Positions 1 to 64,000 of a DNA stretch of 64,000 nucleotides are shown one piece after another. Position numbers and translations under genes: made by a program. A model generated the notes under the pieces. That model saw only the letters and a program-made list of their open reading frames with translations, was not told where the DNA came from and ran no database searches. Source of the DNA: an uncultured Opitutia bacterium (GTDB lineage Bacteria > Verrucomicrobiota > Verrucomicrobiia > Opitutales > Opitutaceae); NCBI GenBank assembly GCA_903862955.1, contig CAIPAH010000013.1, positions 1-64,000 on the forward strand, written 5' to 3'. The first letter of the stretch is position 1, and each line of letters opens with the position of its first letter.

Positions 1-40
1 ATCTTTATCGCGGAAACGCGAAAGAGCGAAAGCTTGGAGA

Positions 41-77
41 CGACGCAGGCCGGGACCGCGGGTCCCGGCCTGCGTCG
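41..77. repeat. Perfect GC-rich hairpin, 17-bp arms
   Basis: Bases 41-57 are exactly reverse-complementary to 61-77 across a 3-base loop. Looser inverted flanks of the cgcgaaa type sit outside it (about 17-32 and 89-105), so it looks like one of the dispersed palindromic elements seen elsewhere in the window. It lies 64 bp past the stop codon of the multihaem cytochrome gene. No T-run follows on either strand, so it is a poor intrinsic terminator, although it could still stabilise a transcript end. Confidence 0.75.
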
Positions 78-140
78 CCTTCCTGGCATTTTTCGCCTTT
101 TCGCGATGGGTCGGATTCCTGGTTTCCGACTTCAACCCGC

Positions 141-1625
141 TTACTTCTGGATGCCGCCGTTGTGGCAGTCGGAGCAGGTCAGGTCGGGATCGAGGTCGCC
201 GCCGGGGTGCTGGAAGGTCTGGCCCTTGGCGTTGAGGAGCTCGAACTCGGCGCCCTTGCCCTGCGCGAGGATGGTGTGGCACGAGTTGCAATCACTCGAG
301 CGCACGGCTTCGCCGCCGGGCGTCTTGTGCTTGTCGTCGTGGCAGCGGAAGCAGCCGGGCCAGTCCTTGTGGCCGATGTTGTTGGGGTAAACGCGCCAGT
401 CGGCTTTGCGCTCGGGGAAGATGGTGACGGAGAAGATGCGCTGCACCTCGGTGATCGTGGCGGGGAGTTCCGGCGCGCCGGCGTATTTCGCCGAGAGATA
501 GTCGGCGATTTTCTTCGGGGCGGCGTCCGCGGTGGTGATTTCCTTCTGGAGCATCGCCTTCACGGCCTCGCGCTTGATGTTGGGCAGACGGGTGCTGAGC
601 GTGCCGGCGGCGAGGGACTTTTCCACGGCCTCGTTGGCGGTGGGGAACATGTGGGCCGGCCGGTTGTGGCAGTCCATGCAGTCCATCGTGCGAATCAGCG
701 CGGGCGGCGGTTCACCCTTGAACGACTCGATGCGGTAGACGCGGGAGGTGCCGTCGACCTTGTTGGTCACGCGCATCCAGGGGATGTCCTGCCGCTTCTC
801 GTCGATGGCGTAATACTCGACCTTCTCCTTAAGGTTGACGTGCCAGTGGATGCCGCCCTCGGGACTGCCGGCGCGGGTGGTGTTGACGCGGAGGAGGAGG
901 CGGACGCTGTAGGGCGTGTTGCCCTTGTCGGAGAGGTAGTGGTCGAAGTTAACGTCGATGTTGCCGTGGAACTTCTCCGGCCAGTGGCACTTTTCGCAGA
1001 TGTCCTGCGCCGGCCGCAGGTTCTTGATCGGGGTGGCGATGGGGCGGTTGTAATTGTTCAGCGTGTAGGCGATCAGCTGGTGGGTGCCATTGATCTTCGC
1101 CTTGATGAACCACTCGGCGCCCGAGCCGATGTGGCAGTCGACGCAATCCACGCGGGCGTGGGCGCCGCGCTGGTAGGCGACAAACTCCGGGTTCATGGCC
1201 CGGTGGCAGACCTGGCCGCAGAACTGGACGGACTCCGAATAGTGATAGGTCTCGTAGCTGCCGAACACGCTGAGCAGCAGGAAGAGAATGCCACCGACGG
1301 AGAAGAGGATGATGAAGCGCCGCTGCCGGGGATCCTCAAAGCGCAGCTGCCAGCGTTCCGGGGCGCCCGCGTATTTGATGGCGTAGCGGCGCTGCAGCCA
1401 GGCGCCACCGAAGACCGCCACCAAGCCGGTGATCAGGAAACCGGGGGCGACGATGTAGGTGAAGATGCCGAGATACGGGTTCTTGTCCCCGGACGTGAAG
1501 TCCACCCACACCAACAGCGCGAACGAGAACAACGCTCCGACCGCGAGGACGGCGCCGGCGGCGCTGATCCAGTTGTTGAAGTGCGAGCGGGGTTTGTTGG
1601 GCTTGGTCGGGATGGGGGCGGACAT
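141..1625 (-). CDS. Seven-haem membrane-anchored cytochrome c (NapC/NirT-like)
   Basis: A 494-residue protein with three N-terminal membrane segments (about 17-41, 52-76 and 103-122) followed by a periplasmic multihaem domain. Haem sites are C161-C164-H165, C210-C213-H214, C316-C319-H320, C425-C428-H429, C446-C449-H450 and C484-C487-H488. An N-terminal variant site has three residues between the cysteines (C136, C140, H141), followed by RAM and then NPEF, as in NapC/NirT-like proteins of metal-reducing bacteria. It probably passes electrons between the quinone pool or the hydrogenase and periplasmic acceptors. It is last in the hydrogenase gene row, 89 bp after a small cytochrome c gene. The role is inferred from context; the family call is strong. 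Confidence 0.88.
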   Translation of the reverse strand: MSAPIPTKPNKPRSHFNNWISAAGAVLAVGALFSFALLVWVDFTSGDKNPYLGIFTYIVAPGFLITGLVAVFGGAWLQRRYAIKYAGAPERWQLRFEDPRQRRFIILFSVGGILFLLLSVFGSYETYHYSESVQFCGQVCHRAMNPEFVAYQRGAHARVDCVDCHIGSGAEWFIKAKINGTHQLIAYTLNNYNRPIATPIKNLRPAQDICEKCHWPEKFHGNIDVNFDHYLSDKGNTPYSVRLLLRVNTTRAGSPEGGIHWHVNLKEKVEYYAIDEKRQDIPWMRVTNKVDGTSRVYRIESFKGEPPPALIRTMDCMDCHNRPAHMFPTANEAVEKSLAAGTLSTRLPNIKREAVKAMLQKEITTADAAPKKIADYLSAKYAGAPELPATITEVQRIFSVTIFPERKADWRVYPNNIGHKDWPGCFRCHDDKHKTPGGEAVRSSDCNSCHTILAQGKGAEFELLNAKGQTFQHPGGDLDPDLTCSDCHNGGIQK

Positions 1626-1657
1626 GGTCGGGCGGGACGTGGGCTGGGGACAAAAGA

Positions 1658-1690
1658 GGCTGGCGCGAGCAGGAACCGCTCACGCCAGCC
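1658..1690 (-). terminator. Stem-loop between the two cytochrome genes
   Basis: Arms 1658-1670 and 1678-1690 pair with one mismatch around a 7-base loop. On the minus strand the stem is followed by TCTTTTG, a short T-rich tail. It sits between the stop of the small cytochrome c gene (1715) and the start of the multihaem cytochrome (1625). It could therefore end or attenuate transcription coming from the hydrogenase genes. The T-run is short, so termination efficiency is uncertain. Confidence 0.5.
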
Positions 1691-1714
1691 CAAGGGGAGC
1701 CGGTACTGGGCGAG

Positions 1715-2041
1715 TCAGGACTTGAACTTGCGGATGTAGGCGACGAGGTCGGTGACTTCGGCGGGAGTCAGGTCCGTGTAGGCCTTCATCTTGTCCTTGC
1801 CCGTCTTTTCGTCCTTCACGCCTGCGGAGATGGCTTTGGCCATGTCAGCGTCCTTCAGATCAGCCTGCACCTTGGCATCGGTGTAATCCTTGATGCCGAG
1901 TTTCTTGCCGGTCTTGGTTTGACCCTTGCCGTCCGCACCGTGGCACTTCTGGCAGTTGTTTTCCCAGTTTTCCGAGGCGGGAGCAGCGTAGCCGATGGCG
2001 GCGCCGAGGAGGAAGAGGCAGGCGATAGCTTTGATTTTCAT
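1715..2041 (-). CDS. Small periplasmic class I cytochrome c
   Basis: A 108-residue protein with a cleavable signal peptide (about 1-20, ending in YAAPA). It has one haem site, C30-C33-H34, and a likely axial methionine at M85 in a DKMKAY segment. The C-terminal helix is of the usual type. The size fits a soluble mono-haem electron carrier of the cytochrome c553/c6 kind. It lies between the hydrogenase maturation protease gene and the seven-haem cytochrome on the same strand. A role carrying electrons to or from the hydrogenase is plausible but inferred from position. Confidence 0.85.
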   Translation of the reverse strand: MKIKAIACLFLLGAAIGYAAPASENWENNCQKCHGADGKGQTKTGKKLGIKDYTDAKVQADLKDADMAKAISAGVKDEKTGKDKMKAYTDLTPAEVTDLVAYIRKFKS

Positions 2042-2187
2042 GGGTTGGTTCTTTGAGGGGAAGCAGACGAGGGGACGACGCTAGAGGCGGGAGTGACCAA
2101 CGTCTAGCTTGGAGAAGCAGCGCCAGTATGCCCGTCCGTGGGCCGGGCGGCTCGGCGTTGCTTGCGGAGATTTGCGCAGAATTTGCT

Positions 2188-2730
2188 TCAACCGACCGCG
2201 ACGGCGTGAGTGGAGGCAAGCAAACCCGCATGCGTCCGGACGAGCCGGGCGACTTCCGGCACGCTCGAGGCGACCGCGGGGCAGAGCTGGGTGCACATCG
2301 GGCGGATCTCCTCGACGGAAAGGGTGTAAAGATGGAGGTCGGGCAGCCGGCCGATCAGGGCGGCGGCGGCAAACAGGTCCTTGAGGCCGAAGTCATGCGC
2401 GCCGAGGCCCCGGGGCAGATCGCCGACCCGCTGGGGATGAAGATAGGTGATGCTGCCGGCAGTCCGGCCGTCGCGCGTCGCATCGATGAGGACGATCGCA
2501 TCCACGCCCTCGAACTCCGTCAGGAGATTGACGCCGCCGGTGCCGCCATCGAGCAGGCGCACGCCGGGGAGGACGGGCTGTTGCTCGAGAAGCCGCAGGA
2601 CGTGGACGCCCACGCCCTCGTCACCCATCAGGACGTTGCCGATGCCGAGGATCAGGACGCGCGCGCCGGGGGTGTCGGCGCGCGGGTGAGCGTAGGCCTC
2701 GCCCTGCAGGGTGGAGTCGAGCAGCAGCAT
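2188..2730 (-). CDS. hyaD: Hydrogenase maturation protease (HyaD/HupD family)
   Basis: A 180-residue endopeptidase of family M52, which removes the C-terminal peptide of the [NiFe] large subunit after nickel insertion. The motif GIGNVLMGDEGVG (about 29-41) is diagnostic, and the nickel-sensing ligands are E38, D83 and H112. The substrate is encoded two genes upstream; its predicted cleavage follows H559 of the large subunit. The gene starts 6 bp after the cytochrome b stop codon, so it belongs to the same operon. About 15 N-terminal residues before the conserved core are atypical, and a slightly later start is possible. Confidence 0.93.
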   Translation of the reverse strand: MLLLDSTLQGEAYAHPRADTPGARVLILGIGNVLMGDEGVGVHVLRLLEQQPVLPGVRLLDGGTGGVNLLTEFEGVDAIVLIDATRDGRTAGSITYLHPQRVGDLPRGLGAHDFGLKDLFAAAALIGRLPDLHLYTLSVEEIRPMCTQLCPAVASSVPEVARLVRTHAGLLASTHAVAVG

Positions 2731-2736
2731 GTCCGA

Positions 2737-3498
2737 TTAGGGCAGCGGCGCCGATTTCCGGGCGGGGAGAGGCGCGGTTTTCTTGGCGGGGAAGGCGGAC
2801 ATCCCGGTGGCTTGCTCGACCTCGATCTGCCCCTTCTCCATGAATTTCCAGCCGCCGACGATCGACGAGATGACGCCGTGGCCCTCGACGTAATCGTGGT
2901 AGAACACGAGGTAGACGTGGACGACGGTGAACACCGCGAAGACCCACAGCGCCGAGTAGTGGAACATGCGGAGCGTGGCTTCACTGCCGAAGAGCGGCAC
3001 GACCCACGTGAAGAGCCGGGGGAACCAGGAACTGCTGGTCGGCGCGTAGAGCGCAAAGCCGGAGATGATTTGGAAGATCGTGAGCAGGCCCGTGGCCGTG
3101 TAGGTGAAATACGCCATCGAGTTGTGGCTCAGCGTCTCGACCGGCTTGTTGCTGAACTGGAAGATATCCACCTTCAGCACGTCCCAGATCTGCCGCAGCT
3201 GCGCCTTGGTGAGCGGGAAGAAGCCGCGCCAGTTCGCATACTTGTTGCCCATGAAGGACCAGTAGAGCCGGAAGGCAAAATTGGCCATGAACACATAGGC
3301 GGTGAGGAAGTGGATGAAGCGCACCGTGCCGAACCAGTAGCTGAAGGACGCTTCCCGCGAGTTCATGAGCGCGGGCGGATGGGCGATGAGAAAGCCCGTC
3401 ACCCCGAGCACCACGATGCAAAGGGCGTTGATCCAGTGGAACCAACGCACCGGCTGCTCCCAGACGTAAACGCGCTGGTAGTCGTGTGAGCGATTCAT
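2737..3498 (-). CDS. hyaC: [NiFe] hydrogenase b-type cytochrome subunit
   Basis: A 253-residue integral membrane cytochrome of the HyaC/HupC family. Four membrane segments are visible, with candidate haem-b histidines in RWFHWINA, RFIHFLTAY, RMFHYSALW and the VHVYLVFYH segment. It anchors the hydrogenase dimer to the periplasmic side of the membrane and passes electrons from the small subunit's distal cluster to quinone. The gene starts 10 bp after the large-subunit stop and is followed after 6 bp by the maturation protease. The C-terminal tail is basic, proline-rich and low in complexity. Confidence 0.92.
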   Translation of the reverse strand: MNRSHDYQRVYVWEQPVRWFHWINALCIVVLGVTGFLIAHPPALMNSREASFSYWFGTVRFIHFLTAYVFMANFAFRLYWSFMGNKYANWRGFFPLTKAQLRQIWDVLKVDIFQFSNKPVETLSHNSMAYFTYTATGLLTIFQIISGFALYAPTSSSWFPRLFTWVVPLFGSEATLRMFHYSALWVFAVFTVVHVYLVFYHDYVEGHGVISSIVGGWKFMEKGQIEVEQATGMSAFPAKKTAPLPARKSAPLP

Positions 3499-3508
3499 GG
3501 TGGCGCCT

Positions 3509-5236
3509 TTATTTCACCATCAGCTCGTGATGCGCGACCTCGGCGCCGTCCTCGTAGAGGTGAACGGCGCAGGCGAGGCAGGGGTCGAACGAGTGGATGG
3601 TGCGAATGATTTCGAGGGGTTGCTTCGGGTCATGGACCGGCGTGCCGATGAGGGACGCCTCGTAGGCGGAACGCTGGCCCTTCGCGTCGCGCGGGGACGC
3701 GTTCCACGTGGACGGGACGACCAGCTGGTAGTTGTCGATTTTTTTATCCTTGATGACGATCCAGTGGGCGAGGGCGCCGCGGGGTGCCTCGCTGGTGCCG
3801 ACGCCCTTGGCCTCGGCGGGCCAGGTGGACGGTTCCCACTTTTCCTTGGTGAAGGTGCGGGTGTCGCCGGCCTTGATGAGGGCAAGGAGGCTGTTGAAGA
3901 ACTCCAGGCCCCACTTGGCGGTGAGCCGGGCCTCGATGCCGCGGGCGGCGGTGCGGCCGAGCGTGGAGAAGAGCACGGACGGCGGCGCATTGAGCGCGCC
4001 GAGTGCCTCGAGCACGGCTTCCTTGATCTCGGTCTGGTTGCCGGCGAAGCCGACGAGCATGCGCGCGAGCGGGCCGACCTCCATGGCGTGGCCCTTCCAG
4101 CGGGGCGTCTTGAGCCAGCTGTATTTCTCGTCGACGTTGAGATTCTGATACGGCGTCTTCGGGCCGGTGTATTTCAGGTTGGTTTCGCCCGACCACGGAT
4201 GGCGGCCGCCGGTGGTGGCGCCGTCCTTGTAGTCATACCAGGAGTTGTCGATGAACTCCTCGATGCCCGTCTGCGTGTCCTTCGGGTCCACCGGATGGAT
4301 CTCCGCGAGGTTGCGCCCGAGGATGGCGCCGCGCTGGAACTTGTAGCTCGCGAGGTTGTTGAAGCCCGCGGTCGGCAGGTCGCCGTAGCACAGGTAATTC
4401 TCCAGCCCGCCGCCGATCCCGGCCCACTCGAGGTAGTAGGGCGCGATGGCCAGGAGATCGGGGTAGTAAACCTGTTCGACGAAGTCGCGTGCATTCTGAA
4501 GGAGCTGGCCCACGAGGGCCAGCCGCTCCGAGTTTATGGCGTTGGCTTCGTCGAGATTGATGGAGCAGGGCATGCCGCCCACGAGGTAGTTGGGGTGCGG
4601 GTTCTTACCGCCGAACACGGCGTGCACCTTCACGATCTCCTTCTGCCACTCCAGTGCCTCGAGATAGTGCGCGACGCCGATCAGGTTGATCGCGGGCGGC
4701 AGCTTGAAGGCGGGATGGCCCCAGTAGGCGTTGGCGAAAATGCCAAGCTGGCCGCTGGCGACGAAGCCCGTCAGGCGCTTCTGCAGGTCGGCGAAGTAGG
4801 CCGGCGAGCTTTTCGGCCAGTGGGAGATGCTCTGCGCGATGCGCGAGGCCTCGGCGGGGTCGGCCTTGAGGGCGCTGACGACATCGACCCAATCGAGCGC
4901 GTGCAGGTGGTAGAAGTGCACGACGTGGTCCTGCACGTTCTGCACGCAATACATGATGTTGCGGATCAGCTCGGCGGCCGGCGGGATCTTGATGCTGAGG
5001 GCATCTTCGACCGCGCGGACGGAGGCGAGGGCGTGCACCGTGGTGCAGACGCCGCAGACGCGCTCGCAGAAGGCCCAGGCGTCGCGGGGGTCGCGGCCTT
5101 TCAGGATGATTTCCAAGCCGCGCACCATGGTGCCGGCGCTCCAGGCGTCCACGATCTTGCCGTCCTTCACTTCGGCCTCGATGCGGAGGTGGCCCTCGAT
5201 GCGGGTGACGGGATCAACGACGATTCGGTTGCTCAT
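3509..5236 (-). CDS. hyaB: [NiFe] hydrogenase large subunit
   Basis: A 575-residue catalytic subunit that splits or forms H2 at a Ni-Fe(CN)2CO centre. The first nickel-binding motif is R59-V-C61-G-V-C64 followed by TTVHALAS, and the second is DPCLACAVH with C553, C556 and H559. The 16 residues after H559 are the peptide removed by the M52 protease encoded downstream. It pairs with the Tat-signal-bearing small subunit encoded 20 bp upstream and is exported with it. The TTVHAL motif and length fit group 1 membrane-bound uptake hydrogenases. Confidence 0.96.
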   Translation of the reverse strand: MSNRIVVDPVTRIEGHLRIEAEVKDGKIVDAWSAGTMVRGLEIILKGRDPRDAWAFCERVCGVCTTVHALASVRAVEDALSIKIPPAAELIRNIMYCVQNVQDHVVHFYHLHALDWVDVVSALKADPAEASRIAQSISHWPKSSPAYFADLQKRLTGFVASGQLGIFANAYWGHPAFKLPPAINLIGVAHYLEALEWQKEIVKVHAVFGGKNPHPNYLVGGMPCSINLDEANAINSERLALVGQLLQNARDFVEQVYYPDLLAIAPYYLEWAGIGGGLENYLCYGDLPTAGFNNLASYKFQRGAILGRNLAEIHPVDPKDTQTGIEEFIDNSWYDYKDGATTGGRHPWSGETNLKYTGPKTPYQNLNVDEKYSWLKTPRWKGHAMEVGPLARMLVGFAGNQTEIKEAVLEALGALNAPPSVLFSTLGRTAARGIEARLTAKWGLEFFNSLLALIKAGDTRTFTKEKWEPSTWPAEAKGVGTSEAPRGALAHWIVIKDKKIDNYQLVVPSTWNASPRDAKGQRSAYEASLIGTPVHDPKQPLEIIRTIHSFDPCLACAVHLYEDGAEVAHHELMVK

Positions 5237-5256
5237 GGGGGAAGGGTTTCGCTAGT

Positions 5257-6396
5257 TCAGGGTTTGACGGAGGGCGGGGTCGGGGGCGTGGCTTTTTCGC
5301 CGGGCTGCTCGCCGATTTCCTCGTGTTTGCGGAAATTCGTGAGCACTGCGTGGGTCAGCGCGCCCGCGGCCACGACGCCGCCGACGGTGAGGCCGACCTT
5401 GTCGGCGGTGGCCTCGATGCCGAAGCCCGGGAAGTTCGTGAGCCGCTGGTAGAACGGCCCGTTGTCCCAGAACTTGGCCTCGGAACAGCCGATGCAGCCG
5501 TGGCCCGACTGGATCGGGTAGCTGGTCCCGTTGTTCCACTTCATCGTGCTGCAGGAATTGTAGGTGGTCGGGCCCTTGCAGCCGACCTTGTAGAGGCAGT
5601 AGCCCTGGCGCGCGTTCTCGTCGTCGAACGTCTCGACGAACAGGCCGGCGTCGTAATTGGCGCGGCGCGCGCAGGTGTCGTGGACGCGGCGGGAGTAGAA
5701 CGCCTTGGGGCGGCCGAGGCTGTCGAGCTGCGGCAGGCGGTCGAAGGTGAGCACGTGCACCAGCACGCCGGCCATGACCTCGGCGATGGGCGGGCAGCCC
5801 TGCACGTTGATCACGGTCTTGTCCTTGAGGATCGCGCTGACCGGCATGGCTTGCGTCGGGTTCGGGTTGGCGGCCTGCACGCAGCCCGCGCTGGCGCAGT
5901 TGCCCCACGCGATGATGGCCTTCGCCCCCGCGGCGACCTCGCGCACGGTGTCGAGCGCGGACTTGCCGGCGATCACGCAATACGCGCCGTCGGCGCCGAG
6001 CGGGATCGAGCCCTCGATGAGCAAGAGATACTCGCCTTTGTATTTGGTGATCGTCTCCTGGAGAATTTCCTCGGACTGGAAGCCCGCGGCCGCCTGCAGG
6101 GTCTCGGTGTAATCCAGTGAAACCTTGTCCAAGAGGATGTCCGCGACGATCGGGTGTGACGAGCGCAGGAACGACTCGCTGCAGCAGGTGCACTCCTGGA
6201 AATGCATCCACACCACCGGCAGCCGGCGCTTGGTCTCGATCGCGTGGGCGATCTGCGCGGTGGCGCTGTGTTCGAGTCCGAGATACGCGCCCATCCAGGC
6301 GCAGAACTTGAGGAAGTCGCGGCGATCAACGCCACGGGAGACCATCTGTTCGTAAATCGTGGGCACGGTCTCGTTCATTTTCGTCAGTGAATTCAT
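5257..6396 (-). CDS. hyaA: [NiFe] hydrogenase small subunit, six-Cys proximal cluster
   Basis: A 379-residue electron-transfer subunit. I chose the ATG at 6396 because it gives a normal Tat signal (RRDFLKFC, R25-R26) about 25 residues in; the open frame extends upstream to 6561 but that extension looks non-coding. Proximal-cluster cysteines are C69, C71, C72, C167, C172 and C201. Their spacing equals C17/19/20/115/120/149 of E. coli Hyd-1 (offset 52), meaning an O2-tolerant [4Fe-3S] site. The distal cluster ligands H239 and C242 fit the same offset. A C-terminal membrane helix (about 334-352) anchors it to the HyaC cytochrome. Confidence 0.95.
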
Positions 6397-6617
6397 AGCG
6401 GGAATTTTTCCGTGGGAGGAAGACGACGGGGTGGGATAACGTTGGGGAGAAGATCGGGGTGATTGCCGATCCGCCGGGGAACTGGGGTAGGGCCACACTC
6501 TAAAATAAAACCGCGCGGGGGGTTGTGCGGTTATTGGGAAAGGATGAGCAAATCTTGTCATTTCGGCGTGTTCACTGGACGCGCTCGCGCGATGCGCATC
6601 TATTGCTCAACATCCCC
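6397..6617. promoter_or_regulatory. Divergent hyaA / hypA intergenic region
   Basis: This 221-bp gap separates the hydrogenase structural operon (minus) from the hyp/nickel operon (plus), so both promoters should lie here. An AT-rich patch at about 6501-6512 stands out from the surrounding GC-rich DNA. I see no convincing FNR box, no strong sigma-70 promoter and only a weak sigma-54-like GG-N10-GC at 6535-6550. Regulation by oxygen, H2 or nickel cannot be read from the sequence. Confidence 0.5.
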
Positions 6618-6962
6618 ATGCACGAACTCGGCATCATGGAATCCGCCGTTGACGCAGCCCTGCGTGAGGCGCGCGCGCACCAGGCGAGCCGGATTCACCG
6701 GATGGTGCTGCGCATCGGGACGCTCTCCGGCGTCGAGCCGGATTCGCTGCGGTTTGCCTTCGACGTGGTGACGGAAGGCACGGCGGCTGCCGGTGCGCAA
6801 CTCGAGGTGGAATCCGTGCCCGCCCGCGCGTGGTGCGCGGCGTGCGCCCAGGAATTTGGCGTCGAATCCGGCTTCATCTACGTCTGTCCCCACTGCGGCC
6901 GCCTGTCCGGCGAGGTCCGGCAGGGCCACGAGATGGAGCTCTCGCGTCTCGAAATGTCCTGA
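6618..6962 (+). CDS. hypA: Hydrogenase nickel insertion protein HypA
   Basis: A 114-residue metallochaperone that works with HypB to deliver nickel to the hydrogenase large subunit. It begins MHELGIMESA, whose H2 is the conserved nickel ligand; this fixes the start at 6618 rather than the upstream ATG at 6525. A structural zinc site is formed by C73, C76, C90 and C93. It is the first gene of the hyp-nik operon and is followed after 6 bp by hypB. Confidence 0.96.
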   Translation: MHELGIMESAVDAALREARAHQASRIHRMVLRIGTLSGVEPDSLRFAFDVVTEGTAAAGAQLEVESVPARAWCAACAQEFGVESGFIYVCPHCGRLSGEVRQGHEMELSRLEMS

Positions 6963-6968
6963 ACCCCC

Positions 6969-7772
6969 ATGAACCCCACCCCTGAAATTACCCCTGCGGA
7001 CGAGTGCCAGATTCATCCGCTCAGCGGCGCCGCCGCCCGCCCGGGTCGCCTGCTGTCCGCCCCGCTCGCCGCCGAAGTTTCGGCCACCCTGGCTGCCGGT
7101 CCCGATGGCGGCGCCGCCGTGCGCGCCGTCGACCTGCGCGTGCCGCTGCTCGAAAAAAACGACATCCTCGCCGAGCGCAACCGCGGCTACTTCCTCGGCC
7201 GCGGCCTTGTCGCGCTCAACCTCGTGTCCTCGCCCGGCTCCGGCAAAACCACGCTGCTCGAGCGCACGCTCGACGAATTCGGCCGGCAGACCAAGTGCGC
7301 CGTCGTCGTGGGCGACCTCGAGACGGACAACGACGGTCTCCGCCTCCGCCGCGCCCATGCGCCCGTCGCGCAGATCACCACCGGCGGCACCTGCCACCTC
7401 GACGCCTCCATGGTCGCGCGCGGCGTCGAGTCGCTCGACCTCGAGGGCGTCAAGATCCTCTTCATCGAGAACGTCGGCAACCTCGTGTGCCCCGCGTCCT
7501 TCGACCTCGGCGAGCAGGTCCGCGTCGTGCTCCTCTCGTGCACCGAGGGCGAGGACAAGCCGCTGAAATACCCGCCGATCTTCAAGTCCGCCAACCTCGT
7601 GCTCCTGACGAAGGTGGACATCGCCGACGCCCTGGGCTTCAAGCGCGACGTCGCCGTCGAGAACATCCGCCGCATCGCGCCCACGGCGCGGCTCATCCAG
7701 CTCTCCAGCCGCTCGGGCGAGGGCGTCGCGGAGTGGCTCGATTACCTCCGCTCCCTCAATCCCCAGCGTTGA
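6969..7772 (+). CDS. hypB: Hydrogenase nickel incorporation GTPase HypB
   Basis: A 267-residue SIMIBI-class GTPase that powers nickel transfer from HypA to the large subunit. The P-loop is SSPGSGKTT (residues 87-95), and the conserved metal-site segment TGGTCHLDASM lies around residue 140. The N-terminal region lacks the poly-histidine nickel store seen in some HypB proteins. It has no obvious Shine-Dalgarno sequence; the leader is TGAACCCCC before the ATG. It is in the middle of the hypABFCD row. Confidence 0.96.
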   Translation: MNPTPEITPADECQIHPLSGAAARPGRLLSAPLAAEVSATLAAGPDGGAAVRAVDLRVPLLEKNDILAERNRGYFLGRGLVALNLVSSPGSGKTTLLERTLDEFGRQTKCAVVVGDLETDNDGLRLRRAHAPVAQITTGGTCHLDASMVARGVESLDLEGVKILFIENVGNLVCPASFDLGEQVRVVLLSCTEGEDKPLKYPPIFKSANLVLLTKVDIADALGFKRDVAVENIRRIAPTARLIQLSSRSGEGVAEWLDYLRSLNPQR

Positions 7773-7785
7773 ACCTGCCCCCGCC

Positions 7786-10104
7786 ATGGCCTCGCTCGCC
7801 CACGAAACCGATGTGCTCTTCCGCGTTCGCGGCATCGTGCAGGGCGTGGGCTTCCGTCCGTTCGTCCAGCGCGCCGCCGCGCGATTGAGCGTGCGGGGCT
7901 GGGTGCAGAACGACCGCGAGGGCGTGCTCATCCGCGCCGTCGGGCCGCCGGCCGCCGTCAGCTCCCTCCTGCGCGCCCTGCGCACCGAGGCGCCTCCTGC
8001 AGCCCGAATCGCCCTGGTCGAGCCGCAGCCGGCCGACGCCTCCACTACGCCGGCGGGAGTGGGCTTTGAAATCATCGCGAGCGGCCCGGCCGGCCTGACG
8101 GTGTCCGCCGCCGTGCCGCCCGACCTCGCGTTGTGCGCCGATTGCCGGCGCGAGCTGCTCGACCCGGCGGATCGCCGGCATCGCTATCCCTTCATCAACT
8201 GCACGCAGTGTGGCCCGCGTTATTCCATTCTCGAAGGGCTGCCCTATGACCGGCCGCGCACGACGATGCGCGCGTTTCGCATGTGCCCGGAGTGCGAGTG
8301 CGAATACATTGACCCGACCGACCGCCGCTTTCATGCGCAGCCCAACGCCTGCCCGGTTTGCGGGCCGCAGGTCACCCTGACCACGCCCGCCGGGCGCACG
8401 CTGCGCACTGGCGATGCCGCGGTGACGATCGCGGCGGACCTGCTGCGCGACGGCCTCGTGCTCGCGGTCAAGGGCGTCGGCGGATACCATCTCATGGCGG
8501 ACGCGACGTCCGAGTCGGCCGTAGCGGAACTCCGGCGCTGCAAGCATCGCGAGGAGAAACCCTTCGCCGTGATGTTCCGCGACCTCGCCGCCGTGCGCGC
8601 CGAAGCGGAAGTCTCGGAGGCCGCCGCGCAATTGCTCGCTTCGCCAGCCGCCCCGATCGTCCTCCTGCCGCGCCGCCCGGACGGCGCACTGGCGCAGGGC
8701 ATCGCCCCGGGCAACCCGTGGGTCGGTGCGCTGCTGCCGTATGCGCCGCTGCAGGTCCTGTTGCTCGAAGCGATCGGGCGGCCCCTTGTGGCCACGAGCG
8801 CAAATCTTGCGGACGAGCCGCTCTGCATCGACGCGGCCGAGGCGCACGTGCGGCTGGCGGACATCGCCGACGCCTTCCTCGACCACGACCGGCCCATCTC
8901 GCACCCGGTGGACGATTCAGTGCTGCGCCTGGCAGAGTCCGGCCCCGTGTTGCTGCGGCGCGCCCGCGGTTGGGCGCCGGCGCCGTTGACGCTGCCGTCG
9001 TCGCTTGGGGGCCGCTGGCTCTGTGTCGGCGCGCAAATGAAGAACACCATCGCCGTCGCGAGTGGCACGCAAGTCGTGTTGAGCCCGCACATCGGCGACC
9101 TGGGCGGGGCTGCGACGGTGGGAGTTTTCCGCCGGACCGAAAAAATGCTCGGGAAGCTGCTCGGCGCGGAATTCACTGGAGTCGCGTGCGACAAGCACCC
9201 GGATTACGCCTCGACGCGGCACGCGCAGCAGATGGGGCTGCCCATCACCGCGGTGCAACACCACTTGGCTCACGTGCTCGCATGCCTGCTGGAAAACCGG
9301 CGCGCGGCCGACGGCGTGCTCGGCGTGGCGTGGGATGGCACCGGCTACGGCGAGGACGGCACGGTCTGGGGCGGCGAATTTCTCCTGCTCGAGAAGGGCG
9401 AGGCGAGCCGGTTTGCCCGGCTGCGGTCGTTCCGGCTCGCAGGCGGCGACGCGGCCGTGCGCGATCCCCGGCGCGTGGCGCTGGGACTGCTCTACGAGAC
9501 GAAGGACGCGCGCTTCGGTGAACTGGCCCGCCAATTCGGCCTGCTGGGCGGCGACGCGACGATTTTACAAACCATGCTGCAGCGCGGGCTCAACGCGCCG
9601 GTCACCACGAGCGCCGGGCGGCTGTTCGACGCCGTGGGCGCGCTCCTCGGATTGGGCGTCCGCAATCGTTACGAGGGCCAGACACCCCTCGCTGTTGAGG
9701 CTGCGGCCATCCGCGGGTCGGATTCTGCGCCTGAGTTTTCGCTGCCGGTGAAGTCCCTGGCAGCTGGCGGCGGTGCCCGGCTCGAGCTCGACTGGCAGCC
9801 GCTCCTCGAAAGACTTTTGGCGCAACGCGGGTCGGGACAGGACACCGCCGGCTTGGCCTTCGCGTTTCATGTGGCCCTCGCCCGCGGCATCGTGGACATC
9901 GCGCAGCGCGCCGGCGTCGGCACGGTCGCGCTGTCGGGCGGCTGTTTCCAGAACGTGCTTTTGCTGGATCTCACCGTGGCGGCGTTGCACGCGGCGAAAT
10001 TCGAAGTCCTCACGCACCGCGAACTTCCCCCCAACGACGGCAATATCGCCGCCGGCCAGGCGCTCGGCGCGCTCTGGGGCCTCACCTCCGTCGCCGTTCC
10101 GTGA
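7786..10104 (+). CDS. hypF: Carbamoyltransferase HypF
   Basis: A 772-residue enzyme that makes the thiocyanate precursor of the active-site CN ligands from carbamoyl phosphate, transferring it to HypE. Domain order: acylphosphatase-like (GIVQGVGFRPF, residues about 13-23), two zinc fingers with CADC, CTQCG, CPEC and CPVCG, a YrdC-like domain, and a Kae1-like domain. The Kae1-like domain carries VQHHLAH, WDGTGYGEDG and SGGCFQN. The length matches the family (about 750). It lies 13 bp after hypB and 22 bp before hypC. Confidence 0.97.
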   Translation: MASLAHETDVLFRVRGIVQGVGFRPFVQRAAARLSVRGWVQNDREGVLIRAVGPPAAVSSLLRALRTEAPPAARIALVEPQPADASTTPAGVGFEIIASGPAGLTVSAAVPPDLALCADCRRELLDPADRRHRYPFINCTQCGPRYSILEGLPYDRPRTTMRAFRMCPECECEYIDPTDRRFHAQPNACPVCGPQVTLTTPAGRTLRTGDAAVTIAADLLRDGLVLAVKGVGGYHLMADATSESAVAELRRCKHREEKPFAVMFRDLAAVRAEAEVSEAAAQLLASPAAPIVLLPRRPDGALAQGIAPGNPWVGALLPYAPLQVLLLEAIGRPLVATSANLADEPLCIDAAEAHVRLADIADAFLDHDRPISHPVDDSVLRLAESGPVLLRRARGWAPAPLTLPSSLGGRWLCVGAQMKNTIAVASGTQVVLSPHIGDLGGAATVGVFRRTEKMLGKLLGAEFTGVACDKHPDYASTRHAQQMGLPITAVQHHLAHVLACLLENRRAADGVLGVAWDGTGYGEDGTVWGGEFLLLEKGEASRFARLRSFRLAGGDAAVRDPRRVALGLLYETKDARFGELARQFGLLGGDATILQTMLQRGLNAPVTTSAGRLFDAVGALLGLGVRNRYEGQTPLAVEAAAIRGSDSAPEFSLPVKSLAAGGGARLELDWQPLLERLLAQRGSGQDTAGLAFAFHVALARGIVDIAQRAGVGTVALSGGCFQNVLLLDLTVAALHAAKFEVLTHRELPPNDGNIAAGQALGALWGLTSVAVP

Positions 10105-10126
10105 ATCTTAACCCCACCCCAACCCC

Positions 10127-10396
10127 ATGTGCCTCGCTGTCCCCGGTAAGATTGTTGAAGTGCTAGGCGATGACCCGCTGCTCCGCGCCGCGAAGGTCAG
10201 CTTCGCCGGTGTCGTCAAGTTGATCAGCCTCACCTGCACGCCCGAGGCGAAATTGGGCGACTATGTGCTCGTCCACGTCGGCGTCGCCATCAGCACGATC
10301 GACCCGAAGGAGGCCGAGGAAACCTACCGCTATCTGCAGGCGATGGGTGAACTCGACGGGCTCGACGTCCCCCCGCCCGTCATGTCCCCGCCATGA
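10127..10396 (+). CDS. hypC: Hydrogenase assembly chaperone HypC
   Basis: An 89-residue chaperone beginning [12 protein letters not shown], the family signature; C2 binds the Fe(CN)2CO unit. With HypD it forms the platform on which iron receives its CN and CO ligands, then carries the unit to the large subunit. Its stop overlaps the hypD start by 4 bp (ATGA), suggesting translational coupling of the two partners. Confidence 0.96.
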
Positions 10397-11505
10397 AATA
10401 CGTCGACGAATACCGCAACGCGGCGCTCGTCCGCACGCTGGCCGGCGCCATCACGCGCGCCGTCACCCGGCCCTGCACGATCATGGAAATCTGCGGCGGC
10501 CAGACGCACGCCATCGTCAAGTTCGGTCTCGATGAACTGCTGCCGCCCAGCCTGACGCTCGTGCACGGTCCCGGCTGCCCGGTCTGCGTGACCAGCGCCG
10601 ACTTGATTGACCAGGCCGTCGAGCTGGCGCTGAAGCACAACGTCATTCTCTGCTCGTTCGGCGACATGCTGCGGGTGCCGGGCAACGGCATTGACCTGCT
10701 CACGGCCAAGGCGCGCGGCGGTGACGTCCGCATTCTCTACTCGCCGCTCGATGCCGTGACGCTCGCCAAGGAAAATCCCGGCCGACAGGTGGTGTTCTTC
10801 GCGGTGGGCTTCGAGACGACCGCGCCGGCGAACGCGATGTCGGTGCTCCGCGCGGAGCGCGAGGGCGTGAAGAATTTCTCCATCCTCACGTCGCACGTGC
10901 TGGTGCCGCCGGCGATGCGCGCGATCCTCAGCGCGCCCGACAACCTCGTGCAGGGCTTCCTCGCCGCCGGGCATGTCTGCACGATCATGGGCACCCAGGA
11001 ATACGGCCCGATCGCCCGCGAGCACGGCGTCCCCATCATCATCACGGGCTTCGAGCCGGTGGACATCCTCGAGGGGATTTTGCTCTGCGTGAAGCAGCTC
11101 GAGTCCGGCCGCGCCGAAGTCGAGAACGCCTACGCGCGCGCCGTGCGGAGCGAGGGCAACGTCCATGCGCGGCGCATCGTGGAGCAGGTGTTCGAAATCT
11201 CCGACCGCGACTGGCGCGGCCTCGGCGTCATCCCGCGCAGCGGGCTCGCGTTGCGGCCGGAATACCTCGGCTACGACGCTGCGCGCCGGTTTAAACTCAC
11301 CGCCGCGCGCGCCAACTGCGTGACCGAGTGTATCAGCGGCGAAATCATGCGCGGCTTGCGGAAGCCGCACGACTGCCCGGCGTTCGGCACGCGCTGCACG
11401 CCGGAGCACCCGCTCGGCGCGCCCATGGTTTCCAGCGAAGGCGCTTGCGCCGCGTATTACCGCTACCGCAGCCGGGCCCTCGCAACGGCTGAGGCGAAGG
11501 GTTAG
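10393..11505 (+). CDS. hypD: Hydrogenase formation protein HypD
   Basis: A 370-residue [4Fe-4S] scaffold for assembling Fe(CN)2CO. The active region MEICGGQTH (C34) and the redox pair in GPGCPVC (C62, C65) are present, as are C-terminal cysteines in [16 protein letters not shown] that ligate the cluster. It overlaps hypC by 4 bp. A 54-bp AT-richer spacer separates it from the nickel importer genes. Confidence 0.97.
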
Positions 11506-11559
11506 TTAAAGACAACTGCAATCATTACACATTAAAGTATAGGTAAACCACTACAGCCC
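11506..11559 (+). promoter_or_regulatory. AT-rich spacer before the nickel importer
   Basis: This 54-bp gap between hypD and the importer gene is far more AT-rich than its surroundings and holds TTACAC and TAAAGTAT stretches that could form a weak promoter. No riboswitch could fit in this length, and I see no palindrome of NikR type. An internal promoter giving nickel uptake independent of hypA transcription is possible but not shown. Confidence 0.3.
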
Positions 11560-12519
11560 ATGCATATCCCAGATGGATTCTTGGACGCCAAGACCGCCCT
11601 CGTCACGGGCGGGTTGTCGGCTGCGGGTCTCGGGTATGCGCTGCGTTCGGTTCGTTTGGAGCTGCCGCCGCGTCGCGTGCCGCTGCTGGGCTTGGCTGCA
11701 GCGTTCCTGTTTGCCGCGCAGATGGTCAACTTTCCGGTGCTCGGAGGCACCTCGGGCCATCTCGTCGGCGGGGCGTTGGTCGCGGCGTTGCTGGGGCCGG
11801 CGGCTGCCGTCGTGGTCGTGTCGACGGTGCTCATCGTGCAATGCTTTCTTTTCGCCGACGGCGGCGTGATGGCGCTCGGGGCGAACATTTTCAACATGGG
11901 GCTCGTCTCGACGTTCACCGGCTACGCGATTTTCCGGCTGGTCGCACGCGTGTTGCCGGGACTTCGCGGGCAGGTGGCGGCGCTGGCCTTCGCCGGCTGG
12001 TGTTCGACGGTTCTCGCGTCCATCTCGTGCGCCGGCCAGCTGGCATGGTCCGGCACAGTCGCGTGGCGCGTGGGTTTGCCCGCGATGGCGGGAGTGCATG
12101 CCTTGATCGGGCTGGGAGAGGGCGCGGTCAGCGCGCTCGTGTTCCTCGCGATTGTGCGGACGCGGCCGGATCTGCTGCCCGAGCGAGCAACCGCGGGATT
12201 CGCGCCGGCGAAGGTGCGTGAATTTGTCGTGCTTGGCCTGCTTACGGCGCTGGGCGTGGCGTTGTTCGTCGCGCCGTTCGCGTGTCCGTGGCCGGACGGG
12301 CTCGAGTCCATCGCGGCAAAGTTGGGTTTCGCGCACCGCGAGTGGAGCCCGCTGATCACTTCGCCCGTGGCGGATTATCACGTGCCGGGTTTGGCCTCGC
12401 CGGGTGTGTCCACGGCGCTGGCCGGCGCGCTGGGCGTGCTGGTCGTGTTTGGCCTCGCGATCGGTTTCAGCCAGCTGGTGGTGCAAAAGCCGGCGCGCGT
12501 GCCAGCTAATTCGCGATGA
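11560..12519 (+). CDS. nikMN: ECF nickel transporter, fused NikM-NikN substrate subunit
   Basis: A 319-residue membrane protein of the CbiM/NikM family. It begins MHIPDGFLD; the free N-terminus and H2 bind Ni(II) or Co(II). About seven to eight membrane segments are visible. The C-terminal part carries a PDGLE motif (from P245) and a final helix, so the NikN/CbiN-like component is fused on, a layout known for nickel types. Substrate is taken as nickel because the gene is flanked by hyp genes and no cobalamin gene or riboswitch is nearby. It overlaps the next gene by 4 bp. Confidence 0.88.
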   Translation: MHIPDGFLDAKTALVTGGLSAAGLGYALRSVRLELPPRRVPLLGLAAAFLFAAQMVNFPVLGGTSGHLVGGALVAALLGPAAAVVVVSTVLIVQCFLFADGGVMALGANIFNMGLVSTFTGYAIFRLVARVLPGLRGQVAALAFAGWCSTVLASISCAGQLAWSGTVAWRVGLPAMAGVHALIGLGEGAVSALVFLAIVRTRPDLLPERATAGFAPAKVREFVVLGLLTALGVALFVAPFACPWPDGLESIAAKLGFAHREWSPLITSPVADYHVPGLASPGVSTALAGALGVLVVFGLAIGFSQLVVQKPARVPANSR

Positions 12520-13139
12520 TGGCCCTGTTTCCCCAACCCTTCGCGTCCGCTGACCCGCGCCGCTTCGGCCCGGTGTCGCGCTGGCCTGCAGCGGTGAAAC
12601 TTGCCGCCGCCCTCGTGCTCGTTGGCGGAACTGCGCTCGTCCCCGCCGGCTGGTCGGCGTGGTTTGTCGGCGTGGGCGTGGTGCTCGTGGCGGTGATGCT
12701 CGCAGGCCGGATCGCGCCTGGCCCGTTGCTGCTGCGGCTGCTTGCGCTTTCCCCGTTCATCGCCGGCGTGGCGCTGGCGGCGGCGTGGCACCGGAGCGGC
12801 GCGCTGGACTGGAGAATCATGGCGCTGCGCAGCGGGCTGTGCCTTGCGACGGTGATCCTGCTGGCGTCGACAACGCCCTTCGGCGAACTGCTCGCGGTCC
12901 TGCGCCGCGCCCACGTGCCGGCGCTGCTGGTGACGACGCTGGCGCTGATGCAGCGCTATCTTTTTGTGCTCGGCGACGAGAGCGAACGCATGAACCGGGC
13001 GCGCGCGAGCCGGACGTTCAACCGCAGCCGTTGGCTGGCCTGGCGCACTGCGGCGACGGTGGTCGGGCAATTGTTTGTGCGCGCCTCCGAGCGGGCCGAG
13101 CACGTCTACGACGCCATGTGCGCGAGGGGCTGGCGATGA
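12516..13139 (+). CDS. cbiQ: ECF transporter transmembrane protein CbiQ/NikQ
   Basis: A 207-residue T-component that couples the ATPase to the substrate-binding subunit. It has about five hydrophobic segments. The coupling-helix region ERMNRARASRTF and the C-terminal MCARGWR match the family's two conserved arginine-containing motifs. The start overlaps the preceding stop (ATGATG), and its own stop overlaps the ATPase start, so all three importer subunits are translationally linked. Slightly shorter than typical CbiQ (about 225-260). Confidence 0.87.
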   Translation: MMALFPQPFASADPRRFGPVSRWPAAVKLAAALVLVGGTALVPAGWSAWFVGVGVVLVAVMLAGRIAPGPLLLRLLALSPFIAGVALAAAWHRSGALDWRIMALRSGLCLATVILLASTTPFGELLAVLRRAHVPALLVTTLALMQRYLFVLGDESERMNRARASRTFNRSRWLAWRTAATVVGQLFVRASERAEHVYDAMCARGWR

Positions 13140-13894
13140 AACCTGCCATCGACATCCGCGACCTGCGCTACACCTATCCCGACGGGACGGTGGCGTTGCA
13201 CGATGTCTGCCTGTCCGTCGGTCCGGGTGAGTGCGTCGGCCTGTTAGGTCCCAACGGCTCCGGCAAATCGACTCTGCTGCGTCACCTCAACGGCATCCTG
13301 CCGGAGCGGCTCACCGATCGCGGCGGCGCGGTGGCGATTCATGGCGGCACGATCACCAGCGAGAACGTCGCCCAGATCCGCCGTTCGGTCGGCCTGATGT
13401 TCCAGGACCCCGATGACCAGCTTTTCTGCGCCACGGTGCGCGAGGACGTAGCGTTCGGTCCGCAGCAACTGGGCCTGGCGCCCGCCGAGGTGGAATCGCG
13501 CGTGCAGGCGGCGCTCGAGGAAGTCGGGCTTGTGCATCTCGGCTACCGGCCGCCGCATCATCTCAGCAACGGCGAGAAGCGCCGCGCCTGTCTCGCGGGC
13601 GTGCTCGCGTGCGAGCCCACCATTCTCGTGCTGGACGAACCGACCAGCGGGCTCGACCCGCGCGGACGCCGCGAGCTGATCGCGCTGCTGCGCCGGATCA
13701 AGGCCACGCTGCTGATCGCCACGCATGATCTCGAGCTGGTCGTCGAACTCTGCCCGCGCTCCGTGATTCTCGACGGGGGCCGCGTCATGGCCGACGGCGT
13801 GACCACGACATTGCTGGCCGACGAGGCGCTGATGCTGGCGCACGGGCTCGAGTGCCCGCACATCCTCCAGCACCGCCACCCGCACTCGGGTTGA
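13136..13894 (+). CDS. cbiO: ECF transporter ATPase CbiO/NikO
   Basis: A 252-residue ABC ATPase that drives nickel uptake. Walker A is GPNGSGKST (38-46), the signature is LSNGEKRRA (from 143) and Walker B is LVLDEPTSGLD (D167, E168). The H-loop is ATHDLE. The longer open frame from 12659 is an artefact of high GC; the ATG at 13136 overlaps the CbiQ stop by 4 bp and gives the correct N-terminus. It converges on hypE, with only 3 bp between the stops. Confidence 0.93.
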   Translation: MKPAIDIRDLRYTYPDGTVALHDVCLSVGPGECVGLLGPNGSGKSTLLRHLNGILPERLTDRGGAVAIHGGTITSENVAQIRRSVGLMFQDPDDQLFCATVREDVAFGPQQLGLAPAEVESRVQAALEEVGLVHLGYRPPHHLSNGEKRRACLAGVLACEPTILVLDEPTSGLDPRGRRELIALLRRIKATLLIATHDLELVVELCPRSVILDGGRVMADGVTTTLLADEALMLAHGLECPHILQHRHPHSG

Positions 13895-13897
13895 GGT

Positions 13898-14992
13898 TCA
13901 GCAAATCCGGGGCAGCTGCTCGCCGCTGAGCCGGTCCACAATCCGCTCGGCGCCGATCACGCTGCGCTGTGTTACCTGGCCGGCGGGGCCGGCGTCCACG
14001 TGCCCGATCACCGCCGGCGGCCCGCCAGGCGCCGTCTTGGCAATGATGGCGAGCGCTTCCGCCGCCTGTGCGGCCGGCACAAGGCACACGAATCGGCCCT
14101 CGTTGGCGACGTAGAGCGGGTCGAGGCCGAGGATTTCACAAGCGCCTTGGACCAGCTCGGACACGGGAATCTTCGCGGCATCGACGGCGATGGAGAGTTT
14201 CGACGACTCCGCGAGTTCGACGAGGGTCGTGGCCAGGCCGCCGCGCGTGAGATCGCGCAGGCAGTGGATTTCGAGGCCGGATTGCAGCAGCGCCTGCACG
14301 GGCGCCACGAGCGGCGCGCAGTCGCTCACGAGCGCGCTTTCGAATTCGAGCCCGGCGCGCGTCGCCATGATGGCCATGCCGTGCCGGCCGATGTCGCCGC
14401 TGAGGATCACCGCGTCGCCCGCGCGGATGCTCGCGGGCGCGATGGTTAGTTTCGTTTCGATGACTCCGACGCCCGCCGTCGTGACGTAGAGGCCGTCGCC
14501 CTTGCCGCGTTCCACGACCTTGGTGTCGCCGGTCACAATGCTCACGCCAGCGACGACGGCCGCGGCCTTCATGGACGCGACGACCTTTTCCAAGGTGGCG
14601 ATGGGAAAACCTTCCTCGAGGACGAACCCCGCGCTCAGCCACAGCGGCCGGGCGCCGCACATGCAGAGGTCGTTGACCGTGCCGTTGACCGCGATTTCGC
14701 CGATGTCGCCGCCGGGAAAGAAAAGCGGGCTCACGACATGGGAGTCCGTGGTGAACGCCAGGCGCGTGCCATCGGGCAGGCGGAGCAGGGCGCCGTCGTG
14801 CTGGGCCTCGAGGGCGGGATTGGCAAACGCCGGCCGGAAAACCCGGTCGATCAACTCCTGCGTCAGGCGTCCGCCCCCGCCGTGGCCGACGGTGATTTCC
14901 GTCCGGTGGGACAGCGGCACGGGGCAGCTGAGACCGGATGAGGGCGGGGTGGGCGGGGTGGGCGGGGTGGCCATGGCCCGAAACTGACTCAT
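13898..14992 (-). CDS. hypE: Carbamoyl dehydratase HypE
   Basis: A 364-residue enzyme that dehydrates the carbamoyl group, received from HypF on its C-terminal cysteine, to thiocyanate. The protein ends PRIC, the universal HypE tail whose Cys is modified. The GHGGGGRLT segment near the N-terminus is also typical. It completes the hyp set but is inverted relative to hypABFCD. The start is uncertain: ATGs at 14992 and 14974 both precede a proline-rich TPPTPPTPP stretch encoded by a nine-base tandem repeat, absent from most HypE proteins. Confidence 0.95.
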
Positions 14993-15179
14993 AATGTTGG
15001 CCGCTGCCAGCAGTTTGCGGCTTTCCCACAATCGCCGCCCAAAGGTGCGCAAGAAATGCGCAGCCGGGCCTCGGTTTTTCGGCCATTTTAGGTAAGTTCA
15101 ATGTTACGGAAGCCTGTCGGACTCAGCGTCTGGCGGGTTGCCAGCCTCTCGTTTCCCTCTACCAACTCTTCCTTTTCCC

Positions 15180-16319
15180 ATGCGTCACTCCCGGCTTTCC
15201 CTTCTCGTGCTCCCGCTGTTGCTGGGGGCATGTCGCGACTCAAAAATTGCGGACTACCGCATTTCCAAGGAAAAGGACGCTCCCGCGGCCCAAGCCCCGG
15301 CGGACCCCGCCGCGGCGGCCCAGCCTGGCATGGCCGCCCAACCCGGCATGGCTGACCTGCCGGTGGCCCGGGCGGAGGGCGCCAGCCTGACGTGGACGGT
15401 CCCGTCCGCGTGGCAGACCAAGCCCGCCTCCGGCATGCGCAAAGCCACGCTGGTCGTGGCCGAGGGCGCCGAACTCGCCGTCACGGCCTTCCCGGGCGAC
15501 GTCGGCGGCGAACTCGCGAATCTCAACCGCTGGCGTGGCCAGCTGGGCCTCGCTCCCGTGACGGACTCCGAAGAAGCCGCTGCGATCACCCGCCTCACAG
15601 CCGGTGAATTGCAGATTGCCGTCGTCGACTTGCTGGGCGGCCCGGCGGAAAAGCCGGTCCGGATGCTGGGGGCCATGGTGCCCTTTGGCGGCGCGACGTG
15701 GTTTTTCAAGCTGATGGGCCCCAATGCCGTCGTGGAAAACGCGAAACCGACATTCCTGATGTTCCTCCAAACGTTGAAAGCCTCCGGCGGGTCGGTTGTC
15801 GCCGCGGATACGGCGCTGCCGCCGGATCACCCGTCGATCACGGTCTCCGCTCCCGTCGCTTCGGACATGGCCAACACCCCCGTGACGAAAGCCGCTGGCC
15901 CCGGGCTCAACTGGACCGCGCCGGCGAACTGGCAGAGCCGTCCGCCCACCGCCATGCGCAAGGCCACCTACGCGATCCCCGGCGAGGCCGGCGCGGTGGG
16001 AGATCTTTCAGTCACGGCTTTCCCCGGCGACGTCGGCGGCGAGCTGGCCAACGTCAACCGCTGGCGCGGCCAGCTGGGTCTTGCGCCGCTCGCGGCGACT
16101 GAAGTGGAGGGCGCGGTGACGCGTCTCACGCCGCACGGCTTGAGCGCGACGCTGGTCGACTTCTCGGGTGGGTCCGCGGACAAGCCCGTGCGCATGCTCG
16201 GCGCGATCGTGCCGTTCAACGGCGCGACGTGGTTCTTCAAGCTGACCGGTCCCGTTGACCTGGTCGCCAAGGAAAAGCCCGCCTTCCTCGCCTTCGTGCA
16301 ATCCCTCTCGGCTCCCTGA
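15180..16319 (+). CDS. Lipoprotein with two tandem copies of an unrecognised domain
   Basis: A 379-residue protein starting at 15180, which gives a lipoprotein signal ending LLGAC (C18). A low-complexity Ala/Pro linker (about 32-62) precedes two homologous domains at about 69-200 and 242-376. Each contains MRKAT, the stretch VTAFPGDVGGELAN, then NRWRGQLGLAP, KPVRMLGA and GATWFFKL; the copies are offset by 177 residues. I cannot name the domain. The gene ends 5 bp before resB, so it is probably co-transcribed with the cytochrome c maturation genes. A periplasmic or outer-membrane role in that pathway is an inference. No haem site or catalytic motif is visible. Confidence 0.85.
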   Translation: MRHSRLSLLVLPLLLGACRDSKIADYRISKEKDAPAAQAPADPAAAAQPGMAAQPGMADLPVARAEGASLTWTVPSAWQTKPASGMRKATLVVAEGAELAVTAFPGDVGGELANLNRWRGQLGLAPVTDSEEAAAITRLTAGELQIAVVDLLGGPAEKPVRMLGAMVPFGGATWFFKLMGPNAVVENAKPTFLMFLQTLKASGGSVVAADTALPPDHPSITVSAPVASDMANTPVTKAAGPGLNWTAPANWQSRPPTAMRKATYAIPGEAGAVGDLSVTAFPGDVGGELANVNRWRGQLGLAPLAATEVEGAVTRLTPHGLSATLVDFSGGSADKPVRMLGAIVPFNGATWFFKLTGPVDLVAKEKPAFLAFVQSLSAP

Positions 16320-16324
16320 TTCCC

Positions 16325-17485
16325 ATGCCCACCTTGCTCCGCGATCTCCGGGACCTGCTGGTCTCGCTCAAACTGACGGTCCTGCTGATCGTTTTCTCCA
16401 TCGTCCTCATCCTGGCCGCGACCATCGACCAGGTGAATCTCGGCATCTGGGCGGTGCAGGAGAAATATTTCCACACCTTCGTGGTGTTCTGGAAAATCGG
16501 CAACGTGTCGCTCGCGGTGTTCCCGGGCGGCTACACCATCGGCGGCCTGCTGCTGATCAACCTCCTCGGCGCGCATTTCTACCGCTTCAAGCTCACGTGG
16601 CGCAAAACCGGCATCTGGCTGGCGCACGCCGGCCTGATCCTCCTGCTCGTCGGCCAGCTGCTCACGGGCCTTTGGCAGGATGAGTTCCAGCTGCGGCTCG
16701 ACCAGGGCCAGAGCAAGAACTACGCGGAGAGCTACCGCAACGTGGAGCTGGTGCTCACGGACACGACGGACCCCAAGTTCGACGAGGTCGTCGCGATTCC
16801 CGAAAAGCCCCTCGCGCGCCTGGAGACGGTGCAGCACCCCAAGCTGCCGTTCCGCGTCGCGGTGAAGACGTATTTTCCCAACGCCACGCTGGCCATGCGC
16901 GGTCCCATGCAGCCGGCGGATCCGTCCGCGCCCGCCACGCAGGGCGTCGGGCCGCAGGTGCTCGCGACGCTCCAGCCGCTCACCTACAAGCAGGATGAGC
17001 GCAACATTCCCGCCGCCTACATCGAGTTGATCGGCCCGGATGGTTCGCTCGGCACGTGGCTGGTCTCGCCGCTGCTCGATGAGCCGCAGCGCTTCGCCTT
17101 TGCCGGCCGCAACTGGAAGATCGCGCTGCGCTTCGTGCGGAGCTACCAGCCTTACACGCTCACGCTGCTGAAGTTCAGCCACGACCGCTACGCCGGCACG
17201 GACATCCCGAAGAATTTCTCCAGCCGCATCCGCCTGACGACGCCCGACGGCCGCGACGATCGCGAAGTGCTGATCTACATGAACAACCCGCTGCGCTATG
17301 CCGGGATGACGTTCTACCAGGCGGGCTTCGAGAACAACGACCAGACGACGGTGCTCCAGGTCGTGCGCAACCCCAGCTGGCTCATTCCCTATATCGCGTG
17401 CGCGCTGATGACGGTCGGGCTCCTCATCCAATTCGGCATCCACCTCACCGGCTTTTTCGCCCGCCGGCGCGTGGTCGCGGCGTAA
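16325..17485 (+). CDS. resB: Cytochrome c biogenesis protein ResB (Ccs1)
   Basis: A 386-residue System II component. It has three N-terminal membrane segments (about 13-33, 67-80 and 95-118), a large periplasmic domain, and a C-terminal helix around 350-375. The segment NNPLRYAGMTFYQAGFE is characteristic of ResB. With CcsA it forms the haem exporter and ligase that attaches haem to CXXCH apocytochromes. It starts 5 bp after the duplicated-domain lipoprotein and is followed after 16 bp by ccsA. Its likely clients include the two c-type cytochromes beside the hydrogenase. Confidence 0.92.
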   Translation: MPTLLRDLRDLLVSLKLTVLLIVFSIVLILAATIDQVNLGIWAVQEKYFHTFVVFWKIGNVSLAVFPGGYTIGGLLLINLLGAHFYRFKLTWRKTGIWLAHAGLILLLVGQLLTGLWQDEFQLRLDQGQSKNYAESYRNVELVLTDTTDPKFDEVVAIPEKPLARLETVQHPKLPFRVAVKTYFPNATLAMRGPMQPADPSAPATQGVGPQVLATLQPLTYKQDERNIPAAYIELIGPDGSLGTWLVSPLLDEPQRFAFAGRNWKIALRFVRSYQPYTLTLLKFSHDRYAGTDIPKNFSSRIRLTTPDGRDDREVLIYMNNPLRYAGMTFYQAGFENNDQTTVLQVVRNPSWLIPYIACALMTVGLLIQFGIHLTGFFARRRVVAA

Positions 17486-17501
17486 CCTACCTTTCTTTTC
17501 C

Positions 17502-19364
17502 ATGAAACGCTTTCTTCCGCTCTCGATCCTGATCCTCGCGGTCCTCGCCATCGTCGCCACGCTCCTGCCGCCGCGCAACCCGGCCGAATACGACCTCGTG
17601 GCCTTCAGCCGCCTGCCGACGCTCGTCAACGGCCGCATCAAGCCGCTCGACACTGTCGCGCGCACCTCGCTGCTGATGCTGCAGGGCCGCCAGCGCGTCA
17701 CCGCGCCCAACGGCCGCACGATCACGCCCACGGAGTGGCTGCTCGACGTGCTTTACCGGCCCGAGGTCGCCAACGCGTATCCGACCTTCGAGATCGACAA
17801 TCCGGACGTGCTCGCGCTGCTCAATCTCACGGCGGAGGACGGATTCGGGGTCGGGAAGAATCGGTTCACCTTCGATAAGGTCCAGAAGGGCCTGCCTGAG
17901 CTGGAGCGACAGTCCAAGCTCGCCGACGCGGTGGAGTCCGCGGTGCGCACGCCGTTTCAGAAGGCGGTCATCCAGCTGCGCGAGTCCATCGTGCTCTACC
18001 AGAGCCTGCAGGTCAGCCTGCTGCCGCCGAACGACGACCATTACCTCGAGCAGCTGGCCACGTTCAACGCGACCGTCCCCGCCGGCCTGGCCGCGGTGGC
18101 GGCGCAGCATTCGGGCAAGGCACCGGACATGTCGGCGGCGAAGGTGATCCTCGGCCTGAGCGACACCGCGGCGACGCTCGAGTCGCTCGGCTATCTCCGG
18201 GTGATCCCGCCGCAGAACCGCCCGACGGACCCGATGGGCTGGGGCAACGCCGGCGCCGCGCTGCGCCAGAGCCTCGACCACGGCAAACTCGACCCGGCGC
18301 TGGCGTTCTACGCCCAGCTCGGCCTCGCGTGGCGCGGCTACCAGCCGGCGACCTTCAACACGCTGGTCCACGATTATCGCGCCGGACTCGACCGCTCGAT
18401 CCCGTCGCTGATGTCCAAGTGCGACACCGAGGCCCGCTTCAATTCCGCGGAACCGTTCTACACCAGCATGATGATTTACGTCGTGGCGTTTCTCGTCGCG
18501 GTGTTCTCCTGGCTCAAGTGGCCCGACGAACTCGGCCGCGCGGCCTTCCGCCTCGTGCTGCTGGCGTGGATCCTCGCCACCGTCGGCATTGGCATCCGCA
18601 TGTGGCTCGAGGGACGCCCCCCGGTCACCAACCTCTACTCCTCCGCGCTCTTCGTCGGCTGGGTCGCGGTCGCGCTCTGCCTCGTGCTCGAGCGGCTGTA
18701 TCGCAACGCCATCGGCAGCGTCACCGCCGGCCTCGTCGGTTTCAGCACGCTGCTGATCGCGCACCATCTCGCACTCGGCGGCGACACGCTCGAGATGATG
18801 CGCGCGGTACTCGACTCCAATTTCTGGCTCGCGACGCACGTCGTCACCGTGACGGTCGGTTACGCGGCGACGTTCCTCGCGGGCTTCCTCGCGCTGCTCT
18901 ACGTGATCCGCGGCGTGTTCACCAAGTCGCTCGACAAGGCCACCGCCGACTCCCTCGCGCGGATGGTCTACGGCATCGTGTGCTTCGCGACGCTGTTCAG
19001 TTTCATTGGCACCGTGCTCGGCGGCATCTGGGCCGACCAGTCGTGGGGCCGCTTCTGGGGCTGGGACCCGAAGGAAAACGGCGCGCTGATCATCGTCTTG
19101 TGGAACGCGCTCATCCTCCACGCCCGCTGGGGCGGCCTGGTGAAGCAGCGCGGCCTGATGAACCTCGCCATCTTCGGCAACATCGTGACGAGCTGGAGCT
19201 GGTTCGGCGTCAACATGCTCGGCGTCGGCCTGCACAGCTACGGCTTCATGGACGCCGCGTTCTGGTGGCTGCTGGCGTTCGTCGCCAGCCAGGTGCTCCT
19301 CATCCTCGTCGGCAGCGTGCCGCTGGCCAAATGGCGCAGCTTCAGCTCGCAGTCGCCGGCGTGA
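17502..19364 (+). CDS. ccsA: Cytochrome c biogenesis protein CcsA/ResC with N-terminal extension
   Basis: A 620-residue haem-handling protein. The tryptophan-rich motif WGRFWGWDPKE lies near residue 511, and haem-ligand histidine candidates occur in LLIAHHLALGG, FWLATHVVT and GLHSYGF. The C-terminal half is multi-spanning. The N-terminal 300 or so residues form a mostly soluble domain after one signal-anchor helix, longer than the classic CcsA of about 320-400. Such extended forms occur in Bacteroidota-type System II. Its 3' end overlaps the convergent hemG by 23 bp. Confidence 0.92.
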   Translation: MKRFLPLSILILAVLAIVATLLPPRNPAEYDLVAFSRLPTLVNGRIKPLDTVARTSLLMLQGRQRVTAPNGRTITPTEWLLDVLYRPEVANAYPTFEIDNPDVLALLNLTAEDGFGVGKNRFTFDKVQKGLPELERQSKLADAVESAVRTPFQKAVIQLRESIVLYQSLQVSLLPPNDDHYLEQLATFNATVPAGLAAVAAQHSGKAPDMSAAKVILGLSDTAATLESLGYLRVIPPQNRPTDPMGWGNAGAALRQSLDHGKLDPALAFYAQLGLAWRGYQPATFNTLVHDYRAGLDRSIPSLMSKCDTEARFNSAEPFYTSMMIYVVAFLVAVFSWLKWPDELGRAAFRLVLLAWILATVGIGIRMWLEGRPPVTNLYSSALFVGWVAVALCLVLERLYRNAIGSVTAGLVGFSTLLIAHHLALGGDTLEMMRAVLDSNFWLATHVVTVTVGYAATFLAGFLALLYVIRGVFTKSLDKATADSLARMVYGIVCFATLFSFIGTVLGGIWADQSWGRFWGWDPKENGALIIVLWNALILHARWGGLVKQRGLMNLAIFGNIVTSWSWFGVNMLGVGLHSYGFMDAAFWWLLAFVASQVLLILVGSVPLAKWRSFSSQSPA

Positions 19365-20721
19365 CCGTCCGCGCCAGCCGCTGGCCGGACGCGATGCAGT
19401 TGGCGAGGGAGATGCCGTCGCGGGCGTTGCCGCCGAAGTGCAGGCCCGGCGCGGCCGCCTCCACGTCGGTGAAGATCGCCTTGAACCGCGCGTAGCCGAG
19501 GGTGTATTGCGGGATCGCGTGCGCCCAGCGCTGGATGTGGCAATACACCGGCTCGCCCCGCACGCCGAGCAGGTCGCCCAGTTCCTCGCGCACGAGTTGC
19601 TGCAAACCGGCGTCGTCGCGCTGCGTCAGCTCCGGTGCCCGCACGCCGCCGACAAACGTCGTGAGCGCGACGTGCCCGGCGGGCGCGCGACCGGGGAACA
19701 GCGTGCTGGAAAACAGGCAACCGAGGATGCGGCGCTTCTCGACCTCGGGCATCAGCAGGCCGAAGCCGTCGAGTGCGTGGGCGACGTCCTCGCGGCGGTA
19801 GCCCGTGAAGATTGAAACGACCGGCGGCTGCTCGATCTCGCGCAGTTCCGCCAGCCGGCTGGCGCCGTTCACGCCTTCGAATTGCAGCGACGCAACCGCG
19901 TCCGCCGGGAGGGCGCAGAGCACGGACGAAAAGGACTCGGAGCGGGTCGCACCGCCGCTGGCGCTGAGGATTTCCCAGTGTCCCTCGGTCCGCCGCACCG
20001 TCTGCACGCGGGTGGAGTAGCGCACGGCATCACCGACCGAAGCGGCGAGGCCCCGCGGCAGTTCGGCGAGTCCCTCGGGGAACGAAAAGATCCGGCCCTT
20101 CGGCCCGCCGCTGGTGTTGCGGCGCTTGAGTGCCCCGCGCAACAGCGAGCCGTGCTCCTGCTCGAGGGCGTGGAGCTTGGGAAACCCATGGCGCACCGAC
20201 AGCCGCCGCGGGTCGCCCGCATACACGCCGCCGACGAATGGATTGATCGCGTAGTCGAGAAATTCGCGTCCCAGCCGGCGTTCCACAAAGTCCGCCACGC
20301 TTTCCTCGGCATCGGCGGGCGACTTCGGGCGCCACACTTCGCCAATGAGGCCGAGCTTGGCCCAGATCGAAAACAGGGGCGTAGTGACGAACCCCATCGG
20401 TGAAGTCGGCATCGCCACGAGTCGACCGTCGCGGACGACGTAGCGGTTCTTAGCGGCGTCGGCCGCGTATTGCCGGCGCCCGCCGAGGCCGATCGCATCC
20501 ACAAACGCGGTGATGTCGGCGGAGCCTTCGAGGAGCGTGTTCGGCCCGGTTTCCCACAACCAATCGCCGTCGCGCGTCGAAGCGATCACGCCGCCGGGCG
20601 CGGGCGCCGACTCGAACACGACCACCGGCACGCCGGAGCGGCGGAGATTCCACGCGGCGGTGAGGCCGGTGAGGCCGCCGCCGATGACGGCGACGGGGAG
20701 GGGCGCGGCGGGCGGCGGCAT
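19342..20721 (-). CDS. hemG: Protoporphyrinogen oxidase
   Basis: A 459-residue FAD enzyme of the HemY type that oxidises protoporphyrinogen IX to protoporphyrin IX, the penultimate step of haem synthesis. The dinucleotide-binding motif VIGGGLTGLTAAW is at about 9-21, followed by the FESAPAPGG segment. The C-terminal HFGGNARDGISLANCIASG is the usual FAD-contacting end. HemY-type enzymes normally use O2. It is 15 bp downstream of hemN on the same strand and its 3' end overlaps ccsA. Gene naming varies (hemG or hemY). Confidence 0.93.
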   Translation of the reverse strand: MPPPAAPLPVAVIGGGLTGLTAAWNLRRSGVPVVVFESAPAPGGVIASTRDGDWLWETGPNTLLEGSADITAFVDAIGLGGRRQYAADAAKNRYVVRDGRLVAMPTSPMGFVTTPLFSIWAKLGLIGEVWRPKSPADAEESVADFVERRLGREFLDYAINPFVGGVYAGDPRRLSVRHGFPKLHALEQEHGSLLRGALKRRNTSGGPKGRIFSFPEGLAELPRGLAASVGDAVRYSTRVQTVRRTEGHWEILSASGGATRSESFSSVLCALPADAVASLQFEGVNGASRLAELREIEQPPVVSIFTGYRREDVAHALDGFGLLMPEVEKRRILGCLFSSTLFPGRAPAGHVALTTFVGGVRAPELTQRDDAGLQQLVREELGDLLGVRGEPVYCHIQRWAHAIPQYTLGYARFKAIFTDVEAAAPGLHFGGNARDGISLANCIASGQRLARTVTPATAS

Positions 20722-20736
20722 GGCGGGGTCCTCCGC

Positions 20737-22107
20737 TCAGACCGTCCGGGAATGGCGTTTTGATTCCGGCGCGTAATACGCGTCGAAGCACACGGCGATG
20801 TTGCGGAGGAAAAGGCGGCCTAGGTCGGTCACGCGCATGCCCGTGGGGGAGAGTTTCACGAGCCCGTCCTTGGCGAGGGGCGTGAGACGCGCGAGTTCCG
20901 CGGCGTAGCGGGAGGCAAAATCGAAGCCGAACTCGCGCGACAGCGCGGCGTAGTCGAGGCCGAGGTGGCACATGACGCGCATGATCACGTCGCGCCGGCG
21001 GGCGTCCTCGTCACTGAGCTCGCGACCGCGGAGCGCGGGCACCTCGCCGCGATCGAGCGCGGCGTAGTAGGGCTCGAGCGTCTTGTGGTTCTGGCGGTAG
21101 CTGAAGGGCGTCTGCGAGATCGCCGAGATGCCGAACGACAGGATTTCTGCGCCGGCGCGCGTGCTGTAGCCCTGAAAATTGCGCTGGAGCGTGTGGGCCG
21201 CCTGCGCCACGGCGAGTTCGTCGGTCGCTTTGGCGAAGTGGTCCATGCCGATGTAAACGTAGCCCCGGCTGGTGAGTGTCTCGGTGATGAGCTTGAGCAT
21301 CGCCAGCTTGGTTTCGGGCGAAGGCAGCGCGGACTCGCGCTCGAGAATCTTCTGGGCGGGCTTCATCCAAGGGACGTGCGCGTAGCTGAAGACCGCGAGC
21401 CGGTCGGGGTTGAGCTCGAGCACCTGTTCCAGCGTGTCGGTGAACGTCTCCACCGTCTGGTAGGGCAGGCCATAGATGAGATCGAGGTTGAGCGACGTGA
21501 AGCCCTCGGCGCGGAGCCAGTTGATGGCCTGCTCCGTCATGGCGCGCGGCTGGATGCGGTGGACGGCCTCCTGCACCTTCGGGTTGAAATCCTGCACGCC
21601 GAGCGAGGCGCGGTTGAAGCCGCTCTCACGGAGCGCGACAACCTGCGCGTGCGACAGCCGGCGGGGATCCACCTCGACGCTCAGCTCGGCATCGGGGGCG
21701 AACTTGAAATTTTCGCGAATGAGCTTCGCGAGTCGCGCGAGCTGGGGCGCCTGGAAGAACGTCGGCGTGCCGCCGCCGTAGTGCAGCTGGACGACGCGGC
21801 GCTTGGGGTGGACCTTCGGCGCGAGCAAGGCGACCTCCTTCTCAAGGTAATCGAGGTAGGTGTCGGACGACTTGTGGTTGAGCGTGATGACCGTGGTGCA
21901 GCCGCAGAACCAGCAGAGCGTCTCACAGAACGGCAGGTGGAAATAGAGCGAGAGCGGCAGCGTTTCATCCTGATTGGACCGGTCGAGGTGCGCCAGCAGG
22001 GGCTCGGTCGAGGCAAAGTCCTTGAACTCCACCGCCGTCGGGTAGGAGGTGTAGCGCGGGGCGGAAATGTCGTATTTGCGGACGAGATCGAGGTCGACGT
22101 TGATCAC
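20737..22107 (-). CDS. hemN: Oxygen-independent coproporphyrinogen III oxidase
   Basis: A 456-residue radical SAM enzyme that decarboxylates two propionates of coproporphyrinogen III. The cluster motif CETLCWFCGC places C61, C65 and C68 on the [4Fe-4S], with C70 following as in E. coli HemN. RYTSYPTA near the N-terminus is also a HemN marker separating it from HemW. The start is a GTG at 22107. It is paired with hemG, giving an O2-independent step next to an O2-dependent one. Confidence 0.95.
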   Translation of the reverse strand: MINVDLDLVRKYDISAPRYTSYPTAVEFKDFASTEPLLAHLDRSNQDETLPLSLYFHLPFCETLCWFCGCTTVITLNHKSSDTYLDYLEKEVALLAPKVHPKRRVVQLHYGGGTPTFFQAPQLARLAKLIRENFKFAPDAELSVEVDPRRLSHAQVVALRESGFNRASLGVQDFNPKVQEAVHRIQPRAMTEQAINWLRAEGFTSLNLDLIYGLPYQTVETFTDTLEQVLELNPDRLAVFSYAHVPWMKPAQKILERESALPSPETKLAMLKLITETLTSRGYVYIGMDHFAKATDELAVAQAAHTLQRNFQGYSTRAGAEILSFGISAISQTPFSYRQNHKTLEPYYAALDRGEVPALRGRELSDEDARRRDVIMRVMCHLGLDYAALSREFGFDFASRYAAELARLTPLAKDGLVKLSPTGMRVTDLGRLFLRNIAVCFDAYYAPESKRHSRTV

Positions 22108-22333
22108 AGGCGAGAAAGGGAAAGGGGGAGTTTATTGCGGGCGGAGGAGCGAACGGAAGATCAATTCCGCAGGGAAAATGGGAGAAAGTGGAGGGTGGAT
22201 TTAGGCCGGGAAACCGGCCGCCACCATCATCGCACATTCCCGCCGCCGCAACCCCGCACCGCTTGTTCGTCTCCGCGCAAATTTTGCCTAAAATGACTCT
22301 GCCGCCGCCCGGAAAACGCTGCCCGAACAGCCT

Positions 22334-24529
22334 TTACGGGGTTTCTTCGGTCGGAATCGGCGTCCGGCATCGATCCGCCGCGCGCACCTCGGCCTGGGCG
22401 ATGGCCGCCGGGCCCATGCGTTCCTTCAGCCGCTTGGCCAGCGCGGGCTGGTATTGGAGGATGAAACTGGAGGCCGGGTCGTCGCCCATGGCGCGAGTCT
22501 CCGCCTCGAGCAGTAGCGCCAAGCCCTCGATGTCGTCGCGCGGCGTGATGAGCCCGTTGGCGTGCATCGAGCCCAGACTGAAGACGGCAGCCAGCGAGCC
22601 ATGGCGCGCAGCCAGCCGATACCAGTTGGCTGCGGCCGCCAAATCCACGGGCACGCCTTGGCCGCGCTCGTAGCTGACGCCGAGGTCGTATTCGGCCGTC
22701 ACCTCGCCTTCGCGGGCGAGTTCCTGGTAGATCGCGAAGGCCTTGGCGGGATCCGCCGGCGTGCCGAGTCCGCGGAGATGGATGTCCGCGAGGCGATACC
22801 CGGCCTCGAAATTGCCCAGCGTGTATTGCGCGGCGAAAAACTCCCGGGCCGGGCCATAGTCTCGATTTCGCATCGCCTCGTCGCCCGCGTCCAAGTTCGA
22901 CTGCGCCACCGCGCCGTGCTCGTCGAGATACATCATCGGCAGGTAGTTGCCGGCGGCTTCACGGCGCCAGTAGTTGCCGGTGCGGGCATGGGTGGCGAAA
23001 TCCGTGAAGAACATCCGGTAGCCCCGCATGCGGATCATCATCGGCGGGTGATCCGGGAAGGGATCGCGGACAAACAGGTCCATCACGGCCTGGTCGCGGA
23101 CGAGCAGGTGCGCGGCGACGGCAGGCATGAGCGGGGATTTTTTCCCGTTCCACCCGGCGATCTGCAGCGTGGCCTCGAAGCGGCAGAACCACGGGGCGAT
23201 GAAGGGGCACACGCGGTCCTCGTGCTGCGGGATGTGGGGAAATTCGTAGGTCCGCCACGTCTGTCCGCCGTCGTTGCTGCCCTCGAACTCCACCTGGTAG
23301 CGGACGGGATCGAACGTCGCGTAGAGGTAGTAGCCGTTGGCGCTGCGAAACTCCCAGAGCAGGTGCACGGGCCACGTCACGGCGTAGGGCAGCGTGTTCA
23401 CCGCCACGCCGCAGGCCTTGGCGAAGAAGAACAACGTGAGGTAAAAATGAAACCACAGCGCGGCGCGGAGGCCGTAGAGCTTGAAGGCCCCGATCGCGCG
23501 GGTGGACACGGCCGTCGCGCGGGACGCGAGGAACGTCGCCAGTTTCCGCCAGCGGAGCCGCTCCGCCGCGGCGATGAACATCTGGTCGTCGAACAGCACG
23601 AGGCTGAACCCGATGGCCGCGGTGTTCAGCCAGCCGAAATTGCCGGTGAGCTGGATGCCGCCCTGCAGCGCCAGCCAGGTCCAGAAGCACATCCACCGGC
23701 CGCGGCGACCGGCGAAGATCGCGAGGAGCGGCGTCACGAGCTCGGCCACGAAGGTCAGGGCGATCTCGAAGATGTGATACGCATGCGGCAGGCCGTGGTC
23801 GATGTAGCCGAACAGCGTCGGGAACGGGCTGGTCTCATACATCACCTCCATCGCGGTGAGGTTGCGCCAGTGGATGTCGCCGGACACGAGCTTCACGACG
23901 CCGTCCTCGAACATCACGCGGAAGATCATCCATCGCACCATGAACAGGGCGATCGGTCGCGGCGGCGACGCCGCGCCCAGCCCCGGGCGGAAGCCCGCCG
24001 GCGCGAAGGGAATGCACAGCAGCGCCACCTCGAGCATCAGCCGGTCCAGCTGCGCAGGCGTGAACACGCGCCACGTCGTCACGAACGAAACGAAGATCAG
24101 CCAGCAACTGAACAACGCCATCCGCGGCCAGAGGTTCAGCACGAGCGCGACCGCCGCGAGCAGGCCGGCCCACGTCAGGAACGTGATCATGCCGGCGCTG
24201 GTGTTGAGCCAGAAGAGGCTCGGCACGCGGACCAAAGCCTCGAGCGTCGAAGGAATGTTCTGGTGCAGCTCCGCGAAAAACTCGCCGAGCGGCGCAATGC
24301 CCGACGGGCCGATCAGCGCCTGTCCCTCGCGGTGGATGCCCGCGAAGATGAAAAGGTAAACGACGCCCACCGCGCGCAGCACGACCCAGCGCGGCCAGAG
24401 ATACGTCGCATTCCCGGCCAGCCCCGAGAATTCCCGGATCTGCTGCCAGGCCGCGCGCAGCCGCCGCGTGGCGTCCCCGTTGCTCGCCGGCGCGGAGCCA
24501 GCGGGCGGGTGGGTAGGGATCGAAGGCAT
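22334..24529 (-). CDS. Lipase maturation factor family protein with C-terminal Sel1 repeats
   Basis: A 731-residue protein from the ATG at 24529; the frame is open further upstream but lacks protein character. About residues 45-430 form a multi-spanning LMF1-like domain with MVRWMIFRVMFEDGVVKL, WRNLTAMEVMYETSPFP and a GGIQLTGNFGWLN segment. The next 150 residues match the LMF C-terminal region. After this come Sel1/TPR-like repeats (AEYDLGVSYERGQGVP, AVFSLGSMHANG). In animals LMF1 helps fold secreted lipases in the ER; the bacterial role is unknown. Fusion to Sel1 repeats is unusual. It faces divergently from cstA. Confidence 0.85.
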   Translation of the reverse strand: MPSIPTHPPAGSAPASNGDATRRLRAAWQQIREFSGLAGNATYLWPRWVVLRAVGVVYLFIFAGIHREGQALIGPSGIAPLGEFFAELHQNIPSTLEALVRVPSLFWLNTSAGMITFLTWAGLLAAVALVLNLWPRMALFSCWLIFVSFVTTWRVFTPAQLDRLMLEVALLCIPFAPAGFRPGLGAASPPRPIALFMVRWMIFRVMFEDGVVKLVSGDIHWRNLTAMEVMYETSPFPTLFGYIDHGLPHAYHIFEIALTFVAELVTPLLAIFAGRRGRWMCFWTWLALQGGIQLTGNFGWLNTAAIGFSLVLFDDQMFIAAAERLRWRKLATFLASRATAVSTRAIGAFKLYGLRAALWFHFYLTLFFFAKACGVAVNTLPYAVTWPVHLLWEFRSANGYYLYATFDPVRYQVEFEGSNDGGQTWRTYEFPHIPQHEDRVCPFIAPWFCRFEATLQIAGWNGKKSPLMPAVAAHLLVRDQAVMDLFVRDPFPDHPPMMIRMRGYRMFFTDFATHARTGNYWRREAAGNYLPMMYLDEHGAVAQSNLDAGDEAMRNRDYGPAREFFAAQYTLGNFEAGYRLADIHLRGLGTPADPAKAFAIYQELAREGEVTAEYDLGVSYERGQGVPVDLAAAANWYRLAARHGSLAAVFSLGSMHANGLITPRDDIEGLALLLEAETRAMGDDPASSFILQYQPALAKRLKERMGPAAIAQAEVRAADRCRTPIPTEETP

Positions 24530-24643
24530 GGGGTCGGGTTTTATGGCGGACTCGGGCGCTCGTTGGCAATCCCGCACCATTCGCGTGCTTGCGCCAGCGT
24601 AGGGTTCTCTCATTTTGTGCGCCAACTTCGGTTCATCGCCCCA

Positions 24644-26722
24644 ATGAATTCCGTCCTTTCCCGTCCTGCCTGGCCACGTCTGTTGGGCTGGGGCGCGGTC
24701 AGCCTGCTCGGCGCCGGCTCCGTCGCGACCCTCGCCTGGTCGCGCGGGGAAACTGTCAATGCGCTCTGGATGGTGGTCGCCGCGGTCTGCGTGTTCGCGG
24801 TGGCGTATCGCTTTCACTCCGCGTGGCTGATGGCCAAGGTGCTCACGCTCGACGAGCTGCGGGCCACGCCCGCGGTGGTGCACGAGGACGGCCGGGATTT
24901 CGTGAAGACGAACCGGTGGGTCGTATTTGGCCACCATTTCGCGGCTATCGCCGGACCGGGTCCGCTGGTCGGGCCGGTACTGGCAGCGCAATTCGGCTTT
25001 CTGCCCGGGATGTTGTGGATCCTTGTTGGCGCGACGCTCGGCGGCGCGGTGCATGACTGCGTGATCATGTTTTGCTCGGTGCGCCGGCGCGGCAAGTCGC
25101 TCGGCCAGATGGTGGCTGAGGAAGTGGGGCCGTTCGCGGGGTTCATCGCGCTCATCAGCATCATCGCCATCATGATCATCCTGCTCGCGGTGCTCGCGCT
25201 GGTGGTGGTCAAGGCGCTGGCCGAGAGCCCGTGGGGCCTTTTCACCATCGCCGCCACGATGCCCATCGCGGTCGTGATGGGCCTGGCGATGCGCTCGGGC
25301 GGATACCATTCATCGCGGCTCGGCTGGATCACGGCGTTCGGCGTCGTGGCGCTGCTCGCCGCGGTTTACGGCGGGAAATTCATTCCCGGCTCGGCGCTGG
25401 ATGCCGTGTTCACGCTGCGCGGCACGACGCTCGCGTGGTGGATCATGGGCTACGGCCTGCTCGCCTCGATTTTGCCGGTCTGGCTGCTGCTCGCGCCGCG
25501 CGACTACCTCAGTACGTTCATGAAGATCGGCACGGTCGCGGCGCTGGCCGTGGCGATCGTCATCCTCGCGCCGCACCTGAAGATGCCGGGGGTGACGAAG
25601 TTCATCGACGGCACGGGCCCGGTGTTTGCGGGGCCGGTGTTTCCGTTCTGCTTCATCACGATCGCCTGCGCGGCGGTCTCGGGCTTCCACTCGCTGGTGT
25701 CGTCGGGCACGACGCCCAAGATGATCACCCGCGAGGGCGACATCCGGGTGATCGGCTACGGCGCGATGATCACGGAGATGTGCGTGGGCATCATGGCGCT
25801 CATCGCCGCGTGCGCGATGGAGCCGGGCCAGTATTTCGCCATCAACATGGGCGGCACGGCGGCGGACGTGACGGCGAAGATCACGGCGCTGGGTTTCCCG
25901 GTGACGCCCACCGACATGGCCACCCTCGCCGCGAGCGTCGGTGAGAAGACGATGATCGGCCGCACGGGCGGCGCGCCGACGTTCGCCGTGGGCATGGCGC
26001 ACATGTTTGCCGGTGTCGTCGGAAGCAAGGCGGCGCTGGCGCTCTGGTATCACTTTGCGATCATGTTCGAGGCGCTGTTCATCCTGACGACGATCGACGC
26101 CGGCACGCGGGTGGGGCGCTTCCTCGTGCAGGACTTGCTGGGCCTCGCGTGGAAACCGCTGGCGAACACCCGCTCGTTCGCGAGCAACACGACGGCGACG
26201 GTGCTCTTTGTCGGGGCTTGGGGCTGGTTTCTCTACCAGGGCGTGATCGACCCGCTCGGCGGCATCAATTCGCTTTGGCCGATCTTCGGTATCGCGAACC
26301 AGCTGCTCGCCGTGCTGGCGCTCGCGCTGGGCACGACGGTGCTGATCAAGATGGGCCGGGCGCGCTACGCCTGGACGACGCTGCTGCCGCTCGCGTGGCT
26401 GCTCGCGGTGACGATGACGGCGGGCTGGATGAAGATCTTCAGCGCGGACCCGCGGCTCGGTTTTCTCACTGCCGCGGCGGATTTGAAGAAGAAGCTGGCG
26501 GCGGATGGCGGCGCGACGCTGGCGCAGGTCACGGCGTGGCAGCACCAGCTGGTCAACAACTACATCAACGCCGCCGTGACGGGCGCATTCCTCGTGCTCG
26601 TGGCGATCGTCGTGCTGACCTGCGCCCGCGTGTGGTGGCAGCTGCTGGCCGGCAAGCGCGTCGCCGACCTGCACGAGGAGCCGTATGTGGCGGTGACGTC
26701 GGTGCAGTCGCCGGCGCGATGA
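24644..26722 (+). CDS. cstA: Carbon starvation protein CstA family transporter
   Basis: A 692-residue transporter with about 16-18 membrane segments; the family imports peptides or pyruvate, often with H+. FGHHFAAIAGPGPLVGPVLA and the later SSGTTPKM and DAGTRVGRF segments are family hallmarks. The start at 24644 gives the usual length (E. coli CstA about 700); the long open frame upstream is antisense to the lipase maturation factor gene. No kinase/regulator pair of the BtsSR type is next to it. Confidence 0.94.
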   Translation: MNSVLSRPAWPRLLGWGAVSLLGAGSVATLAWSRGETVNALWMVVAAVCVFAVAYRFHSAWLMAKVLTLDELRATPAVVHEDGRDFVKTNRWVVFGHHFAAIAGPGPLVGPVLAAQFGFLPGMLWILVGATLGGAVHDCVIMFCSVRRRGKSLGQMVAEEVGPFAGFIALISIIAIMIILLAVLALVVVKALAESPWGLFTIAATMPIAVVMGLAMRSGGYHSSRLGWITAFGVVALLAAVYGGKFIPGSALDAVFTLRGTTLAWWIMGYGLLASILPVWLLLAPRDYLSTFMKIGTVAALAVAIVILAPHLKMPGVTKFIDGTGPVFAGPVFPFCFITIACAAVSGFHSLVSSGTTPKMITREGDIRVIGYGAMITEMCVGIMALIAACAMEPGQYFAINMGGTAADVTAKITALGFPVTPTDMATLAASVGEKTMIGRTGGAPTFAVGMAHMFAGVVGSKAALALWYHFAIMFEALFILTTIDAGTRVGRFLVQDLLGLAWKPLANTRSFASNTTATVLFVGAWGWFLYQGVIDPLGGINSLWPIFGIANQLLAVLALALGTTVLIKMGRARYAWTTLLPLAWLLAVTMTAGWMKIFSADPRLGFLTAAADLKKKLAADGGATLAQVTAWQHQLVNNYINAAVTGAFLVLVAIVVLTCARVWWQLLAGKRVADLHEEPYVAVTSVQSPAR

Positions 26723-26764
26723 TGAAGGCTGGATTATTCCGTGGGGATCGCCAACCCCGCCCGA

Positions 26765-26843
26765 TGTCATTGCGAGGAGCGACAGCGACGAAGCAATCCA
26801 TCCGGATGGATTGCCGCGCCCGCGTTGCGGGCTCGCAATGACA
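26765..26843. repeat. Dispersed palindromic repeat (SLRGATATKQS type)
   Basis: The outer arms tgtcattgcgag (26765-26776) and ctcgcaatgaca (26832-26843) are exact reverse complements. An inner perfect 20-bp palindrome lies at 26794-26813. Translated on the plus strand it reads SLRGATATKQS, the well-known spurious peptide from a repeat shared by many unrelated bacterial genomes. It lies in the gap between cstA and the PhyH gene and is probably a non-autonomous palindromic mobile unit. Confidence 0.85.
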
Positions 26844-26847
26844 ACCC

Positions 26848-26868
26848 GGCGGGATCAGCGATCCCGCC
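26848..26868. repeat. Short hairpin, ggcgggatc arms
   Basis: A perfect 9-bp stem (26848-26856 with 26860-26868) and a 3-base loop, followed by ctacaac. It sits directly next to the SLRGATATKQS repeat and 13 bp before the PhyH start codon. Read on the minus strand it gives GTTGTAGGGCGGGAT, whose GTTGTAGGG core recurs at the end of the SRAP gene (about 40661-40669), so it appears to belong to another dispersed family. Confidence 0.6.
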
Positions 26869-26881
26869 CTACAACATTTCC

Positions 26882-27640
26882 ATGAGCACCACCCTGCAGA
26901 ACCTGATTTCCGAAAAAGACCGCCAGCAGTTCCGTGACGAGGGCTATTTCGTCCTGCCCGGCGTCGTGCCTGCCGCGCACCTCGCCATGATGCGGGAGGT
27001 CTGCGGCGATTTCATAAAGACGTATGACGCCGAAATGGATGCCGCGGGTCAAACGCACCAGGGGATCAACATCAAGGGCAGCCGGTATTTCATCGCCAAC
27101 CGGCACAAAGGCACGCGGCTGGTGGAGTTCATCTACAGCGACCTGATGGCGGAGATCTGCCGCGCGACGTTGGGCGACAACGCCTACCTTTTCTGGGAGC
27201 AGTTCGTCGTGAAGGGCCCCGAGAAGGGCGCCAAGTTCAGCTGGCATCAGGATTCCGCCTACGTCGGCACGCCGCACCGGCCGTATATCACGTGCTGGGT
27301 GACGCTCGATGATGTGAGCGAGGCGAATGGCACGGTTTACCTGCTGCCGTATTCCCGCGCCGGCACGCGCGAGGTGGTGCCACACAAGGAAAATCCCGAG
27401 AGCCACGACATCGAGGGTTACTTCGGGTCCGACCCGGGCGATCCCGTGATCGTGCCTGCCGGCAGCATCGCGTGCTTTTCGAGCACCGTGCTGCACCGCA
27501 GCGGCTTCAACCGCACCCCGAATTGGCGCCGCGTTTACCTCCCGCAATATTCCGCCGAGCCCCTGCGCCGGCCGGACGGGAAACTGGTGGCGTTTGCGGA
27601 GCCGTTCCTCATCAACGGCGTGCGGCGCAACGGGGTGTGA
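26882..27640 (+). CDS. Phytanoyl-CoA dioxygenase (PhyH) family protein
   Basis: A 252-residue Fe(II)/2-oxoglutarate-dependent oxygenase. The metal triad is the H and D in FSWHQDSAYVG plus the distal His in TVLHRSGFNR. Bacterial members hydroxylate varied small molecules, and the substrate here cannot be predicted. The start at 26882 begins at MSTTLQNL, downstream of the palindromic repeats; the frame open from 26741 runs through repeat DNA. The stop codon lies one base from the next inverted repeat. Confidence 0.88.
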   Translation: MSTTLQNLISEKDRQQFRDEGYFVLPGVVPAAHLAMMREVCGDFIKTYDAEMDAAGQTHQGINIKGSRYFIANRHKGTRLVEFIYSDLMAEICRATLGDNAYLFWEQFVVKGPEKGAKFSWHQDSAYVGTPHRPYITCWVTLDDVSEANGTVYLLPYSRAGTREVVPHKENPESHDIEGYFGSDPGDPVIVPAGSIACFSSTVLHRSGFNRTPNWRRVYLPQYSAEPLRRPDGKLVAFAEPFLINGVRRNGV

Positions 27641-27641
27641 A

Positions 27642-27698
27642 GTAGCGCAGGCGTCCCGCCTGCATCCGGCGTGTTGGCAGGCGGGACGCCTGCGCTAC
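27642..27698. repeat. Perfect inverted repeat, 22-bp arms (copy 1)
   Basis: Bases 27642-27663 and 27677-27698 are perfect inverted copies, beginning gtagcgcaggcg, with a 13-base loop. A near-identical element with 23-bp arms occurs at 59734-59792, so it is a dispersed family. It begins one base after the PhyH stop codon and runs straight into the phosphofructokinase terminator. Confidence 0.9.
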
Positions 27699-27727
27699 AA
27701 AAAAGGCCGGTCCCGAGGGACCGGCCT
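27699..27727 (-). terminator. Intrinsic terminator of the phosphofructokinase gene
   Basis: On the minus strand an aggccggtcc stem, a 4-base loop and the matching arm are followed by six T residues (27704-27699), a textbook Rho-independent terminator 24 bp after the phosphofructokinase stop. On the plus strand the same stem is followed by tgaagttttt, so it may also stop transcripts from the PhyH gene. Confidence 0.85.
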
Positions 27728-27750
27728 GAAGTTTTTCGGCTGACGACGGC

Positions 27751-29007
27751 TCAGGCGACGTAGGCGGGGAGCGTCTTTTCGACGCGCACCTTGTCGAGGC
27801 GGGCAAACGCCGGCACGCCGTTGTCCTGCGGGACCACGACCTCGCCCTGGATCAGCGGTTGGGCGTAGCGGATGAACTGGAAGTTCATGCTCACGCCGTC
27901 CTCGTTGATCCATTCGCGGGGCAGCTTCTTGACGGTGTTGGCGACGTCCGCGAGCGGCGCGAGGCCGGTTTCGCAGGTGTAATGGTCGGCGTCACCACGC
28001 ACGAGCGTGATGAGCTTGTCGGTCTCGCCGTTGACGGCGGCCTTCACCGCGGCCTGGCCCACGAGGTAGGCCTCGTCGGCGTCGGTCTTGGAGGCGGCAT
28101 GCGCCGCGCTGCGCTGCATGAGGCCGGGGACGGAGAGGCGGGTCTTCACGCCGGGCAGGTTGGCCTCGACGAGCGACTTGATGAACTCGCCGGCGCCGCC
28201 GAGCTGGGCGTGGCCGAAAGCGTCGGTGGCGGGATCAGCCGAGACGTAATTGCCATCGGAGTCGGTCAGGCCCTCGGAGACCACGATCTGGCAGTATTTC
28301 TCGCGCTTGAGCACGCGGCGGATGTCCTCGAGACACTTTTCCTGGCTGAACGGGATCTCGGGGAGGTAAATCAGGTGCGGCGCGTCATGCGGCTGGTCGC
28401 GGCGCTTGGCGAGGGCGGTGCTGGCGGCGATCCAGCCGGCACTGCGGCCCATGACCTCGATGATGGAAACCAGGTCGCCGGCGCCCATCGACTCGTTGTC
28501 GGCGGCGAGTTCGCGGACGGTGGCGGCGAGGAATTTGGCGGTGCTGCCGTAGCCGGGGCAGTGGTCGGTGCCGGGGAGGTCATTGTCCACGGTCTTCGGC
28601 ACGCCGATGACGCGGAGCTCGTAACCGGCCGCGGCCGCGTGGGCGGAAATCTTCGCGGCGGTGTCCTGGGAGTCATTGCCCCCGATGTAGAAGAAGTAGC
28701 GGATGTTGTGGGCCTTGAGCACCTCGAGGATGCGGTCGAGGTCGGCCGGCTTCTTGAGCTTGAAGCGGCAGGTGCCGAGGGCGGCGCCGGGGGTATGCTT
28801 GAGGGCGCGGATCGACTGCTGCGACTCCGCGGCGAGGTCCACGAGGTCCTCCTGGAGGATGCCGAGCACGCCGTTGAGCGAACCATACACCTCCTCGATG
28901 CAATCGTGGTTCAGCGCCTCGGTGATGAGGCCCGCGACACTGGCGTTGATGACGGCGGTGGGGCCACCGGACTGGCCCACCAAAACATTTCCTGCGAGTT
29001 CAGCCAT
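27751..29007 (-). CDS. pfp: 6-phosphofructokinase, probably pyrophosphate-dependent
   Basis: A 418-residue glycolytic enzyme. The N-terminus NVLVGQSGGPTAVINAS and PKTVDNDLPGTDH place it in the phosphofructokinase superfamily. The diagnostic site is GGNDSQDT, with N where ATP-type enzymes have GDGS and typical PPi-types have GDDS, so an acidic second residue favours pyrophosphate as donor. PPi-dependent forms act reversibly, in both glycolysis and gluconeogenesis. The start at 29007 (MAELAGN) removes an unlikely upstream extension. A strong terminator follows it. Confidence 0.88.
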   Translation of the reverse strand: MAELAGNVLVGQSGGPTAVINASVAGLITEALNHDCIEEVYGSLNGVLGILQEDLVDLAAESQQSIRALKHTPGAALGTCRFKLKKPADLDRILEVLKAHNIRYFFYIGGNDSQDTAAKISAHAAAAGYELRVIGVPKTVDNDLPGTDHCPGYGSTAKFLAATVRELAADNESMGAGDLVSIIEVMGRSAGWIAASTALAKRRDQPHDAPHLIYLPEIPFSQEKCLEDIRRVLKREKYCQIVVSEGLTDSDGNYVSADPATDAFGHAQLGGAGEFIKSLVEANLPGVKTRLSVPGLMQRSAAHAASKTDADEAYLVGQAAVKAAVNGETDKLITLVRGDADHYTCETGLAPLADVANTVKKLPREWINEDGVSMNFQFIRYAQPLIQGEVVVPQDNGVPAFARLDKVRVEKTLPAYVA

Positions 29008-29176
29008 GACAGTATGAATAAAGGGTTGGAAACAACGTGAACGGGAAAGAAAGCCGGTCGCGCGCAGGAGATGCAAACCCAATTTTCGACCGCGGAAGAC
29101 CGGGAGTCGCGAACCGGTGCTTTCCCGATCCGGATCGCGGAAGCGCGGAGGACTCGCCCTACCTCCGCGCCTGACC

Positions 29177-30610
29177 TCACAGCAGCCGCGCAGGCTTGTA
29201 GTCGGACGAGCCCTTCATGCGCTTGGCGAGCGGTTTCACCTCAGCGAGGAACGCATCCACTTGGTGAGGCGCGGCGCCGACGAAGCGGGCGTTCTCGGAC
29301 AAAATCGCCTGCAGCGCCTTCTTGCCGAGGCCGACGCGCTTGTCGCCGGCGAGGCGGCCGAGCAGGTCGGCGTCGCCGCCGCCCGAGCGCAGCGCCTTGG
29401 CCGCAGCGAGCGCATGCTCCTTGATGGCCTCGTGCGCGGTCTCGCGCCCGGCGCCGTGCTTCACGGCTTCCATCAGGATCGTCGTCGTGGCGAGGAAGGG
29501 CAGATTGCGCTCGTTTTCCGCCGCGATCGTGGCGGGAAACACCTCCATCTGGCGCAGCACGGTCAGGTAGGTTTCCAGCAAACCGTCGAGGGCGTAGAAT
29601 GCATCGGGCAGCGCCACGCGGCGCACGACGGAGCAGGACACGTCGCCCTCGTTCCACTGGCTGCCGGCGAGCGTGGCGGTCATGGTGACGTAGCCGCTGA
29701 TCACGGTCGAAAAGCCGCAAATGCGCTCGCAGTTGCGGGCGTTGACCTTGTGCGGCATCGCGGACGAGCCCACCTGGCCTTCCTGGAAACCCTCGGTCAG
29801 CAGGCCCGCGCCGGCCATGAGCCGCAGCGTGGTCGCGCAACTGGCGGCCGCGGCGCCGACCTGGTGGAGGGCGGTGACGACGTCAAAGTCGAGGCTGCGC
29901 GGGTAAACCTGGCCGACCGCGTCGAGCGAGGCATGGAAACCGAGGTGCTTCAGCACGCGCGACTCGAGCAGGTCCACCTTGGCGGCGTCGCCGCCCAGCA
30001 GCGTGAGCTGGTCGAGCTGGGTGCCAACGGCGCCCTTGAGTCCGCGCACGGGGTAGCGCGCGATGAGTTCATCGAGCCGGGCGAACGCGACGAGCATTTC
30101 CTGGCCGAACATCGCGAGGCGCTTGCCGAGCGTCGTGGGCTGCGCCGGCACGTTGTGCGTGCGCCCCGTGATCATCAGGTCGCGGTGCGCCTCGGCCTGG
30201 CGGCCCAGCGCGAGGAGGGCGGCGGCGGCCTTGAATTGGACGACTTTCAGCGCGCGGAGGATCTGCAGCTGCTCGACGTTTTCCGTCAGGTCGCGGCTGG
30301 TGAGCCCGAGGTGAATGAACTGGCGCTTGGCGAGGTCGGAGAACTCCTCGATGCGCGCCTTCACGTCGTGCAGCGTCACGCGCTCGCGCTTGGCGATGGA
30401 CGCCAGGTCGATCTGGTCCTTCACCTTCTCGTAATCCTTGATGGCGTCGGCCGGGATCGGCACACCGAGGTCGCGCTGGGCCTTCATCACCGCGATCCAG
30501 AAATCGCGTTCGAGGGCCACGCGGCCGTGCTGCGACCAGATGTCCTTCATGGCGGCCGAGGCGTAACGCTCGGCGAGGACGTTGGGAATGGCGGCGGGGG
30601 AGTCGTTCAC
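29177..30610 (-). CDS. purB: Adenylosuccinate lyase
   Basis: A 477-residue fumarase-superfamily enzyme for two purine steps: SAICAR to AICAR and adenylosuccinate to AMP, releasing fumarate. The signature loop GSSAMPHKVN is present with its catalytic Ser, and TSRDLTENVEQ carries the other conserved region. It starts with GTG at 30610 (MNDSPAAI). It is downstream of ppnP but separated by a 168-bp repeat-bearing gap, so probably has its own promoter. Confidence 0.94.
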   Translation of the reverse strand: MNDSPAAIPNVLAERYASAAMKDIWSQHGRVALERDFWIAVMKAQRDLGVPIPADAIKDYEKVKDQIDLASIAKRERVTLHDVKARIEEFSDLAKRQFIHLGLTSRDLTENVEQLQILRALKVVQFKAAAALLALGRQAEAHRDLMITGRTHNVPAQPTTLGKRLAMFGQEMLVAFARLDELIARYPVRGLKGAVGTQLDQLTLLGGDAAKVDLLESRVLKHLGFHASLDAVGQVYPRSLDFDVVTALHQVGAAAASCATTLRLMAGAGLLTEGFQEGQVGSSAMPHKVNARNCERICGFSTVISGYVTMTATLAGSQWNEGDVSCSVVRRVALPDAFYALDGLLETYLTVLRQMEVFPATIAAENERNLPFLATTTILMEAVKHGAGRETAHEAIKEHALAAAKALRSGGGDADLLGRLAGDKRVGLGKKALQAILSENARFVGAAPHQVDAFLAEVKPLAKRMKGSSDYKPARLL

Positions 30611-30674
30611 GGCGAAAGCGATTCAGTAAGCAGGCAGCCCAGCAGATGCCAATGGCAAAGGCAGTCGGCGGATC

Positions 30675-30770
30675 GCCCGCGAATCACACGAATGGGCGCA
30701 AATAACCTGACCAAGGCACCCTGATTGGATGCTCAGGAACCATCCGCGAAGATTCGCGCCATTCGCGGGC
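30675..30770. repeat. Dispersed cgcgaat inverted repeat (copy 1)
   Basis: The element opens with gcccgcgaatcacacgaat and closes with attcgcgccattcgcgggc, so the ends are inverted with an unrelated centre. Related elements lie at 36188-36278, 54692-54790 and 63772-63876. It fills most of the purB-ppnP gap. Confidence 0.8.
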
Positions 30771-30778
30771 AACCTGCC

Positions 30779-31105
30779 TCAGAGGAACGTGCAGATGTAT
30801 TCGCAGAGGCCGCGTTTCACCTCGATGGTGAAGCCCGAGTTGGCGGGGACCTCGAACATCTGGCTGCCGGCGTAGTCCTCGGTGTCGGTCTGGCCGTCGA
30901 GCGTCACGAGGCAGTTGCCCGCGACGATTTCCATGCGCTCGGCGGCGTCCGTCTTGAAGTGGAACGAGCCCGGGTAGATCAGGCCGAGGGTCTTCTTCGC
31001 GCCGTTGGCGAACAGGACGGTGTGGCTGACGACCTTGCCGTCGAAATAGACGTTGGCCTTGGTGACGACGTTGACGCCGGAAAATTGGACGGGATGGGCG
31101 GACAT
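30779..31105 (-). CDS. ppnP: Pyrimidine/purine nucleoside phosphorylase (PpnP, DUF1255)
   Basis: A 108-residue single-domain cupin. The sequence matches the YaiE/PpnP family over its whole length: KANVYFDGKVVSH, LGLIYPGSFHF, E-R-M-E-I near the middle, and the FEVPANSGF core. E. coli PpnP phosphorolyses many nucleosides to the base and ribose-1-phosphate. Location beside purB fits purine salvage, although the two genes are not tightly spaced. Confidence 0.9.
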   Translation of the reverse strand: MSAHPVQFSGVNVVTKANVYFDGKVVSHTVLFANGAKKTLGLIYPGSFHFKTDAAERMEIVAGNCLVTLDGQTDTEDYAGSQMFEVPANSGFTIEVKRGLCEYICTFL

Positions 31106-31154
31106 GCGGGTAGGAAAATTGGGCGCGAAGAGGGAGGCAAGGCTGGGTTGCAGC

Positions 31155-32249
31155 TCAACCTGCCAGGCAGCGCACCGTCATCTCGCGGAGGACTTCCTCC
31201 TGCTCGTGTGGGCGCTGGATGATTTCCTCGAAGGCGGTGATCAACTCCTGCTGGTTGTCGATCAGCCGGCGAAGGGTGGGGAGCTTCGCGCTGCCGGCCA
31301 GCTTGCCGAGATACCACGGGTTCTGCGTGAAGACGTTGTAGGAGCTCTTCTCGGTCACGCCGACGAACTTGGCCGCATGCGCCGCCGCGGCGCGCGGCAG
31401 GCCGTCGAGACCGCGCGGGCCGACCTTGACCTCGCCGGCGTCCACGAGCGCGCGCACCTGCAGGAGGATGCGGTTGCGATTCTGCAGCGCGGAAATCACG
31501 GGCCGGGCGTCACCGCCGGCGAAGAAATGCCGCTGCAGCGCGGCGAGCGTCCATTTGAGGTCGCCGCTGAAAAACGACTCCGCCGCCTCGAAGAAATCGC
31601 CCTCGGCGACGTTCGGCGTGAGCTCGGCGACGTGGGTGTCCTGGATCGTCTCGCCCTCGCCGACGTAGGTGGCGAGCTTGCGGACCTCCTCGACGAGCAG
31701 CCGGGTGTTCGCGCCGACCTTGGCGAGCAGCAGGCGCGCGGCGTCGGGGGAAAGCGTGGCGCCGACGGCCTTCGCCTCGGCCAGGATGACGCCCTCGAGC
31801 GCCTCGCCGTCGCCGTCCCCGCCGCCGACGAGGACAAAGTCGGCGTGCTTCTCGCACCACTTGGGAAAGGAGCGCCGGCGATCGATGGGCGCGGCGGTGA
31901 TCAGCACGGTGGCGTCGGCGGGATTCACCGATTCGAGCAGCTGTTGCAGGTCCTCGACGAGCTTGAGCGTGCTCTCGGCCCGGCCGGTCACGGTGTCGGC
32001 GAGGAAATTGACATCCTTCAGCCAGATCACGCGCTGGCCGCCGAACATGGACACGGTCTGCACGCTCTCGCGGAAGCGGTTGATGGCGTCCTCGACCTCC
32101 CCGACGTTCCCGGCGAAGCCGCTCAGCACCTCGCGGGAAAACTCATCCGTCAGCCCGGCCGCGAGCGTGTTGAAACGTGCCTGACCGAGCCGGCCGACGA
32201 GGAAATCGTCCGCGCCGCAAATGAAGGTGAAATTTTTGTCCGCCGGCAT
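31155..32249 (-). CDS. holA: DNA polymerase III delta subunit
   Basis: A 364-residue clamp-loader subunit that opens the sliding clamp. The layout matches HolA: an N-terminal segment FTFICGADDFLVGRL, a region giving VIWLKDVNFL, then a lid and a C-terminal collar with FFEAAESFFSGD and the LGKLAGSA segment. The frame is open far upstream but runs antisense through arnT; the ATG at 32249 gives the correct family start. It is divergent from arnT with a 90-bp gap. Confidence 0.88.
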   Translation of the reverse strand: MPADKNFTFICGADDFLVGRLGQARFNTLAAGLTDEFSREVLSGFAGNVGEVEDAINRFRESVQTVSMFGGQRVIWLKDVNFLADTVTGRAESTLKLVEDLQQLLESVNPADATVLITAAPIDRRRSFPKWCEKHADFVLVGGGDGDGEALEGVILAEAKAVGATLSPDAARLLLAKVGANTRLLVEEVRKLATYVGEGETIQDTHVAELTPNVAEGDFFEAAESFFSGDLKWTLAALQRHFFAGGDARPVISALQNRNRILLQVRALVDAGEVKVGPRGLDGLPRAAAAHAAKFVGVTEKSSYNVFTQNPWYLGKLAGSAKLPTLRRLIDNQQELITAFEEIIQRPHEQEEVLREMTVRCLAG

Positions 32250-32339
32250 CCGGGCTGATAAGGTCGCGAAGCGCGGCCGGGCGCACGAAAAAAATCGCCA
32301 CGCCCGGGGCCGGCGGCGAGGCTGGCCCGGCATTCCCGC

Positions 32340-34022
32340 ATGGTTCCCCCGGAAACTTCCTCGTGGCGTCGCGACCTCCTGTGGCTCGTGGTGGCCTTTG
32401 CCCTGCTCTACGGCTTCCGGCTGGGCAGCTACCCGCTCGGGCCGGGTGACGAGGGGCGTTACGCCGAGGTGCCGCGCGAGATGCTGGCGAGCGGCGACTG
32501 GGTGATCCCGCGGCTCAACGATGTCTATTATTTCGAGAAGCCGCCGCTGATGTATTGGCTCACGGCGATGTCGGAGTCCGTCTTCGGCCTGAACGCCTGG
32601 GCGGTCCGGTTCGTGCCAGCGATGCTCGCGCTGGGCGGCGTGCTGCTGACCTACGCGGCGGCGCGGCGGCTGCATGGCCGCGATGCGGGGGTGGCGTCGG
32701 CGGTGGTGCTCGGGACCTCGCTGCTGTATTTCGCGCTTGGGCGGCTGCCGCTGCTGGACATGGGCCTGACGGTGCTGATGAGCGCCACGCTGTTTTGCTT
32801 CCTGCTCGGCGTGCGTGAGCCGCCCGGGGCGCGCCGCCGCTGGCTGTTTTACGGGCTCTATGCGAGCGCGGCGCTGGCGACGCTGACGAAGGGCCTGGTC
32901 GGTTTCCTCGTCGCGGGCGCGGTGATGTTCCTTTGGCTGCTGATTTTCAACCAGTGGAAGCGGCTGCGTCCGCTGCACCTGCCGACCGGCATCCTGGTCT
33001 TCCTCGCCATCGCCCTGCCGTGGCACCTGCTCGCGGCGGCGCGCGCCGATACTTGGGCCCACCGTTACCTCGTGGTGGAGCACTTCGAGCGGTTTTTCAC
33101 GCCGATGGCGAAGCGTCCGGGCGCGTGGTATTACTACATTCCCGTCGTGCTGGGGGGCCTGATTCCGTGGATGCCCTGCCTGTTTCCGGCGTTGCGCGAC
33201 CGGTTGCGCGGCGGCTGGGCGGCGCGGGACCGGAATGCGGACGCGTGGTTCCTGGTGACGTGGGTCGGGTTTGTCTTCCTGTTTTTCTCCAAGTCGCAGT
33301 CGAAGCTCGTCCCCTACATCCTGCCGGTGTTTCCCGCGCTGGCGGTGCTGATCGGCGCGTGGCTGGCGGACGCGATGCGCGCGCCGGACGGCGGGCAGCG
33401 GCTGCGGAACAGCCTCCGCGTGGTGACGTTCCTTTGCGGCCTGCTGGCGTTTGCACTGGTCGCGGCCGTGCTGGCACCCGGGCTGGTGAAACTTGACGTG
33501 GCGCAGGCGGTGGTGCTCCGGCCGCTGGCTTTCGTGATGGCGGGCGCACTGGTGATTGGTGGCGTCGCAGCTCCGCTGCTCGCGCGCATCCGCGGCGCGG
33601 CGGCGGCGGTGGCTGCGCTGGCGGTGATGATGGCGGTGTTTTTCGGGACGCTGTTGTTCGCGGCGCCGACGCTGAACAAGCCCAGCACGCAGGCGCTGGC
33701 GCAGATCGTGGTGGCGCAGGCGCGGCCGGGGGACCGCGTGTTCCATTACCACGGGTTCTTCCACGATTTTACGTTTTACGCCCAGCGCACCGTCGGGCTG
33801 GTCGATTACAAGGACGAGCTGGAGCTGGAGGAGGACGCCGCGGCGCGGACCAGTGGCCGGTTCATCAACGAAAGGGAATTTCGCCAGCAATGGAACCAAG
33901 CGACCCGGCTGTGGGTCGTGGCCAAGAAGCGGGACGTCAAAGCGCTGTTCGCCGACGCGGCGTTCCGTTATCATTTGCTCGGCGAAACCGAGGACTATTA
34001 CCTCTTCAGCAACCAGCCCTGA
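32340..34022 (+). CDS. arnT: ArnT-like glycosyltransferase (lipid A L-Ara4N transferase)
   Basis: A 560-residue GT-C membrane enzyme with about 12 membrane segments. The first periplasmic loop holds GPGDEGRYAEVPREML, whose acidic residues are catalytic in ArnT, and YYFEKPPLMYWL follows. A soluble C-terminal domain (from about 445) is typical. It transfers 4-amino-4-deoxy-L-arabinose from undecaprenyl phosphate to lipid A. The call over a generic PMT protein rests on the arnBCAD genes directly downstream; arnB starts one base after its stop. Confidence 0.9.
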   Translation: MVPPETSSWRRDLLWLVVAFALLYGFRLGSYPLGPGDEGRYAEVPREMLASGDWVIPRLNDVYYFEKPPLMYWLTAMSESVFGLNAWAVRFVPAMLALGGVLLTYAAARRLHGRDAGVASAVVLGTSLLYFALGRLPLLDMGLTVLMSATLFCFLLGVREPPGARRRWLFYGLYASAALATLTKGLVGFLVAGAVMFLWLLIFNQWKRLRPLHLPTGILVFLAIALPWHLLAAARADTWAHRYLVVEHFERFFTPMAKRPGAWYYYIPVVLGGLIPWMPCLFPALRDRLRGGWAARDRNADAWFLVTWVGFVFLFFSKSQSKLVPYILPVFPALAVLIGAWLADAMRAPDGGQRLRNSLRVVTFLCGLLAFALVAAVLAPGLVKLDVAQAVVLRPLAFVMAGALVIGGVAAPLLARIRGAAAAVAALAVMMAVFFGTLLFAAPTLNKPSTQALAQIVVAQARPGDRVFHYHGFFHDFTFYAQRTVGLVDYKDELELEEDAAARTSGRFINEREFRQQWNQATRLWVVAKKRDVKALFADAAFRYHLLGETEDYYLFSNQP

Positions 34023-34023
34023 C

Positions 34024-35220
34024 ATGTCCGCCTCCACCCGTCCTGCGCCCGCCGACCGGGCCGTTGCCACCGCCGCGACTTTGCCGCCGCTGCCGTTCAC
34101 GCGGCCGATCATCGACGAGGAGACGATCGCGGGCGTCGTCGAGGTGCTGCGCTCGGGCTGGATCACATCCGGGCCGAAGGTGAAGGAGTTCGAGGCCAAG
34201 CTGTCCGAATTCTGCGGCGGCCGGCCGGTGCGGGCTTTCAATTCCGGCACGTGCACGATGGAGATCGCGCTCCGCATTGCGGGCATCGGCCCGGGCGACG
34301 AGGTCATCACCACGCCGCTGTCCTGGGTCGCGACCAGCAATGTTATCCTCGAGGTGGGGGCGCGGCCGGTTTACGTCGATATCGACCCGGTGACGCGGAA
34401 TATCGACCTCAACCGGGTCGAGGCCGCCATCACGCCGAAGACGCGCGCGATCCTGCCAGTCGATTTGGCCGGCCTGCCCGTGGACCGCGACCGGCTGCAC
34501 GCCATCGCGAAAAAGCACAAGCTGCGCGTGATCGAGGACGCCGCGCAGTCGTTCGGCAGCACGTGGAAGGGCAAGCGCATCGGTTCGTTTGGCGACTTCG
34601 TTTCGTTCAGTTTTCACCCGAACAAGAACGTCACCTCGATCGAGGGTGGCTGCCTGGTGCTGAACAACGAGCAGGAGGCAAAACTCGCCGAGCAATACCG
34701 CCTGCAGGGCGTGGTCCGCACGGGCTACGACGGCATGGAAGTCGAGCTGGTGGGCGGGAAGTTCAACCTCACGGACGTCGCCGCGCGCGTGGGTCTTGGC
34801 CAGTTGCCGCACTTGGACGCGTTCAATGCCAAGCGGGCCGAGTTGGTGAAGATCTATTTCGAACTGCTCGACACGCCGGCGAACCGCGCGCTCGGGCTGA
34901 AGCTGCCGGTGGCGGATTTCACGAACACGAACTGGCACATGTTTCAGGTCGTGCTGCCCGAGGAGAAACTGACCATCAAGCGTGCCGGTGTGATGGAGCG
35001 GCTGCTGGCGGCGGGCATCGGCTGTCAGGTGCATTACCCGGCGATCCACCTTTTCGCGCTCTATCGCCGGCTGGGCTGGAAGGACGGCGACTATCCGCTG
35101 GCCGAGTATGTCGGCCGCAACATCCTGACGATCCCGCTTTTCCCCGCCATGAACCGCGCCGACGTGGTGCGCGTCGTCGACACCCTGACCGCCATTCTCC
35201 GCGCCCACCAAAAAGCATGA
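34024..35220 (+). CDS. arnB: UDP-Ara4N aminotransferase ArnB
   Basis: A 398-residue DegT/DnrJ/EryC1 PLP enzyme that converts UDP-4-keto-L-arabinose to UDP-L-Ara4N using glutamate. SFHPNKNVTSIEGG contains the PLP lysine, and FNSGTCTMEIAL and VIEDAAQSFGS are family motifs. The ATG at 34024 lies one base after the arnT stop; the frame open from 33853 is within arnT. Its stop overlaps the arnC start (ATGA). A first stretch of about 18 residues is low-complexity. Confidence 0.92.
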   Translation: MSASTRPAPADRAVATAATLPPLPFTRPIIDEETIAGVVEVLRSGWITSGPKVKEFEAKLSEFCGGRPVRAFNSGTCTMEIALRIAGIGPGDEVITTPLSWVATSNVILEVGARPVYVDIDPVTRNIDLNRVEAAITPKTRAILPVDLAGLPVDRDRLHAIAKKHKLRVIEDAAQSFGSTWKGKRIGSFGDFVSFSFHPNKNVTSIEGGCLVLNNEQEAKLAEQYRLQGVVRTGYDGMEVELVGGKFNLTDVAARVGLGQLPHLDAFNAKRAELVKIYFELLDTPANRALGLKLPVADFTNTNWHMFQVVLPEEKLTIKRAGVMERLLAAGIGCQVHYPAIHLFALYRRLGWKDGDYPLAEYVGRNILTIPLFPAMNRADVVRVVDTLTAILRAHQKA

Positions 35221-36164
35221 GCACTGTGCCCAACATTCCGCTCTCGGTCGTCATCCCCGTTTACAACGAGGAGCTGAACCTGCCCACGCTGTTCGCGCGG
35301 CTGTATCCGGTGCTCGACGGGCTCGGGCGGCGCTACGAAGTCATCTTCACCAACGACGGCTCGCACGACCGCTCGATCGAGCTGCTGCAAGAGCAGCATG
35401 TCAAGCGGCCCGACGTGACGCGGGTCATCGATTTCAACGCCAACTATGGCCAGCACATGGCGATCATGGCGGCGTTCGAGCGCGTGCGCGGCGACGTGAT
35501 CCTCACGCTCGACGCCGACCTGCAGAACCCGCCGGAGGAAATTCCGAAGCTCCTCGAGAAGATCGCTGCCGGGCACGACTACGTCGGCGGCTACCGGCTG
35601 AACCGGCAGGATTCGTTCTTCCGCACGTATGCTTCGAAGCTGATCAACTTCGTCCGCGAGAAGACCACCAGCATCGAGATGACGGATCAGGGCTGCATGC
35701 TGCGCGCGTATTCGCGGCAGGTGATCGACGCGATCGTGCGCAGCGGCGCGATCAACACCTTCATCCCGGCGCTGGCCTACAGTTTTGCGAGCAACCCGGC
35801 GGAAGTCGGCGTGAAGCACGAGGAGCGGCACGCAGGCGTGTCGAACTACTCGTTTTACGCGCTGATCCGGCTGAATTTTGACCTGATCACGGGATTCTCC
35901 CTCGCGCCGTTGCAGGTCTTCACGATGTTCGCCGGCCTCTGCTCGGCGGGCAGCCTGGTGCTCGTGCTGGTGCTGGCCTACATGCGCATTTTCCTGAACG
36001 ACAACACCAATGGCGTTTTCACCCTCTTCGGCATCGTGTTCTTCCTGCTCAGCGTGGCGATGGTCGGCATCGGCCTGATCGGCGAATACGTCGGCCGCAC
36101 CTACCAGGTGGTACGCGCGCGGCAGAAGTATTTCGTGAAACGGATTCTGGAGACGAAGGAGTGA
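35217..36164 (+). CDS. arnC: Undecaprenyl-phosphate Ara4FN transferase ArnC
   Basis: A 315-residue GT2 enzyme that places the formylated amino sugar on undecaprenyl phosphate at the cytoplasmic face. SVVIPVYNEELNLP starts the fold, LTLDADLQNPPEE holds the metal-binding DXD-type site, and GGYRLNRQDSFFRTYASKL is close to ArnC. Two C-terminal membrane helices (about 228-255 and 265-290) anchor it. It overlaps arnB by 4 bp. The following gap to the formyltransferase gene is occupied by a repeat. Confidence 0.92.
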   Translation: MSTVPNIPLSVVIPVYNEELNLPTLFARLYPVLDGLGRRYEVIFTNDGSHDRSIELLQEQHVKRPDVTRVIDFNANYGQHMAIMAAFERVRGDVILTLDADLQNPPEEIPKLLEKIAAGHDYVGGYRLNRQDSFFRTYASKLINFVREKTTSIEMTDQGCMLRAYSRQVIDAIVRSGAINTFIPALAYSFASNPAEVGVKHEERHAGVSNYSFYALIRLNFDLITGFSLAPLQVFTMFAGLCSAGSLVLVLVLAYMRIFLNDNTNGVFTLFGIVFFLLSVAMVGIGLIGEYVGRTYQVVRARQKYFVKRILETKE

Positions 36165-36187
36165 GCCCGCGGGGACGAAGCTGTTTT

Positions 36188-36278
36188 GCCCGCGAATGGA
36201 CGCGAATAGACACGAATCCGGAGCCCAGATGATCGAGGCCACCGCTTTCATTCGCGTGCATTCGCGTCCATTCGCGGT
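36188..36278. repeat. Dispersed cgcgaat inverted repeat (copy 2)
   Basis: It opens with gcccgcgaatggacgcgaat and closes with three head-to-tail attcgcg units in inverted orientation (36249-36277). It nearly fills the arnC-arnA gap. It is related to the elements at 30675, 54692 and 63772. Confidence 0.82.
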
Positions 36279-36299
36279 TGAAAAAACTGGGGCCCGGGC

Positions 36300-37205
36300 A
36301 TGACCAAGCCCCGCATTCTCTTTTTCGGCTACAGCGAGGTGGGTTTTGATTGCCTGTCGCTGCTGCTGGAGCGCGGGGACAACGTCGTCGCGCTGGTCAC
36401 GCACGAGGACAACCCGCACGAGAAGATCTGGTTCAAGACGCCGGCCGTGGCCGCGAAGGAAAAGGGCGTGCCGGCCTTCACACCGGAGAGCGTGAACAAC
36501 GACGAGTGGCGAGCGAAGATCGCGGCGCTGCAGCCGGACCTGATCCTCTCGGTTTATTACCGCCACATGATCGGGACGAAGATCCTGGCGATGCCCCGGC
36601 TCGGGGCGTGGAACATCCACGGCTCGCTGCTGCCCGCGTATCGCGGGCGGGCGCCGATCAACTGGGCGGTGCTGCACGGCGAACCGCGGATCGGCATGAC
36701 GCTGCATCGCATGGTGAAGTCGGCCGATGCGGGCGCGGTTGTGGACCAGGAGGGCGTGGAGATCGGCCCGCGCGACACGGCGGAACAGGCATTCCGGAAG
36801 GTGATGCCGTGCGCGCGCTGCATGTTGTCGCGGCAGATCGACGCTTTGCTGGCGGGCACGGCGAAGGAAACGCCGCAGGACGAATCGAAGGCGACCTACT
36901 TTGGCGGCCGCAAGCCCGAGGACGGCCGGATCAACTGGAGCCAGACGTCGGCGCAAATTTTCAACCTCATCCGGGCCGTGACCGACCCGTATCCGGGCGC
37001 GTTTGCCGATGTGGGACCCGCGCGGCTGATGGTGTGGTGGGCCGAGACGAATTCGGCGACGGCGCGCGGCAGAAAGGGATCTCCGGGCGAGGTGCTGTCG
37101 GTGTCGCCGCTCGTCGTGGCGACGGCGGATGGTGCGCTGGAGCTCACGAAGACCGAGTGGCGCCAGACGGCTGCGCCGGAGCTGCGGGTGGGGCAGAGGC
37201 TTTGA
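36300..37205 (+). CDS. arnA: UDP-Ara4N formyltransferase (ArnA N-terminal half as a separate protein)
   Basis: A 301-residue methionyl-tRNA-formyltransferase-like enzyme that N-formylates UDP-L-Ara4N with 10-formyl-THF. The catalytic Asn and His are in NIHGSLLPAYRGRAPINW, and the catalytic Asp is in the KSADAGAVVDQ segment. A C-terminal subdomain follows from about 205. In E. coli this is the first 300 residues of bifunctional ArnA; here the other half is the next gene. The two are separated by 126 bp of repeat DNA. Confidence 0.9.
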   Translation: MTKPRILFFGYSEVGFDCLSLLLERGDNVVALVTHEDNPHEKIWFKTPAVAAKEKGVPAFTPESVNNDEWRAKIAALQPDLILSVYYRHMIGTKILAMPRLGAWNIHGSLLPAYRGRAPINWAVLHGEPRIGMTLHRMVKSADAGAVVDQEGVEIGPRDTAEQAFRKVMPCARCMLSRQIDALLAGTAKETPQDESKATYFGGRKPEDGRINWSQTSAQIFNLIRAVTDPYPGAFADVGPARLMVWWAETNSATARGRKGSPGEVLSVSPLVVATADGALELTKTEWRQTAAPELRVGQRL

Positions 37206-37208
37206 GGT

Positions 37209-37315
37209 TTCACGCAAAGCCGCGAAGCGCGCGAAGACTTGATGCCCTTTTCCGCACCTCCGCGTTTCCGCGATTGAATCTTCGGTCGTGTCTTTTCGTA
37301 TGTTTCGTGGTTAAA
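37209..37315. repeat. Dispersed cacgcaaagccgcgaag-type repeat (copy 1)
   Basis: The unit begins tttcacgcaaagccgcgaag and ends with tttcgtatgtttcgtggtt, a degenerate inverted end. A related unit begins cacgcaaagccgccaagg in the next intergenic gap at 38375. It occupies almost the whole space between the two arnA halves. Confidence 0.7.
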
Positions 37316-37331
37316 CAACCGGCTTAATTCC

Positions 37332-38369
37332 ATGCCTCTCAAAGTCCTCATCCTCGGCGTCAACGGTTTCATCGGCAGCTCGCTCACGCGCGCGATCCTC
37401 AAGCAGAAGGACTGGGAGGTTTACGGCATGGACATCGGCAGCCACAAGCTGGAGGACAGCCTCGGCAACCCGCGCTTCAAGTTCATGGAGGGCGACGTCA
37501 CCATCAACCGCGAGTGGATCGAGTATCAGGTGAAGAAGTGCGACGCGATCATCCCGCTCGTCGCGATCGCCAACCCGATCCAATACGTGAAGGACCCGCT
37601 GCGGGTGTTCGAACTGGATTTCGAGGCCAACCTGGCGGTCGTCCGGCAGTGCGCAAAATACAAGAAGCGGATCATTTTCCCGTCCACGTCCGAGGTCTAC
37701 GGCATGTGCCCGGACAAGGAGCTCGACGAGGCGACCAGCTCGCTCGTCTACGGCCCGATCGAGCGCCAGCGCTGGATTTACGCCTGCTCGAAGCAGCTGC
37801 TCGACCGCGTGATCTACGCCTACGGCGTGCGGGACAACGTGGATTATACGCTCTTCCGGCCGTTCAATTGGATCGGGCCGAAGCTCGACGACGTGTTCGA
37901 GCCCAAGGAGGGCAGCTCGCGGCTTTTCACGCAGTTCATCTCCAACGTGATCTTCCAGAAGCCGCTGCAGCTGGTGGACGGCGGCAAGCAGAGCCGGTCG
38001 TTCACGTTCATTGATGACGGCGTCGACGCGCTCCTGCGGATCATCGAAAACAAGGGCGGCAAGGCGTCGCGGCAGATCTTCAACATCGGCAACCCGCGGA
38101 ACGACGTGAGCGTGGCCGAGCTGGCGAAGCTGATCATCACGGCGTTCAAGGACTATCCCGACTACGCCGAGCACGTGAAGAAGGCGAAGGTCGTGGTCGT
38201 GCCGTCCGGCAAGTATTTCGGCAAGTATTACCAGGACATCCAGAAGCGCGTGCCCTCGATCGCGCAGGCGAAGAAGCAGCTCGGCTGGACGCCGAAGGTG
38301 AACCTCAAGACGGCGATCAAGCTGACGCTCGACTACCACCTCGCGCACAAGGATTACCAGCTCGAGTGA
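37332..38369 (+). CDS. arnA: UDP-glucuronate decarboxylase (ArnA C-terminal half as a separate protein)
   Basis: A 345-residue short-chain dehydrogenase that oxidises and decarboxylates UDP-glucuronate to UDP-4-keto-L-arabinose. The NAD motif is GVNGFIGSS (9-17), and TSEVYGMCPDKELDE followed by RWIYACSKQLLDR (Y-x3-K) closely tracks the E. coli ArnA dehydrogenase domain. RSFTFIDDGVDAL carries the conserved Arg. UDP-glucose dehydrogenase, needed to make its substrate, is not in the window. Confidence 0.93.
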   Translation: MPLKVLILGVNGFIGSSLTRAILKQKDWEVYGMDIGSHKLEDSLGNPRFKFMEGDVTINREWIEYQVKKCDAIIPLVAIANPIQYVKDPLRVFELDFEANLAVVRQCAKYKKRIIFPSTSEVYGMCPDKELDEATSSLVYGPIERQRWIYACSKQLLDRVIYAYGVRDNVDYTLFRPFNWIGPKLDDVFEPKEGSSRLFTQFISNVIFQKPLQLVDGGKQSRSFTFIDDGVDALLRIIENKGGKASRQIFNIGNPRNDVSVAELAKLIITAFKDYPDYAEHVKKAKVVVVPSGKYFGKYYQDIQKRVPSIAQAKKQLGWTPKVNLKTAIKLTLDYHLAHKDYQLE

Positions 38370-38374
38370 GGGTG

Positions 38375-38466
38375 GTCACGCAAAGCCGCCAAGGCGCCAA
38401 GTTCGGAGCATGGGCTGGCCTGAACCCGACATGAATGCTTTGCGCCTTAGTGACTTTGCGTGAAAC
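38375..38466. repeat. Dispersed cacgcaaagccgc-type repeat (copy 2)
   Basis: It opens with gtcacgcaaagccgccaagg and closes with ctttgcgccttagtgacttt then gcgtgaaa, giving inverted ends around a non-repeated centre. It is the third repeat lying between genes of the arn cluster and fills the gap before arnD. Confidence 0.78.
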
Positions 38467-38484
38467 CCGGTTTTTCGTTCGAGT

Positions 38485-39387
38485 ATGCCCATCCGTCTTG
38501 CCCTCAAAGTTGACATCGACACCGACCGCGGGACGCGGGTCGGGGTGCCGAACTTGGTCGAGGACTGCCAGCGGGTGGACGCGCCGGCGTGCTTCCTTTT
38601 TTCGCTGGGGCCGGACCAGACCGGCCGCGCGATCACGCGGGTGTTCCGGCCGGGGTTTTTCCAGAAGGTCAGCCGCACGAGCGTCGTGTCGATCTACGGC
38701 GTGCGGACGCTGCTGAACGGCACGCTGCTGCCGGCGCCCCACATCGGGCGGCGCAACGCCGCGGCGATGCGCAACGTGCGTCTGGCCGGGTTTGAGACGG
38801 GCATCCACGCCTACAACCATTACCGCTGGCAGGATTACGTGCTGGGGATGTCGCTCGAAGAGGTGCGCGCGGAGTTCATCGCGGCGCGGGCAGAATACCT
38901 GCGGATTTTCGGCGAGGAGGCGCGCACGGCAGGGGCCGCGGGCTGGCAGAGTTGCGGAAACAGCCGGCAGGTTTACGACGAGGCGGGCTTGCTCTACGCG
39001 AGCGACACGCGCGGCGGGTCGCCGTTTTTCCCGCGCGTGGACGGGAAGGTGTTCCAGACGCTGGAGATTCCCAGCACGCTGCCGACGTTCGACGAACTGA
39101 TGGGGCGGCCGGAGTATCCCGACGAAAAAATCGTGCCGCATTTCATGTCGTTGCTGCGCGCGGACCAGGCGAACGTCTTCACGCTGCACGCGGAAATCGA
39201 GGGCATGGGACGGCGGAAGCTCTTCCAGGACCTGCTGGCGGCGTGCCAGACGGCGGGCGTGGAATTCATCCGGATGGACGACCTTGCCCGCGAACTGCTG
39301 GCGAAGCGGGAGACGATCCCAGTGCGCGACCAGGTGATGGGGACGATCGACGGGCGGACGGGGAACGTTGCCACGCAGGCGGCGTGA
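38485..39387 (+). CDS. arnD: Ara4FN deformylase ArnD (polysaccharide deacetylase family)
   Basis: A 300-residue metal-dependent deformylase that removes the formyl group from undecaprenyl-phosphate-Ara4FN, making transfer irreversible. LALKVDIDTDRGTRVGVP carries the catalytic Asp region, GIHAYNHYRWQDY the metal histidines, and FTLHAEIEGM the C-terminal His. These match ArnD rather than general chitin deacetylases. It closes the arn cluster and converges on lptF. Confidence 0.93.
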   Translation: MPIRLALKVDIDTDRGTRVGVPNLVEDCQRVDAPACFLFSLGPDQTGRAITRVFRPGFFQKVSRTSVVSIYGVRTLLNGTLLPAPHIGRRNAAAMRNVRLAGFETGIHAYNHYRWQDYVLGMSLEEVRAEFIAARAEYLRIFGEEARTAGAAGWQSCGNSRQVYDEAGLLYASDTRGGSPFFPRVDGKVFQTLEIPSTLPTFDELMGRPEYPDEKIVPHFMSLLRADQANVFTLHAEIEGMGRRKLFQDLLAACQTAGVEFIRMDDLARELLAKRETIPVRDQVMGTIDGRTGNVATQAA

Positions 39388-39399
39388 GCGCCGGTGGAT

Positions 39400-39418
39400 T
39401 GCGAGGTGCGGCCTCGCA
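39400..39418. terminator. Hairpin between convergent arnD and lptF
   Basis: A 7-bp stem (39400-39406 with 39412-39418) and 5-base loop lie in the 31-bp gap between the convergent genes. The base after the stem begins the lptF TAG stop on the minus strand. T-richness on the plus side is modest (ctatttcttcc), so bidirectional termination is only possible. Confidence 0.4.
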
Positions 39419-40567
39419 CTATTTCTTCCGGTCGATCTTCGAGAACAACCACGCGCCCAAGCCGATGATCAAGAGATTGGGCACCCAAATCAGGATGTCG
39501 GGGCGATACTCCGGGTGTCGGTCAAGGGCCTTCACCGCGACGGTGAGGAGGTAGTAGGCCAGCGTCAGCAGCAGGGCCACGCCGAAGTTGGCGGAGGTTT
39601 CGCGGCGGGAGACCTTGACCCCCAGCGGTATGCCGATCAGCGCGAGCGAAAACACGGCGAGCGCGGTGTTGAATTTGTCCTGGTAGACCAGCTCGAGCTT
39701 CATGTTTTCCCGGGCGTAGTCCTTGTCCTGGCCCGGCGGCGGCACGCGCGCGGCGAGGCGCACGCGCTCGGCCCGCAGCTGGCTGAAGGTCATCCAGTCG
39801 GGTTTCACGTGGACGCTGCCGGGCTTGAAGAAACGCTCGAGCGAGAGCCGGATCGGCTCAAAGCGCTCCGCCATGATCATCGGCGCCGCGTCGGAAAAAT
39901 TTTCGGGGTTCTTCTCGTCGCGCGCCTCGATTTGCACGTGGAACAGCGTGAGGATGAGCGTGTTGGTCGTGTCGTCGTAGTCCAGGTGTCCGGTGGCGGC
40001 GCGCACGACGCGCTTGACCCGCTTCTGGTCGTCGAGCTCCCAGCCCCAGAAATCCTTCAGCTCCGCGCCGTTTTTCTCGTTCACGTAGATGATGTAGCCG
40101 GGGAACTTGCGGATGAAGGTCTTTTCCTCGATGAAGCTGAGCGAGTTGATGCGGACGGCCTGGGCGAGCTCGCGGTGATACTCGACGCGGGCGCGCGGCA
40201 TGGAATCGAAGTTGAAATACAGGCCGACGGCGGAGCCGATCACGGCGAGGATGATGATGGGCACGGTCAGGCGCGGGAGGCTGAGGCCGGCGGCACGCAT
40301 GGCGGTGATCTCGTGGTCCGCGGACAGCCGGCCGAGCGTGAGCAGCACGCCCGTGAGCATGCCCATGGGCAGGGCGTAGGTGATCGCGAGCGGCACCAGC
40401 AGCAGCATGAGCTTCACGAACGCCGCCGCCGACAGCTGGCCGGCGAGCACGTAGGCGAGCAGGTCGCGCGCGATGTTGGGCACGAGGACAATGAACGCGA
40501 ACAACCCCACCGCCGCGAGGCACGTGAAAAGCACGCTCTTGAAGATGTAGCGGTCGAGAAGGTTCAC
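39419..40567 (-). CDS. LptF/LptG family lipopolysaccharide export permease
   Basis: A 382-residue YjgP/YjgQ permease: three N-terminal helices, a periplasmic jellyroll domain (about 125-280) and three C-terminal helices. It forms part of the LptB2FG transporter that extracts LPS from the inner membrane. NLLDRYIFKSVLF and LSADHEITAMRAAG are family segments; the latter is the coupling helix. The start is GTG at 40567, chosen because the family begins with the LLDRY segment. Which of LptF or LptG it is cannot be settled. Placement beside the arn genes fits LPS biology. Confidence 0.88.
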   Translation of the reverse strand: MNLLDRYIFKSVLFTCLAAVGLFAFIVLVPNIARDLLAYVLAGQLSAAAFVKLMLLLVPLAITYALPMGMLTGVLLTLGRLSADHEITAMRAAGLSLPRLTVPIIILAVIGSAVGLYFNFDSMPRARVEYHRELAQAVRINSLSFIEEKTFIRKFPGYIIYVNEKNGAELKDFWGWELDDQKRVKRVVRAATGHLDYDDTTNTLILTLFHVQIEARDEKNPENFSDAAPMIMAERFEPIRLSLERFFKPGSVHVKPDWMTFSQLRAERVRLAARVPPPGQDKDYARENMKLELVYQDKFNTALAVFSLALIGIPLGVKVSRRETSANFGVALLLTLAYYLLTVAVKALDRHPEYRPDILIWVPNLLIIGLGAWLFSKIDRKK

Positions 40568-40609
40568 GTCGGGGGCGGAAGATGCTTCGCAGAGGAATCT
40601 TCCCGTGAC

Positions 40610-40629
40610 AACCCGCAAGCTCGCGGGTT
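40610..40629. repeat. Short hairpin with aacccgc arms
   Basis: A 7-bp stem (40610-40616 with 40623-40629) lies in the 95-bp gap between the SRAP gene and lptF. The rest of this gap, including ttgtagggacgc on the minus strand (about 40658-40669), resembles repeat DNA, and the SRAP stop codon lies in it. Confidence 0.5.
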
Positions 40630-40662
40630 CGGGCAAATGCAGGGGCCTGGACTGTTGCGTCC

Positions 40663-41358
40663 CTACAACAAATCCAATGAGAGCTGCGGGGCGGCGGGGG
40701 TGAGGCACGCCGGGTCGTCGAACCGGATGTTGCCCACGCGCGAGCCGACGGCGACCGCGGTCATCGCGCCGGCGGGCGGCGTTCGCAGCAGCGGCGCGAG
40801 CTGTTCCGCCTCGGTCACCCGCGGGTCGAGCCACGGCTCGAACTGGTCCGGCGAAAGCATCACGGGCATCCGGTGATGGATGGGCCGCATGAGTTCGTTG
40901 GGCTCGGTGGTGATGACCGTGCAGCTCTCGAGCGTGGTGCCATCGGGTGAAGTCCAGCTTTCCCACAGGCCGGCGAGGCCGAAGGGACGCTCGTCCCGGC
41001 GGCGGAAAAGCCAGGGCTGTTTATCCCGGCCGACTTTTTCCCACTCGTAAAAACCGCTGGCGGGGATCACGCAGCGCCGGGTGCGCAGCGCATCGCGGAA
41101 AGTTGGTTTGCTGGCGAGCGTTTCGGAGCGGGCATTGGCGTGCCGGGCGCCCTCGTCGCTCCTGGCCCACGACGGCACGAGCCCCCAGCGCAGGAGCGCG
41201 GACTCACGCCTGGCGCTTTTCGGTTTCACCCGCACCGCCGGGATCAGCGAGCCCGGCGCGATGTTGTAGCGCGAAAGAAACTCCGCGGCCGCGCCGCTGC
41301 CCAGCTGGTCGAGAACCTCGCGATACTGTTGTTGCAGGAGCAGGAAACGGCAGCACAT
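40663..41358 (-). CDS. SRAP family protein (HMCES/YedK-like)
   Basis: A 231-residue protein that crosslinks to abasic sites in single-stranded DNA through C2 and shields them. It begins MCCRF, where most family members have MCGRF. The other active residues are present: Asn in HANARSET, Glu in SGFYEWEK and His in PIHHRMPVML. The C-terminal 30 residues are outside the conserved core. It lies 25 bp downstream of the radical SAM gene on the same strand. Its TAG stop falls in a repeat-like sequence. Confidence 0.92.
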   Translation of the reverse strand: MCCRFLLLQQQYREVLDQLGSGAAAEFLSRYNIAPGSLIPAVRVKPKSARRESALLRWGLVPSWARSDEGARHANARSETLASKPTFRDALRTRRCVIPASGFYEWEKVGRDKQPWLFRRRDERPFGLAGLWESWTSPDGTTLESCTVITTEPNELMRPIHHRMPVMLSPDQFEPWLDPRVTEAEQLAPLLRTPPAGAMTAVAVGSRVGNIRFDDPACLTPAAPQLSLDLL

Positions 41359-41383
41359 GGGACGGCTGTTCTAAACGCGCAGG

Positions 41384-42454
41384 TCAGAACAAGGTCAACT
41401 GCCGCCCGCCGGGCGGGCGGAAATGTCCGGTCGTGAGCGTGAAGCGCTCCTGGTTCAGCCCGGCGCGGCGGGCGCAGATTTGGAACAGCTCGCGCAGCTG
41501 CTCGGCAAAGAGGCCCTCGCCCTTCAGCCGCGCGCCCCATTCGCTGACGTTCAGCTTGCCGCCACGAATTTCGCGGACGCGGTCGAGGATCCGGGCCTTC
41601 TTCGTCGGCGCATGGTCGTCGAGCCATTGGAGGAAAATATCCTTCACGGCGTAGGGCAGGCGCATGACGACGTAGCCGGCGCGTTTCGCCCCGGCCGCGG
41701 CGGCGGCCTCGAGGATGGCGGGCATCTCGTGGTCGGTGAGACCCGGGATGATGGGCGCGACCATCACACCGACGGGGATGCCCGCGGCGCTGAGCTCGCG
41801 GATGGCGCGCAGCCGCGCGGCGGGGCGCGAGGCGCGGGGTTCGAGTTTTCCGGCGAGGTCGGGGTCGAGCGTGGTGACGGACACATACACCGCGGTGCAC
41901 TGGTGGCGGGCGAGTTCCGTGAGCAGGTCAAGGTCGCGCGTCACGAGTGCGTTCTTGGTGATGATGGAGATTGGCTGGCGGAACTCGGCGCAGACCTCGA
42001 GGCAGCCGCGGGTGACGCGGAACTGCCGCTCGCACGGCTGGTAGCAATCGGTGATGCCGCTCATCGAGATGCTGTCCGGTTGCCATTTGGGCGACGAGAG
42101 CTCGGCGCGCAGCAGGGCAGGGGCGCGGAGTTTCACCATGATCTTCGTCTCGAAATCAAGTCCGCTGCTCCAGCCGAGGTATTCATGGTAGGGTCGGGCG
42201 AAGCAGTAAGCGCAGCCGTGCTCGCAGCCGCGGTAGGGGTTGAGGCCGACGGTGAACGGGAGGTCAGGGCTGTCGTTTTTCGTGAGCAGGGATTCCGTGC
42301 TGTCGAAGTAAAACTGCGTACGCGGGTGCGGGCGCTCCTCGGGCGGGCAGTCGGGGTCGGGTTCGAGGATGAGCGGCTCGAAGCGATTCGGCGGGTTGAT
42401 GGGTGCGCCGCGGCCCGGGATGGGCGGCAGGGACTGGGGCGGGGGCGCGCTCAT
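41384..42454 (-). CDS. Radical SAM protein (SplB-like, PA0069 family)
   Basis: A 356-residue radical SAM enzyme. The cluster motif CEHGCAYCFARPYHEYLG matches the SplB-like/PA0069 group. The DSISMSGITDCYQPCE and SIITKNALVTRDLDLL segments follow. No reaction is established for this group; relation to spore photoproduct lyase and the SRAP neighbour suggest DNA repair, but this is inference. The start at 42454 (MSAPPPQS) was preferred to the upstream ATG at 42505, which lies in repeat-like AT-richer DNA. Confidence 0.85.
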   Translation of the reverse strand: MSAPPPQSLPPIPGRGAPINPPNRFEPLILEPDPDCPPEERPHPRTQFYFDSTESLLTKNDSPDLPFTVGLNPYRGCEHGCAYCFARPYHEYLGWSSGLDFETKIMVKLRAPALLRAELSSPKWQPDSISMSGITDCYQPCERQFRVTRGCLEVCAEFRQPISIITKNALVTRDLDLLTELARHQCTAVYVSVTTLDPDLAGKLEPRASRPAARLRAIRELSAAGIPVGVMVAPIIPGLTDHEMPAILEAAAAAGAKRAGYVVMRLPYAVKDIFLQWLDDHAPTKKARILDRVREIRGGKLNVSEWGARLKGEGLFAEQLRELFQICARRAGLNQERFTLTTGHFRPPGGRQLTLF

Positions 42455-42726
42455 GGCTGGGGGGAAGTTGTAAGGTGTAAGTTTTAAGGGGTAAGCAACA
42501 AGCATTCACCGAATTTCCCGGGCTTCGGAATGTTGGCCACAAAGAGGCACCCTCCTTCGCCAAGGCTACGGAGGGCACGGCAAGATCGCCGACACTCCGG
42601 ATCGAATCTCCCGCGCGCCTATGGGCGCAATGGAGACGTTGCCGCAGCCCCGGCCCCAATTTGAGCCTCTTCGTGGTAAACCTCCGGCGGGGTTGCTTAT
42701 GAAGGGTGATTCGCTTCGCTGGCGGC
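42455..42726. other. Gene-free 272-bp gap with nested repeats
   Basis: The largest gap in the window, between the divergent radical SAM and fdhD genes. It holds an AT-richer taaggtgtaagttttaagg stretch near the left end. A pair of inverted sequences, ccacaaagaggc and gcctcttcgtgg, encloses the cccttc-type palindrome at 42550-42576. No coding sequence or RNA gene is evident; promoters for both genes should be here but are not recognisable. Confidence 0.6.
42550..42576. repeat. 27-bp ttcgccaaggct palindrome (intergenic copy)
   Basis: A 27-base unit with ccctcc/ggaggg arms around ttcgccaaggct. It differs at only 3 of 27 positions from 63301-63327, which lies inside a protein-coding gene. Together they define a dispersed palindromic repeat family. 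Confidence 0.85.
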
Positions 42727-43542
42727 ATGTCACTGGCCAAGACCACCCGCCCGGTTTCGCTCGCCCGTCTCGAAGGCGCGGCGGCGCCCGAGCAGCGCGA
42801 GGACAGCCTCGCAGCGGAGGAGCCGCTGGAGATCCGGGTGAGCGGCCACAGCGTGGCGGTCGTGATGCGCACGCCGGGTCATGATCGCGAGCTGGTGGCG
42901 GGTTTCCTCGTGACGGAGGGCATGGTGAAGCGCCGGGAGGAAGTCCTGGACATGATTTACTGCCGGACGGACGGCGGGAAACCGGAGGAGAACATTTTGG
43001 ACGTGGTGCTGGCGCCGGGCGCGACGGTGGATCTCGCCCGGCTGACGCGTCACGTCTTCACGTCGTCGAGCTGCGGCATCTGCAGCAAGGCCAGTATCGA
43101 GGCGGTGCGGATGCAGTTTCCGTCCATCGCCGCGCCGCTGTCGCCCCGCCGGGCGGTGCTGGCGGCGCTGCCGGAAAAGTTGCGCGCGGCGCAGGCGGCG
43201 TTTGCGGCGACGGGCGGCTTGCATGCGAGCGCGCTGTTTGCGGCGGACGGTACGTTGCGGGTGGTGCGCGAGGACGTGGGCCGGCACAACGCGCTCGACA
43301 AGGTGGTGGGCCATGCGTTTTTCGCGGAAAAACTGCCGCTGGCGGACGCGGTGCTGCTGGTGAGCGGGCGGGTGTCGTTCGAGATCATGCAGAAGGCGCT
43401 GGCCGCGGGCATCCCGTGCGTGGCGGCGATTTCGGCGCCGACGAGCGCGGCGGTGGAGTTTGCGCGGGCGAGCGGGCAGACGCTGGTGGGATTCCTGCGC
43501 GGGACGCGGATGAATGTTTACGCGGGCACCTTGGCCGATTGA
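42727..43542 (+). CDS. fdhD: Formate dehydrogenase accessory sulfurtransferase FdhD
   Basis: A 271-residue enzyme that passes sulfur from a cysteine desulfurase to the Mo/W cofactor of formate dehydrogenase. The sulfur-relay cysteines are in SSSCGICSKAS; REDVGRHNALDKVVG and LLVSGRVSFEIMQKA are further FdhD motifs. I chose 42727 (MSLAKTTRP) over 42706. No formate dehydrogenase or molybdopterin gene is in the window. The end is 20 bp before the TPR gene. Confidence 0.94.
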   Translation: MSLAKTTRPVSLARLEGAAAPEQREDSLAAEEPLEIRVSGHSVAVVMRTPGHDRELVAGFLVTEGMVKRREEVLDMIYCRTDGGKPEENILDVVLAPGATVDLARLTRHVFTSSSCGICSKASIEAVRMQFPSIAAPLSPRRAVLAALPEKLRAAQAAFAATGGLHASALFAADGTLRVVREDVGRHNALDKVVGHAFFAEKLPLADAVLLVSGRVSFEIMQKALAAGIPCVAAISAPTSAAVEFARASGQTLVGFLRGTRMNVYAGTLAD

Positions 43543-43561
43543 GGATGTCGGACTGGGCCCG

Positions 43562-44407
43562 ATGAAATCACTTTTGCTCCTGCTTTCACTGACCCTCGCG
43601 TTCGGCTCGCTCCGTTGCGGGGCGGAAGGCGAGTCGCTGACCGACCGCACGCTCCGCCAGCTGGTCGACCAGCAGAAGGCGCTGCTCGCCGAGGAGGCGC
43701 GGAAGAGCCCGGATTTCGACGCGGCGAATTTCCAGACGCAGCTGCAGCAGGTGTGCCAGGGCTACGAGCTGCTGCTGAAGGACAACCCGAAATACGCCGC
43801 CGGTTACGCCGCGTATGGCTACCTGCTCGGCAAGATTGGCCAGCGCAAGGCGTCGATCGCGATCCTGCTCAAGGCCAACCAGCTCGACCCGGACATGCCG
43901 CTGGTGAAAAACCAAATCGGCAACTTCCTCGCGGAGGAAGGCCGGCCGCTCGAGGCGCTGCCGTATTACCTCTCGGCCATCAAGCTCGAGCCGCAGGAAC
44001 CGCTCTACCATTACCAGCTCGGCACGCTGCTGTATGTGGCGCGGGACGACTTCCTCAAGTCCGGCGAATGGACCGCGGCTGGCCTGAATCACACGATGCA
44101 CAAGGCCTTCCGCGAGGCGGCCGAGCTGGCGCCCGACCGGCTGGAGTTCACCTACCGTTACGCCGAGTCGTTCTACGACTTGGACACGCCGGACTGGGAC
44201 GGCGCGCTGAAGGCGTGGAACACGCTGGAGGCGCGGGCGCCCTCGGAGCTCGAGCGCCAGACCATGCGGTTGCACGTGATCAACATCCTGCTCAAGCAGG
44301 GCAAGGTGGACCACGCGCGGGTGCTGCTTGACAGCGTGACGGAGCCGGGCCTGCAGGCGCAGAAGCAGAAGCTGGTTGCGGACCTGCCCGCCAAGACGGA
44401 GAAATAG
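43562..44407 (+). CDS. Exported TPR-repeat protein
   Basis: A 281-residue protein with a signal peptide (about 1-22, MKSLLLLLSLTLAFGSLRCG). Helical TPR-like repeats follow from about 60 to 150, including KYAAGYAAYGYLLGKIGQ and PLYHYQLGTLLY, with further helices after. No enzyme motif is visible; such proteins usually scaffold interactions in the periplasm. It is 20 bp after fdhD and 16 bp before the rhomboid-like gene, so the three may be co-transcribed. Function unknown. Confidence 0.82.
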   Translation: MKSLLLLLSLTLAFGSLRCGAEGESLTDRTLRQLVDQQKALLAEEARKSPDFDAANFQTQLQQVCQGYELLLKDNPKYAAGYAAYGYLLGKIGQRKASIAILLKANQLDPDMPLVKNQIGNFLAEEGRPLEALPYYLSAIKLEPQEPLYHYQLGTLLYVARDDFLKSGEWTAAGLNHTMHKAFREAAELAPDRLEFTYRYAESFYDLDTPDWDGALKAWNTLEARAPSELERQTMRLHVINILLKQGKVDHARVLLDSVTEPGLQAQKQKLVADLPAKTEK

Positions 44408-44423
44408 CGCCCGTTTTTCCCGC

Positions 44424-45245
44424 ATGGCCCTCCTCGACAAACTCGAACGCGTGCTCGGTCGTTTCGCGATCCCGCACCTCTCGCTCTGGATCGTGATCGG
44501 GCAGGTCTTCGTGCTGCTCTCGGCCATGCTGGGGCTGGTTGACCTCGGCTATTTCGTGTTCGTGCCCGAGCTGGCGCGGCACGGCGAATGGTGGCGCGCG
44601 ATTTCGTTCCTGCTCATGCCGCCGCCGGCGGGGATGTTCGGCTATCTCTTCACGGCGTTTGCCTGGTATATCTTTTACCTGATGGGCAGCGCGCTCGAGG
44701 GTTTCTGGGGCGAGTTTCGCTTCAATCTTTTCGTTTTCTGCGGCTGGGCGCTCACGGTCGGCGCGGCGTTTCTCACGCCGCTGGCGCCGACGACCAACCT
44801 GTTCATCGCCGGGTCGGTCTTTCTCGGGTTCGCGTGGCTCAACCCCGACTTCGAGCTGGCGATCTTTTTCATCCTGCCGGTGAAGATCAAGTGGCTGGCG
44901 CTCATCACCTGGGTCGCCAATGCCTATTATCTCGCGGTCGGGAGCTGGCCGCTGCGGCTCCAGATCCTCGCGTCAGTGGGGAACTTCCTGCTCTTCTTTG
45001 GCCGCGACATCCTGCTGACAATGCGCCACCGCCGGCGCACGATGGTGCAGCACACGCGCCGGATCGCGGCTGCCGCCGCGCCCGAGGTGCGCCACCGCTG
45101 CCACACCTGCGGGAAGACGAACCTGACCGACCCGCAGATGGATTTCCGCTACTGCTCGAAATGCGCCGGTGACCTTTGCTACTGCAGCGACCACATCTTT
45201 GCGCACGAACACGTGCGGGCGACCAGTGAAGCGGCCCCGGAATAA
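44424..45245 (+). CDS. Rhomboid-like membrane protein with C-terminal zinc ribbon
   Basis: A 273-residue protein with about six membrane segments between 20 and 200, followed by a cytoplasmic tail. The arrangement resembles the rhomboid/derlin fold. A convincing Ser-His dyad is not seen: the expected GxSG is only FIAGSVF and no membrane His follows, so it may be an inactive relative. The tail carries RCHTCGK, YCSKCAGD and CYCSDH, a treble-clef or zinc-ribbon type metal site. It overlaps the start of prmB by 20 bp. Function unknown. Confidence 0.78.
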   Translation: MALLDKLERVLGRFAIPHLSLWIVIGQVFVLLSAMLGLVDLGYFVFVPELARHGEWWRAISFLLMPPPAGMFGYLFTAFAWYIFYLMGSALEGFWGEFRFNLFVFCGWALTVGAAFLTPLAPTTNLFIAGSVFLGFAWLNPDFELAIFFILPVKIKWLALITWVANAYYLAVGSWPLRLQILASVGNFLLFFGRDILLTMRHRRRTMVQHTRRIAAAAAPEVRHRCHTCGKTNLTDPQMDFRYCSKCAGDLCYCSDHIFAHEHVRATSEAAPE

Positions 45246-46149
45246 CCCGCTGGCGGGCGCGGCCCGGTGCGCCACGCTCGGCGACTGGCTGCGCTTCGCG
45301 GAAAAACTGTTCGCCCGCGAGCGGCTCGCGCTCGGGCAGGTGGCGGCCACGGCACACGACGAGGCGCTCTACCTGCTGCTGCGTACCCTCGGGCTGCCGC
45401 TCGACAGCGATGCGCGCGTGTTGGGACAGAAACTCACCGTCGCGGAGAAGACCGCAGTGGAGGCGATGTTGCGGCGGCGCGCAGTGGATCGAGTGCCGGC
45501 AGCTTACCTGACGCACGAGGCTTTGCTGGGCGGGCTGCAGTTTTACGTGGATGAGCGCGTCATCATTCCGCGGAGCTATTTCGTGGAGATCATTCCCACG
45601 CAGCTCGACGCCTGGCTGCCGGCCGGGAAAAAGATCCGGCGCGTCGCGGACGTGTGCACCGGCTCGGGCTGCCTGGCGATCCTGCTGGCGCGGCACTTTC
45701 CGGACGCGAGGGTGGACGCGATCGATCTTTCCCCGGCGGCGCTGGAGGTGGCGGCGATCAATGTGAAGGCGCACCGGCTCACGCGGCGCGTGGCGCTGCA
45801 CCGCAGCGACGTCTTTACCGCCGTGCCCGCGGTGAAATACGATGTGATTCTCAGCAATCCGCCCTACGAGCCGAGCGCGCACGTGGATGCGCAGTCACCG
45901 GAATTCCAGGCTGAGCCGCGGCTGGCGCATGACGGCGGACGCGACGGGCTGGAGATCATCCGTCCGCTGTTGCGCCAAGCCCGCACGCGGCTGGCGCCGC
46001 ACGGCATCGTGCTGATCGAAGTGGGCGGACTGCGCGCGGTCATGGACCGGGAATTCGCCCCGCTGCAGCCGCATTGGCTGCACACCGAGGATGGCGTGGA
46101 CTGCGTGTGCGTGATTCACGCCGCGCGACTGACAGCGTGGCGCGATTGA
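45226..46149 (+). CDS. prmB: N5-glutamine methyltransferase PrmB-like
   Basis: A 307-residue SAM-dependent methyltransferase. The SAM motif is VADVCTGSGCLAI and the catalytic loop is NPPYEP, which binds the target glutamine amide. The N-terminal helical domain and FYVDERVIIPRSYFVEII favour PrmB, which methylates ribosomal protein L3, over PrmC. No good ATG exists: I placed the start at a GTG (45226) inside the preceding gene, giving the usual length; an ATG at 45169 is the alternative. Confidence 0.85.
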   Translation: MKRPRNNPLAGAARCATLGDWLRFAEKLFARERLALGQVAATAHDEALYLLLRTLGLPLDSDARVLGQKLTVAEKTAVEAMLRRRAVDRVPAAYLTHEALLGGLQFYVDERVIIPRSYFVEIIPTQLDAWLPAGKKIRRVADVCTGSGCLAILLARHFPDARVDAIDLSPAALEVAAINVKAHRLTRRVALHRSDVFTAVPAVKYDVILSNPPYEPSAHVDAQSPEFQAEPRLAHDGGRDGLEIIRPLLRQARTRLAPHGIVLIEVGGLRAVMDREFAPLQPHWLHTEDGVDCVCVIHAARLTAWRD

Positions 46150-46197
46150 GCGCCCCGCGGTCGGGCAACAGTCGAACGCTCGCGTGGCGCCGCAGCG

Positions 46198-46887
46198 TTA
46201 CTGGGAGGGGACGTCCTCCGCGACCGTGACACGAACGACTCCGCGCCAGTCATGGGCGCGATAGCCGGTGGCTGCGTCGTCCGGGTAGATCGCCTTGAGG
46301 CGGGCCCGCAGCTTGGGGGACTGGTCGGCGGGGTCCCCGTGGCACTTCAGGCAATTGGACGTAAGCCCGAGGGGCTTGTAGACGCGATAGGTCGGGGAGC
46401 CGTCGGGCGTCTCCACTTTCTGCACGAGGACCTTGGGCGGGGCGTCACCGGCCTGCATCAAGCGGTCGATGTAGTCCAAGGCCAGCTTGTCGGCCACGTC
46501 GGGAGCGTTGTCGGACTGGCGGATTTTCAGGCTGGTGAACTTCACGCCGGTGATTCGCGGCATGCTGCGGATCGGGTTGGTGGAGGACAGGGCCTTGAGA
46601 TGGCACATGTCGACGGCATCCTCGGGCTCGCAGCCGCCGAGGGCGGACTTCACTTCGTTCACCAAGGAGATGGTGAGCTTGTCGATCGCCCGCTCGCCGA
46701 GGCCCTGGATTTCCAGCTCCTGCGGGGTAGTCGGATTGATGAACTTGGCCCCGGGCGTATCGGCCGGGGCGGGCGGCGGCGGCGCAGACGTGTCAGGGCC
46801 TTGGGCGCGGAGGAGCGCGGGTAGGGCGACTCCGGCGAGCATCAGGCAGGCAAAGCCAAGCACGACGCGAACGAATCGGGGTTTCAT
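46198..46887 (-). CDS. Periplasmic c-type haem protein, DUF3365 (Tll0287-like)
   Basis: A 229-residue protein with a signal peptide (about 1-28, ending LLRAQG) and a proline-rich linker. A DUF3365/Tll0287-like domain follows, with one haem site C179-L-K-C182-H183. This domain, PAS-like in fold, is found in sensor kinases and free periplasmic proteins and is thought to sense redox or ligands. The start at 46887 follows the signal-peptide Met; the upstream frame is not convincing. It converges on prmB. Confidence 0.85.
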   Translation of the reverse strand: MKPRFVRVVLGFACLMLAGVALPALLRAQGPDTSAPPPPAPADTPGAKFINPTTPQELEIQGLGERAIDKLTISLVNEVKSALGGCEPEDAVDMCHLKALSSTNPIRSMPRITGVKFTSLKIRQSDNAPDVADKLALDYIDRLMQAGDAPPKVLVQKVETPDGSPTYRVYKPLGLTSNCLKCHGDPADQSPKLRARLKAIYPDDAATGYRAHDWRGVVRVTVAEDVPSQ

Positions 46888-47085
46888 AAAGTTCGAAGGG
46901 GTTATGACACACTCTACCCCCGCCCGCCCGAATGGCCTGCGCATTCCTTGTTAATCAATGGTGGCTTTTTGCAGGGGACGAACGCGTCAAATCGACCCTT
47001 CACTCCGCCGCCCGGCCGCCGCGCGGTGCAAGCCACGATCCCAATCGGGCCCCGTGCGCGACCTGCGCCGGGGCACGACGACAAC

Positions 47086-47286
47086 TCAGGGCTGGGGCGG
47101 CGGCTTGGGCGCGCCGGTATGCAGGCCGAAGGGCAGGTAGGCCGGGCAGAACTTGAACATGCCGGTGAGCAGGGGCAGGAGGCCGACGAGGCCCCACCAG
47201 GATTTGTAGTAGCAGCCTGCGCCGAGGATAACGAGACCAGCGATGATGCGGATAATGCGGTCCGCGCCGCCGACGTTGAATTTCAT
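47086..47286 (-). CDS. DUF2892 small membrane protein (copy 1)
   Basis: A 66-residue protein with two hydrophobic segments (about 10-26 and 30-46). The GADRIIRIIAGLVIL start and TGMFKFCPAYLPFGL end match the YgaP-like DUF2892 inner-membrane family. A conserved Cys lies in FCPAY. It follows the RND permease gene after 112 bp on the same strand; a second DUF2892 gene begins the same operon. The family is often linked to sulfur or rhodanese genes, but has no proven activity alone. Confidence 0.85.
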   Translation of the reverse strand: MKFNVGGADRIIRIIAGLVILGAGCYYKSWWGLVGLLPLLTGMFKFCPAYLPFGLHTGAPKPPPQP

Positions 47287-47398
47287 GATGTCATTTGGGG
47301 TTTCAGTTGACCGACGATGAAGGGATTCGGTAACGGCCTGCGCTGGGGTGATCGAATCACTGCAGCTGATGGCCAGCCAGCCTGAATGGCAGCGACGC

Positions 47399-50300
47399 TC
47401 ATGGCCGGCGGTTCGCCATGAAGTAGAGCACGGGCACCGCCAGGCGGCTGATGAACAGCGAGGCGATTTCGCCGAACATGAGGCTGATGGCGAGGCCTTG
47501 GAAAATCGGATCGGCGAGGATCACGCTCGCGCCCACGACGACGGCGAGGGCGGTGAGCAGCATTGGGCGGAAGCGGACCGCGCCCGCCTCGACGACGGCG
47601 TCGCGCAAGGATTGCCCGTGCGCGCGGCGCAGCTCGATGAAGTCGACGAGAATGATCGAATTGCGCACGACGATGCCCGCACCGGCCATGAACCCGATCA
47701 TGGACGTGGCGGTGAAGAACGCGCCCAGCGCCCAGTGCGCGGGCAGGATGCCGATGAGCGAGAACGGGATGGCCGCCATCACGACCAGCGGGGTGACGTA
47801 GCTGCGAAACCACCCGACCATCAGCATCGCGATCAGCACCAGCACGGCCGCGAAGGCGAGGCCGAGGTCGCGGAAGACCTCCAGCGTGATGTGCCACTCG
47901 CCGTCCCATTTCATCGCCGGCTGGGTGTCATCCACGGGCAGGTTGAGATGATAAACCGGCAGCTCCGCCGCGAGCGCGCCGTAGTTGCGGGCGTCGATCT
48001 TGCCCACGGCGCGGTGGATGCCGAAGAGGGCGTAGGCCGGGCTCTCGACGACGCCGGCGACGTCGCCGATGACGTAAGTCACGGGTTTGAGGTTCTTGCG
48101 GTAGAGGTTGCGCTCGCCCGTGCCGCGCTCGAGGTGGACGAGTTCCGAAAGCGGCACGAGGGGCGCGGCGGGGTCGAGGTCGGCGCGGACATTCAACGCG
48201 AGCAGCGCCTCGGGCCGCGAGCGCGCGGCGGTGGGCAACTCGAGGATCACGGGGATGTCCTCACGCTCGGTGGGCAAATGGAGCAGGTCGATGGCGCTGC
48301 CCTGGGCCGCCAGCGCGAGCGTGGACGCGATGGCGCCGGTGCTAACGCCGTGGAACGCGGCCTTCTCGCGGTCGACGACGTAGCGCACCTGCGGTTGGAG
48401 ATCCTCGACATACCAATCGACGTCCACGACGCCCGGCGTGCGCGAGAAAATCACCTTTACCTCGCGGGCGAGGGCGACGCGGGAGGTTTCGTCGGGACCG
48501 TAAACCTCCGCCACGAGCGACTCGAGCACGGGCGGACCGGGCGGGACCTCAGCGACGGCGACGGTGGCGCCGTAGTGGGCGGCGATGGGCGCGACGAGCA
48601 AGCGGACGCGCTTGGCGATGACGTGGCTCTGATCGGAGCGGTCGGCCTTGTCGACGAGGTTGACCTGGATGTCGGCGACGTTGGGCCCGCGGCGGTTGAA
48701 GTAATGGCGAACGAGGCCGTTGAAATTGAAGGGCGAAGCGGTGCCGGCGTAGATCTGGTAGTCGCGCACCGTGCGCTCGCCGGAGAGCGTGACTGCCATC
48801 TCGCGGGCGACTCGCGTGGTTTGTTCCAGCGTGGTGCCCTCGGGGGTTTTCAAGACGATCTGGAACTCCGACTTGTTGTCGAAGGGCAGCATCTTGATGG
48901 TCACGGCGCCGGTCAGGACGAATCCGACCGAGACGAGCAGCAGGCCGACGATGCTGCCGAGGAACAGCCAGCGCCAGCGGGCGTTGTCCAGCAGAGGTCC
49001 CATCACGCGGTGATAGAGCCGCGTGGACCAGTCCTGCGGCGCCTCGTCGTGGCTGGAGTCCGGACCGGCGGCGGCGAGCGCGGCGAAGCGCCGGCGCATC
49101 ACGCGGAGCGCAGCCCACGGCGTGATGGTGAACGCAATGCCCAGCGAGAAGAGCATGGCCGCGGTCGACCCGATCGGGATGGGCCGCATGTAGGGTCCCA
49201 TCAGGCCGCCGACAAACGCCATGGGCAGGATGGCGGCGATGACGGCCCAGGTGGCGAGGATGGTGGGGTTGCCGACCTCGTCGACGGACTCGAGCGCGAC
49301 CTGCACGAGGGACTTGCCGCGGGAGGACGGCAGGCGGACGTGCCGCACGATATTTTCCACCACGACGATGGCGTCGTCCACGAGGATGCCGACGGAGAAG
49401 ATCAGCGCGAACAGCGTGATGCGGTTGAGCGTGTAACCGTAGAGGTAGAAAACGAAGAGCGTCAGTGCGAGGGTCGACGGGATCGCGAGCAGGATGACGA
49501 GCGATTCGCGCCAGCCGAGAAACAGGAGGATCAGCAGGGCGACGCCGAAGACGGCGAGGCCCATGTGCCACAGCAGCTCGTTGCTTTTCTCGGCGGCGGT
49601 GTGGCCGTAGTCACGCGTGACGGTGACGGCGACGTCGGCGGGCAGGAGCGAGCCGCGGACCGTGCGGACCTTGGCGAGCACGGCGTTGACAACGTCGATG
49701 GCGTTGGCGCCGGGGCGCTTGGCAACCGTGAGCGTGACGGCCGGCTCGGAGCTGCCGCGCGGGGTGCCGAACAGCACGTAATTGGCCGGTTCCTCGGCGT
49801 CGTCGGTGACGGTGGCGACGTCGCGAAGGTAGACGGGCCGGTCCTGGTTCATACCGACGACGACGGTCCCGAAATCGGCGGCGTCGCGGAGAAACGACCC
49901 GGTTTCGAGCAGTACCTCGTGGTTGGCAAACGGCCGCGAGCCGGCATGCAGCTGGCGGTTGGCCTGCTGGAGGGCCGGCGCGATCTGGTTGGCGGAGAGA
50001 TTGTGCGCGGCGAGGGCGGCGGGGTCGAGGCGCACGCGCACGGCGCGACGAACGCCGCCGATCAGCGTGGTCTCGGCGACTTGCGGAATGGCTTTCACGG
50101 CGTCGTCGAGCTGGGCGGCGAGGCGCCGGAGCGTGAGGTGGTCACGGGTGGCGCTGTGCAGCGTGAGCGCGAGCACAGGCACGTCATCGATCGTGCGCGG
50201 CTTGACCAGCGGTTGGGCGACGCCCAGCGGGATGCGGTCGAAGTTGCCCTGGAGTTTCTGGTTGAGGCGGACGAGGGCGGTTTCGATCTCGGTGCCGACC

Positions 50301-50629
50301 TTGAAGCGGACGATCACCAGGGAGCTGCCGGGGCTGGACGTGGAGTAGAGGTATTCGACGCCGGGAATTTCCCACAGGAGCTTTTCCATGGGCCGCGTGA
50401 CGCGGTTCTCGATCTCGGCGGCGGAAGCGCCGGGCATGGCGACGGTGACGTCGATCATCGGCACCTTGATCTGCGGCTCCTCCTCGCGGGGCAGCAGGAG
50501 CACGGCGAAGAGGCCGAGCAGGATCGAGGCGATGACGGCGATCGGCGTGAGCTTGGAATTGATGAACTGCGCGGTGAGGCGGCCGGCGAACCCGTGGCGG
50601 GTCGCCGGTTCTGGGGCGGGCGGGTTCAC
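47399..50629 (-). CDS. RND efflux permease (AcrB family)
   Basis: A 1076-residue proton-driven pump with 12 membrane helices and two large periplasmic loops. Helix 4 carries [14 protein letters not shown] with the paired acidic residues used for proton transfer; the second half holds [15 protein letters not shown]. CusA-type metal methionines are not obvious, so the substrate may be organic. The start is GTG at 50629, overlapping the adaptor stop by 4 bp (GTGA); the frame open to 51733 is a shadow. No outer-membrane channel gene is adjacent. Confidence 0.94.
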
Positions 50630-51636
50630 GGCTGGAGCACCACGGGCTGGCCGTCGCGCAAGGCGGCGGGCGGCGCCACCACGACGGTCTCGCCGGCGTC
50701 GAGGCCGGCGGCGATCTCGATGCGGTCGCCGTCGCGCGCACCGGTTTTCACGAGGCGCAGTTGGGCGTGCCCGGCGGTGAGAACGAAGACGCGCTCCATC
50801 TGCCCGAGCACCGACACGGCGGACGCGGGCACGGTCAAGGTCACATCGTCGGCCACGGGCCAGAGGACGCGCACGAACTGGCCGGAGCGGGCGGCAGTGG
50901 AAGACGGCAAGTCGATCTTCGCCAAGCGCGTGCGCGAAACGGGATCGGCAGCGGGAGACAGTTCGACGAGTTGTCCGACCAACGGTGTGTCGTCGAGCAT
51001 GACCGTGAGGTTCGCGCCGAGCGCTGGTCGGCCGAGCGACTCGGGCACCTGGACCTCGGCGCGCAGACGGTCGGTGCCCTCGATGTCGAAGAGGGCGCGC
51101 CCCGGGGTGGCGAGATCGCCGGGCTTTACGAGTTCGCCGGTGATGACGCCGGCAAACGGAGCGGCGACCCGGGTGTAAGTCAGCATGGCCTCGGCCTCCT
51201 GCGCGGCGGCGCGGGCCTGGCGGCGGCGGTCGTCGGCGGCGAGGACGGCGTCGGTGGTCGAGGCGCCCTGGGACGTGAGAGTGCGCTCCCGCTCGTATTC
51301 GCGCTCGGCCTGGGCGAGGGCGGCCTTGGCTTGTTCGACGCGGGCGGCGAGTTCGTCGGCCTGCAGGGTGACCAGCGTTTCGCCGGCGGCCACGGCTTGG
51401 CCAACGACCAAATTGGAAGTGGCGACCGTGCCAGTGATTTTGGCCGCGATCGTTGCGCGGGCGAACGGCCGGATGGTGCCCGCGACTGCCTGCGTGCGCG
51501 GCGTGCGGGTCGAGGCCACGACGGCGGTTTGCACGGGCAGCGGCGCGACCTGCTCCGTGACGGCTCCGTCGTCGGCCCGGTGGCAACCGGCGAGCAACAG
51601 AAGGGCGAAAACAAGCGGTGGCGGACGAAGTGTCAT
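50626..51636 (-). CDS. RND efflux periplasmic adaptor (HlyD family lipoprotein)
   Basis: A 336-residue membrane-fusion protein. The lipoprotein signal ends LLLLAGC (C about 18) when started at 51636. A short lipoyl/hairpin section follows ([19 protein letters not shown], then a coiled coil rich in [18 protein letters not shown] and [15 protein letters not shown]), then beta-barrel and membrane-proximal domains. It links the inner-membrane RND pump to an outer-membrane channel. Its stop overlaps the permease start. Confidence 0.92.
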
Positions 51637-51670
51637 CGGGGGGAGGGTGGAGGAAGTGAAAAAAGTAGCG

Positions 51671-51720
51671 GCGAGCGTGAGCAAGCGTTGGCCGTGGGCG
51701 GACCACTCGCTCACGCTCGC
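51671..51720. repeat. Inverted repeat gcgagcgtgagc
   Basis: Perfect 12-bp arms (51671-51682 and 51709-51720) with a 26-base spacer, lying in the 97-bp gap between the adaptor and the upstream DUF2892 gene. It resembles the other GC-rich intergenic palindromes. A role as an mRNA processing or partial termination site is possible. Confidence 0.65.
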
Positions 51721-51733
51721 AGCTCCGGGACAA

Positions 51734-51961
51734 TCAAGGGGCCTTGGAACCGCCGAAGTGAACGATGCCGTCATCGCCCAGCCAGCCGAGCTTCCGCAGC
51801 AGGATCGAAGGCGGGCAGAAGCCGGTGAAGGCGGACTGGATGAGGTTCACCCCGATGAAGCAGCTGAACAGCAGCCACCAGGGGCTGACGAAGTAGACGA
51901 GGGCGACGCTGAGGAGGACCATGCTGCCGGCGAGGACGCGGATGACGTTGTCAATTTTCAT
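51734..51961 (-). CDS. DUF2892 small membrane protein (copy 2)
   Basis: A 75-residue YgaP-like DUF2892 protein with two membrane segments (about 5-25 and 29-47) and conserved FTGFCPPSILLRKLG. Start at 51961 (MKIDNVIRVLAG) was taken instead of an in-frame ATG 18 bp upstream. It is first in the minus-strand row DUF2892-adaptor-permease-DUF2892 and faces the ArsR gene across a shared operator. Only about a third of its residues match the other DUF2892 copy, so they are not a recent duplication. Confidence 0.86.
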   Translation of the reverse strand: MKIDNVIRVLAGSMVLLSVALVYFVSPWWLLFSCFIGVNLIQSAFTGFCPPSILLRKLGWLGDDGIVHFGGSKAP

Positions 51962-51979
51962 TGGGGAGGGTTTTGGCAC

Positions 51980-52009
51980 TTGCTTTATATGCGTGTGTGC
52001 GCATATAAG
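51980..52009 (+). promoter_or_regulatory. Putative arsR promoter overlapping the operator
   Basis: TTGCTT (51980-51985) and TATAAG (52004-52009) are separated by 18 bp and lie 20 bp before the arsR start codon. On the other strand TATAAA (51989-51984) could be the -10 for the DUF2892/efflux operon. The palindrome at 51985-52008 lies across both, so one bound repressor could shut off both directions. Confidence 0.55.
51985..52008. promoter_or_regulatory. Palindromic ArsR-type operator
   Basis: The arms ttatatgcg (51985-51993) and cgcatataa (52000-52008) are exact inverted copies with a 6-base spacer. They form an AT-rich dyad of the ATAT-N-ATAT style used by ArsR-family repressors. The site is centred in the 68-bp divergent gap between the DUF2892 gene and arsR. 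Confidence 0.75.
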
Positions 52010-52029
52010 GATGCAACGTCAAGCCACGA

Positions 52030-52380
52030 ATGAGCCGCCCGAAACCCGCCCTCCGCCGATTATCCGCCGATGCCCTGGCCCTGATTGCCCGCCGCTTTGC
52101 GGTGCTGGCGGAGCCGATGCGGCTGCGGCTGTTGCATGCGTTGTTTCCCGGCGAAAAGAGCGTGGGCGAGCTGGTGACACTTACCGGCGGGACGCAGGCC
52201 AACGTGTCGCGCCACCTGCAGACCCTGGCGCAGGCGCAGCTGCTGGCGCGGCGGAAGGAAGGCCTGCAGGTGTTTTACACGATCTCCGATCCCTCGATTT
52301 TCCCGCTCTGTGAGCTGGTCTGCGGCAGCCTGGAGAAGTCGCACGCCCGGCAGCGGAAGCTGGTCGCCGCCGGCGGTTAG
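52030..52380 (+). CDS. ArsR-family transcriptional regulator
   Basis: A 116-residue winged-helix repressor. The recognition helix region is GTQANVSRHLQTL (about 54-66), followed by a beta wing (RRKEGLQVFYTI). The classical metal motif ELCVCDL is replaced by GELVTLTGG, so it is not an arsenic/cadmium sensor of the usual kind. Two cysteines, C94 and C98 (LCELVCGSL), lie in the C-terminal helix and could sense thiol-reactive or sulfur species. Divergent from the DUF2892-RND operon; probable autoregulator. Confidence 0.9.
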   Translation: MSRPKPALRRLSADALALIARRFAVLAEPMRLRLLHALFPGEKSVGELVTLTGGTQANVSRHLQTLAQAQLLARRKEGLQVFYTISDPSIFPLCELVCGSLEKSHARQRKLVAAGG

Positions 52381-52401
52381 GCGTGCCGTGCGCCGAGGGG
52401 T

Positions 52402-53931
52402 TCAAATCTCATACCCGAGGCCCATCGGCTCCCACTCGGTGGCGACGGCGCCTTTCTTGGCGAACTCGTCGAACCACTCGTGCACGCGCCGGCCAATGGC
52501 GCCGGTCTCGATCCGGTGGGTATACTCGTTGGTGGAGGAATTGTAGGTGTAATCCTTCGCCCACTCGCGGTGCTGGGCGGCCAGTGCGGTGATGGCGTCG
52601 ACGAGGCGGTGCGCTTCCGCGTCGGAGGTCGTGGGGTGCAGCGAGAGCCGCACCCAGCCGGGTTTCTCAGTTTTGTCGCCGCGGTCAATCTGGTCGGTGA
52701 TGGACTTGGACCGGTCGGGCGTGACGTGCAGGAGGATGTGCCCGTAGGTGCCGGCGCAGGAGCAGCCGCCGCGCGTCTGGATGCCGTAGCGGTCGTTGAG
52801 CAGGCGCACGGCGAGATTGTAATGCAGGTCGTCGATGTAGAACGAAATGATCCCGAGCCGGTCGCGGTGCTGGTCGGCGAGGAGGTGGAGCCCCGGGATG
52901 GCCTTCAGCCGGTCCCACACCAGGTCCATAAGTTCGTGTTCGCGGGCGAGGATCCGGTCGACGCCCATGGCCTCCTTGAGCCGGACGCAGAGGGCGGTGC
53001 GGATGGCCTGGGTGAAGCCGGGCGTGCCACCGTCCTCGCGCGCCTCGACGTCATCGAAATACTTGTGCTCGCCCCACGGGTTGGTCCAGTCGACGGTGCC
53101 GCCGCCCGGGTTGTCGGGGACGCGGTTGGAATAAAGCCGCTTGTTGAAAATGAGCACACCGCTCGTGCCGGGACCGCCGAGGAACTTGTGCGGGGAGAAG
53201 AAAATCGCGTCGAGATACTCGTCCGGGCGGCCCGCCGGGTGCAGGTCGATCGCGATGTAGGGCGCGCTGGCGGCGAAATCCACGAAGCACACGCCGCCGG
53301 CGCGGTGCATCAGGCCCGCAATCTGGTGGTAGGGCGTGATGATGCCGGTGACGTTGGAGCAGCTGGTGACGGCCGCGATTTTGAGTGGCCGGTCGCGGTA
53401 GACCTCGAGAAGGCGGGCAAGGTCGGCGAGGTCGACGAGGCCGTCCGGCGTGGCGCCGATCACCTGCACCTCCGCGATGCTCTCGATCCACGAGGTCTGG
53501 TTGGAATGGTGCTCCATGTGGGTGACGAACACGATCGGCCGGGATGCGGCGGGGAGCCGCACCTGGTCGCGGAATTTCTCGTGCACGCGCAGGCCGAGAA
53601 TGCGCTGAAATTTGTTGGCCACGCCCGTCATGCCGGAGCCGTAGCAGATGATGGCGTCATCGGCCGACGCGTGGACGTGGTCCTTGATGATGCGCAGCGC
53701 CTCGTGGTAGGCGCGGGTCATGGTCGTGCCCGTGACGGAGGTCTCGGTGTGGGTGTTGCCGACGAAGGGCGCGATTTCCTCGCTCATCATCTGCTCGATC
53801 GGCCCGAACATCCGTCCGCTGGCGGTCCAGTCGGCATACACGATGCGCTGGCGGCCAAAGGGCGACTCGAAGTCCTGGTTGATGCCGATGATGTTGGCCC
53901 GATAGGGCGCGAAATATTCCTCCAGGCTCAT
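52402..53931 (-). CDS. Class V aminotransferase / cysteine-desulfurase-like protein
   Basis: A 509-residue PLP enzyme. The internal aldimine lysine is K249 in FFSPHKFLGGPG, and TETSVTGTTMTRAYHEAL and THMEHHSNQTSW resemble the SufS/NifS-like class V fold. A loop near 388 reads RGGCSCAGTYGH, where desulfurases have their persulfide Cys. It is about 100 residues longer than IscS/SufS, mainly at the C-terminus. Desulfurase activity is likely but not certain. It lies between the ArsR gene and metW. Confidence 0.82.
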   Translation of the reverse strand: MSLEEYFAPYRANIIGINQDFESPFGRQRIVYADWTASGRMFGPIEQMMSEEIAPFVGNTHTETSVTGTTMTRAYHEALRIIKDHVHASADDAIICYGSGMTGVANKFQRILGLRVHEKFRDQVRLPAASRPIVFVTHMEHHSNQTSWIESIAEVQVIGATPDGLVDLADLARLLEVYRDRPLKIAAVTSCSNVTGIITPYHQIAGLMHRAGGVCFVDFAASAPYIAIDLHPAGRPDEYLDAIFFSPHKFLGGPGTSGVLIFNKRLYSNRVPDNPGGGTVDWTNPWGEHKYFDDVEAREDGGTPGFTQAIRTALCVRLKEAMGVDRILAREHELMDLVWDRLKAIPGLHLLADQHRDRLGIISFYIDDLHYNLAVRLLNDRYGIQTRGGCSCAGTYGHILLHVTPDRSKSITDQIDRGDKTEKPGWVRLSLHPTTSDAEAHRLVDAITALAAQHREWAKDYTYNSSTNEYTHRIETGAIGRRVHEWFDEFAKKGAVATEWEPMGLGYEI

Positions 53932-54068
53932 GGCGACTGGCCGCGCAGCATGGCGAACGAATGGGCGAATTCAATCCCGCTGCGGCCCCGGGCAGGTGGC
54001 CCACGGAAAACACGGAAAGTGGCGGACGGTTCGGCCTCCCTCTGCCGTGTGATCCGCGGGCGAAGAAC

Positions 54069-54674
54069 CTACCGCGCCAAGTCGTAGAGGGCGTAGCCGG
54101 CGAAGAGGTTGGGCAGCATCGGGCAGGGGGTGCGCCAGTCGCCGAGGAGGTGGGCGCGGCGGGTGATGGTGATGCCCTTGGCGGCGCAGAAATGTTCGAA
54201 GTCGGCGATGGTGACGGGGTTGGCGGGCCGGCTTTCGAACCACTCGGTGGTGTAGACGTCGTTGCGCACCTTGCGGCCGCGCAGGAGGGCGTCGACGCGG
54301 TTCTTCCAGAACCCGTGGTTGACGAAGCCGACTGTCAGCGCGCGCCCGACGCGGAGCGCCTCGAGGATCACGCCGGTGGGGTCGTCGAGCTCCTGCACCG
54401 TGCGCGAGCAGATGATGCGGTCGAAGTGCCGGTCGGGAAATTGCCGCATGAACGAGGTCATGTCGCCTTGGTAGGCGGAAAGCCCGCGCGCGACGGCGGC
54501 GGTGATGCGGCCGAAATCGAGATCCACGCCCACGCCGGCGGCGTCCTTCGTCTGCACGAGATACTGCAGCAGCGCGCCACGGCCGCAGCCGAGGTCGAGG
54601 ACGCGCGAGCCGGGGTTCACCCACTCGCCGATGACCTCCATGTCCACCGTGCGTTTTTCGACGAGTTTGCTCAC
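54069..54674 (-). CDS. metW: Methionine biosynthesis protein MetW
   Basis: A 201-residue SAM-methyltransferase-fold protein with VLDLGCGRGALLQYL (25-39). DRIICSRTVQELDDP and TVGFVNHGFW are MetW hallmarks. MetW works with MetX in making O-acyl-homoserine for methionine synthesis in several bacteria. It starts with GTG at 54674 and, unlike most genes here, has a clear GGAGG 6 bp upstream. metX is the gene upstream, across a 121-bp gap filled by a repeat. Confidence 0.92.
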   Translation of the reverse strand: MSKLVEKRTVDMEVIGEWVNPGSRVLDLGCGRGALLQYLVQTKDAAGVGVDLDFGRITAAVARGLSAYQGDMTSFMRQFPDRHFDRIICSRTVQELDDPTGVILEALRVGRALTVGFVNHGFWKNRVDALLRGRKVRNDVYTTEWFESRPANPVTIADFEHFCAAKGITITRRAHLLGDWRTPCPMLPNLFAGYALYDLAR

Positions 54675-54691
54675 GACGAACCTCCGGAGTT

Positions 54692-54790
54692 GCCCGCGAA
54701 TGGCCGCGAATGGCCGCGAATAAATCCCGCCGGATTTCCGGAGTGGGGAAGGGTTTTGAAATTCGCGTTCATTCGCGTGGGTTCGCGGGC
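54692..54790. repeat. Dispersed cgcgaat inverted repeat (copy 3)
   Basis: It starts gcccgcgaatggccgcgaat and closes with attcgcgttcattcgcg then tgggttcgcgggc in inverted sense. It fills nearly all of the metX-metW gap and is related to the elements at 30675, 36188 and 63772. In an mRNA covering both genes it would fold into a long imperfect hairpin. Confidence 0.82.
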
Positions 54791-54795
54791 GGAAT

Positions 54796-55980
54796 TCAGA
54801 TCGAGAAATCCACGGCGGTGGATTCGTGGCGCTCGAGGAAGGCGCGGACGAGGGCGTAGAGATCCTCGGACTCGAGGAGGAAGGAATCGTGGCCGAGGTC
54901 GGTGGCGAGTTCGGCGTAGCTGGCGGACTTGCCGGCGCGGAGCAGCGCGAGGGCGATCTGGCGGTTCTGTTCGGGCGGGAAGAGCCAGTCGCTCGTGAAG
55001 CCGACGATGAGCGACTCGGCCTGCACGGGCGCGAACGCGGCCTCGAGCGAGCCGTAGGCGTGGGCGAGGTCGAATTGGTCGAGGGCGCGCGTGATGTAGA
55101 GGTAGGAATTGGCGTCGAAGCGGTTGATGAACGCCTGGCCTTGGTGACGCAGGTAGCTCTCGACCTCGAACTGCACGTCGAAGTTGTAGGCCTCGCCGTT
55201 GGCGGAGGTCTTTTTGCGGCGCCCGAACTTGCGGTCCATCGAGGCGTCGGAGACGTAGGTGATGTGGGCCATCATGCGCGCGATCGCGAGGCCGACGCGC
55301 GGGCCGCCGCCTTTCGGGTAGTTGCCGTGGTTCCAGTCGGGATCCTGCATGATCGCCTGGCGGCCGACCTCGTTGAAGGCGATGGCCTGGGCGCTTTCCC
55401 GCGACGTGGTGGCCATCGCGAGGACGCGGCGGGTAAACGCCGGATACTCGATGGCGAACTGGAGCGCGGTCATGCCGCCCATCGAGCCGCCGATGACGGC
55501 GTGGAGCGACGCGACGCCGAGGTGCTCGAGCAGGAGCTTCTGCGAGCGGACCATGTCGAGGATGGTGACGAAGGGGAAACTGATGCCGTAAGGCTGGCCG
55601 GTGACGGGATCGATCGACATCGGGCCGCTGGAACCGACGCAGCCGCCGAGGACGTTAGCGCAGACGACGAAGAATCGCTTGGTGTCGACGGCCTTGCCGG
55701 GGCCAATGAGGTTGTTCCACCAGCCGGGCTTGCGGTCCTCGAGGGCGTGCACGCCGGCGCAGTGGTGGTCGCCGCTGAGCGCGTGGCAGATGAGGACGGC
55801 GTTGTCGCGGGTGGCGTTGAGCTCGCCGTAGGTCTCGTAGCGCAGCGTGAAGCCGGGCAGCACCTGGCCGGTCTTGAAAGTGAACGGCTGCGTGGAGGTG
55901 AAATCACGCGGAGCCACGAGGCCGATGTCGCCGGGCGACAGGGCAGTGCGGACGGACTCGTTTTCCTCGGGGTCGGTCAT
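54796..55980 (-). CDS. metX: Homoserine O-acetyltransferase MetX
   Basis: A 394-residue alpha/beta hydrolase that acylates homoserine, the first committed step to methionine. The nucleophile elbow is GGSMGGMTALQFAIEYP, the catalytic Asp is in FTSDWLFPPEQ and the His in DLGHDSFLLE. RYETYGELNATRDNAVL and HALSGDHHCAG are MetX segments. Acetyl or succinyl specificity cannot be decided here. It begins the metX-metW pair. Confidence 0.94.
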   Translation of the reverse strand: MTDPEENESVRTALSPGDIGLVAPRDFTSTQPFTFKTGQVLPGFTLRYETYGELNATRDNAVLICHALSGDHHCAGVHALEDRKPGWWNNLIGPGKAVDTKRFFVVCANVLGGCVGSSGPMSIDPVTGQPYGISFPFVTILDMVRSQKLLLEHLGVASLHAVIGGSMGGMTALQFAIEYPAFTRRVLAMATTSRESAQAIAFNEVGRQAIMQDPDWNHGNYPKGGGPRVGLAIARMMAHITYVSDASMDRKFGRRKKTSANGEAYNFDVQFEVESYLRHQGQAFINRFDANSYLYITRALDQFDLAHAYGSLEAAFAPVQAESLIVGFTSDWLFPPEQNRQIALALLRAGKSASYAELATDLGHDSFLLESEDLYALVRAFLERHESTAVDFSI

Positions 55981-56053
55981 ACGAGAGGGAAGAGCATTGC
56001 GCCGGCCGGGTGCGAAACAAGGCCGGCGGATGTCATTATGACAGGTCGGCGGC

Positions 56054-56806
56054 TCAGGCGCTGGCGGCGGCGCTGACGGCGTCGTCCATTTCCTCGTTGG
56101 AAAACACGGCTTGGACGTCGTCGTTTTCCTCGAGCACGTCGTGCAGCTTCAGGACGGTCTTGGCGACGGCGACGTCGGTGACGGGCACGGTGGTGGTCGG
56201 GATGTAGGCGATTTCGGCGCTGTCGGGCTTGAGGCCCTTCTGCTCGAGGGCGTGGGAAACTTTGTCGAAGGCGTGGACGTTGCAGCGCACCTCGAAGCCC
56301 TGCTCGCTGGTGAGCACGTCGTCGGCGCCGGCCTCGAGCGCGACCTCCATGAGGGCATCCTCAGTGGTCTTTTCCTTCGTGAGCAAAAACTGCCCGGCGT
56401 GCTGGAACTGGAAGGAAACCGCGCCGGAGCTGGCGAGGTGGCCGCCGTGGCGCGTGAAGGCCGAGCGCACGTCCTGGGCGGCGCGGGTTTTGTTGTCGGT
56501 CATGACCTTGACGATGAAGGCCACGCCGCCGGGGCCGTAGCCCTCGTAGGTGATTTCCTCGTAGACGACGCCGGGCAATTCCCCGGTGCCCTTCTTGATG
56601 GCGCGGTCGACGTTGTCGACCGGCATGTTGGCGTCGCGCGCCTTGAGCAGCAGCGTGCGCAGCCGGGCGTTGCCGGACGGGTCGCCGCCGCCGGATTTGG
56701 CGGCGAGGGTGATGTCGCGGGAGAGCCGCGAGAACACCTTGCCCTTGCGCGAGTCGGTGACCGCCTTCGCGCGTTTGACTTTGGACCACTTGTTATGGCC
56801 GGCCAT
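56054..56806 (-). CDS. yebC: YebC/PmpR family (TACO1-like) protein
   Basis: A 250-residue protein beginning MAGHNKWSKVKRAKAVTD, the family signature. GVVYEEITYEGYGPGGVAF is the conserved central segment. YebC proteins ease translation of proline-rich stretches at the ribosome; older annotations call them transcription regulators. The C-terminus (about 235-250) is Ala-rich. It lies upstream of yidC on the same strand, separated by 99 bp of ttaagttttaag-type AT-richer repeats. Confidence 0.93.
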   Translation of the reverse strand: MAGHNKWSKVKRAKAVTDSRKGKVFSRLSRDITLAAKSGGGDPSGNARLRTLLLKARDANMPVDNVDRAIKKGTGELPGVVYEEITYEGYGPGGVAFIVKVMTDNKTRAAQDVRSAFTRHGGHLASSGAVSFQFQHAGQFLLTKEKTTEDALMEVALEAGADDVLTSEQGFEVRCNVHAFDKVSHALEQKGLKPDSAEIAYIPTTTVPVTDVAVAKTVLKLHDVLEENDDVQAVFSNEEMDDAVSAAASA

Positions 56807-56905
56807 GGCTGGGGGAGGTTTAAGTTTTAAGCAGGATAAGGTTTAAGCCGGAACCGACCGAGGCCGGTGATGCAGGAGCTTACGCTCTTAAAACTTAAAG
56901 CTGAT

Positions 56906-58711
56906 TCACTTCTTCGGTTTCTTCGGCGTGACGTTCTTCATCGGTTTGCCGGCGATGGCGGCGGCGTCCTCGATGGCCATGCCGGCGGGGGAGGCGACGT
57001 CGCCTTCGTCCTTCATCCGGTTGATCACGAGCTGCTGGCCGATGGTGAAGAGGCCGTTGATCGTCGAGTAGAGCGCGAGGGCGCAGGAAAAGTTGTAGCA
57101 GATCAGCGTCATGAACCAAGGCATGAACTTCATCATCTTGGCCTGGGCGTTGTCCACCGACGGCTGCGGCGTGAGATGCATCGAGATGATCGTGGTGGCG
57201 CCCATCAGGATCGGCATGATGTTCAGCGGCAGGGTGAAGATGTGCGCGACGGTGTCGGCGGACGCGAGGTCGGGTGCCCAGAGGAAGGGCGAGAAGCGCA
57301 GCTCGGCGGCGCTGCGGAGCATCTGGAAGAAGCCGAAGAAGAATGGCAGCGTGATCAGGATGGGAATGCAGCCGCCGAGCGGGTTCACCTTGTGCTTCTT
57401 GAACAGCTCCATCGTGGCCGCCTGCAGCTTCTGGGGGTTGTCCTTGAATTTCTCGCGGACGACCTGCATCTCGGGCTGGATTTTCTGCATGCGCTTCGCC
57501 GAGCGCGACGCCGCGAGCGTGAAGGGCAGGAAGACCGTCTTCAGCAGGAGGGTGGTGAGGATGATGGAGACGCCCCAGTTCGGGATCCCGCTGTGGATCC
57601 AGGTCATCAGCTTGAGCAGGAGCTGGCTGAAGATCTTGAACCAGCCGAACTGCATGACGCGGTCCTGGTCGAGCTTGAAGACGCTGGATTTCGACAGGCG
57701 GGCATACTCCTTCGGGCCGACGTAGAAATTGAGGCCGACGGTGGCTTCGCCCATCGCGGGGAGCGGTTTCACGTCGAACTGCACGGCGCCGGCGAGGCCA
57801 TAGGCCTTGCGGTCGGTGTCGGGCAGCGCGGGGAGGAGTTTGACGCGGCTGGTGACGAGCCCGACGGCGGGCTGGTCGGGCGTGAGGATGCCGACGAAGA
57901 ACTGGTTGTCGATGGACGCCCAGTTGACGGCGCCACTGCTGGTGAGCGTGGACTGGGTTTCGCTGGCGCCGATGCCGAGGAAGCCGCTGCCGCCGTCGAG
58001 CTTGGTGCGCGGAATGAACGTCTGGCCGCTGGCGTTGGAGTAACCGGTGGACACCTGCTGGCCGTAGACGCTGTCGCTGATCGCCGCGGTGGTGCCGAGG
58101 CTGAGGGCGAAGCGCGCGAGTGAGACGGGCTTGTTGGTGAGATTGCGGAACGTGGTCTCGTGGCGGATCTGGTAGGGGTCGTGCTGGTCGTCGGGTGTCG
58201 CCACGAGCGTGTAGCGGCGCGTGACCTCGACCTGGTCGCCGAACACCGCGCGGTAAACCACCTCGGTGGCGGTCTGGCTGGTGAGCTGGAAGCCGGTGAG
58301 GCGGTCGAAGCCCGGATAATCCACGAACGCGAGCATCGGGTCGGTGTGCACGGCGTTGAACACGTAGGGTTCCGGGTGGCCGAGCACGGCGGGAAATTTC
58401 CGCAGCGCGATGTCGCGGATGGCGCCACCGAAATTCGTGAAGTGGACCGTGATGAACTCGTTCTGCAGCGTGGTGACGGCCGCGGCGGGGACCTCGGCGG
58501 CGACGGCGGTGAAGGCGGGGCGGCCGGTGTTGACCACGGGCGCGCCGGGGCCGTTGGCGACGCCGGTGGCGGCGTCGACGGACTTCACCACGGCCGAGCT
58601 GACCGGCGGGGGCGTGGCGGGCGGCGGCGGGGAGAACTTCTGGCCAAGGTAAAGGCTGGCGAACGCGGCGATGATGCAGACGACGCCGATAACGGTGTTC
58701 TTTTTATCCAT
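56906..58711 (-). CDS. yidC: Membrane protein insertase YidC
   Basis: A 601-residue insertase that places proteins into the inner membrane, alone or with SecYEG. An N-terminal helix (about 5-25) is followed by a large periplasmic domain (to about 355). The conserved insertase core follows: KTVFLPFTLAASRSAKRMQ with the groove Arg, NPLGGCIPILITLPFFFGFF, and later helices. The basic C-terminal tail (KKPKK) contacts ribosomes. It is the fourth gene of rpmH-rnpA-yidD-yidC. Confidence 0.95.
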   Translation of the reverse strand: MDKKNTVIGVVCIIAAFASLYLGQKFSPPPPATPPPVSSAVVKSVDAATGVANGPGAPVVNTGRPAFTAVAAEVPAAAVTTLQNEFITVHFTNFGGAIRDIALRKFPAVLGHPEPYVFNAVHTDPMLAFVDYPGFDRLTGFQLTSQTATEVVYRAVFGDQVEVTRRYTLVATPDDQHDPYQIRHETTFRNLTNKPVSLARFALSLGTTAAISDSVYGQQVSTGYSNASGQTFIPRTKLDGGSGFLGIGASETQSTLTSSGAVNWASIDNQFFVGILTPDQPAVGLVTSRVKLLPALPDTDRKAYGLAGAVQFDVKPLPAMGEATVGLNFYVGPKEYARLSKSSVFKLDQDRVMQFGWFKIFSQLLLKLMTWIHSGIPNWGVSIILTTLLLKTVFLPFTLAASRSAKRMQKIQPEMQVVREKFKDNPQKLQAATMELFKKHKVNPLGGCIPILITLPFFFGFFQMLRSAAELRFSPFLWAPDLASADTVAHIFTLPLNIMPILMGATTIISMHLTPQPSVDNAQAKMMKFMPWFMTLICYNFSCALALYSTINGLFTIGQQLVINRMKDEGDVASPAGMAIEDAAAIAGKPMKNVTPKKPKK

Positions 58712-58729
58712 GAAAATTACGGGAGGCGA

Positions 58730-59050
58730 TTAGGTTGAAAAGGAGGCGGGCACCCGCGAGCACACGGGACGCGCGCGCGGCGGCGGAACGGGGTCGAAGC
58801 CGCCGGGATGCAGTGGGGTGCACTTCACGAGCCGGCACGCGGCGAGCCAGGTGCCGCGGAGCGCGCCGTGGTTGCGGATCGCGCCGGCCGCGTAATGCGA
58901 GCACGTCGGCGAAAAACGGCAGCCGCAGGCGGGGCCAAAGATGGCGGGCAGGACCGGCGAGAGCGTCCGCTGGTAAACCCAGATCAGCCCGAGCAGCGCC
59001 GAGGCGGGCAGGTGGAGCACTCGGGAGAAAAAGGACGGGCGGTCGGACAT
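58730..59050 (-). CDS. yidD: Membrane protein insertion efficiency factor YidD
   Basis: A 106-residue protein with an amphipathic N-terminal segment and the conserved [17 protein letters not shown] and CHP-like [14 protein letters not shown] motifs. YidD assists YidC-dependent insertion. The ATG at 59050 sits 10 bp after the rnpA stop; the longer open frame to 59389 is antisense shadow. The C-terminal 15 residues are not conserved. Confidence 0.93.
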
Positions 59051-59060
59051 GGGCGCGGGC

Positions 59061-59426
59061 TCAGACAGGTGCGCGGGGAAGCAGTTTGCGGCAAGCGTCG
59101 GTGAACTTTTGTTCGAGGGCCGGGTAGTCGAGCCGATTGACCGCCGCGCGGGCGACGAGGAGCAGGTCGGTGCCGGCGGGGACGAGCGTCTGGTGGGTGC
59201 GGAACACGGCGCGAAGGCGACGCTTGGCACGGGTGCGCTGGACGGCGGCGCCGACGGAAGCGATGGAGGCGACGACGCCCACGCGCGGGAGGCCGGCGGG
59301 GCTGGCGGATGGCAGACGAGAGAAAAACCAGACCGTGAAGGCTCCACAGTCGATCCGGCGACCCTGCTCGCGCACGGCGCGAAAATCACCCGGGCGCCGC
59401 AAATGCTGCTCAGGGCGGAAACGCAT
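59061..59426 (-). CDS. rnpA: Ribonuclease P protein component
   Basis: A 121-residue basic protein that aids the RNase P RNA in maturing tRNA 5' ends. [15 protein letters not shown] near the start and the RNR-type motif [13 protein letters not shown] (about 84-96) are diagnostic. It begins 28 bp after the rpmH stop, the usual order. The RNase P RNA gene is not in the window. Confidence 0.94.
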
Positions 59427-59454
59427 GGGCCGCAGCTCGCGCAGGCGAGCGGGA

Positions 59455-59592
59455 TCAGACGACCGTCAGGCGCTTGCGGCCCTTGAGACGGCGGGAACGG
59501 ATGACCTTGCGGCCACCGCGGGTGCCCATGCGGGCGCGATAGCCGATCTTGCGGGCGCGTTTCTTACGGTGCGGGCGGAATGTGGGTTGCAT
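59455..59592 (-). CDS. rpmH: 50S ribosomal protein L34
   Basis: A 45-residue, highly basic protein starting [19 protein letters not shown] and continuing with a [18 protein letters not shown]-like core, which is L34 over its full length. It heads the conserved cluster rpmH-rnpA-yidD-yidC. It is too short to stand out as an open frame on length alone. The usual neighbour dnaA is absent; upstream lie a repeat and the Y-family polymerase gene. Confidence 0.96.
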
Positions 59593-59733
59593 GACTTTTG
59601 AAGAAAAAGAGGGTTAGAGGTGCCTGACGCCCTAGGGAGTGTCAAGGGCTGGGTTTTTGGGGTAATGCGGCCTCTGTAATACCATGTGATACAGCCACCT
59701 GGGGATTTTCGTCGGCAGCGCGTTTGGTTTGGC

Positions 59734-59792
59734 GTAGCGCAGGCGTCCCCGCCTGCTCGGAACCCGGATGCAGGCGGGGACGCCTGCGCTAC
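59734..59792. repeat. Perfect inverted repeat, 23-bp arms (copy 2)
   Basis: Arms 59734-59756 and 59770-59792 are exact inverted copies beginning gtagcgcaggcg, with a 13-base loop. It is the second member of the family seen at 27642-27698. The TAG stop codon of the Y-family polymerase gene (59789-59791) lies inside the right arm, so the repeat supplies the end of that gene. Confidence 0.9.
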
Positions 59793-61093
59793 TCTTCCGG
59801 CGGCGGGGGAGTTTCCTTTTTCGGCCGCAGGCGGCGGCCGCGCTTGGCGTCGATTTCCTCGATTTCCGGCTCGGGGATGCGCGTGAAGGCGATGCGCATG
59901 GGCGCGTAGGCCGTGGCGCCATGTGCGCCGCCGAAGTAGACCGAGTTCTTGCCGAAAGTCTGGTTGAGCGCGTCGATCGCGCCGTGGAGCCGCGTGCGGC
60001 TGTCCTCCTTGGCCTGCTCGAAGAGGTCGGCGGTGTGCAGGTGGGAGGCGAGGAGCTGGTGGAGAATGATGCCGACCTGCAGCGGAGCCCGCGCGACATC
60101 GGCGGCAGGCCGGCGGGACCAGAGGTCGTTGAGCGCGTGCGTGAAGAGCAGCGTGTCCTGGGTCTCGTTGAAGCGCAGGTCGGCGTGCCACTCGGTGCCG
60201 TCGCGGTAGCCGGCGGTGACGCGGAGGGCGCCGGCGTAAAAGTTCTCGTGGCGCAGCCGCATCGCGGCTTTTTGCAGGAGGCGATGGAGCACGGCGAGCG
60301 CGGCGGGGCCGCTGCGTTTCTCGGGTGGGAGCACGTGGCTGTGGCCGATGGTGCTGTGCTTGACGGGCTCGCGTTCCTGGACGCCGCCGTGGAGCCAGTC
60401 GTGGAAACGCGCGCCCTCGACGCTGCCCCAGATGCCGCGGAGGCGGGCGCTGTCGGCGGCGTAGAGCTGGGCGACGTTGGTGATGCCAGCGGCGCGCAGG
60501 CGCTTTTCCATGTTCTCGCCGATCCCGGTGAAGTCGCCGAGGTCGATGTGCAGGATTTTTTCCGGGATGTCGCCCTCGTCGAGCAGGACGAGCCCGTCGG
60601 GCTTCATGATGTCGGAGGCGAGCTTGGCGAGGAACCAGTTGGGCCCGATGCCGATGGAGCAGCGCAGACAGCGGCCGACCTTTTCGTAAATTTTCGCGCG
60701 AATTTCCTCGGCGAGGCGGAGGGCGCGTTTTGGCTCGGCATAGACGCCCGACAGCTCGCACTCGAGCTCGTCGATGGACTGGATCTTTTTCACGAACGCG
60801 AGGGACTCGACGACCTCCTTCAGCCGGCGGTGGTAGTCGATGTAGAGCTGCGGGCGGGCCTCGACGACGATGAGGTCCGGGATCTGCCGGCGGGCCTCGC
60901 CGAGCCGGGCGTTGCGCTTCAAACCGAGCTGCTTGGCCTCGAGGCTGACGGCAATGGCGCCGGTGGTCTCGGCGACGACGGGCACCACGATCAACGGCTT
61001 GCCCCGCAGCTCCGGCCGGTCCTGCTGCTCGACCGAGGCGAAGTAGGAATTGAAATCGATGGCGAGCGCGCGGAGCACGCAAAAATTCTCCAC
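59789..61093 (-). CDS. Y-family DNA polymerase (DinB/ImpB-like)
   Basis: A 434-residue translesion polymerase. The catalytic acidic residues are in ALAIDFNSYFASVE (D near 13) and SIDELECELSG (D-E pair near 108); CSIGIGPNWFLAKLASD and DFTGIGENMEKRLRAAGI (thumb helix-hairpin-helix) follow. The little-finger region and a basic C-terminal tail complete it. The palm motif differs from classic DinB (VDMDCFFA), so it may be a divergent subgroup. Its 5' end is partly duplicated 1.3 kb away, and its stop codon lies in a repeat. Confidence 0.88.
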   Translation of the reverse strand: MENFCVLRALAIDFNSYFASVEQQDRPELRGKPLIVVPVVAETTGAIAVSLEAKQLGLKRNARLGEARRQIPDLIVVEARPQLYIDYHRRLKEVVESLAFVKKIQSIDELECELSGVYAEPKRALRLAEEIRAKIYEKVGRCLRCSIGIGPNWFLAKLASDIMKPDGLVLLDEGDIPEKILHIDLGDFTGIGENMEKRLRAAGITNVAQLYAADSARLRGIWGSVEGARFHDWLHGGVQEREPVKHSTIGHSHVLPPEKRSGPAALAVLHRLLQKAAMRLRHENFYAGALRVTAGYRDGTEWHADLRFNETQDTLLFTHALNDLWSRRPAADVARAPLQVGIILHQLLASHLHTADLFEQAKEDSRTRLHGAIDALNQTFGKNSVYFGGAHGATAYAPMRIAFTRIPEPEIEEIDAKRGRRLRPKKETPPPPEE

Positions 61094-61251
61094 CGGACCG
61101 CGAGGCTGTCAAATGGCGCGAGGCGGCCTGCTTCGTGCCGTCCGGTGAGTTCGGCTGCTCAACCGCGGTCGCAGTACCGATCCAATCGCGTGGTGCGCGG
61201 CAGATCTTGAATAGCCGGGGTGCCTTCTTAGCCTCACTGTTCCCCATATCC

Positions 61252-62235
61252 ATGAGCAACCAGCATCCCAAACCGGTCATCGGCATTATCGACTGGGCGA
61301 AGGCGCCCTTGAGTGAGGCGGAGTGCCTCATCGAGCGGGAGGTGATCGGAGACGCGGCGGAGGTGAAGTACTTCCTCTGCCACAGTGACGCCGACTTTAC
61401 GGATGCGATCTGCTCCGCCGATGCCTTGATCGTCTGGCACAACACGCCGGTGACCGCAACGGGCATTGGCCGGCTGAAGAACTGCCGCGTGATCATCCGC
61501 AACGGCGTCGGATTTGACTCGGTGGATGTGAAGGCGGCGCGGGCCCGGGGGATTCCGGTTTGCAATGTCCCCGACTACGGCACCGAGGAAGTGGCTGATC
61601 ATGCGATCGCGCTTGCCCTGGCGCTGTGCCGCCAGCTCTTCCCGCTCGACGTGGAGGCGAAGCGGCTGCGCTGGACCATCCCGGTGGAAAAAAATCTCCG
61701 GCGGTTGCGGGAATTGACCTTTGGCATCGTTGGCCTGGGGCGCATCGGCACGGCGACGGCGCTGCGCGCCAAGGCGCTTGGTTTCCGGGTCTGCTTCTTT
61801 GATCCGTATCTTTCCAGCGGCGTCGACAAGGCGATCGGGGTCGAGCGGGTCTCGACCCTGGCGGAGCTGTTGCGCTGCGCCGATGTGCTCTCGGTGCACT
61901 GCCCGCTCAATGCCGAGACGCATCACCTGATCGCGGCCCCCGAGTTGGCGCTCATGAAACCGTCGGCGTTCATCGTCAACACGGCGCGCGGCGGCGTCAT
62001 CGCGAAGGCTGCGCTGTTTGCAGCGCTGCGCAACGGACGCCTGGCCGGCGCGGGACTGGATGTAGTCGAAGACGAGCCGCTCAAGACGGCAGAGGAGGCG
62101 GCGACGCCGAACCTGATCGTCACGTGCCATGCCGCCTTCTGCAGTGTGGAATCGAAGCAGGAGATGCGCCGCAGCTCCGCCCGCATCGCGCGCACGGCGG
62201 TCCTCGGCGAGGCGTTGTACAACGTGGTGAATTGA
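61252..62235 (+). CDS. D-isomer-specific 2-hydroxyacid dehydrogenase (CtBP-like)
   Basis: A 327-residue NAD-dependent dehydrogenase. The nucleotide site is VGLGRIGTA (about 160-168), the substrate Arg is in VNTARGGVI, and the Glu lies in VVEDEPL with the catalytic His in TCHAAFCSVES. The overall pattern, including RNGVGFDSVDV and NVPDYGTEEVADHAIAL, is closest to the CtBP-like group. Substrate unknown. The start at 61252 (MSNQHPKP) avoids an unlikely extension. It lies between the Y-family polymerase and a fragment of that gene. Confidence 0.88.
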   Translation: MSNQHPKPVIGIIDWAKAPLSEAECLIEREVIGDAAEVKYFLCHSDADFTDAICSADALIVWHNTPVTATGIGRLKNCRVIIRNGVGFDSVDVKAARARGIPVCNVPDYGTEEVADHAIALALALCRQLFPLDVEAKRLRWTIPVEKNLRRLRELTFGIVGLGRIGTATALRAKALGFRVCFFDPYLSSGVDKAIGVERVSTLAELLRCADVLSVHCPLNAETHHLIAAPELALMKPSAFIVNTARGGVIAKAALFAALRNGRLAGAGLDVVEDEPLKTAEEAATPNLIVTCHAAFCSVESKQEMRRSSARIARTAVLGEALYNVVN

Positions 62236-62261
62236 GGGTCGCGAGCGAAGCGGGAGAAAAG

Positions 62262-62396
62262 TGACGAGGGGCGCCAGGCAATGGCTTTCCCTGCAACTCC
62301 GGTCGCTCCGGTGGCTCGACCGGGGCGAAGTGGGGTTGAAAGCGACGGCGAGGGCGCGGAGCACGACGGATTTCGACGCGGAAAAACCGCTGTCAA
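62262..62396 (-). pseudogene. Decayed 5' fragment of the Y-family polymerase gene
   Basis: Read on the minus strand, this stretch translates in part as VLRALAVAFN, close to VLRALAIDFN at the start of the polymerase encoded at 59789-61093. The similarity extends at DNA level from the upstream ttgacagc (here 62396-62389, there 61112-61105) through the tcgccccggtcgag / tcgcctcggtcgag segment to about the GKP region. The catalytic Asp is lost, the frame breaks and no further polymerase sequence follows. It is a partial duplication remnant, lying just upstream of the phosphoesterase gene. Confidence 0.78.
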
Positions 62397-62427
62397 ACGG
62401 TCGGCGGCTGCGCCAACGTTCCCGGCC

Positions 62428-62865
62428 ATGCGCATCGCGGTTTTTTCGGACACCCACGACCGGTATCCGCCTGGGTTGCCGGAGCGGATGCGGGGCGCGG
62501 ATGAAATCTGGCACCTCGGGGACGTCTGCGCGCCGGAAGTGCTCGACGCGTTTATGCAGCTCGGGCCGCCGCTGGTTGTGCTGCAGGGCAACTGCGACCT
62601 GGAGGAGAGCTGGCCGCTGACGCTCGAGCTGGAGCGCGAGGGCGTGAAGTTTTACCTGACGCACATCCCGCCGTCGTCGGTGCCGCGGGGCACGCAGGCG
62701 GTGCTGCACGGGCACACGCATGTGCCCCGCGACGAGACGATCCTGGGCGTGAGGTGGTTGAATCCCGGCTGTATCACGCGGCCCCGCGGTGACCTGCCGC
62801 CGAGTTTCGCGTGGCTCACGGTGGCCGGCGGGCAGTTGACGAGCTGGGAACTCGTGCGAGTCTGA
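62428..62865 (+). CDS. YfcE/MJ0936-like metallophosphoesterase
   Basis: A 145-residue calcineurin-like phosphoesterase. All metal motifs are present: FSDTHD (7-12), HLGDVC, GNCD and HGHTHVP. Family members cleave phosphodiesters such as bis-pNPP in vitro; the natural substrate is unknown. The ATG at 62428 gives the standard MRIAVFSDTHD start; the frame open from 62281 is the polymerase remnant in antisense. It is 116 bp upstream of the metalloprotease gene. Confidence 0.92.
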   Translation: MRIAVFSDTHDRYPPGLPERMRGADEIWHLGDVCAPEVLDAFMQLGPPLVVLQGNCDLEESWPLTLELEREGVKFYLTHIPPSSVPRGTQAVLHGHTHVPRDETILGVRWLNPGCITRPRGDLPPSFAWLTVAGGQLTSWELVRV

Positions 62866-62981
62866 AAGAGAAATGGGCGCTTGTTTTGAAGCCGGAAGCC
62901 AGGAAGCCATGAATCGGAGGACGACTCTTCCCGGGCGGTTTTTTGGTTCGCGTTCATTCGCGGTTTTGCCGCTGCTGCGCG

Positions 62982-63764
62982 ATGAGTGAGCAACAGGAGG
63001 ATCTGTTTGGCGTGTTTGCCCCGGAAGCGGGGGTGCACCGTGCGCCGCCGGAAGGCGGCGTGGTGTTTGAGCGGAGTCCGCGGGCGCGGAATTACCGGCT
63101 GACGCTGCGGCGCGATGGCACGGCGGTGGCAGTGATCCCGGCGCGGGGCTCGGTGCGCGAGGCGGAGCGGTTTGTGGCGCAGCATCGCGACTGGCTGGAC
63201 CGCGCCCGGGCCCGCCACGCGAAGCGGCCGCGGGGCGCGGAGGTGTGGGCGATCGGGACTCGCGTGATGTGGCGGGGGGAGATGACGGAGATCAGGCCCG
63301 CCCTTCTTCGCCAAGGCTTCGAAGGGCAGGCGACCTCCCTGCTGGCGGTGCCGCATGAAACCCGTCCGCAGGTTTGCCTGGCGGCGGACGTGTTTCGCGT
63401 GCCGGCGCTGGAGGGGGATTTGCGGCCGACGCTCGAGGCGCATTTTGCGCGGAGAGGGAAGATCGAGTTGCCCGCACGCACGTGGGAACTCTCGGCGATC
63501 ACGGGCGTGGACGTGAAGCAGGTGACGGTGCGCAACCAGCGGTCGCGCTGGGGCTCGTGCTCGGCGAACGGGACGATCTCGCTCAACTGGCGGCTGGTGC
63601 AGACGCCGGAGTCCGTGCGGGACTACATCATTTATCACGAGCTGATGCATCTCCGGGAGATGAACCACTCGGCGCGGTTCTGGGCGCGGGTGGAGGAAGT
63701 CTGCCCGGGCTGGCGCGAGGCGGAACACTGGATCAAGCGCAACGGGAGTTTGCTGGGGTTGTGA
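62982..63764 (+). CDS. YgjP-like (DUF45) zinc metalloprotease with in-frame repeat insertion
   Basis: A 260-residue protein of the YgjP/SprT-like family. The zinc site is YHELMHLREMNHSARFW (His about 219 and 223, third His 229), preceded by RNQRSRWGSCSANGTISLNW, a family hallmark. Residues about 107-117 (ALLRQGFEGQA) are encoded by a 27-bp palindromic repeat also found between genes at 42550. They look like an insertion in the N-terminal beta domain. Start at 62982 (MSEQQEDLF). Substrate unknown; some relatives act beside restriction or repair genes. Confidence 0.9.
   Translation: MSEQQEDLFGVFAPEAGVHRAPPEGGVVFERSPRARNYRLTLRRDGTAVAVIPARGSVREAERFVAQHRDWLDRARARHAKRPRGAEVWAIGTRVMWRGEMTEIRPALLRQGFEGQATSLLAVPHETRPQVCLAADVFRVPALEGDLRPTLEAHFARRGKIELPARTWELSAITGVDVKQVTVRNQRSRWGSCSANGTISLNWRLVQTPESVRDYIIYHELMHLREMNHSARFWARVEEVCPGWREAEHWIKRNGSLLGL
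63301..63327. repeat. 27-bp ttcgccaaggct palindrome (copy inside a gene)
   Basis: The cccttc...gaaggg arms enclose ttcgccaaggctt, differing at 3 of 27 positions from the intergenic copy at 42550-42576. Because 27 is a multiple of three it keeps the reading frame of the metalloprotease gene, adding roughly LLRQGFEGQ to the protein. Confidence 0.85.
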
Positions 63765-63771
63765 GATTTTT

Positions 63772-63876
63772 GCCCGCGAATCCCACGAATAGACGCGAAT
63801 TTTGAAGAGAAACGCCCCACCTCCGAGACGCTGATTCCGACTTTTTCATTCGCGTTGATTCGCGTTATTCGCGGGC
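63772..63876. repeat. Dispersed cgcgaat inverted repeat (copy 4)
   Basis: It opens with gcccgcgaatcccacgaata and closes with attcgcgttgattcgcgtta then ttcgcgggc in inverted sense. It fills the gap between the metalloprotease and the next gene. A lone right-hand end of the same type (ttcgcgttcattcgcgg) lies at about 62947-62963. Confidence 0.83.
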
Positions 63877-63903
63877 AACTGAATTGATTTACCCCACTCA
63901 CCC

Positions 63904-64000
63904 ATGACTCCATCGCCGACCATCATCCCGATTCCTGTCTCGTGCCGCTTCACCGGGGGCGCGCCCTTTCCGCTCACGGCGAAGACCGTGATCGCGACCG
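63904..64000 (+). CDS. Probable GH20 beta-N-acetylhexosaminidase, 5' end only
   Basis: Only 32 codons are inside the window. The translation begins MTPSPTIIPIPVSCRF and continues GGAPFPLTAKTVIA, which resembles the start of the GH20b domain that precedes the catalytic barrel of hexosaminidases (I-P-x-P then F-x-L then T-x-I). No signal peptide is seen in this part. The call is tentative because no catalytic residue is visible; the gene runs off the right edge. Confidence 0.5.
   Translation, partial: MTPSPTIIPIPVSCRFTGGAPFPLTAKTVIAT

Follow-up and report, generated by a model that had tools for sequence, protein, structure and literature searches.

Does a six-cysteine proximal site in the small subunit of an uptake [NiFe] hydrogenase imply that its host oxidizes hydrogen with oxygen? 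The question is raised by a locus of an uncultured Opitutaceae bacterium, contained in a stretch of 64,000 nucleotides (the window) that belongs to a genome of 3.61 Mb in 31 contigs, 100% complete. A sequence-only reading had taken the small subunit for a member of the O2-tolerant, membrane-bound group 1d, with cysteines numbered as in E. coli HyaA, and had suggested aerobic or microaerobic H2 oxidation in this lineage.

The small-subunit gene lies on the minus strand, the plus-strand frame over the same interval being ruled out by the stop codons inside it. Its 379-residue translation contains a Tat motif read from the sequence (RRDFLKF), cysteines at positions 69, 71, 72, 167, 172 and 201, and a C-terminal hydrophobic helix at residues 334-352. 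Subtraction of 52 places the cysteines at 17, 19, 20, 115, 120 and 149 and the distal ligands His239 and Cys242 at 187 and 190, the same offset fitting all eight residues. In phmmer searches against solved structures, residues 53-366 were aligned without gaps to residues 1-314 of HoxK (5mdj_S, E 2e-136, 458 bits), and the range 53-370 was matched to 1-318 of Hyd-1 with an identical offset, as judged by the ranges only (3uqy_S, E 5e-131, 440 bits). Since both alignments keep the offset of 52, the shared numbering reflects homology and not chance; Cys71 and Cys172 match the extra cysteines of HyaA and HoxK, which confirms the six-cysteine site and the distal pair as originally proposed. Other solved small subunits scored 408 bits (4c3o_B, which we take to be Salmonella Hyd-5), 324 bits (3myr_A, presumably from A. 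vinosum) and about 270 bits (Hyd-2), and identity reaches 57% to the Rhizobium enzyme and 55% to a Salmonella plasmid enzyme. Across 111 aligned small subunits, from the window and 110 loci, both supernumerary cysteines occur in 91 sequences, E. coli HyaA being one of them, and 20 sequences lack the pair; Methylovirgula, Alteromonas and E. coli HybO have glycine at both sites. The six-cysteine site very likely holds a [4Fe-3S] cluster.

The same alignment reveals a seventh cysteine beside the proximal site (CACxGC, residue 169) in 15 of the 111 rows, where the window has serine. It is present in nine of the ten loci that belong to the window's order or are titled Opitutae or Opitutaceae (all but the window) and in six Bacteroidota-side loci, with five changes at this residue on the 78-row tree described below.

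The small-subunit gene is followed on the same strand by those for the large subunit, the b-type cytochrome and the protease (Table 1), with gaps of 20, 10 and 6 bases; the monohaem cytochrome c gene beyond them has intergenic spaces of 146 and 89 bases on its two sides. The hyp genes diverge from the small-subunit gene across 128 bases. The large-subunit gene is the sole PF00374 match found in the genome; a second [NiFe] large subunit, such as that of an H2 sensor, was looked for and not found. The hypE product matches loci L088 and L004, each with an annotated hypE, at 293 and 347 bits in BLAST. In the frame with the ABC ATPase of the Ni/Co transporter, the ATPase domain extends from residue 180 on, and the true start probably lies later than the one tabulated. 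No tRNA genes and no Rfam matches at gathering scores were found within the window. Farther along it are a gene for a large protein that combines a lipase maturation factor (LMF1) domain with Sel1 repeats (22334-25309, minus strand) and a gene of the FdhD/NarQ family (42706-43542, plus strand), the latter a hint that a formate dehydrogenase may be encoded in another part of the genome.

Table 1. Hydrogenase locus of the window: positions, strands and supporting matches
Feature	Position	Strand	Evidence or remark
Contig end	1..54		Reverse complement is exactly the first 54 bases of contig C19
Inverted repeat at contig break	38..80		Arms 38-57 and 61-80, 20 bases each
NapC/NirT/NrfH-type membrane multihaem cytochrome, ImcH-like layout	141..1625	-	PF03264 3.9e-10; NrfH model 3.4e-13, below cut-off
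Small monohaem cytochrome c	1715..2041	-	PF00034 4.1e-12; one CXXCH
Maturation protease, HyaD/HycI type	2188..2730	-	PF01750 3.6e-12
b-type cytochrome subunit, HoxZ/HyaC type, quinone link	2737..3498	-	PF01292 2.1e-27
[NiFe] hydrogenase large subunit	3509..5236	-	PF00374 4.6e-230
Hydrogenase small subunit, HoxK/HyaA type	5257..6396	-	Tat signal, six-Cys proximal site, C-terminal membrane helix
hypA	6525..6962	+	PF01155 7.1e-34
hypB	6969..7772	+	PF02492 1.1e-20
hypF	7786..10104	+	PF22521, PF01300, PF07503, PF17788, PF00708
hypC	10127..10396	+	PF01455 1.3e-24
hypD	10393..11505	+	PF01924 9.9e-152
CbiM-type Ni/Co uptake, PDGLE domain	11560..12519	+	PF01891 6.8e-57
CbiQ-type Ni/Co transport	12516..13139	+	PF02361 4.4e-26
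ORF with ABC ATPase of Ni/Co transporter	12659..13894	+	PF00005 6.2e-30
hypE	13898..15052	-	AIRS and AIRS_C domains
ResB-like cytochrome c assembly protein	16325..17485	+	PF05140 1.9e-19
CcsA-type cytochrome c assembly protein	17502..19364	+	PF01578 1.1e-22

To place the enzyme, a tree was built from 78 of the 111 small subunits, with columns 71, 169 and 172 removed and three distant rows as the outgroup. A single clade (support 99/94) contains all 59 six-cysteine rows together with four nested four-cysteine flavobacterial rows, 63 in total, and splits into two sister lineages. One of them, the classical side (15 rows, 100/98), has Rhizobium, E. coli, C. necator and Methylacidiphilum-like rows among its members. 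The other, of 48 rows (92/82), is the window's clade and includes Bacteroidota, Verrucomicrobiota, Acidobacteriota, Ignavibacteriota and others; 'Methylacidiphilum-like' and, below, 'Akkermansia-like' are provisional labels on rows of the same class, guessed partly from relationship. By this tree, the window's enzyme belongs to a lineage separate from the classical HoxK/HyaA one. In the available text of the respective papers, HydDB files a Phaeodactylibacter and a Kryptonium under group 1d (PMC5037454), and Parabacteroides is assigned to 1d and Akkermansia to 1f (PMC12578642). Relatives from all three of these 1d groups share the window's clade, among them a Phaeodactylibacter MAG (L033) and a Kryptoniota MAG (L029) that are not the same records as those of HydDB. 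Because the six-cysteine small subunits form one clade even without the trait columns, and because HydDB files the same groups under 1d, assignment of the window's enzyme to group 1d is supported and the original claim is borne out, in a broad sense. The six cysteines, the small-subunit clade, the Tat signal, the b-type cytochrome and the HyaD-type protease, the last two being group 1d features encoded in the operon, are common to the window and to C. necator HoxKGZ, E. coli HyaABC and Salmonella Hyd-5. The enzyme type is already known, and is encountered here in a less studied subclade.

The four nested small subunits (L070, L073, L081 and L084) are from Flavobacteriaceae or Flavobacteriales, with glycine encoded at each of the two supernumerary sites. 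Closest to them are the six-cysteine rows L032, L043 (Lutimonas) and L066, and the large-subunit tree gives the same six-cysteine neighbours for the three of these loci with a large subunit in the set; by their position in the trees they are a natural double reversion. The C19G/C120G variants constructed in C. necator, described in the accessible part of PMC10583674, have a natural equivalent in this subclade. Three loci of the window's class (L138-L140) have Gly/Ser at the supernumerary sites, a b-type cytochrome match and a common long stem branch in both trees; they possibly represent the Akkermansia group 1f.

At the other end of the operon the hydrogenase genes run on into cytochrome genes resembling those for electron export. 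The ImcH-like protein has three predicted transmembrane segments, six CXXCH motifs and one CX3CH motif, and the inverted repeat after its gene is probably a terminator. The contig of the window (C13) probably continues in contig C19, as indicated by the 54-base overlap and by the gene order of L008, an uncultured Opitutae MAG in which the hydrogenase and the whole cytochrome set lie on one contig, with 13-haem and 11-haem genes after a six-CXXCH cytochrome. C19 opens with the 13-haem gene, whose product is 81% identical to the L008 copy and has a clear cytochrome b561-like part (PF01292 3.4e-9, above the cut-off); the corresponding part of the 11-haem protein is weak (PF01292 3.9e-4, below the cut-off). 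Next come genes for two monohaem cytochromes c, a tetrahaem cytochrome, a DsrO-like Fe-S protein (NF045797 4.8e-51, below the cut-off), a DsrP-like NrfD protein with a cNMP domain (NF045798, 415 bits, cut-off 350), a protein with several TM segments, a DmsE/MtrA-like cytochrome and a barrel-like protein. The DmsE/MtrA-like cytochrome contains seven CXXCH motifs and matches TIGR03508 (3.5e-45, 154.5 bits, below the cut-off of 192.2) and, at 9.5e-29, 6r2q_A, which we take to be MtrA of an MtrCAB complex. The barrel-like protein (12719-14926 of C19) has 736 residues and no transmembrane helix; proteins of this kind end in a C-terminal Leu or Phe, and their gene, a probable porin gene, adjoins the MtrA-like gene in all ten stretches that show it (nine genomes).

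Comparison with the Geobacter and Shewanella systems is by description. The available text of PMC6295460 gives ImcH three transmembrane segments and seven haem motifs, defined as CX2CH, a layout that the NapC/NirT-type protein of the window shares but for the spacing of one motif, and gives CbcL nine haems and a HydC/FdnI-like part; both large C19 proteins likewise fuse a multihaem N-terminal half to a b-type membrane half, with 13 and 11 CXXCH motifs versus 9. The DmsE/MtrA-like cytochrome, with its seven CXXCH motifs, is a candidate counterpart of MtrA, and the adjoining barrel, a putative counterpart of MtrB, is not recognized by any profile. In contrast to those systems, the set has a hydrogenase operon attached; by the same text, no mtrAB lies next to imcH there. 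Among the titles and abstract beginnings listed in literature searches, none describes a hydrogenase linked to genes of extracellular electron transfer in Opitutaceae.

The proximity is maintained among relatives. An ImcH-like gene lies at most 14 kb from the small-subunit gene in all six small-subunit-positive genomes of the family (window included) and in L008, in three arrangements. In L008 (G523), G469, G315 and G325 the cytochrome set lies beyond the protease end of the hydrogenase genes; in G144 and G507 it is on the hyp side, about 13-14 kb off. In each of the ten stretches that show both, from nine genomes, no more than about 12 kb separates the ImcH-like gene from the MtrA-like and barrel genes. 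Among the 27 family genomes searched for both genes, a strong ImcH-like match is present in 5/5 with a small subunit versus 6/22 without (one-sided Fisher p 0.006, a value that is too small because the genomes are related, with the non-matching genomes partly deduced from tables giving only part of the misses). Since those six carry an ImcH-like gene, it and the hydrogenase are neighbours and not an obligate unit, and since three of the six, L173-L175, combine an ImcH-like gene with MtrA-like and barrel genes, the cytochrome set also exists independently. A scan of the loci L004-L087 and L130-L144 found frames with at least three CXXCH motifs only in L008, L065, L131-L133, L142 and L144, the Bacteroidota 1d loci differing from the window in having none; the scan covers limited flanking stretches and did not reach the set of L130 and L134, 13-14 kb away. 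The frame in L144, a locus from another family of the order, encodes an 8-haem protein of 744 residues (2596-4827) near the hydrogenase on the opposite strand, and gave no BLAST match to the window's cytochromes.

From what the sequences show (residues, phylogeny, order and presence of genes) we infer the cluster type, the O2 tolerance, the electron path and the acceptor, and these can be combined in one reading, to which we assign a probability of roughly 0.6: a group 1d uptake hydrogenase with a linked cytochrome route to an extracellular acceptor, and with oxidases serving in air. The Tat-exported, membrane-bound enzyme would oxidize H2 on the periplasmic side and pass the electrons through the b-type cytochrome to the quinone pool. 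The linked multihaem cytochromes of ImcH-like and CbcL-like type would re-oxidize the quinol, and the electrons would travel over small c-type cytochromes, cross the outer membrane in an MtrA/MtrB-like conduit and reach the extracellular acceptor. Under air they could go to the aa3 and cbb3 oxidases, and the extra cysteines would protect the enzyme from O2 where oxic and anoxic zones meet. This reading draws on the six cysteines and their offset, the small-subunit clade and the accompanying genes for cytochrome b, protease, Hyp proteins and Ni/Co uptake; on the contig overlap, the single-contig set of L008 and the preserved ImcH-like proximity; and on the ResB and CcsA assembly genes on the hyp side and the two oxidases. 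Against it stand the ImcH-like genes in genomes without the hydrogenase; the barrel-like protein, which matches nothing among Pfam, NCBIfam and PDB sequences; the absence of an identified MtrC-like cytochrome at the cell surface; the spacing of 146 and 89 bases around the cytochrome c gene; and two loci, L144 of the same order and L009, that show no such cytochrome set in the flanking stretch, the contig of L009 ending there.

The chief competitor holds that this is an ordinary group 1d enzyme delivering electrons to O2 in a Knallgas-type, aerobic or microaerobic metabolism, and that the adjoining cytochrome cluster is unrelated. The six-cysteine site and its clade are what such an enzyme would have, as are the terminal oxidases: the genome encodes an aa3-type CtaD and a fused cbb3 CcoNO, both above cut-offs, in addition to a partial second CtaD at a contig start and a weak CcoN-like frame. 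Cytochrome bd was considered and has no match in the genome. The occurrence of ImcH-like genes in 6 of 22 small-subunit-free genomes also agrees with an unrelated cluster, but the closeness of that gene to the hydrogenase, kept through three arrangements in six family genomes and L008, does not; nor do the missing HyaE and HyaF families, or relatives of the enzyme in gut genera. We consider this explanation unlikely, if still a serious one. As aa3 and cbb3 oxidases are encoded, O2 is a possible electron sink, and the aerobic or microaerobic H2 oxidation suggested at the outset stays possible to that extent; the gut genera, the absent helper families and the linkage to genes of extracellular electron transfer speak against it as the whole account. 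Because the hydrogenase genes continue into electron-export-like cytochrome genes, oxygen is probably not the sole sink. The six-cysteine signature alone does not establish O2 as the acceptor, and HydDB itself, in the available text, ascribes to group 1d electron input for both aerobic respiration and oxygen-tolerant anaerobic respiration (PMC5037454). Most likely, H2 uptake would feed a quinone pool that is drained to extracellular acceptors or to O2.

The reverse interpretation makes the enzyme an anaerobic respiratory hydrogenase that has kept its six cysteines by descent, and that has little O2 tolerance in the cell for want of the known aerobic maturation helpers. Here the window's side departs from HoxKGZ, HyaABC and Hyd-5, beyond forming a separate subclade: none of the 15 window-clade genomes searched gave a match to HyaF/HupH (PF04809), as against 6 of 6 classical-side genomes, and the window's genome has neither this family nor that of HyaE (PF07449). 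With C. necator and E. coli accessory proteins as BLAST queries (E up to 1e-5), HoxO, HoxQ, HoxR, HoxT, HyaE and HyaF have no match in 76 window-side loci, 48 of them placed by the tree, 28 by similarity only, and 14 being under 10 kb. HoxV, which presumably resembles the large subunit, was excluded from this count, having weak matches of 43-50 bits in 6 of the 76. On the classical side, HyaF/HoxQ matches occur in 17 of 19 loci, L078 having none of the accessory set and L006, whose stretch is cut, only HoxO. HoxR is tied to correct bridging of Cys19 under air in C. necator, according to the available part of PMC10583674, and this together with the empty counts and the Parabacteroides members of the clade would suit an anaerobic enzyme. 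However, 8 of the 19 loci on the classical side, E. coli hya included, likewise lack HoxR, so its absence is no proof and the clean difference between the two sides is HyaF/HupH; the known helpers may have unknown replacements, and the retention of both extra cysteines across the clade, except in one subclade without either, suggests selection. We regard this interpretation as improbable. In the available text of PMC5037454, the HyaE/HyaF accessory genes lie outside the HydDB definition of 1d. The window's clade presumably either uses other helpers or matures its enzyme at low O2. The preferred reading, an uptake hydrogenase with a linked extracellular route, can be extended more tentatively, and on balance doubtfully: in Opitutaceae a six-cysteine hydrogenase may feed a full quinone-to-outer-membrane route of ImcH-like, CbcL-like, DsrOP-like and MtrAB-like parts for H2-driven extracellular respiration where O2 fluctuates, and the entire clade, centred on Bacteroidota and Verrucomicrobiota, may build its cluster by an undescribed route without HyaE/HyaF helpers.

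The large subunit was the yardstick proposed by the sequence-only reading, and it agrees, if weakly. Its tree, of 75 rows (L017, L019 and L073, with the gene broken or missing, were omitted), recovers the same window clade as the small subunit (45 rows, 100/99.8), and the best topology joins this clade to the classical side, although with support of only 70/92; in AU tests, grouping of the window clade with 1e rows (p 0.42) or with Akkermansia-like rows (p 0.32) is not rejected. Group 1e enzymes have a four-cysteine proximal site and accompanying Isp1/Isp2 genes. High large-subunit similarity connects the window's enzyme with this group, but the gene order is different, and the four rows labelled 1e here (L005, L091, L092 and L161; a provisional label, given partly from gene order) have four-cysteine small subunits; the window has six cysteines, and Pfam named no Isp-type gene among the frames tested at the locus. 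A mosaic of a 1d-like small and a 1e-like large subunit, for which speak the AU result and the best large-subunit score against a solved structure (776 bits to 3myr_B, which we take to be A. vinosum, followed by 4c3o_A at 749, Hyd-1 3uqy_L at 679 and HoxG 3rgw_L at 641), is very improbable, and outright 1e origin is disfavoured, given the small-subunit tree, the gene content, the adjacent subunit genes, a best large-subunit tree that holds the six-cysteine enzymes together and the clade shared by both subunits.

A six-cysteine clade without HyaF/HupH makes it testable which helpers a [4Fe-3S] cluster needs and which serve only one lineage, and the genes for extracellular electron transfer next to the operon caution metagenome surveys against equating an O2-tolerance signature with aerobic metabolism.

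The enzyme is patchy within the order: PF14720 was detected in 3 of 177 genomes sampled from it, and a small-subunit match of some kind in 40 of 387 sampled from the phylum, six of the 40 (window included) being from the window's family at 70-100% identity. The closest small subunits, among the best 80 of 592 matches, are those of L008 (87% identical) and of L009, an Opitutaceae MAG (74%). Parabacteroides and other gut genera, which are anaerobes, are also represented in the window's clade. In the accessible part of PMC4486115, the CFB group has only six-cysteine enzymes, and four Firmicutes four-cysteine enzymes are placed in the six-cysteine group. The Parabacteroides locus L004 has the same short operon as the window; its source is a 57.7-kb plasmid record of Parabacteroides distasonis (NZ_OY725764.1) that carries this operon of the window's clade together with hyp genes, and its small subunit is 66% identical to that of the window.
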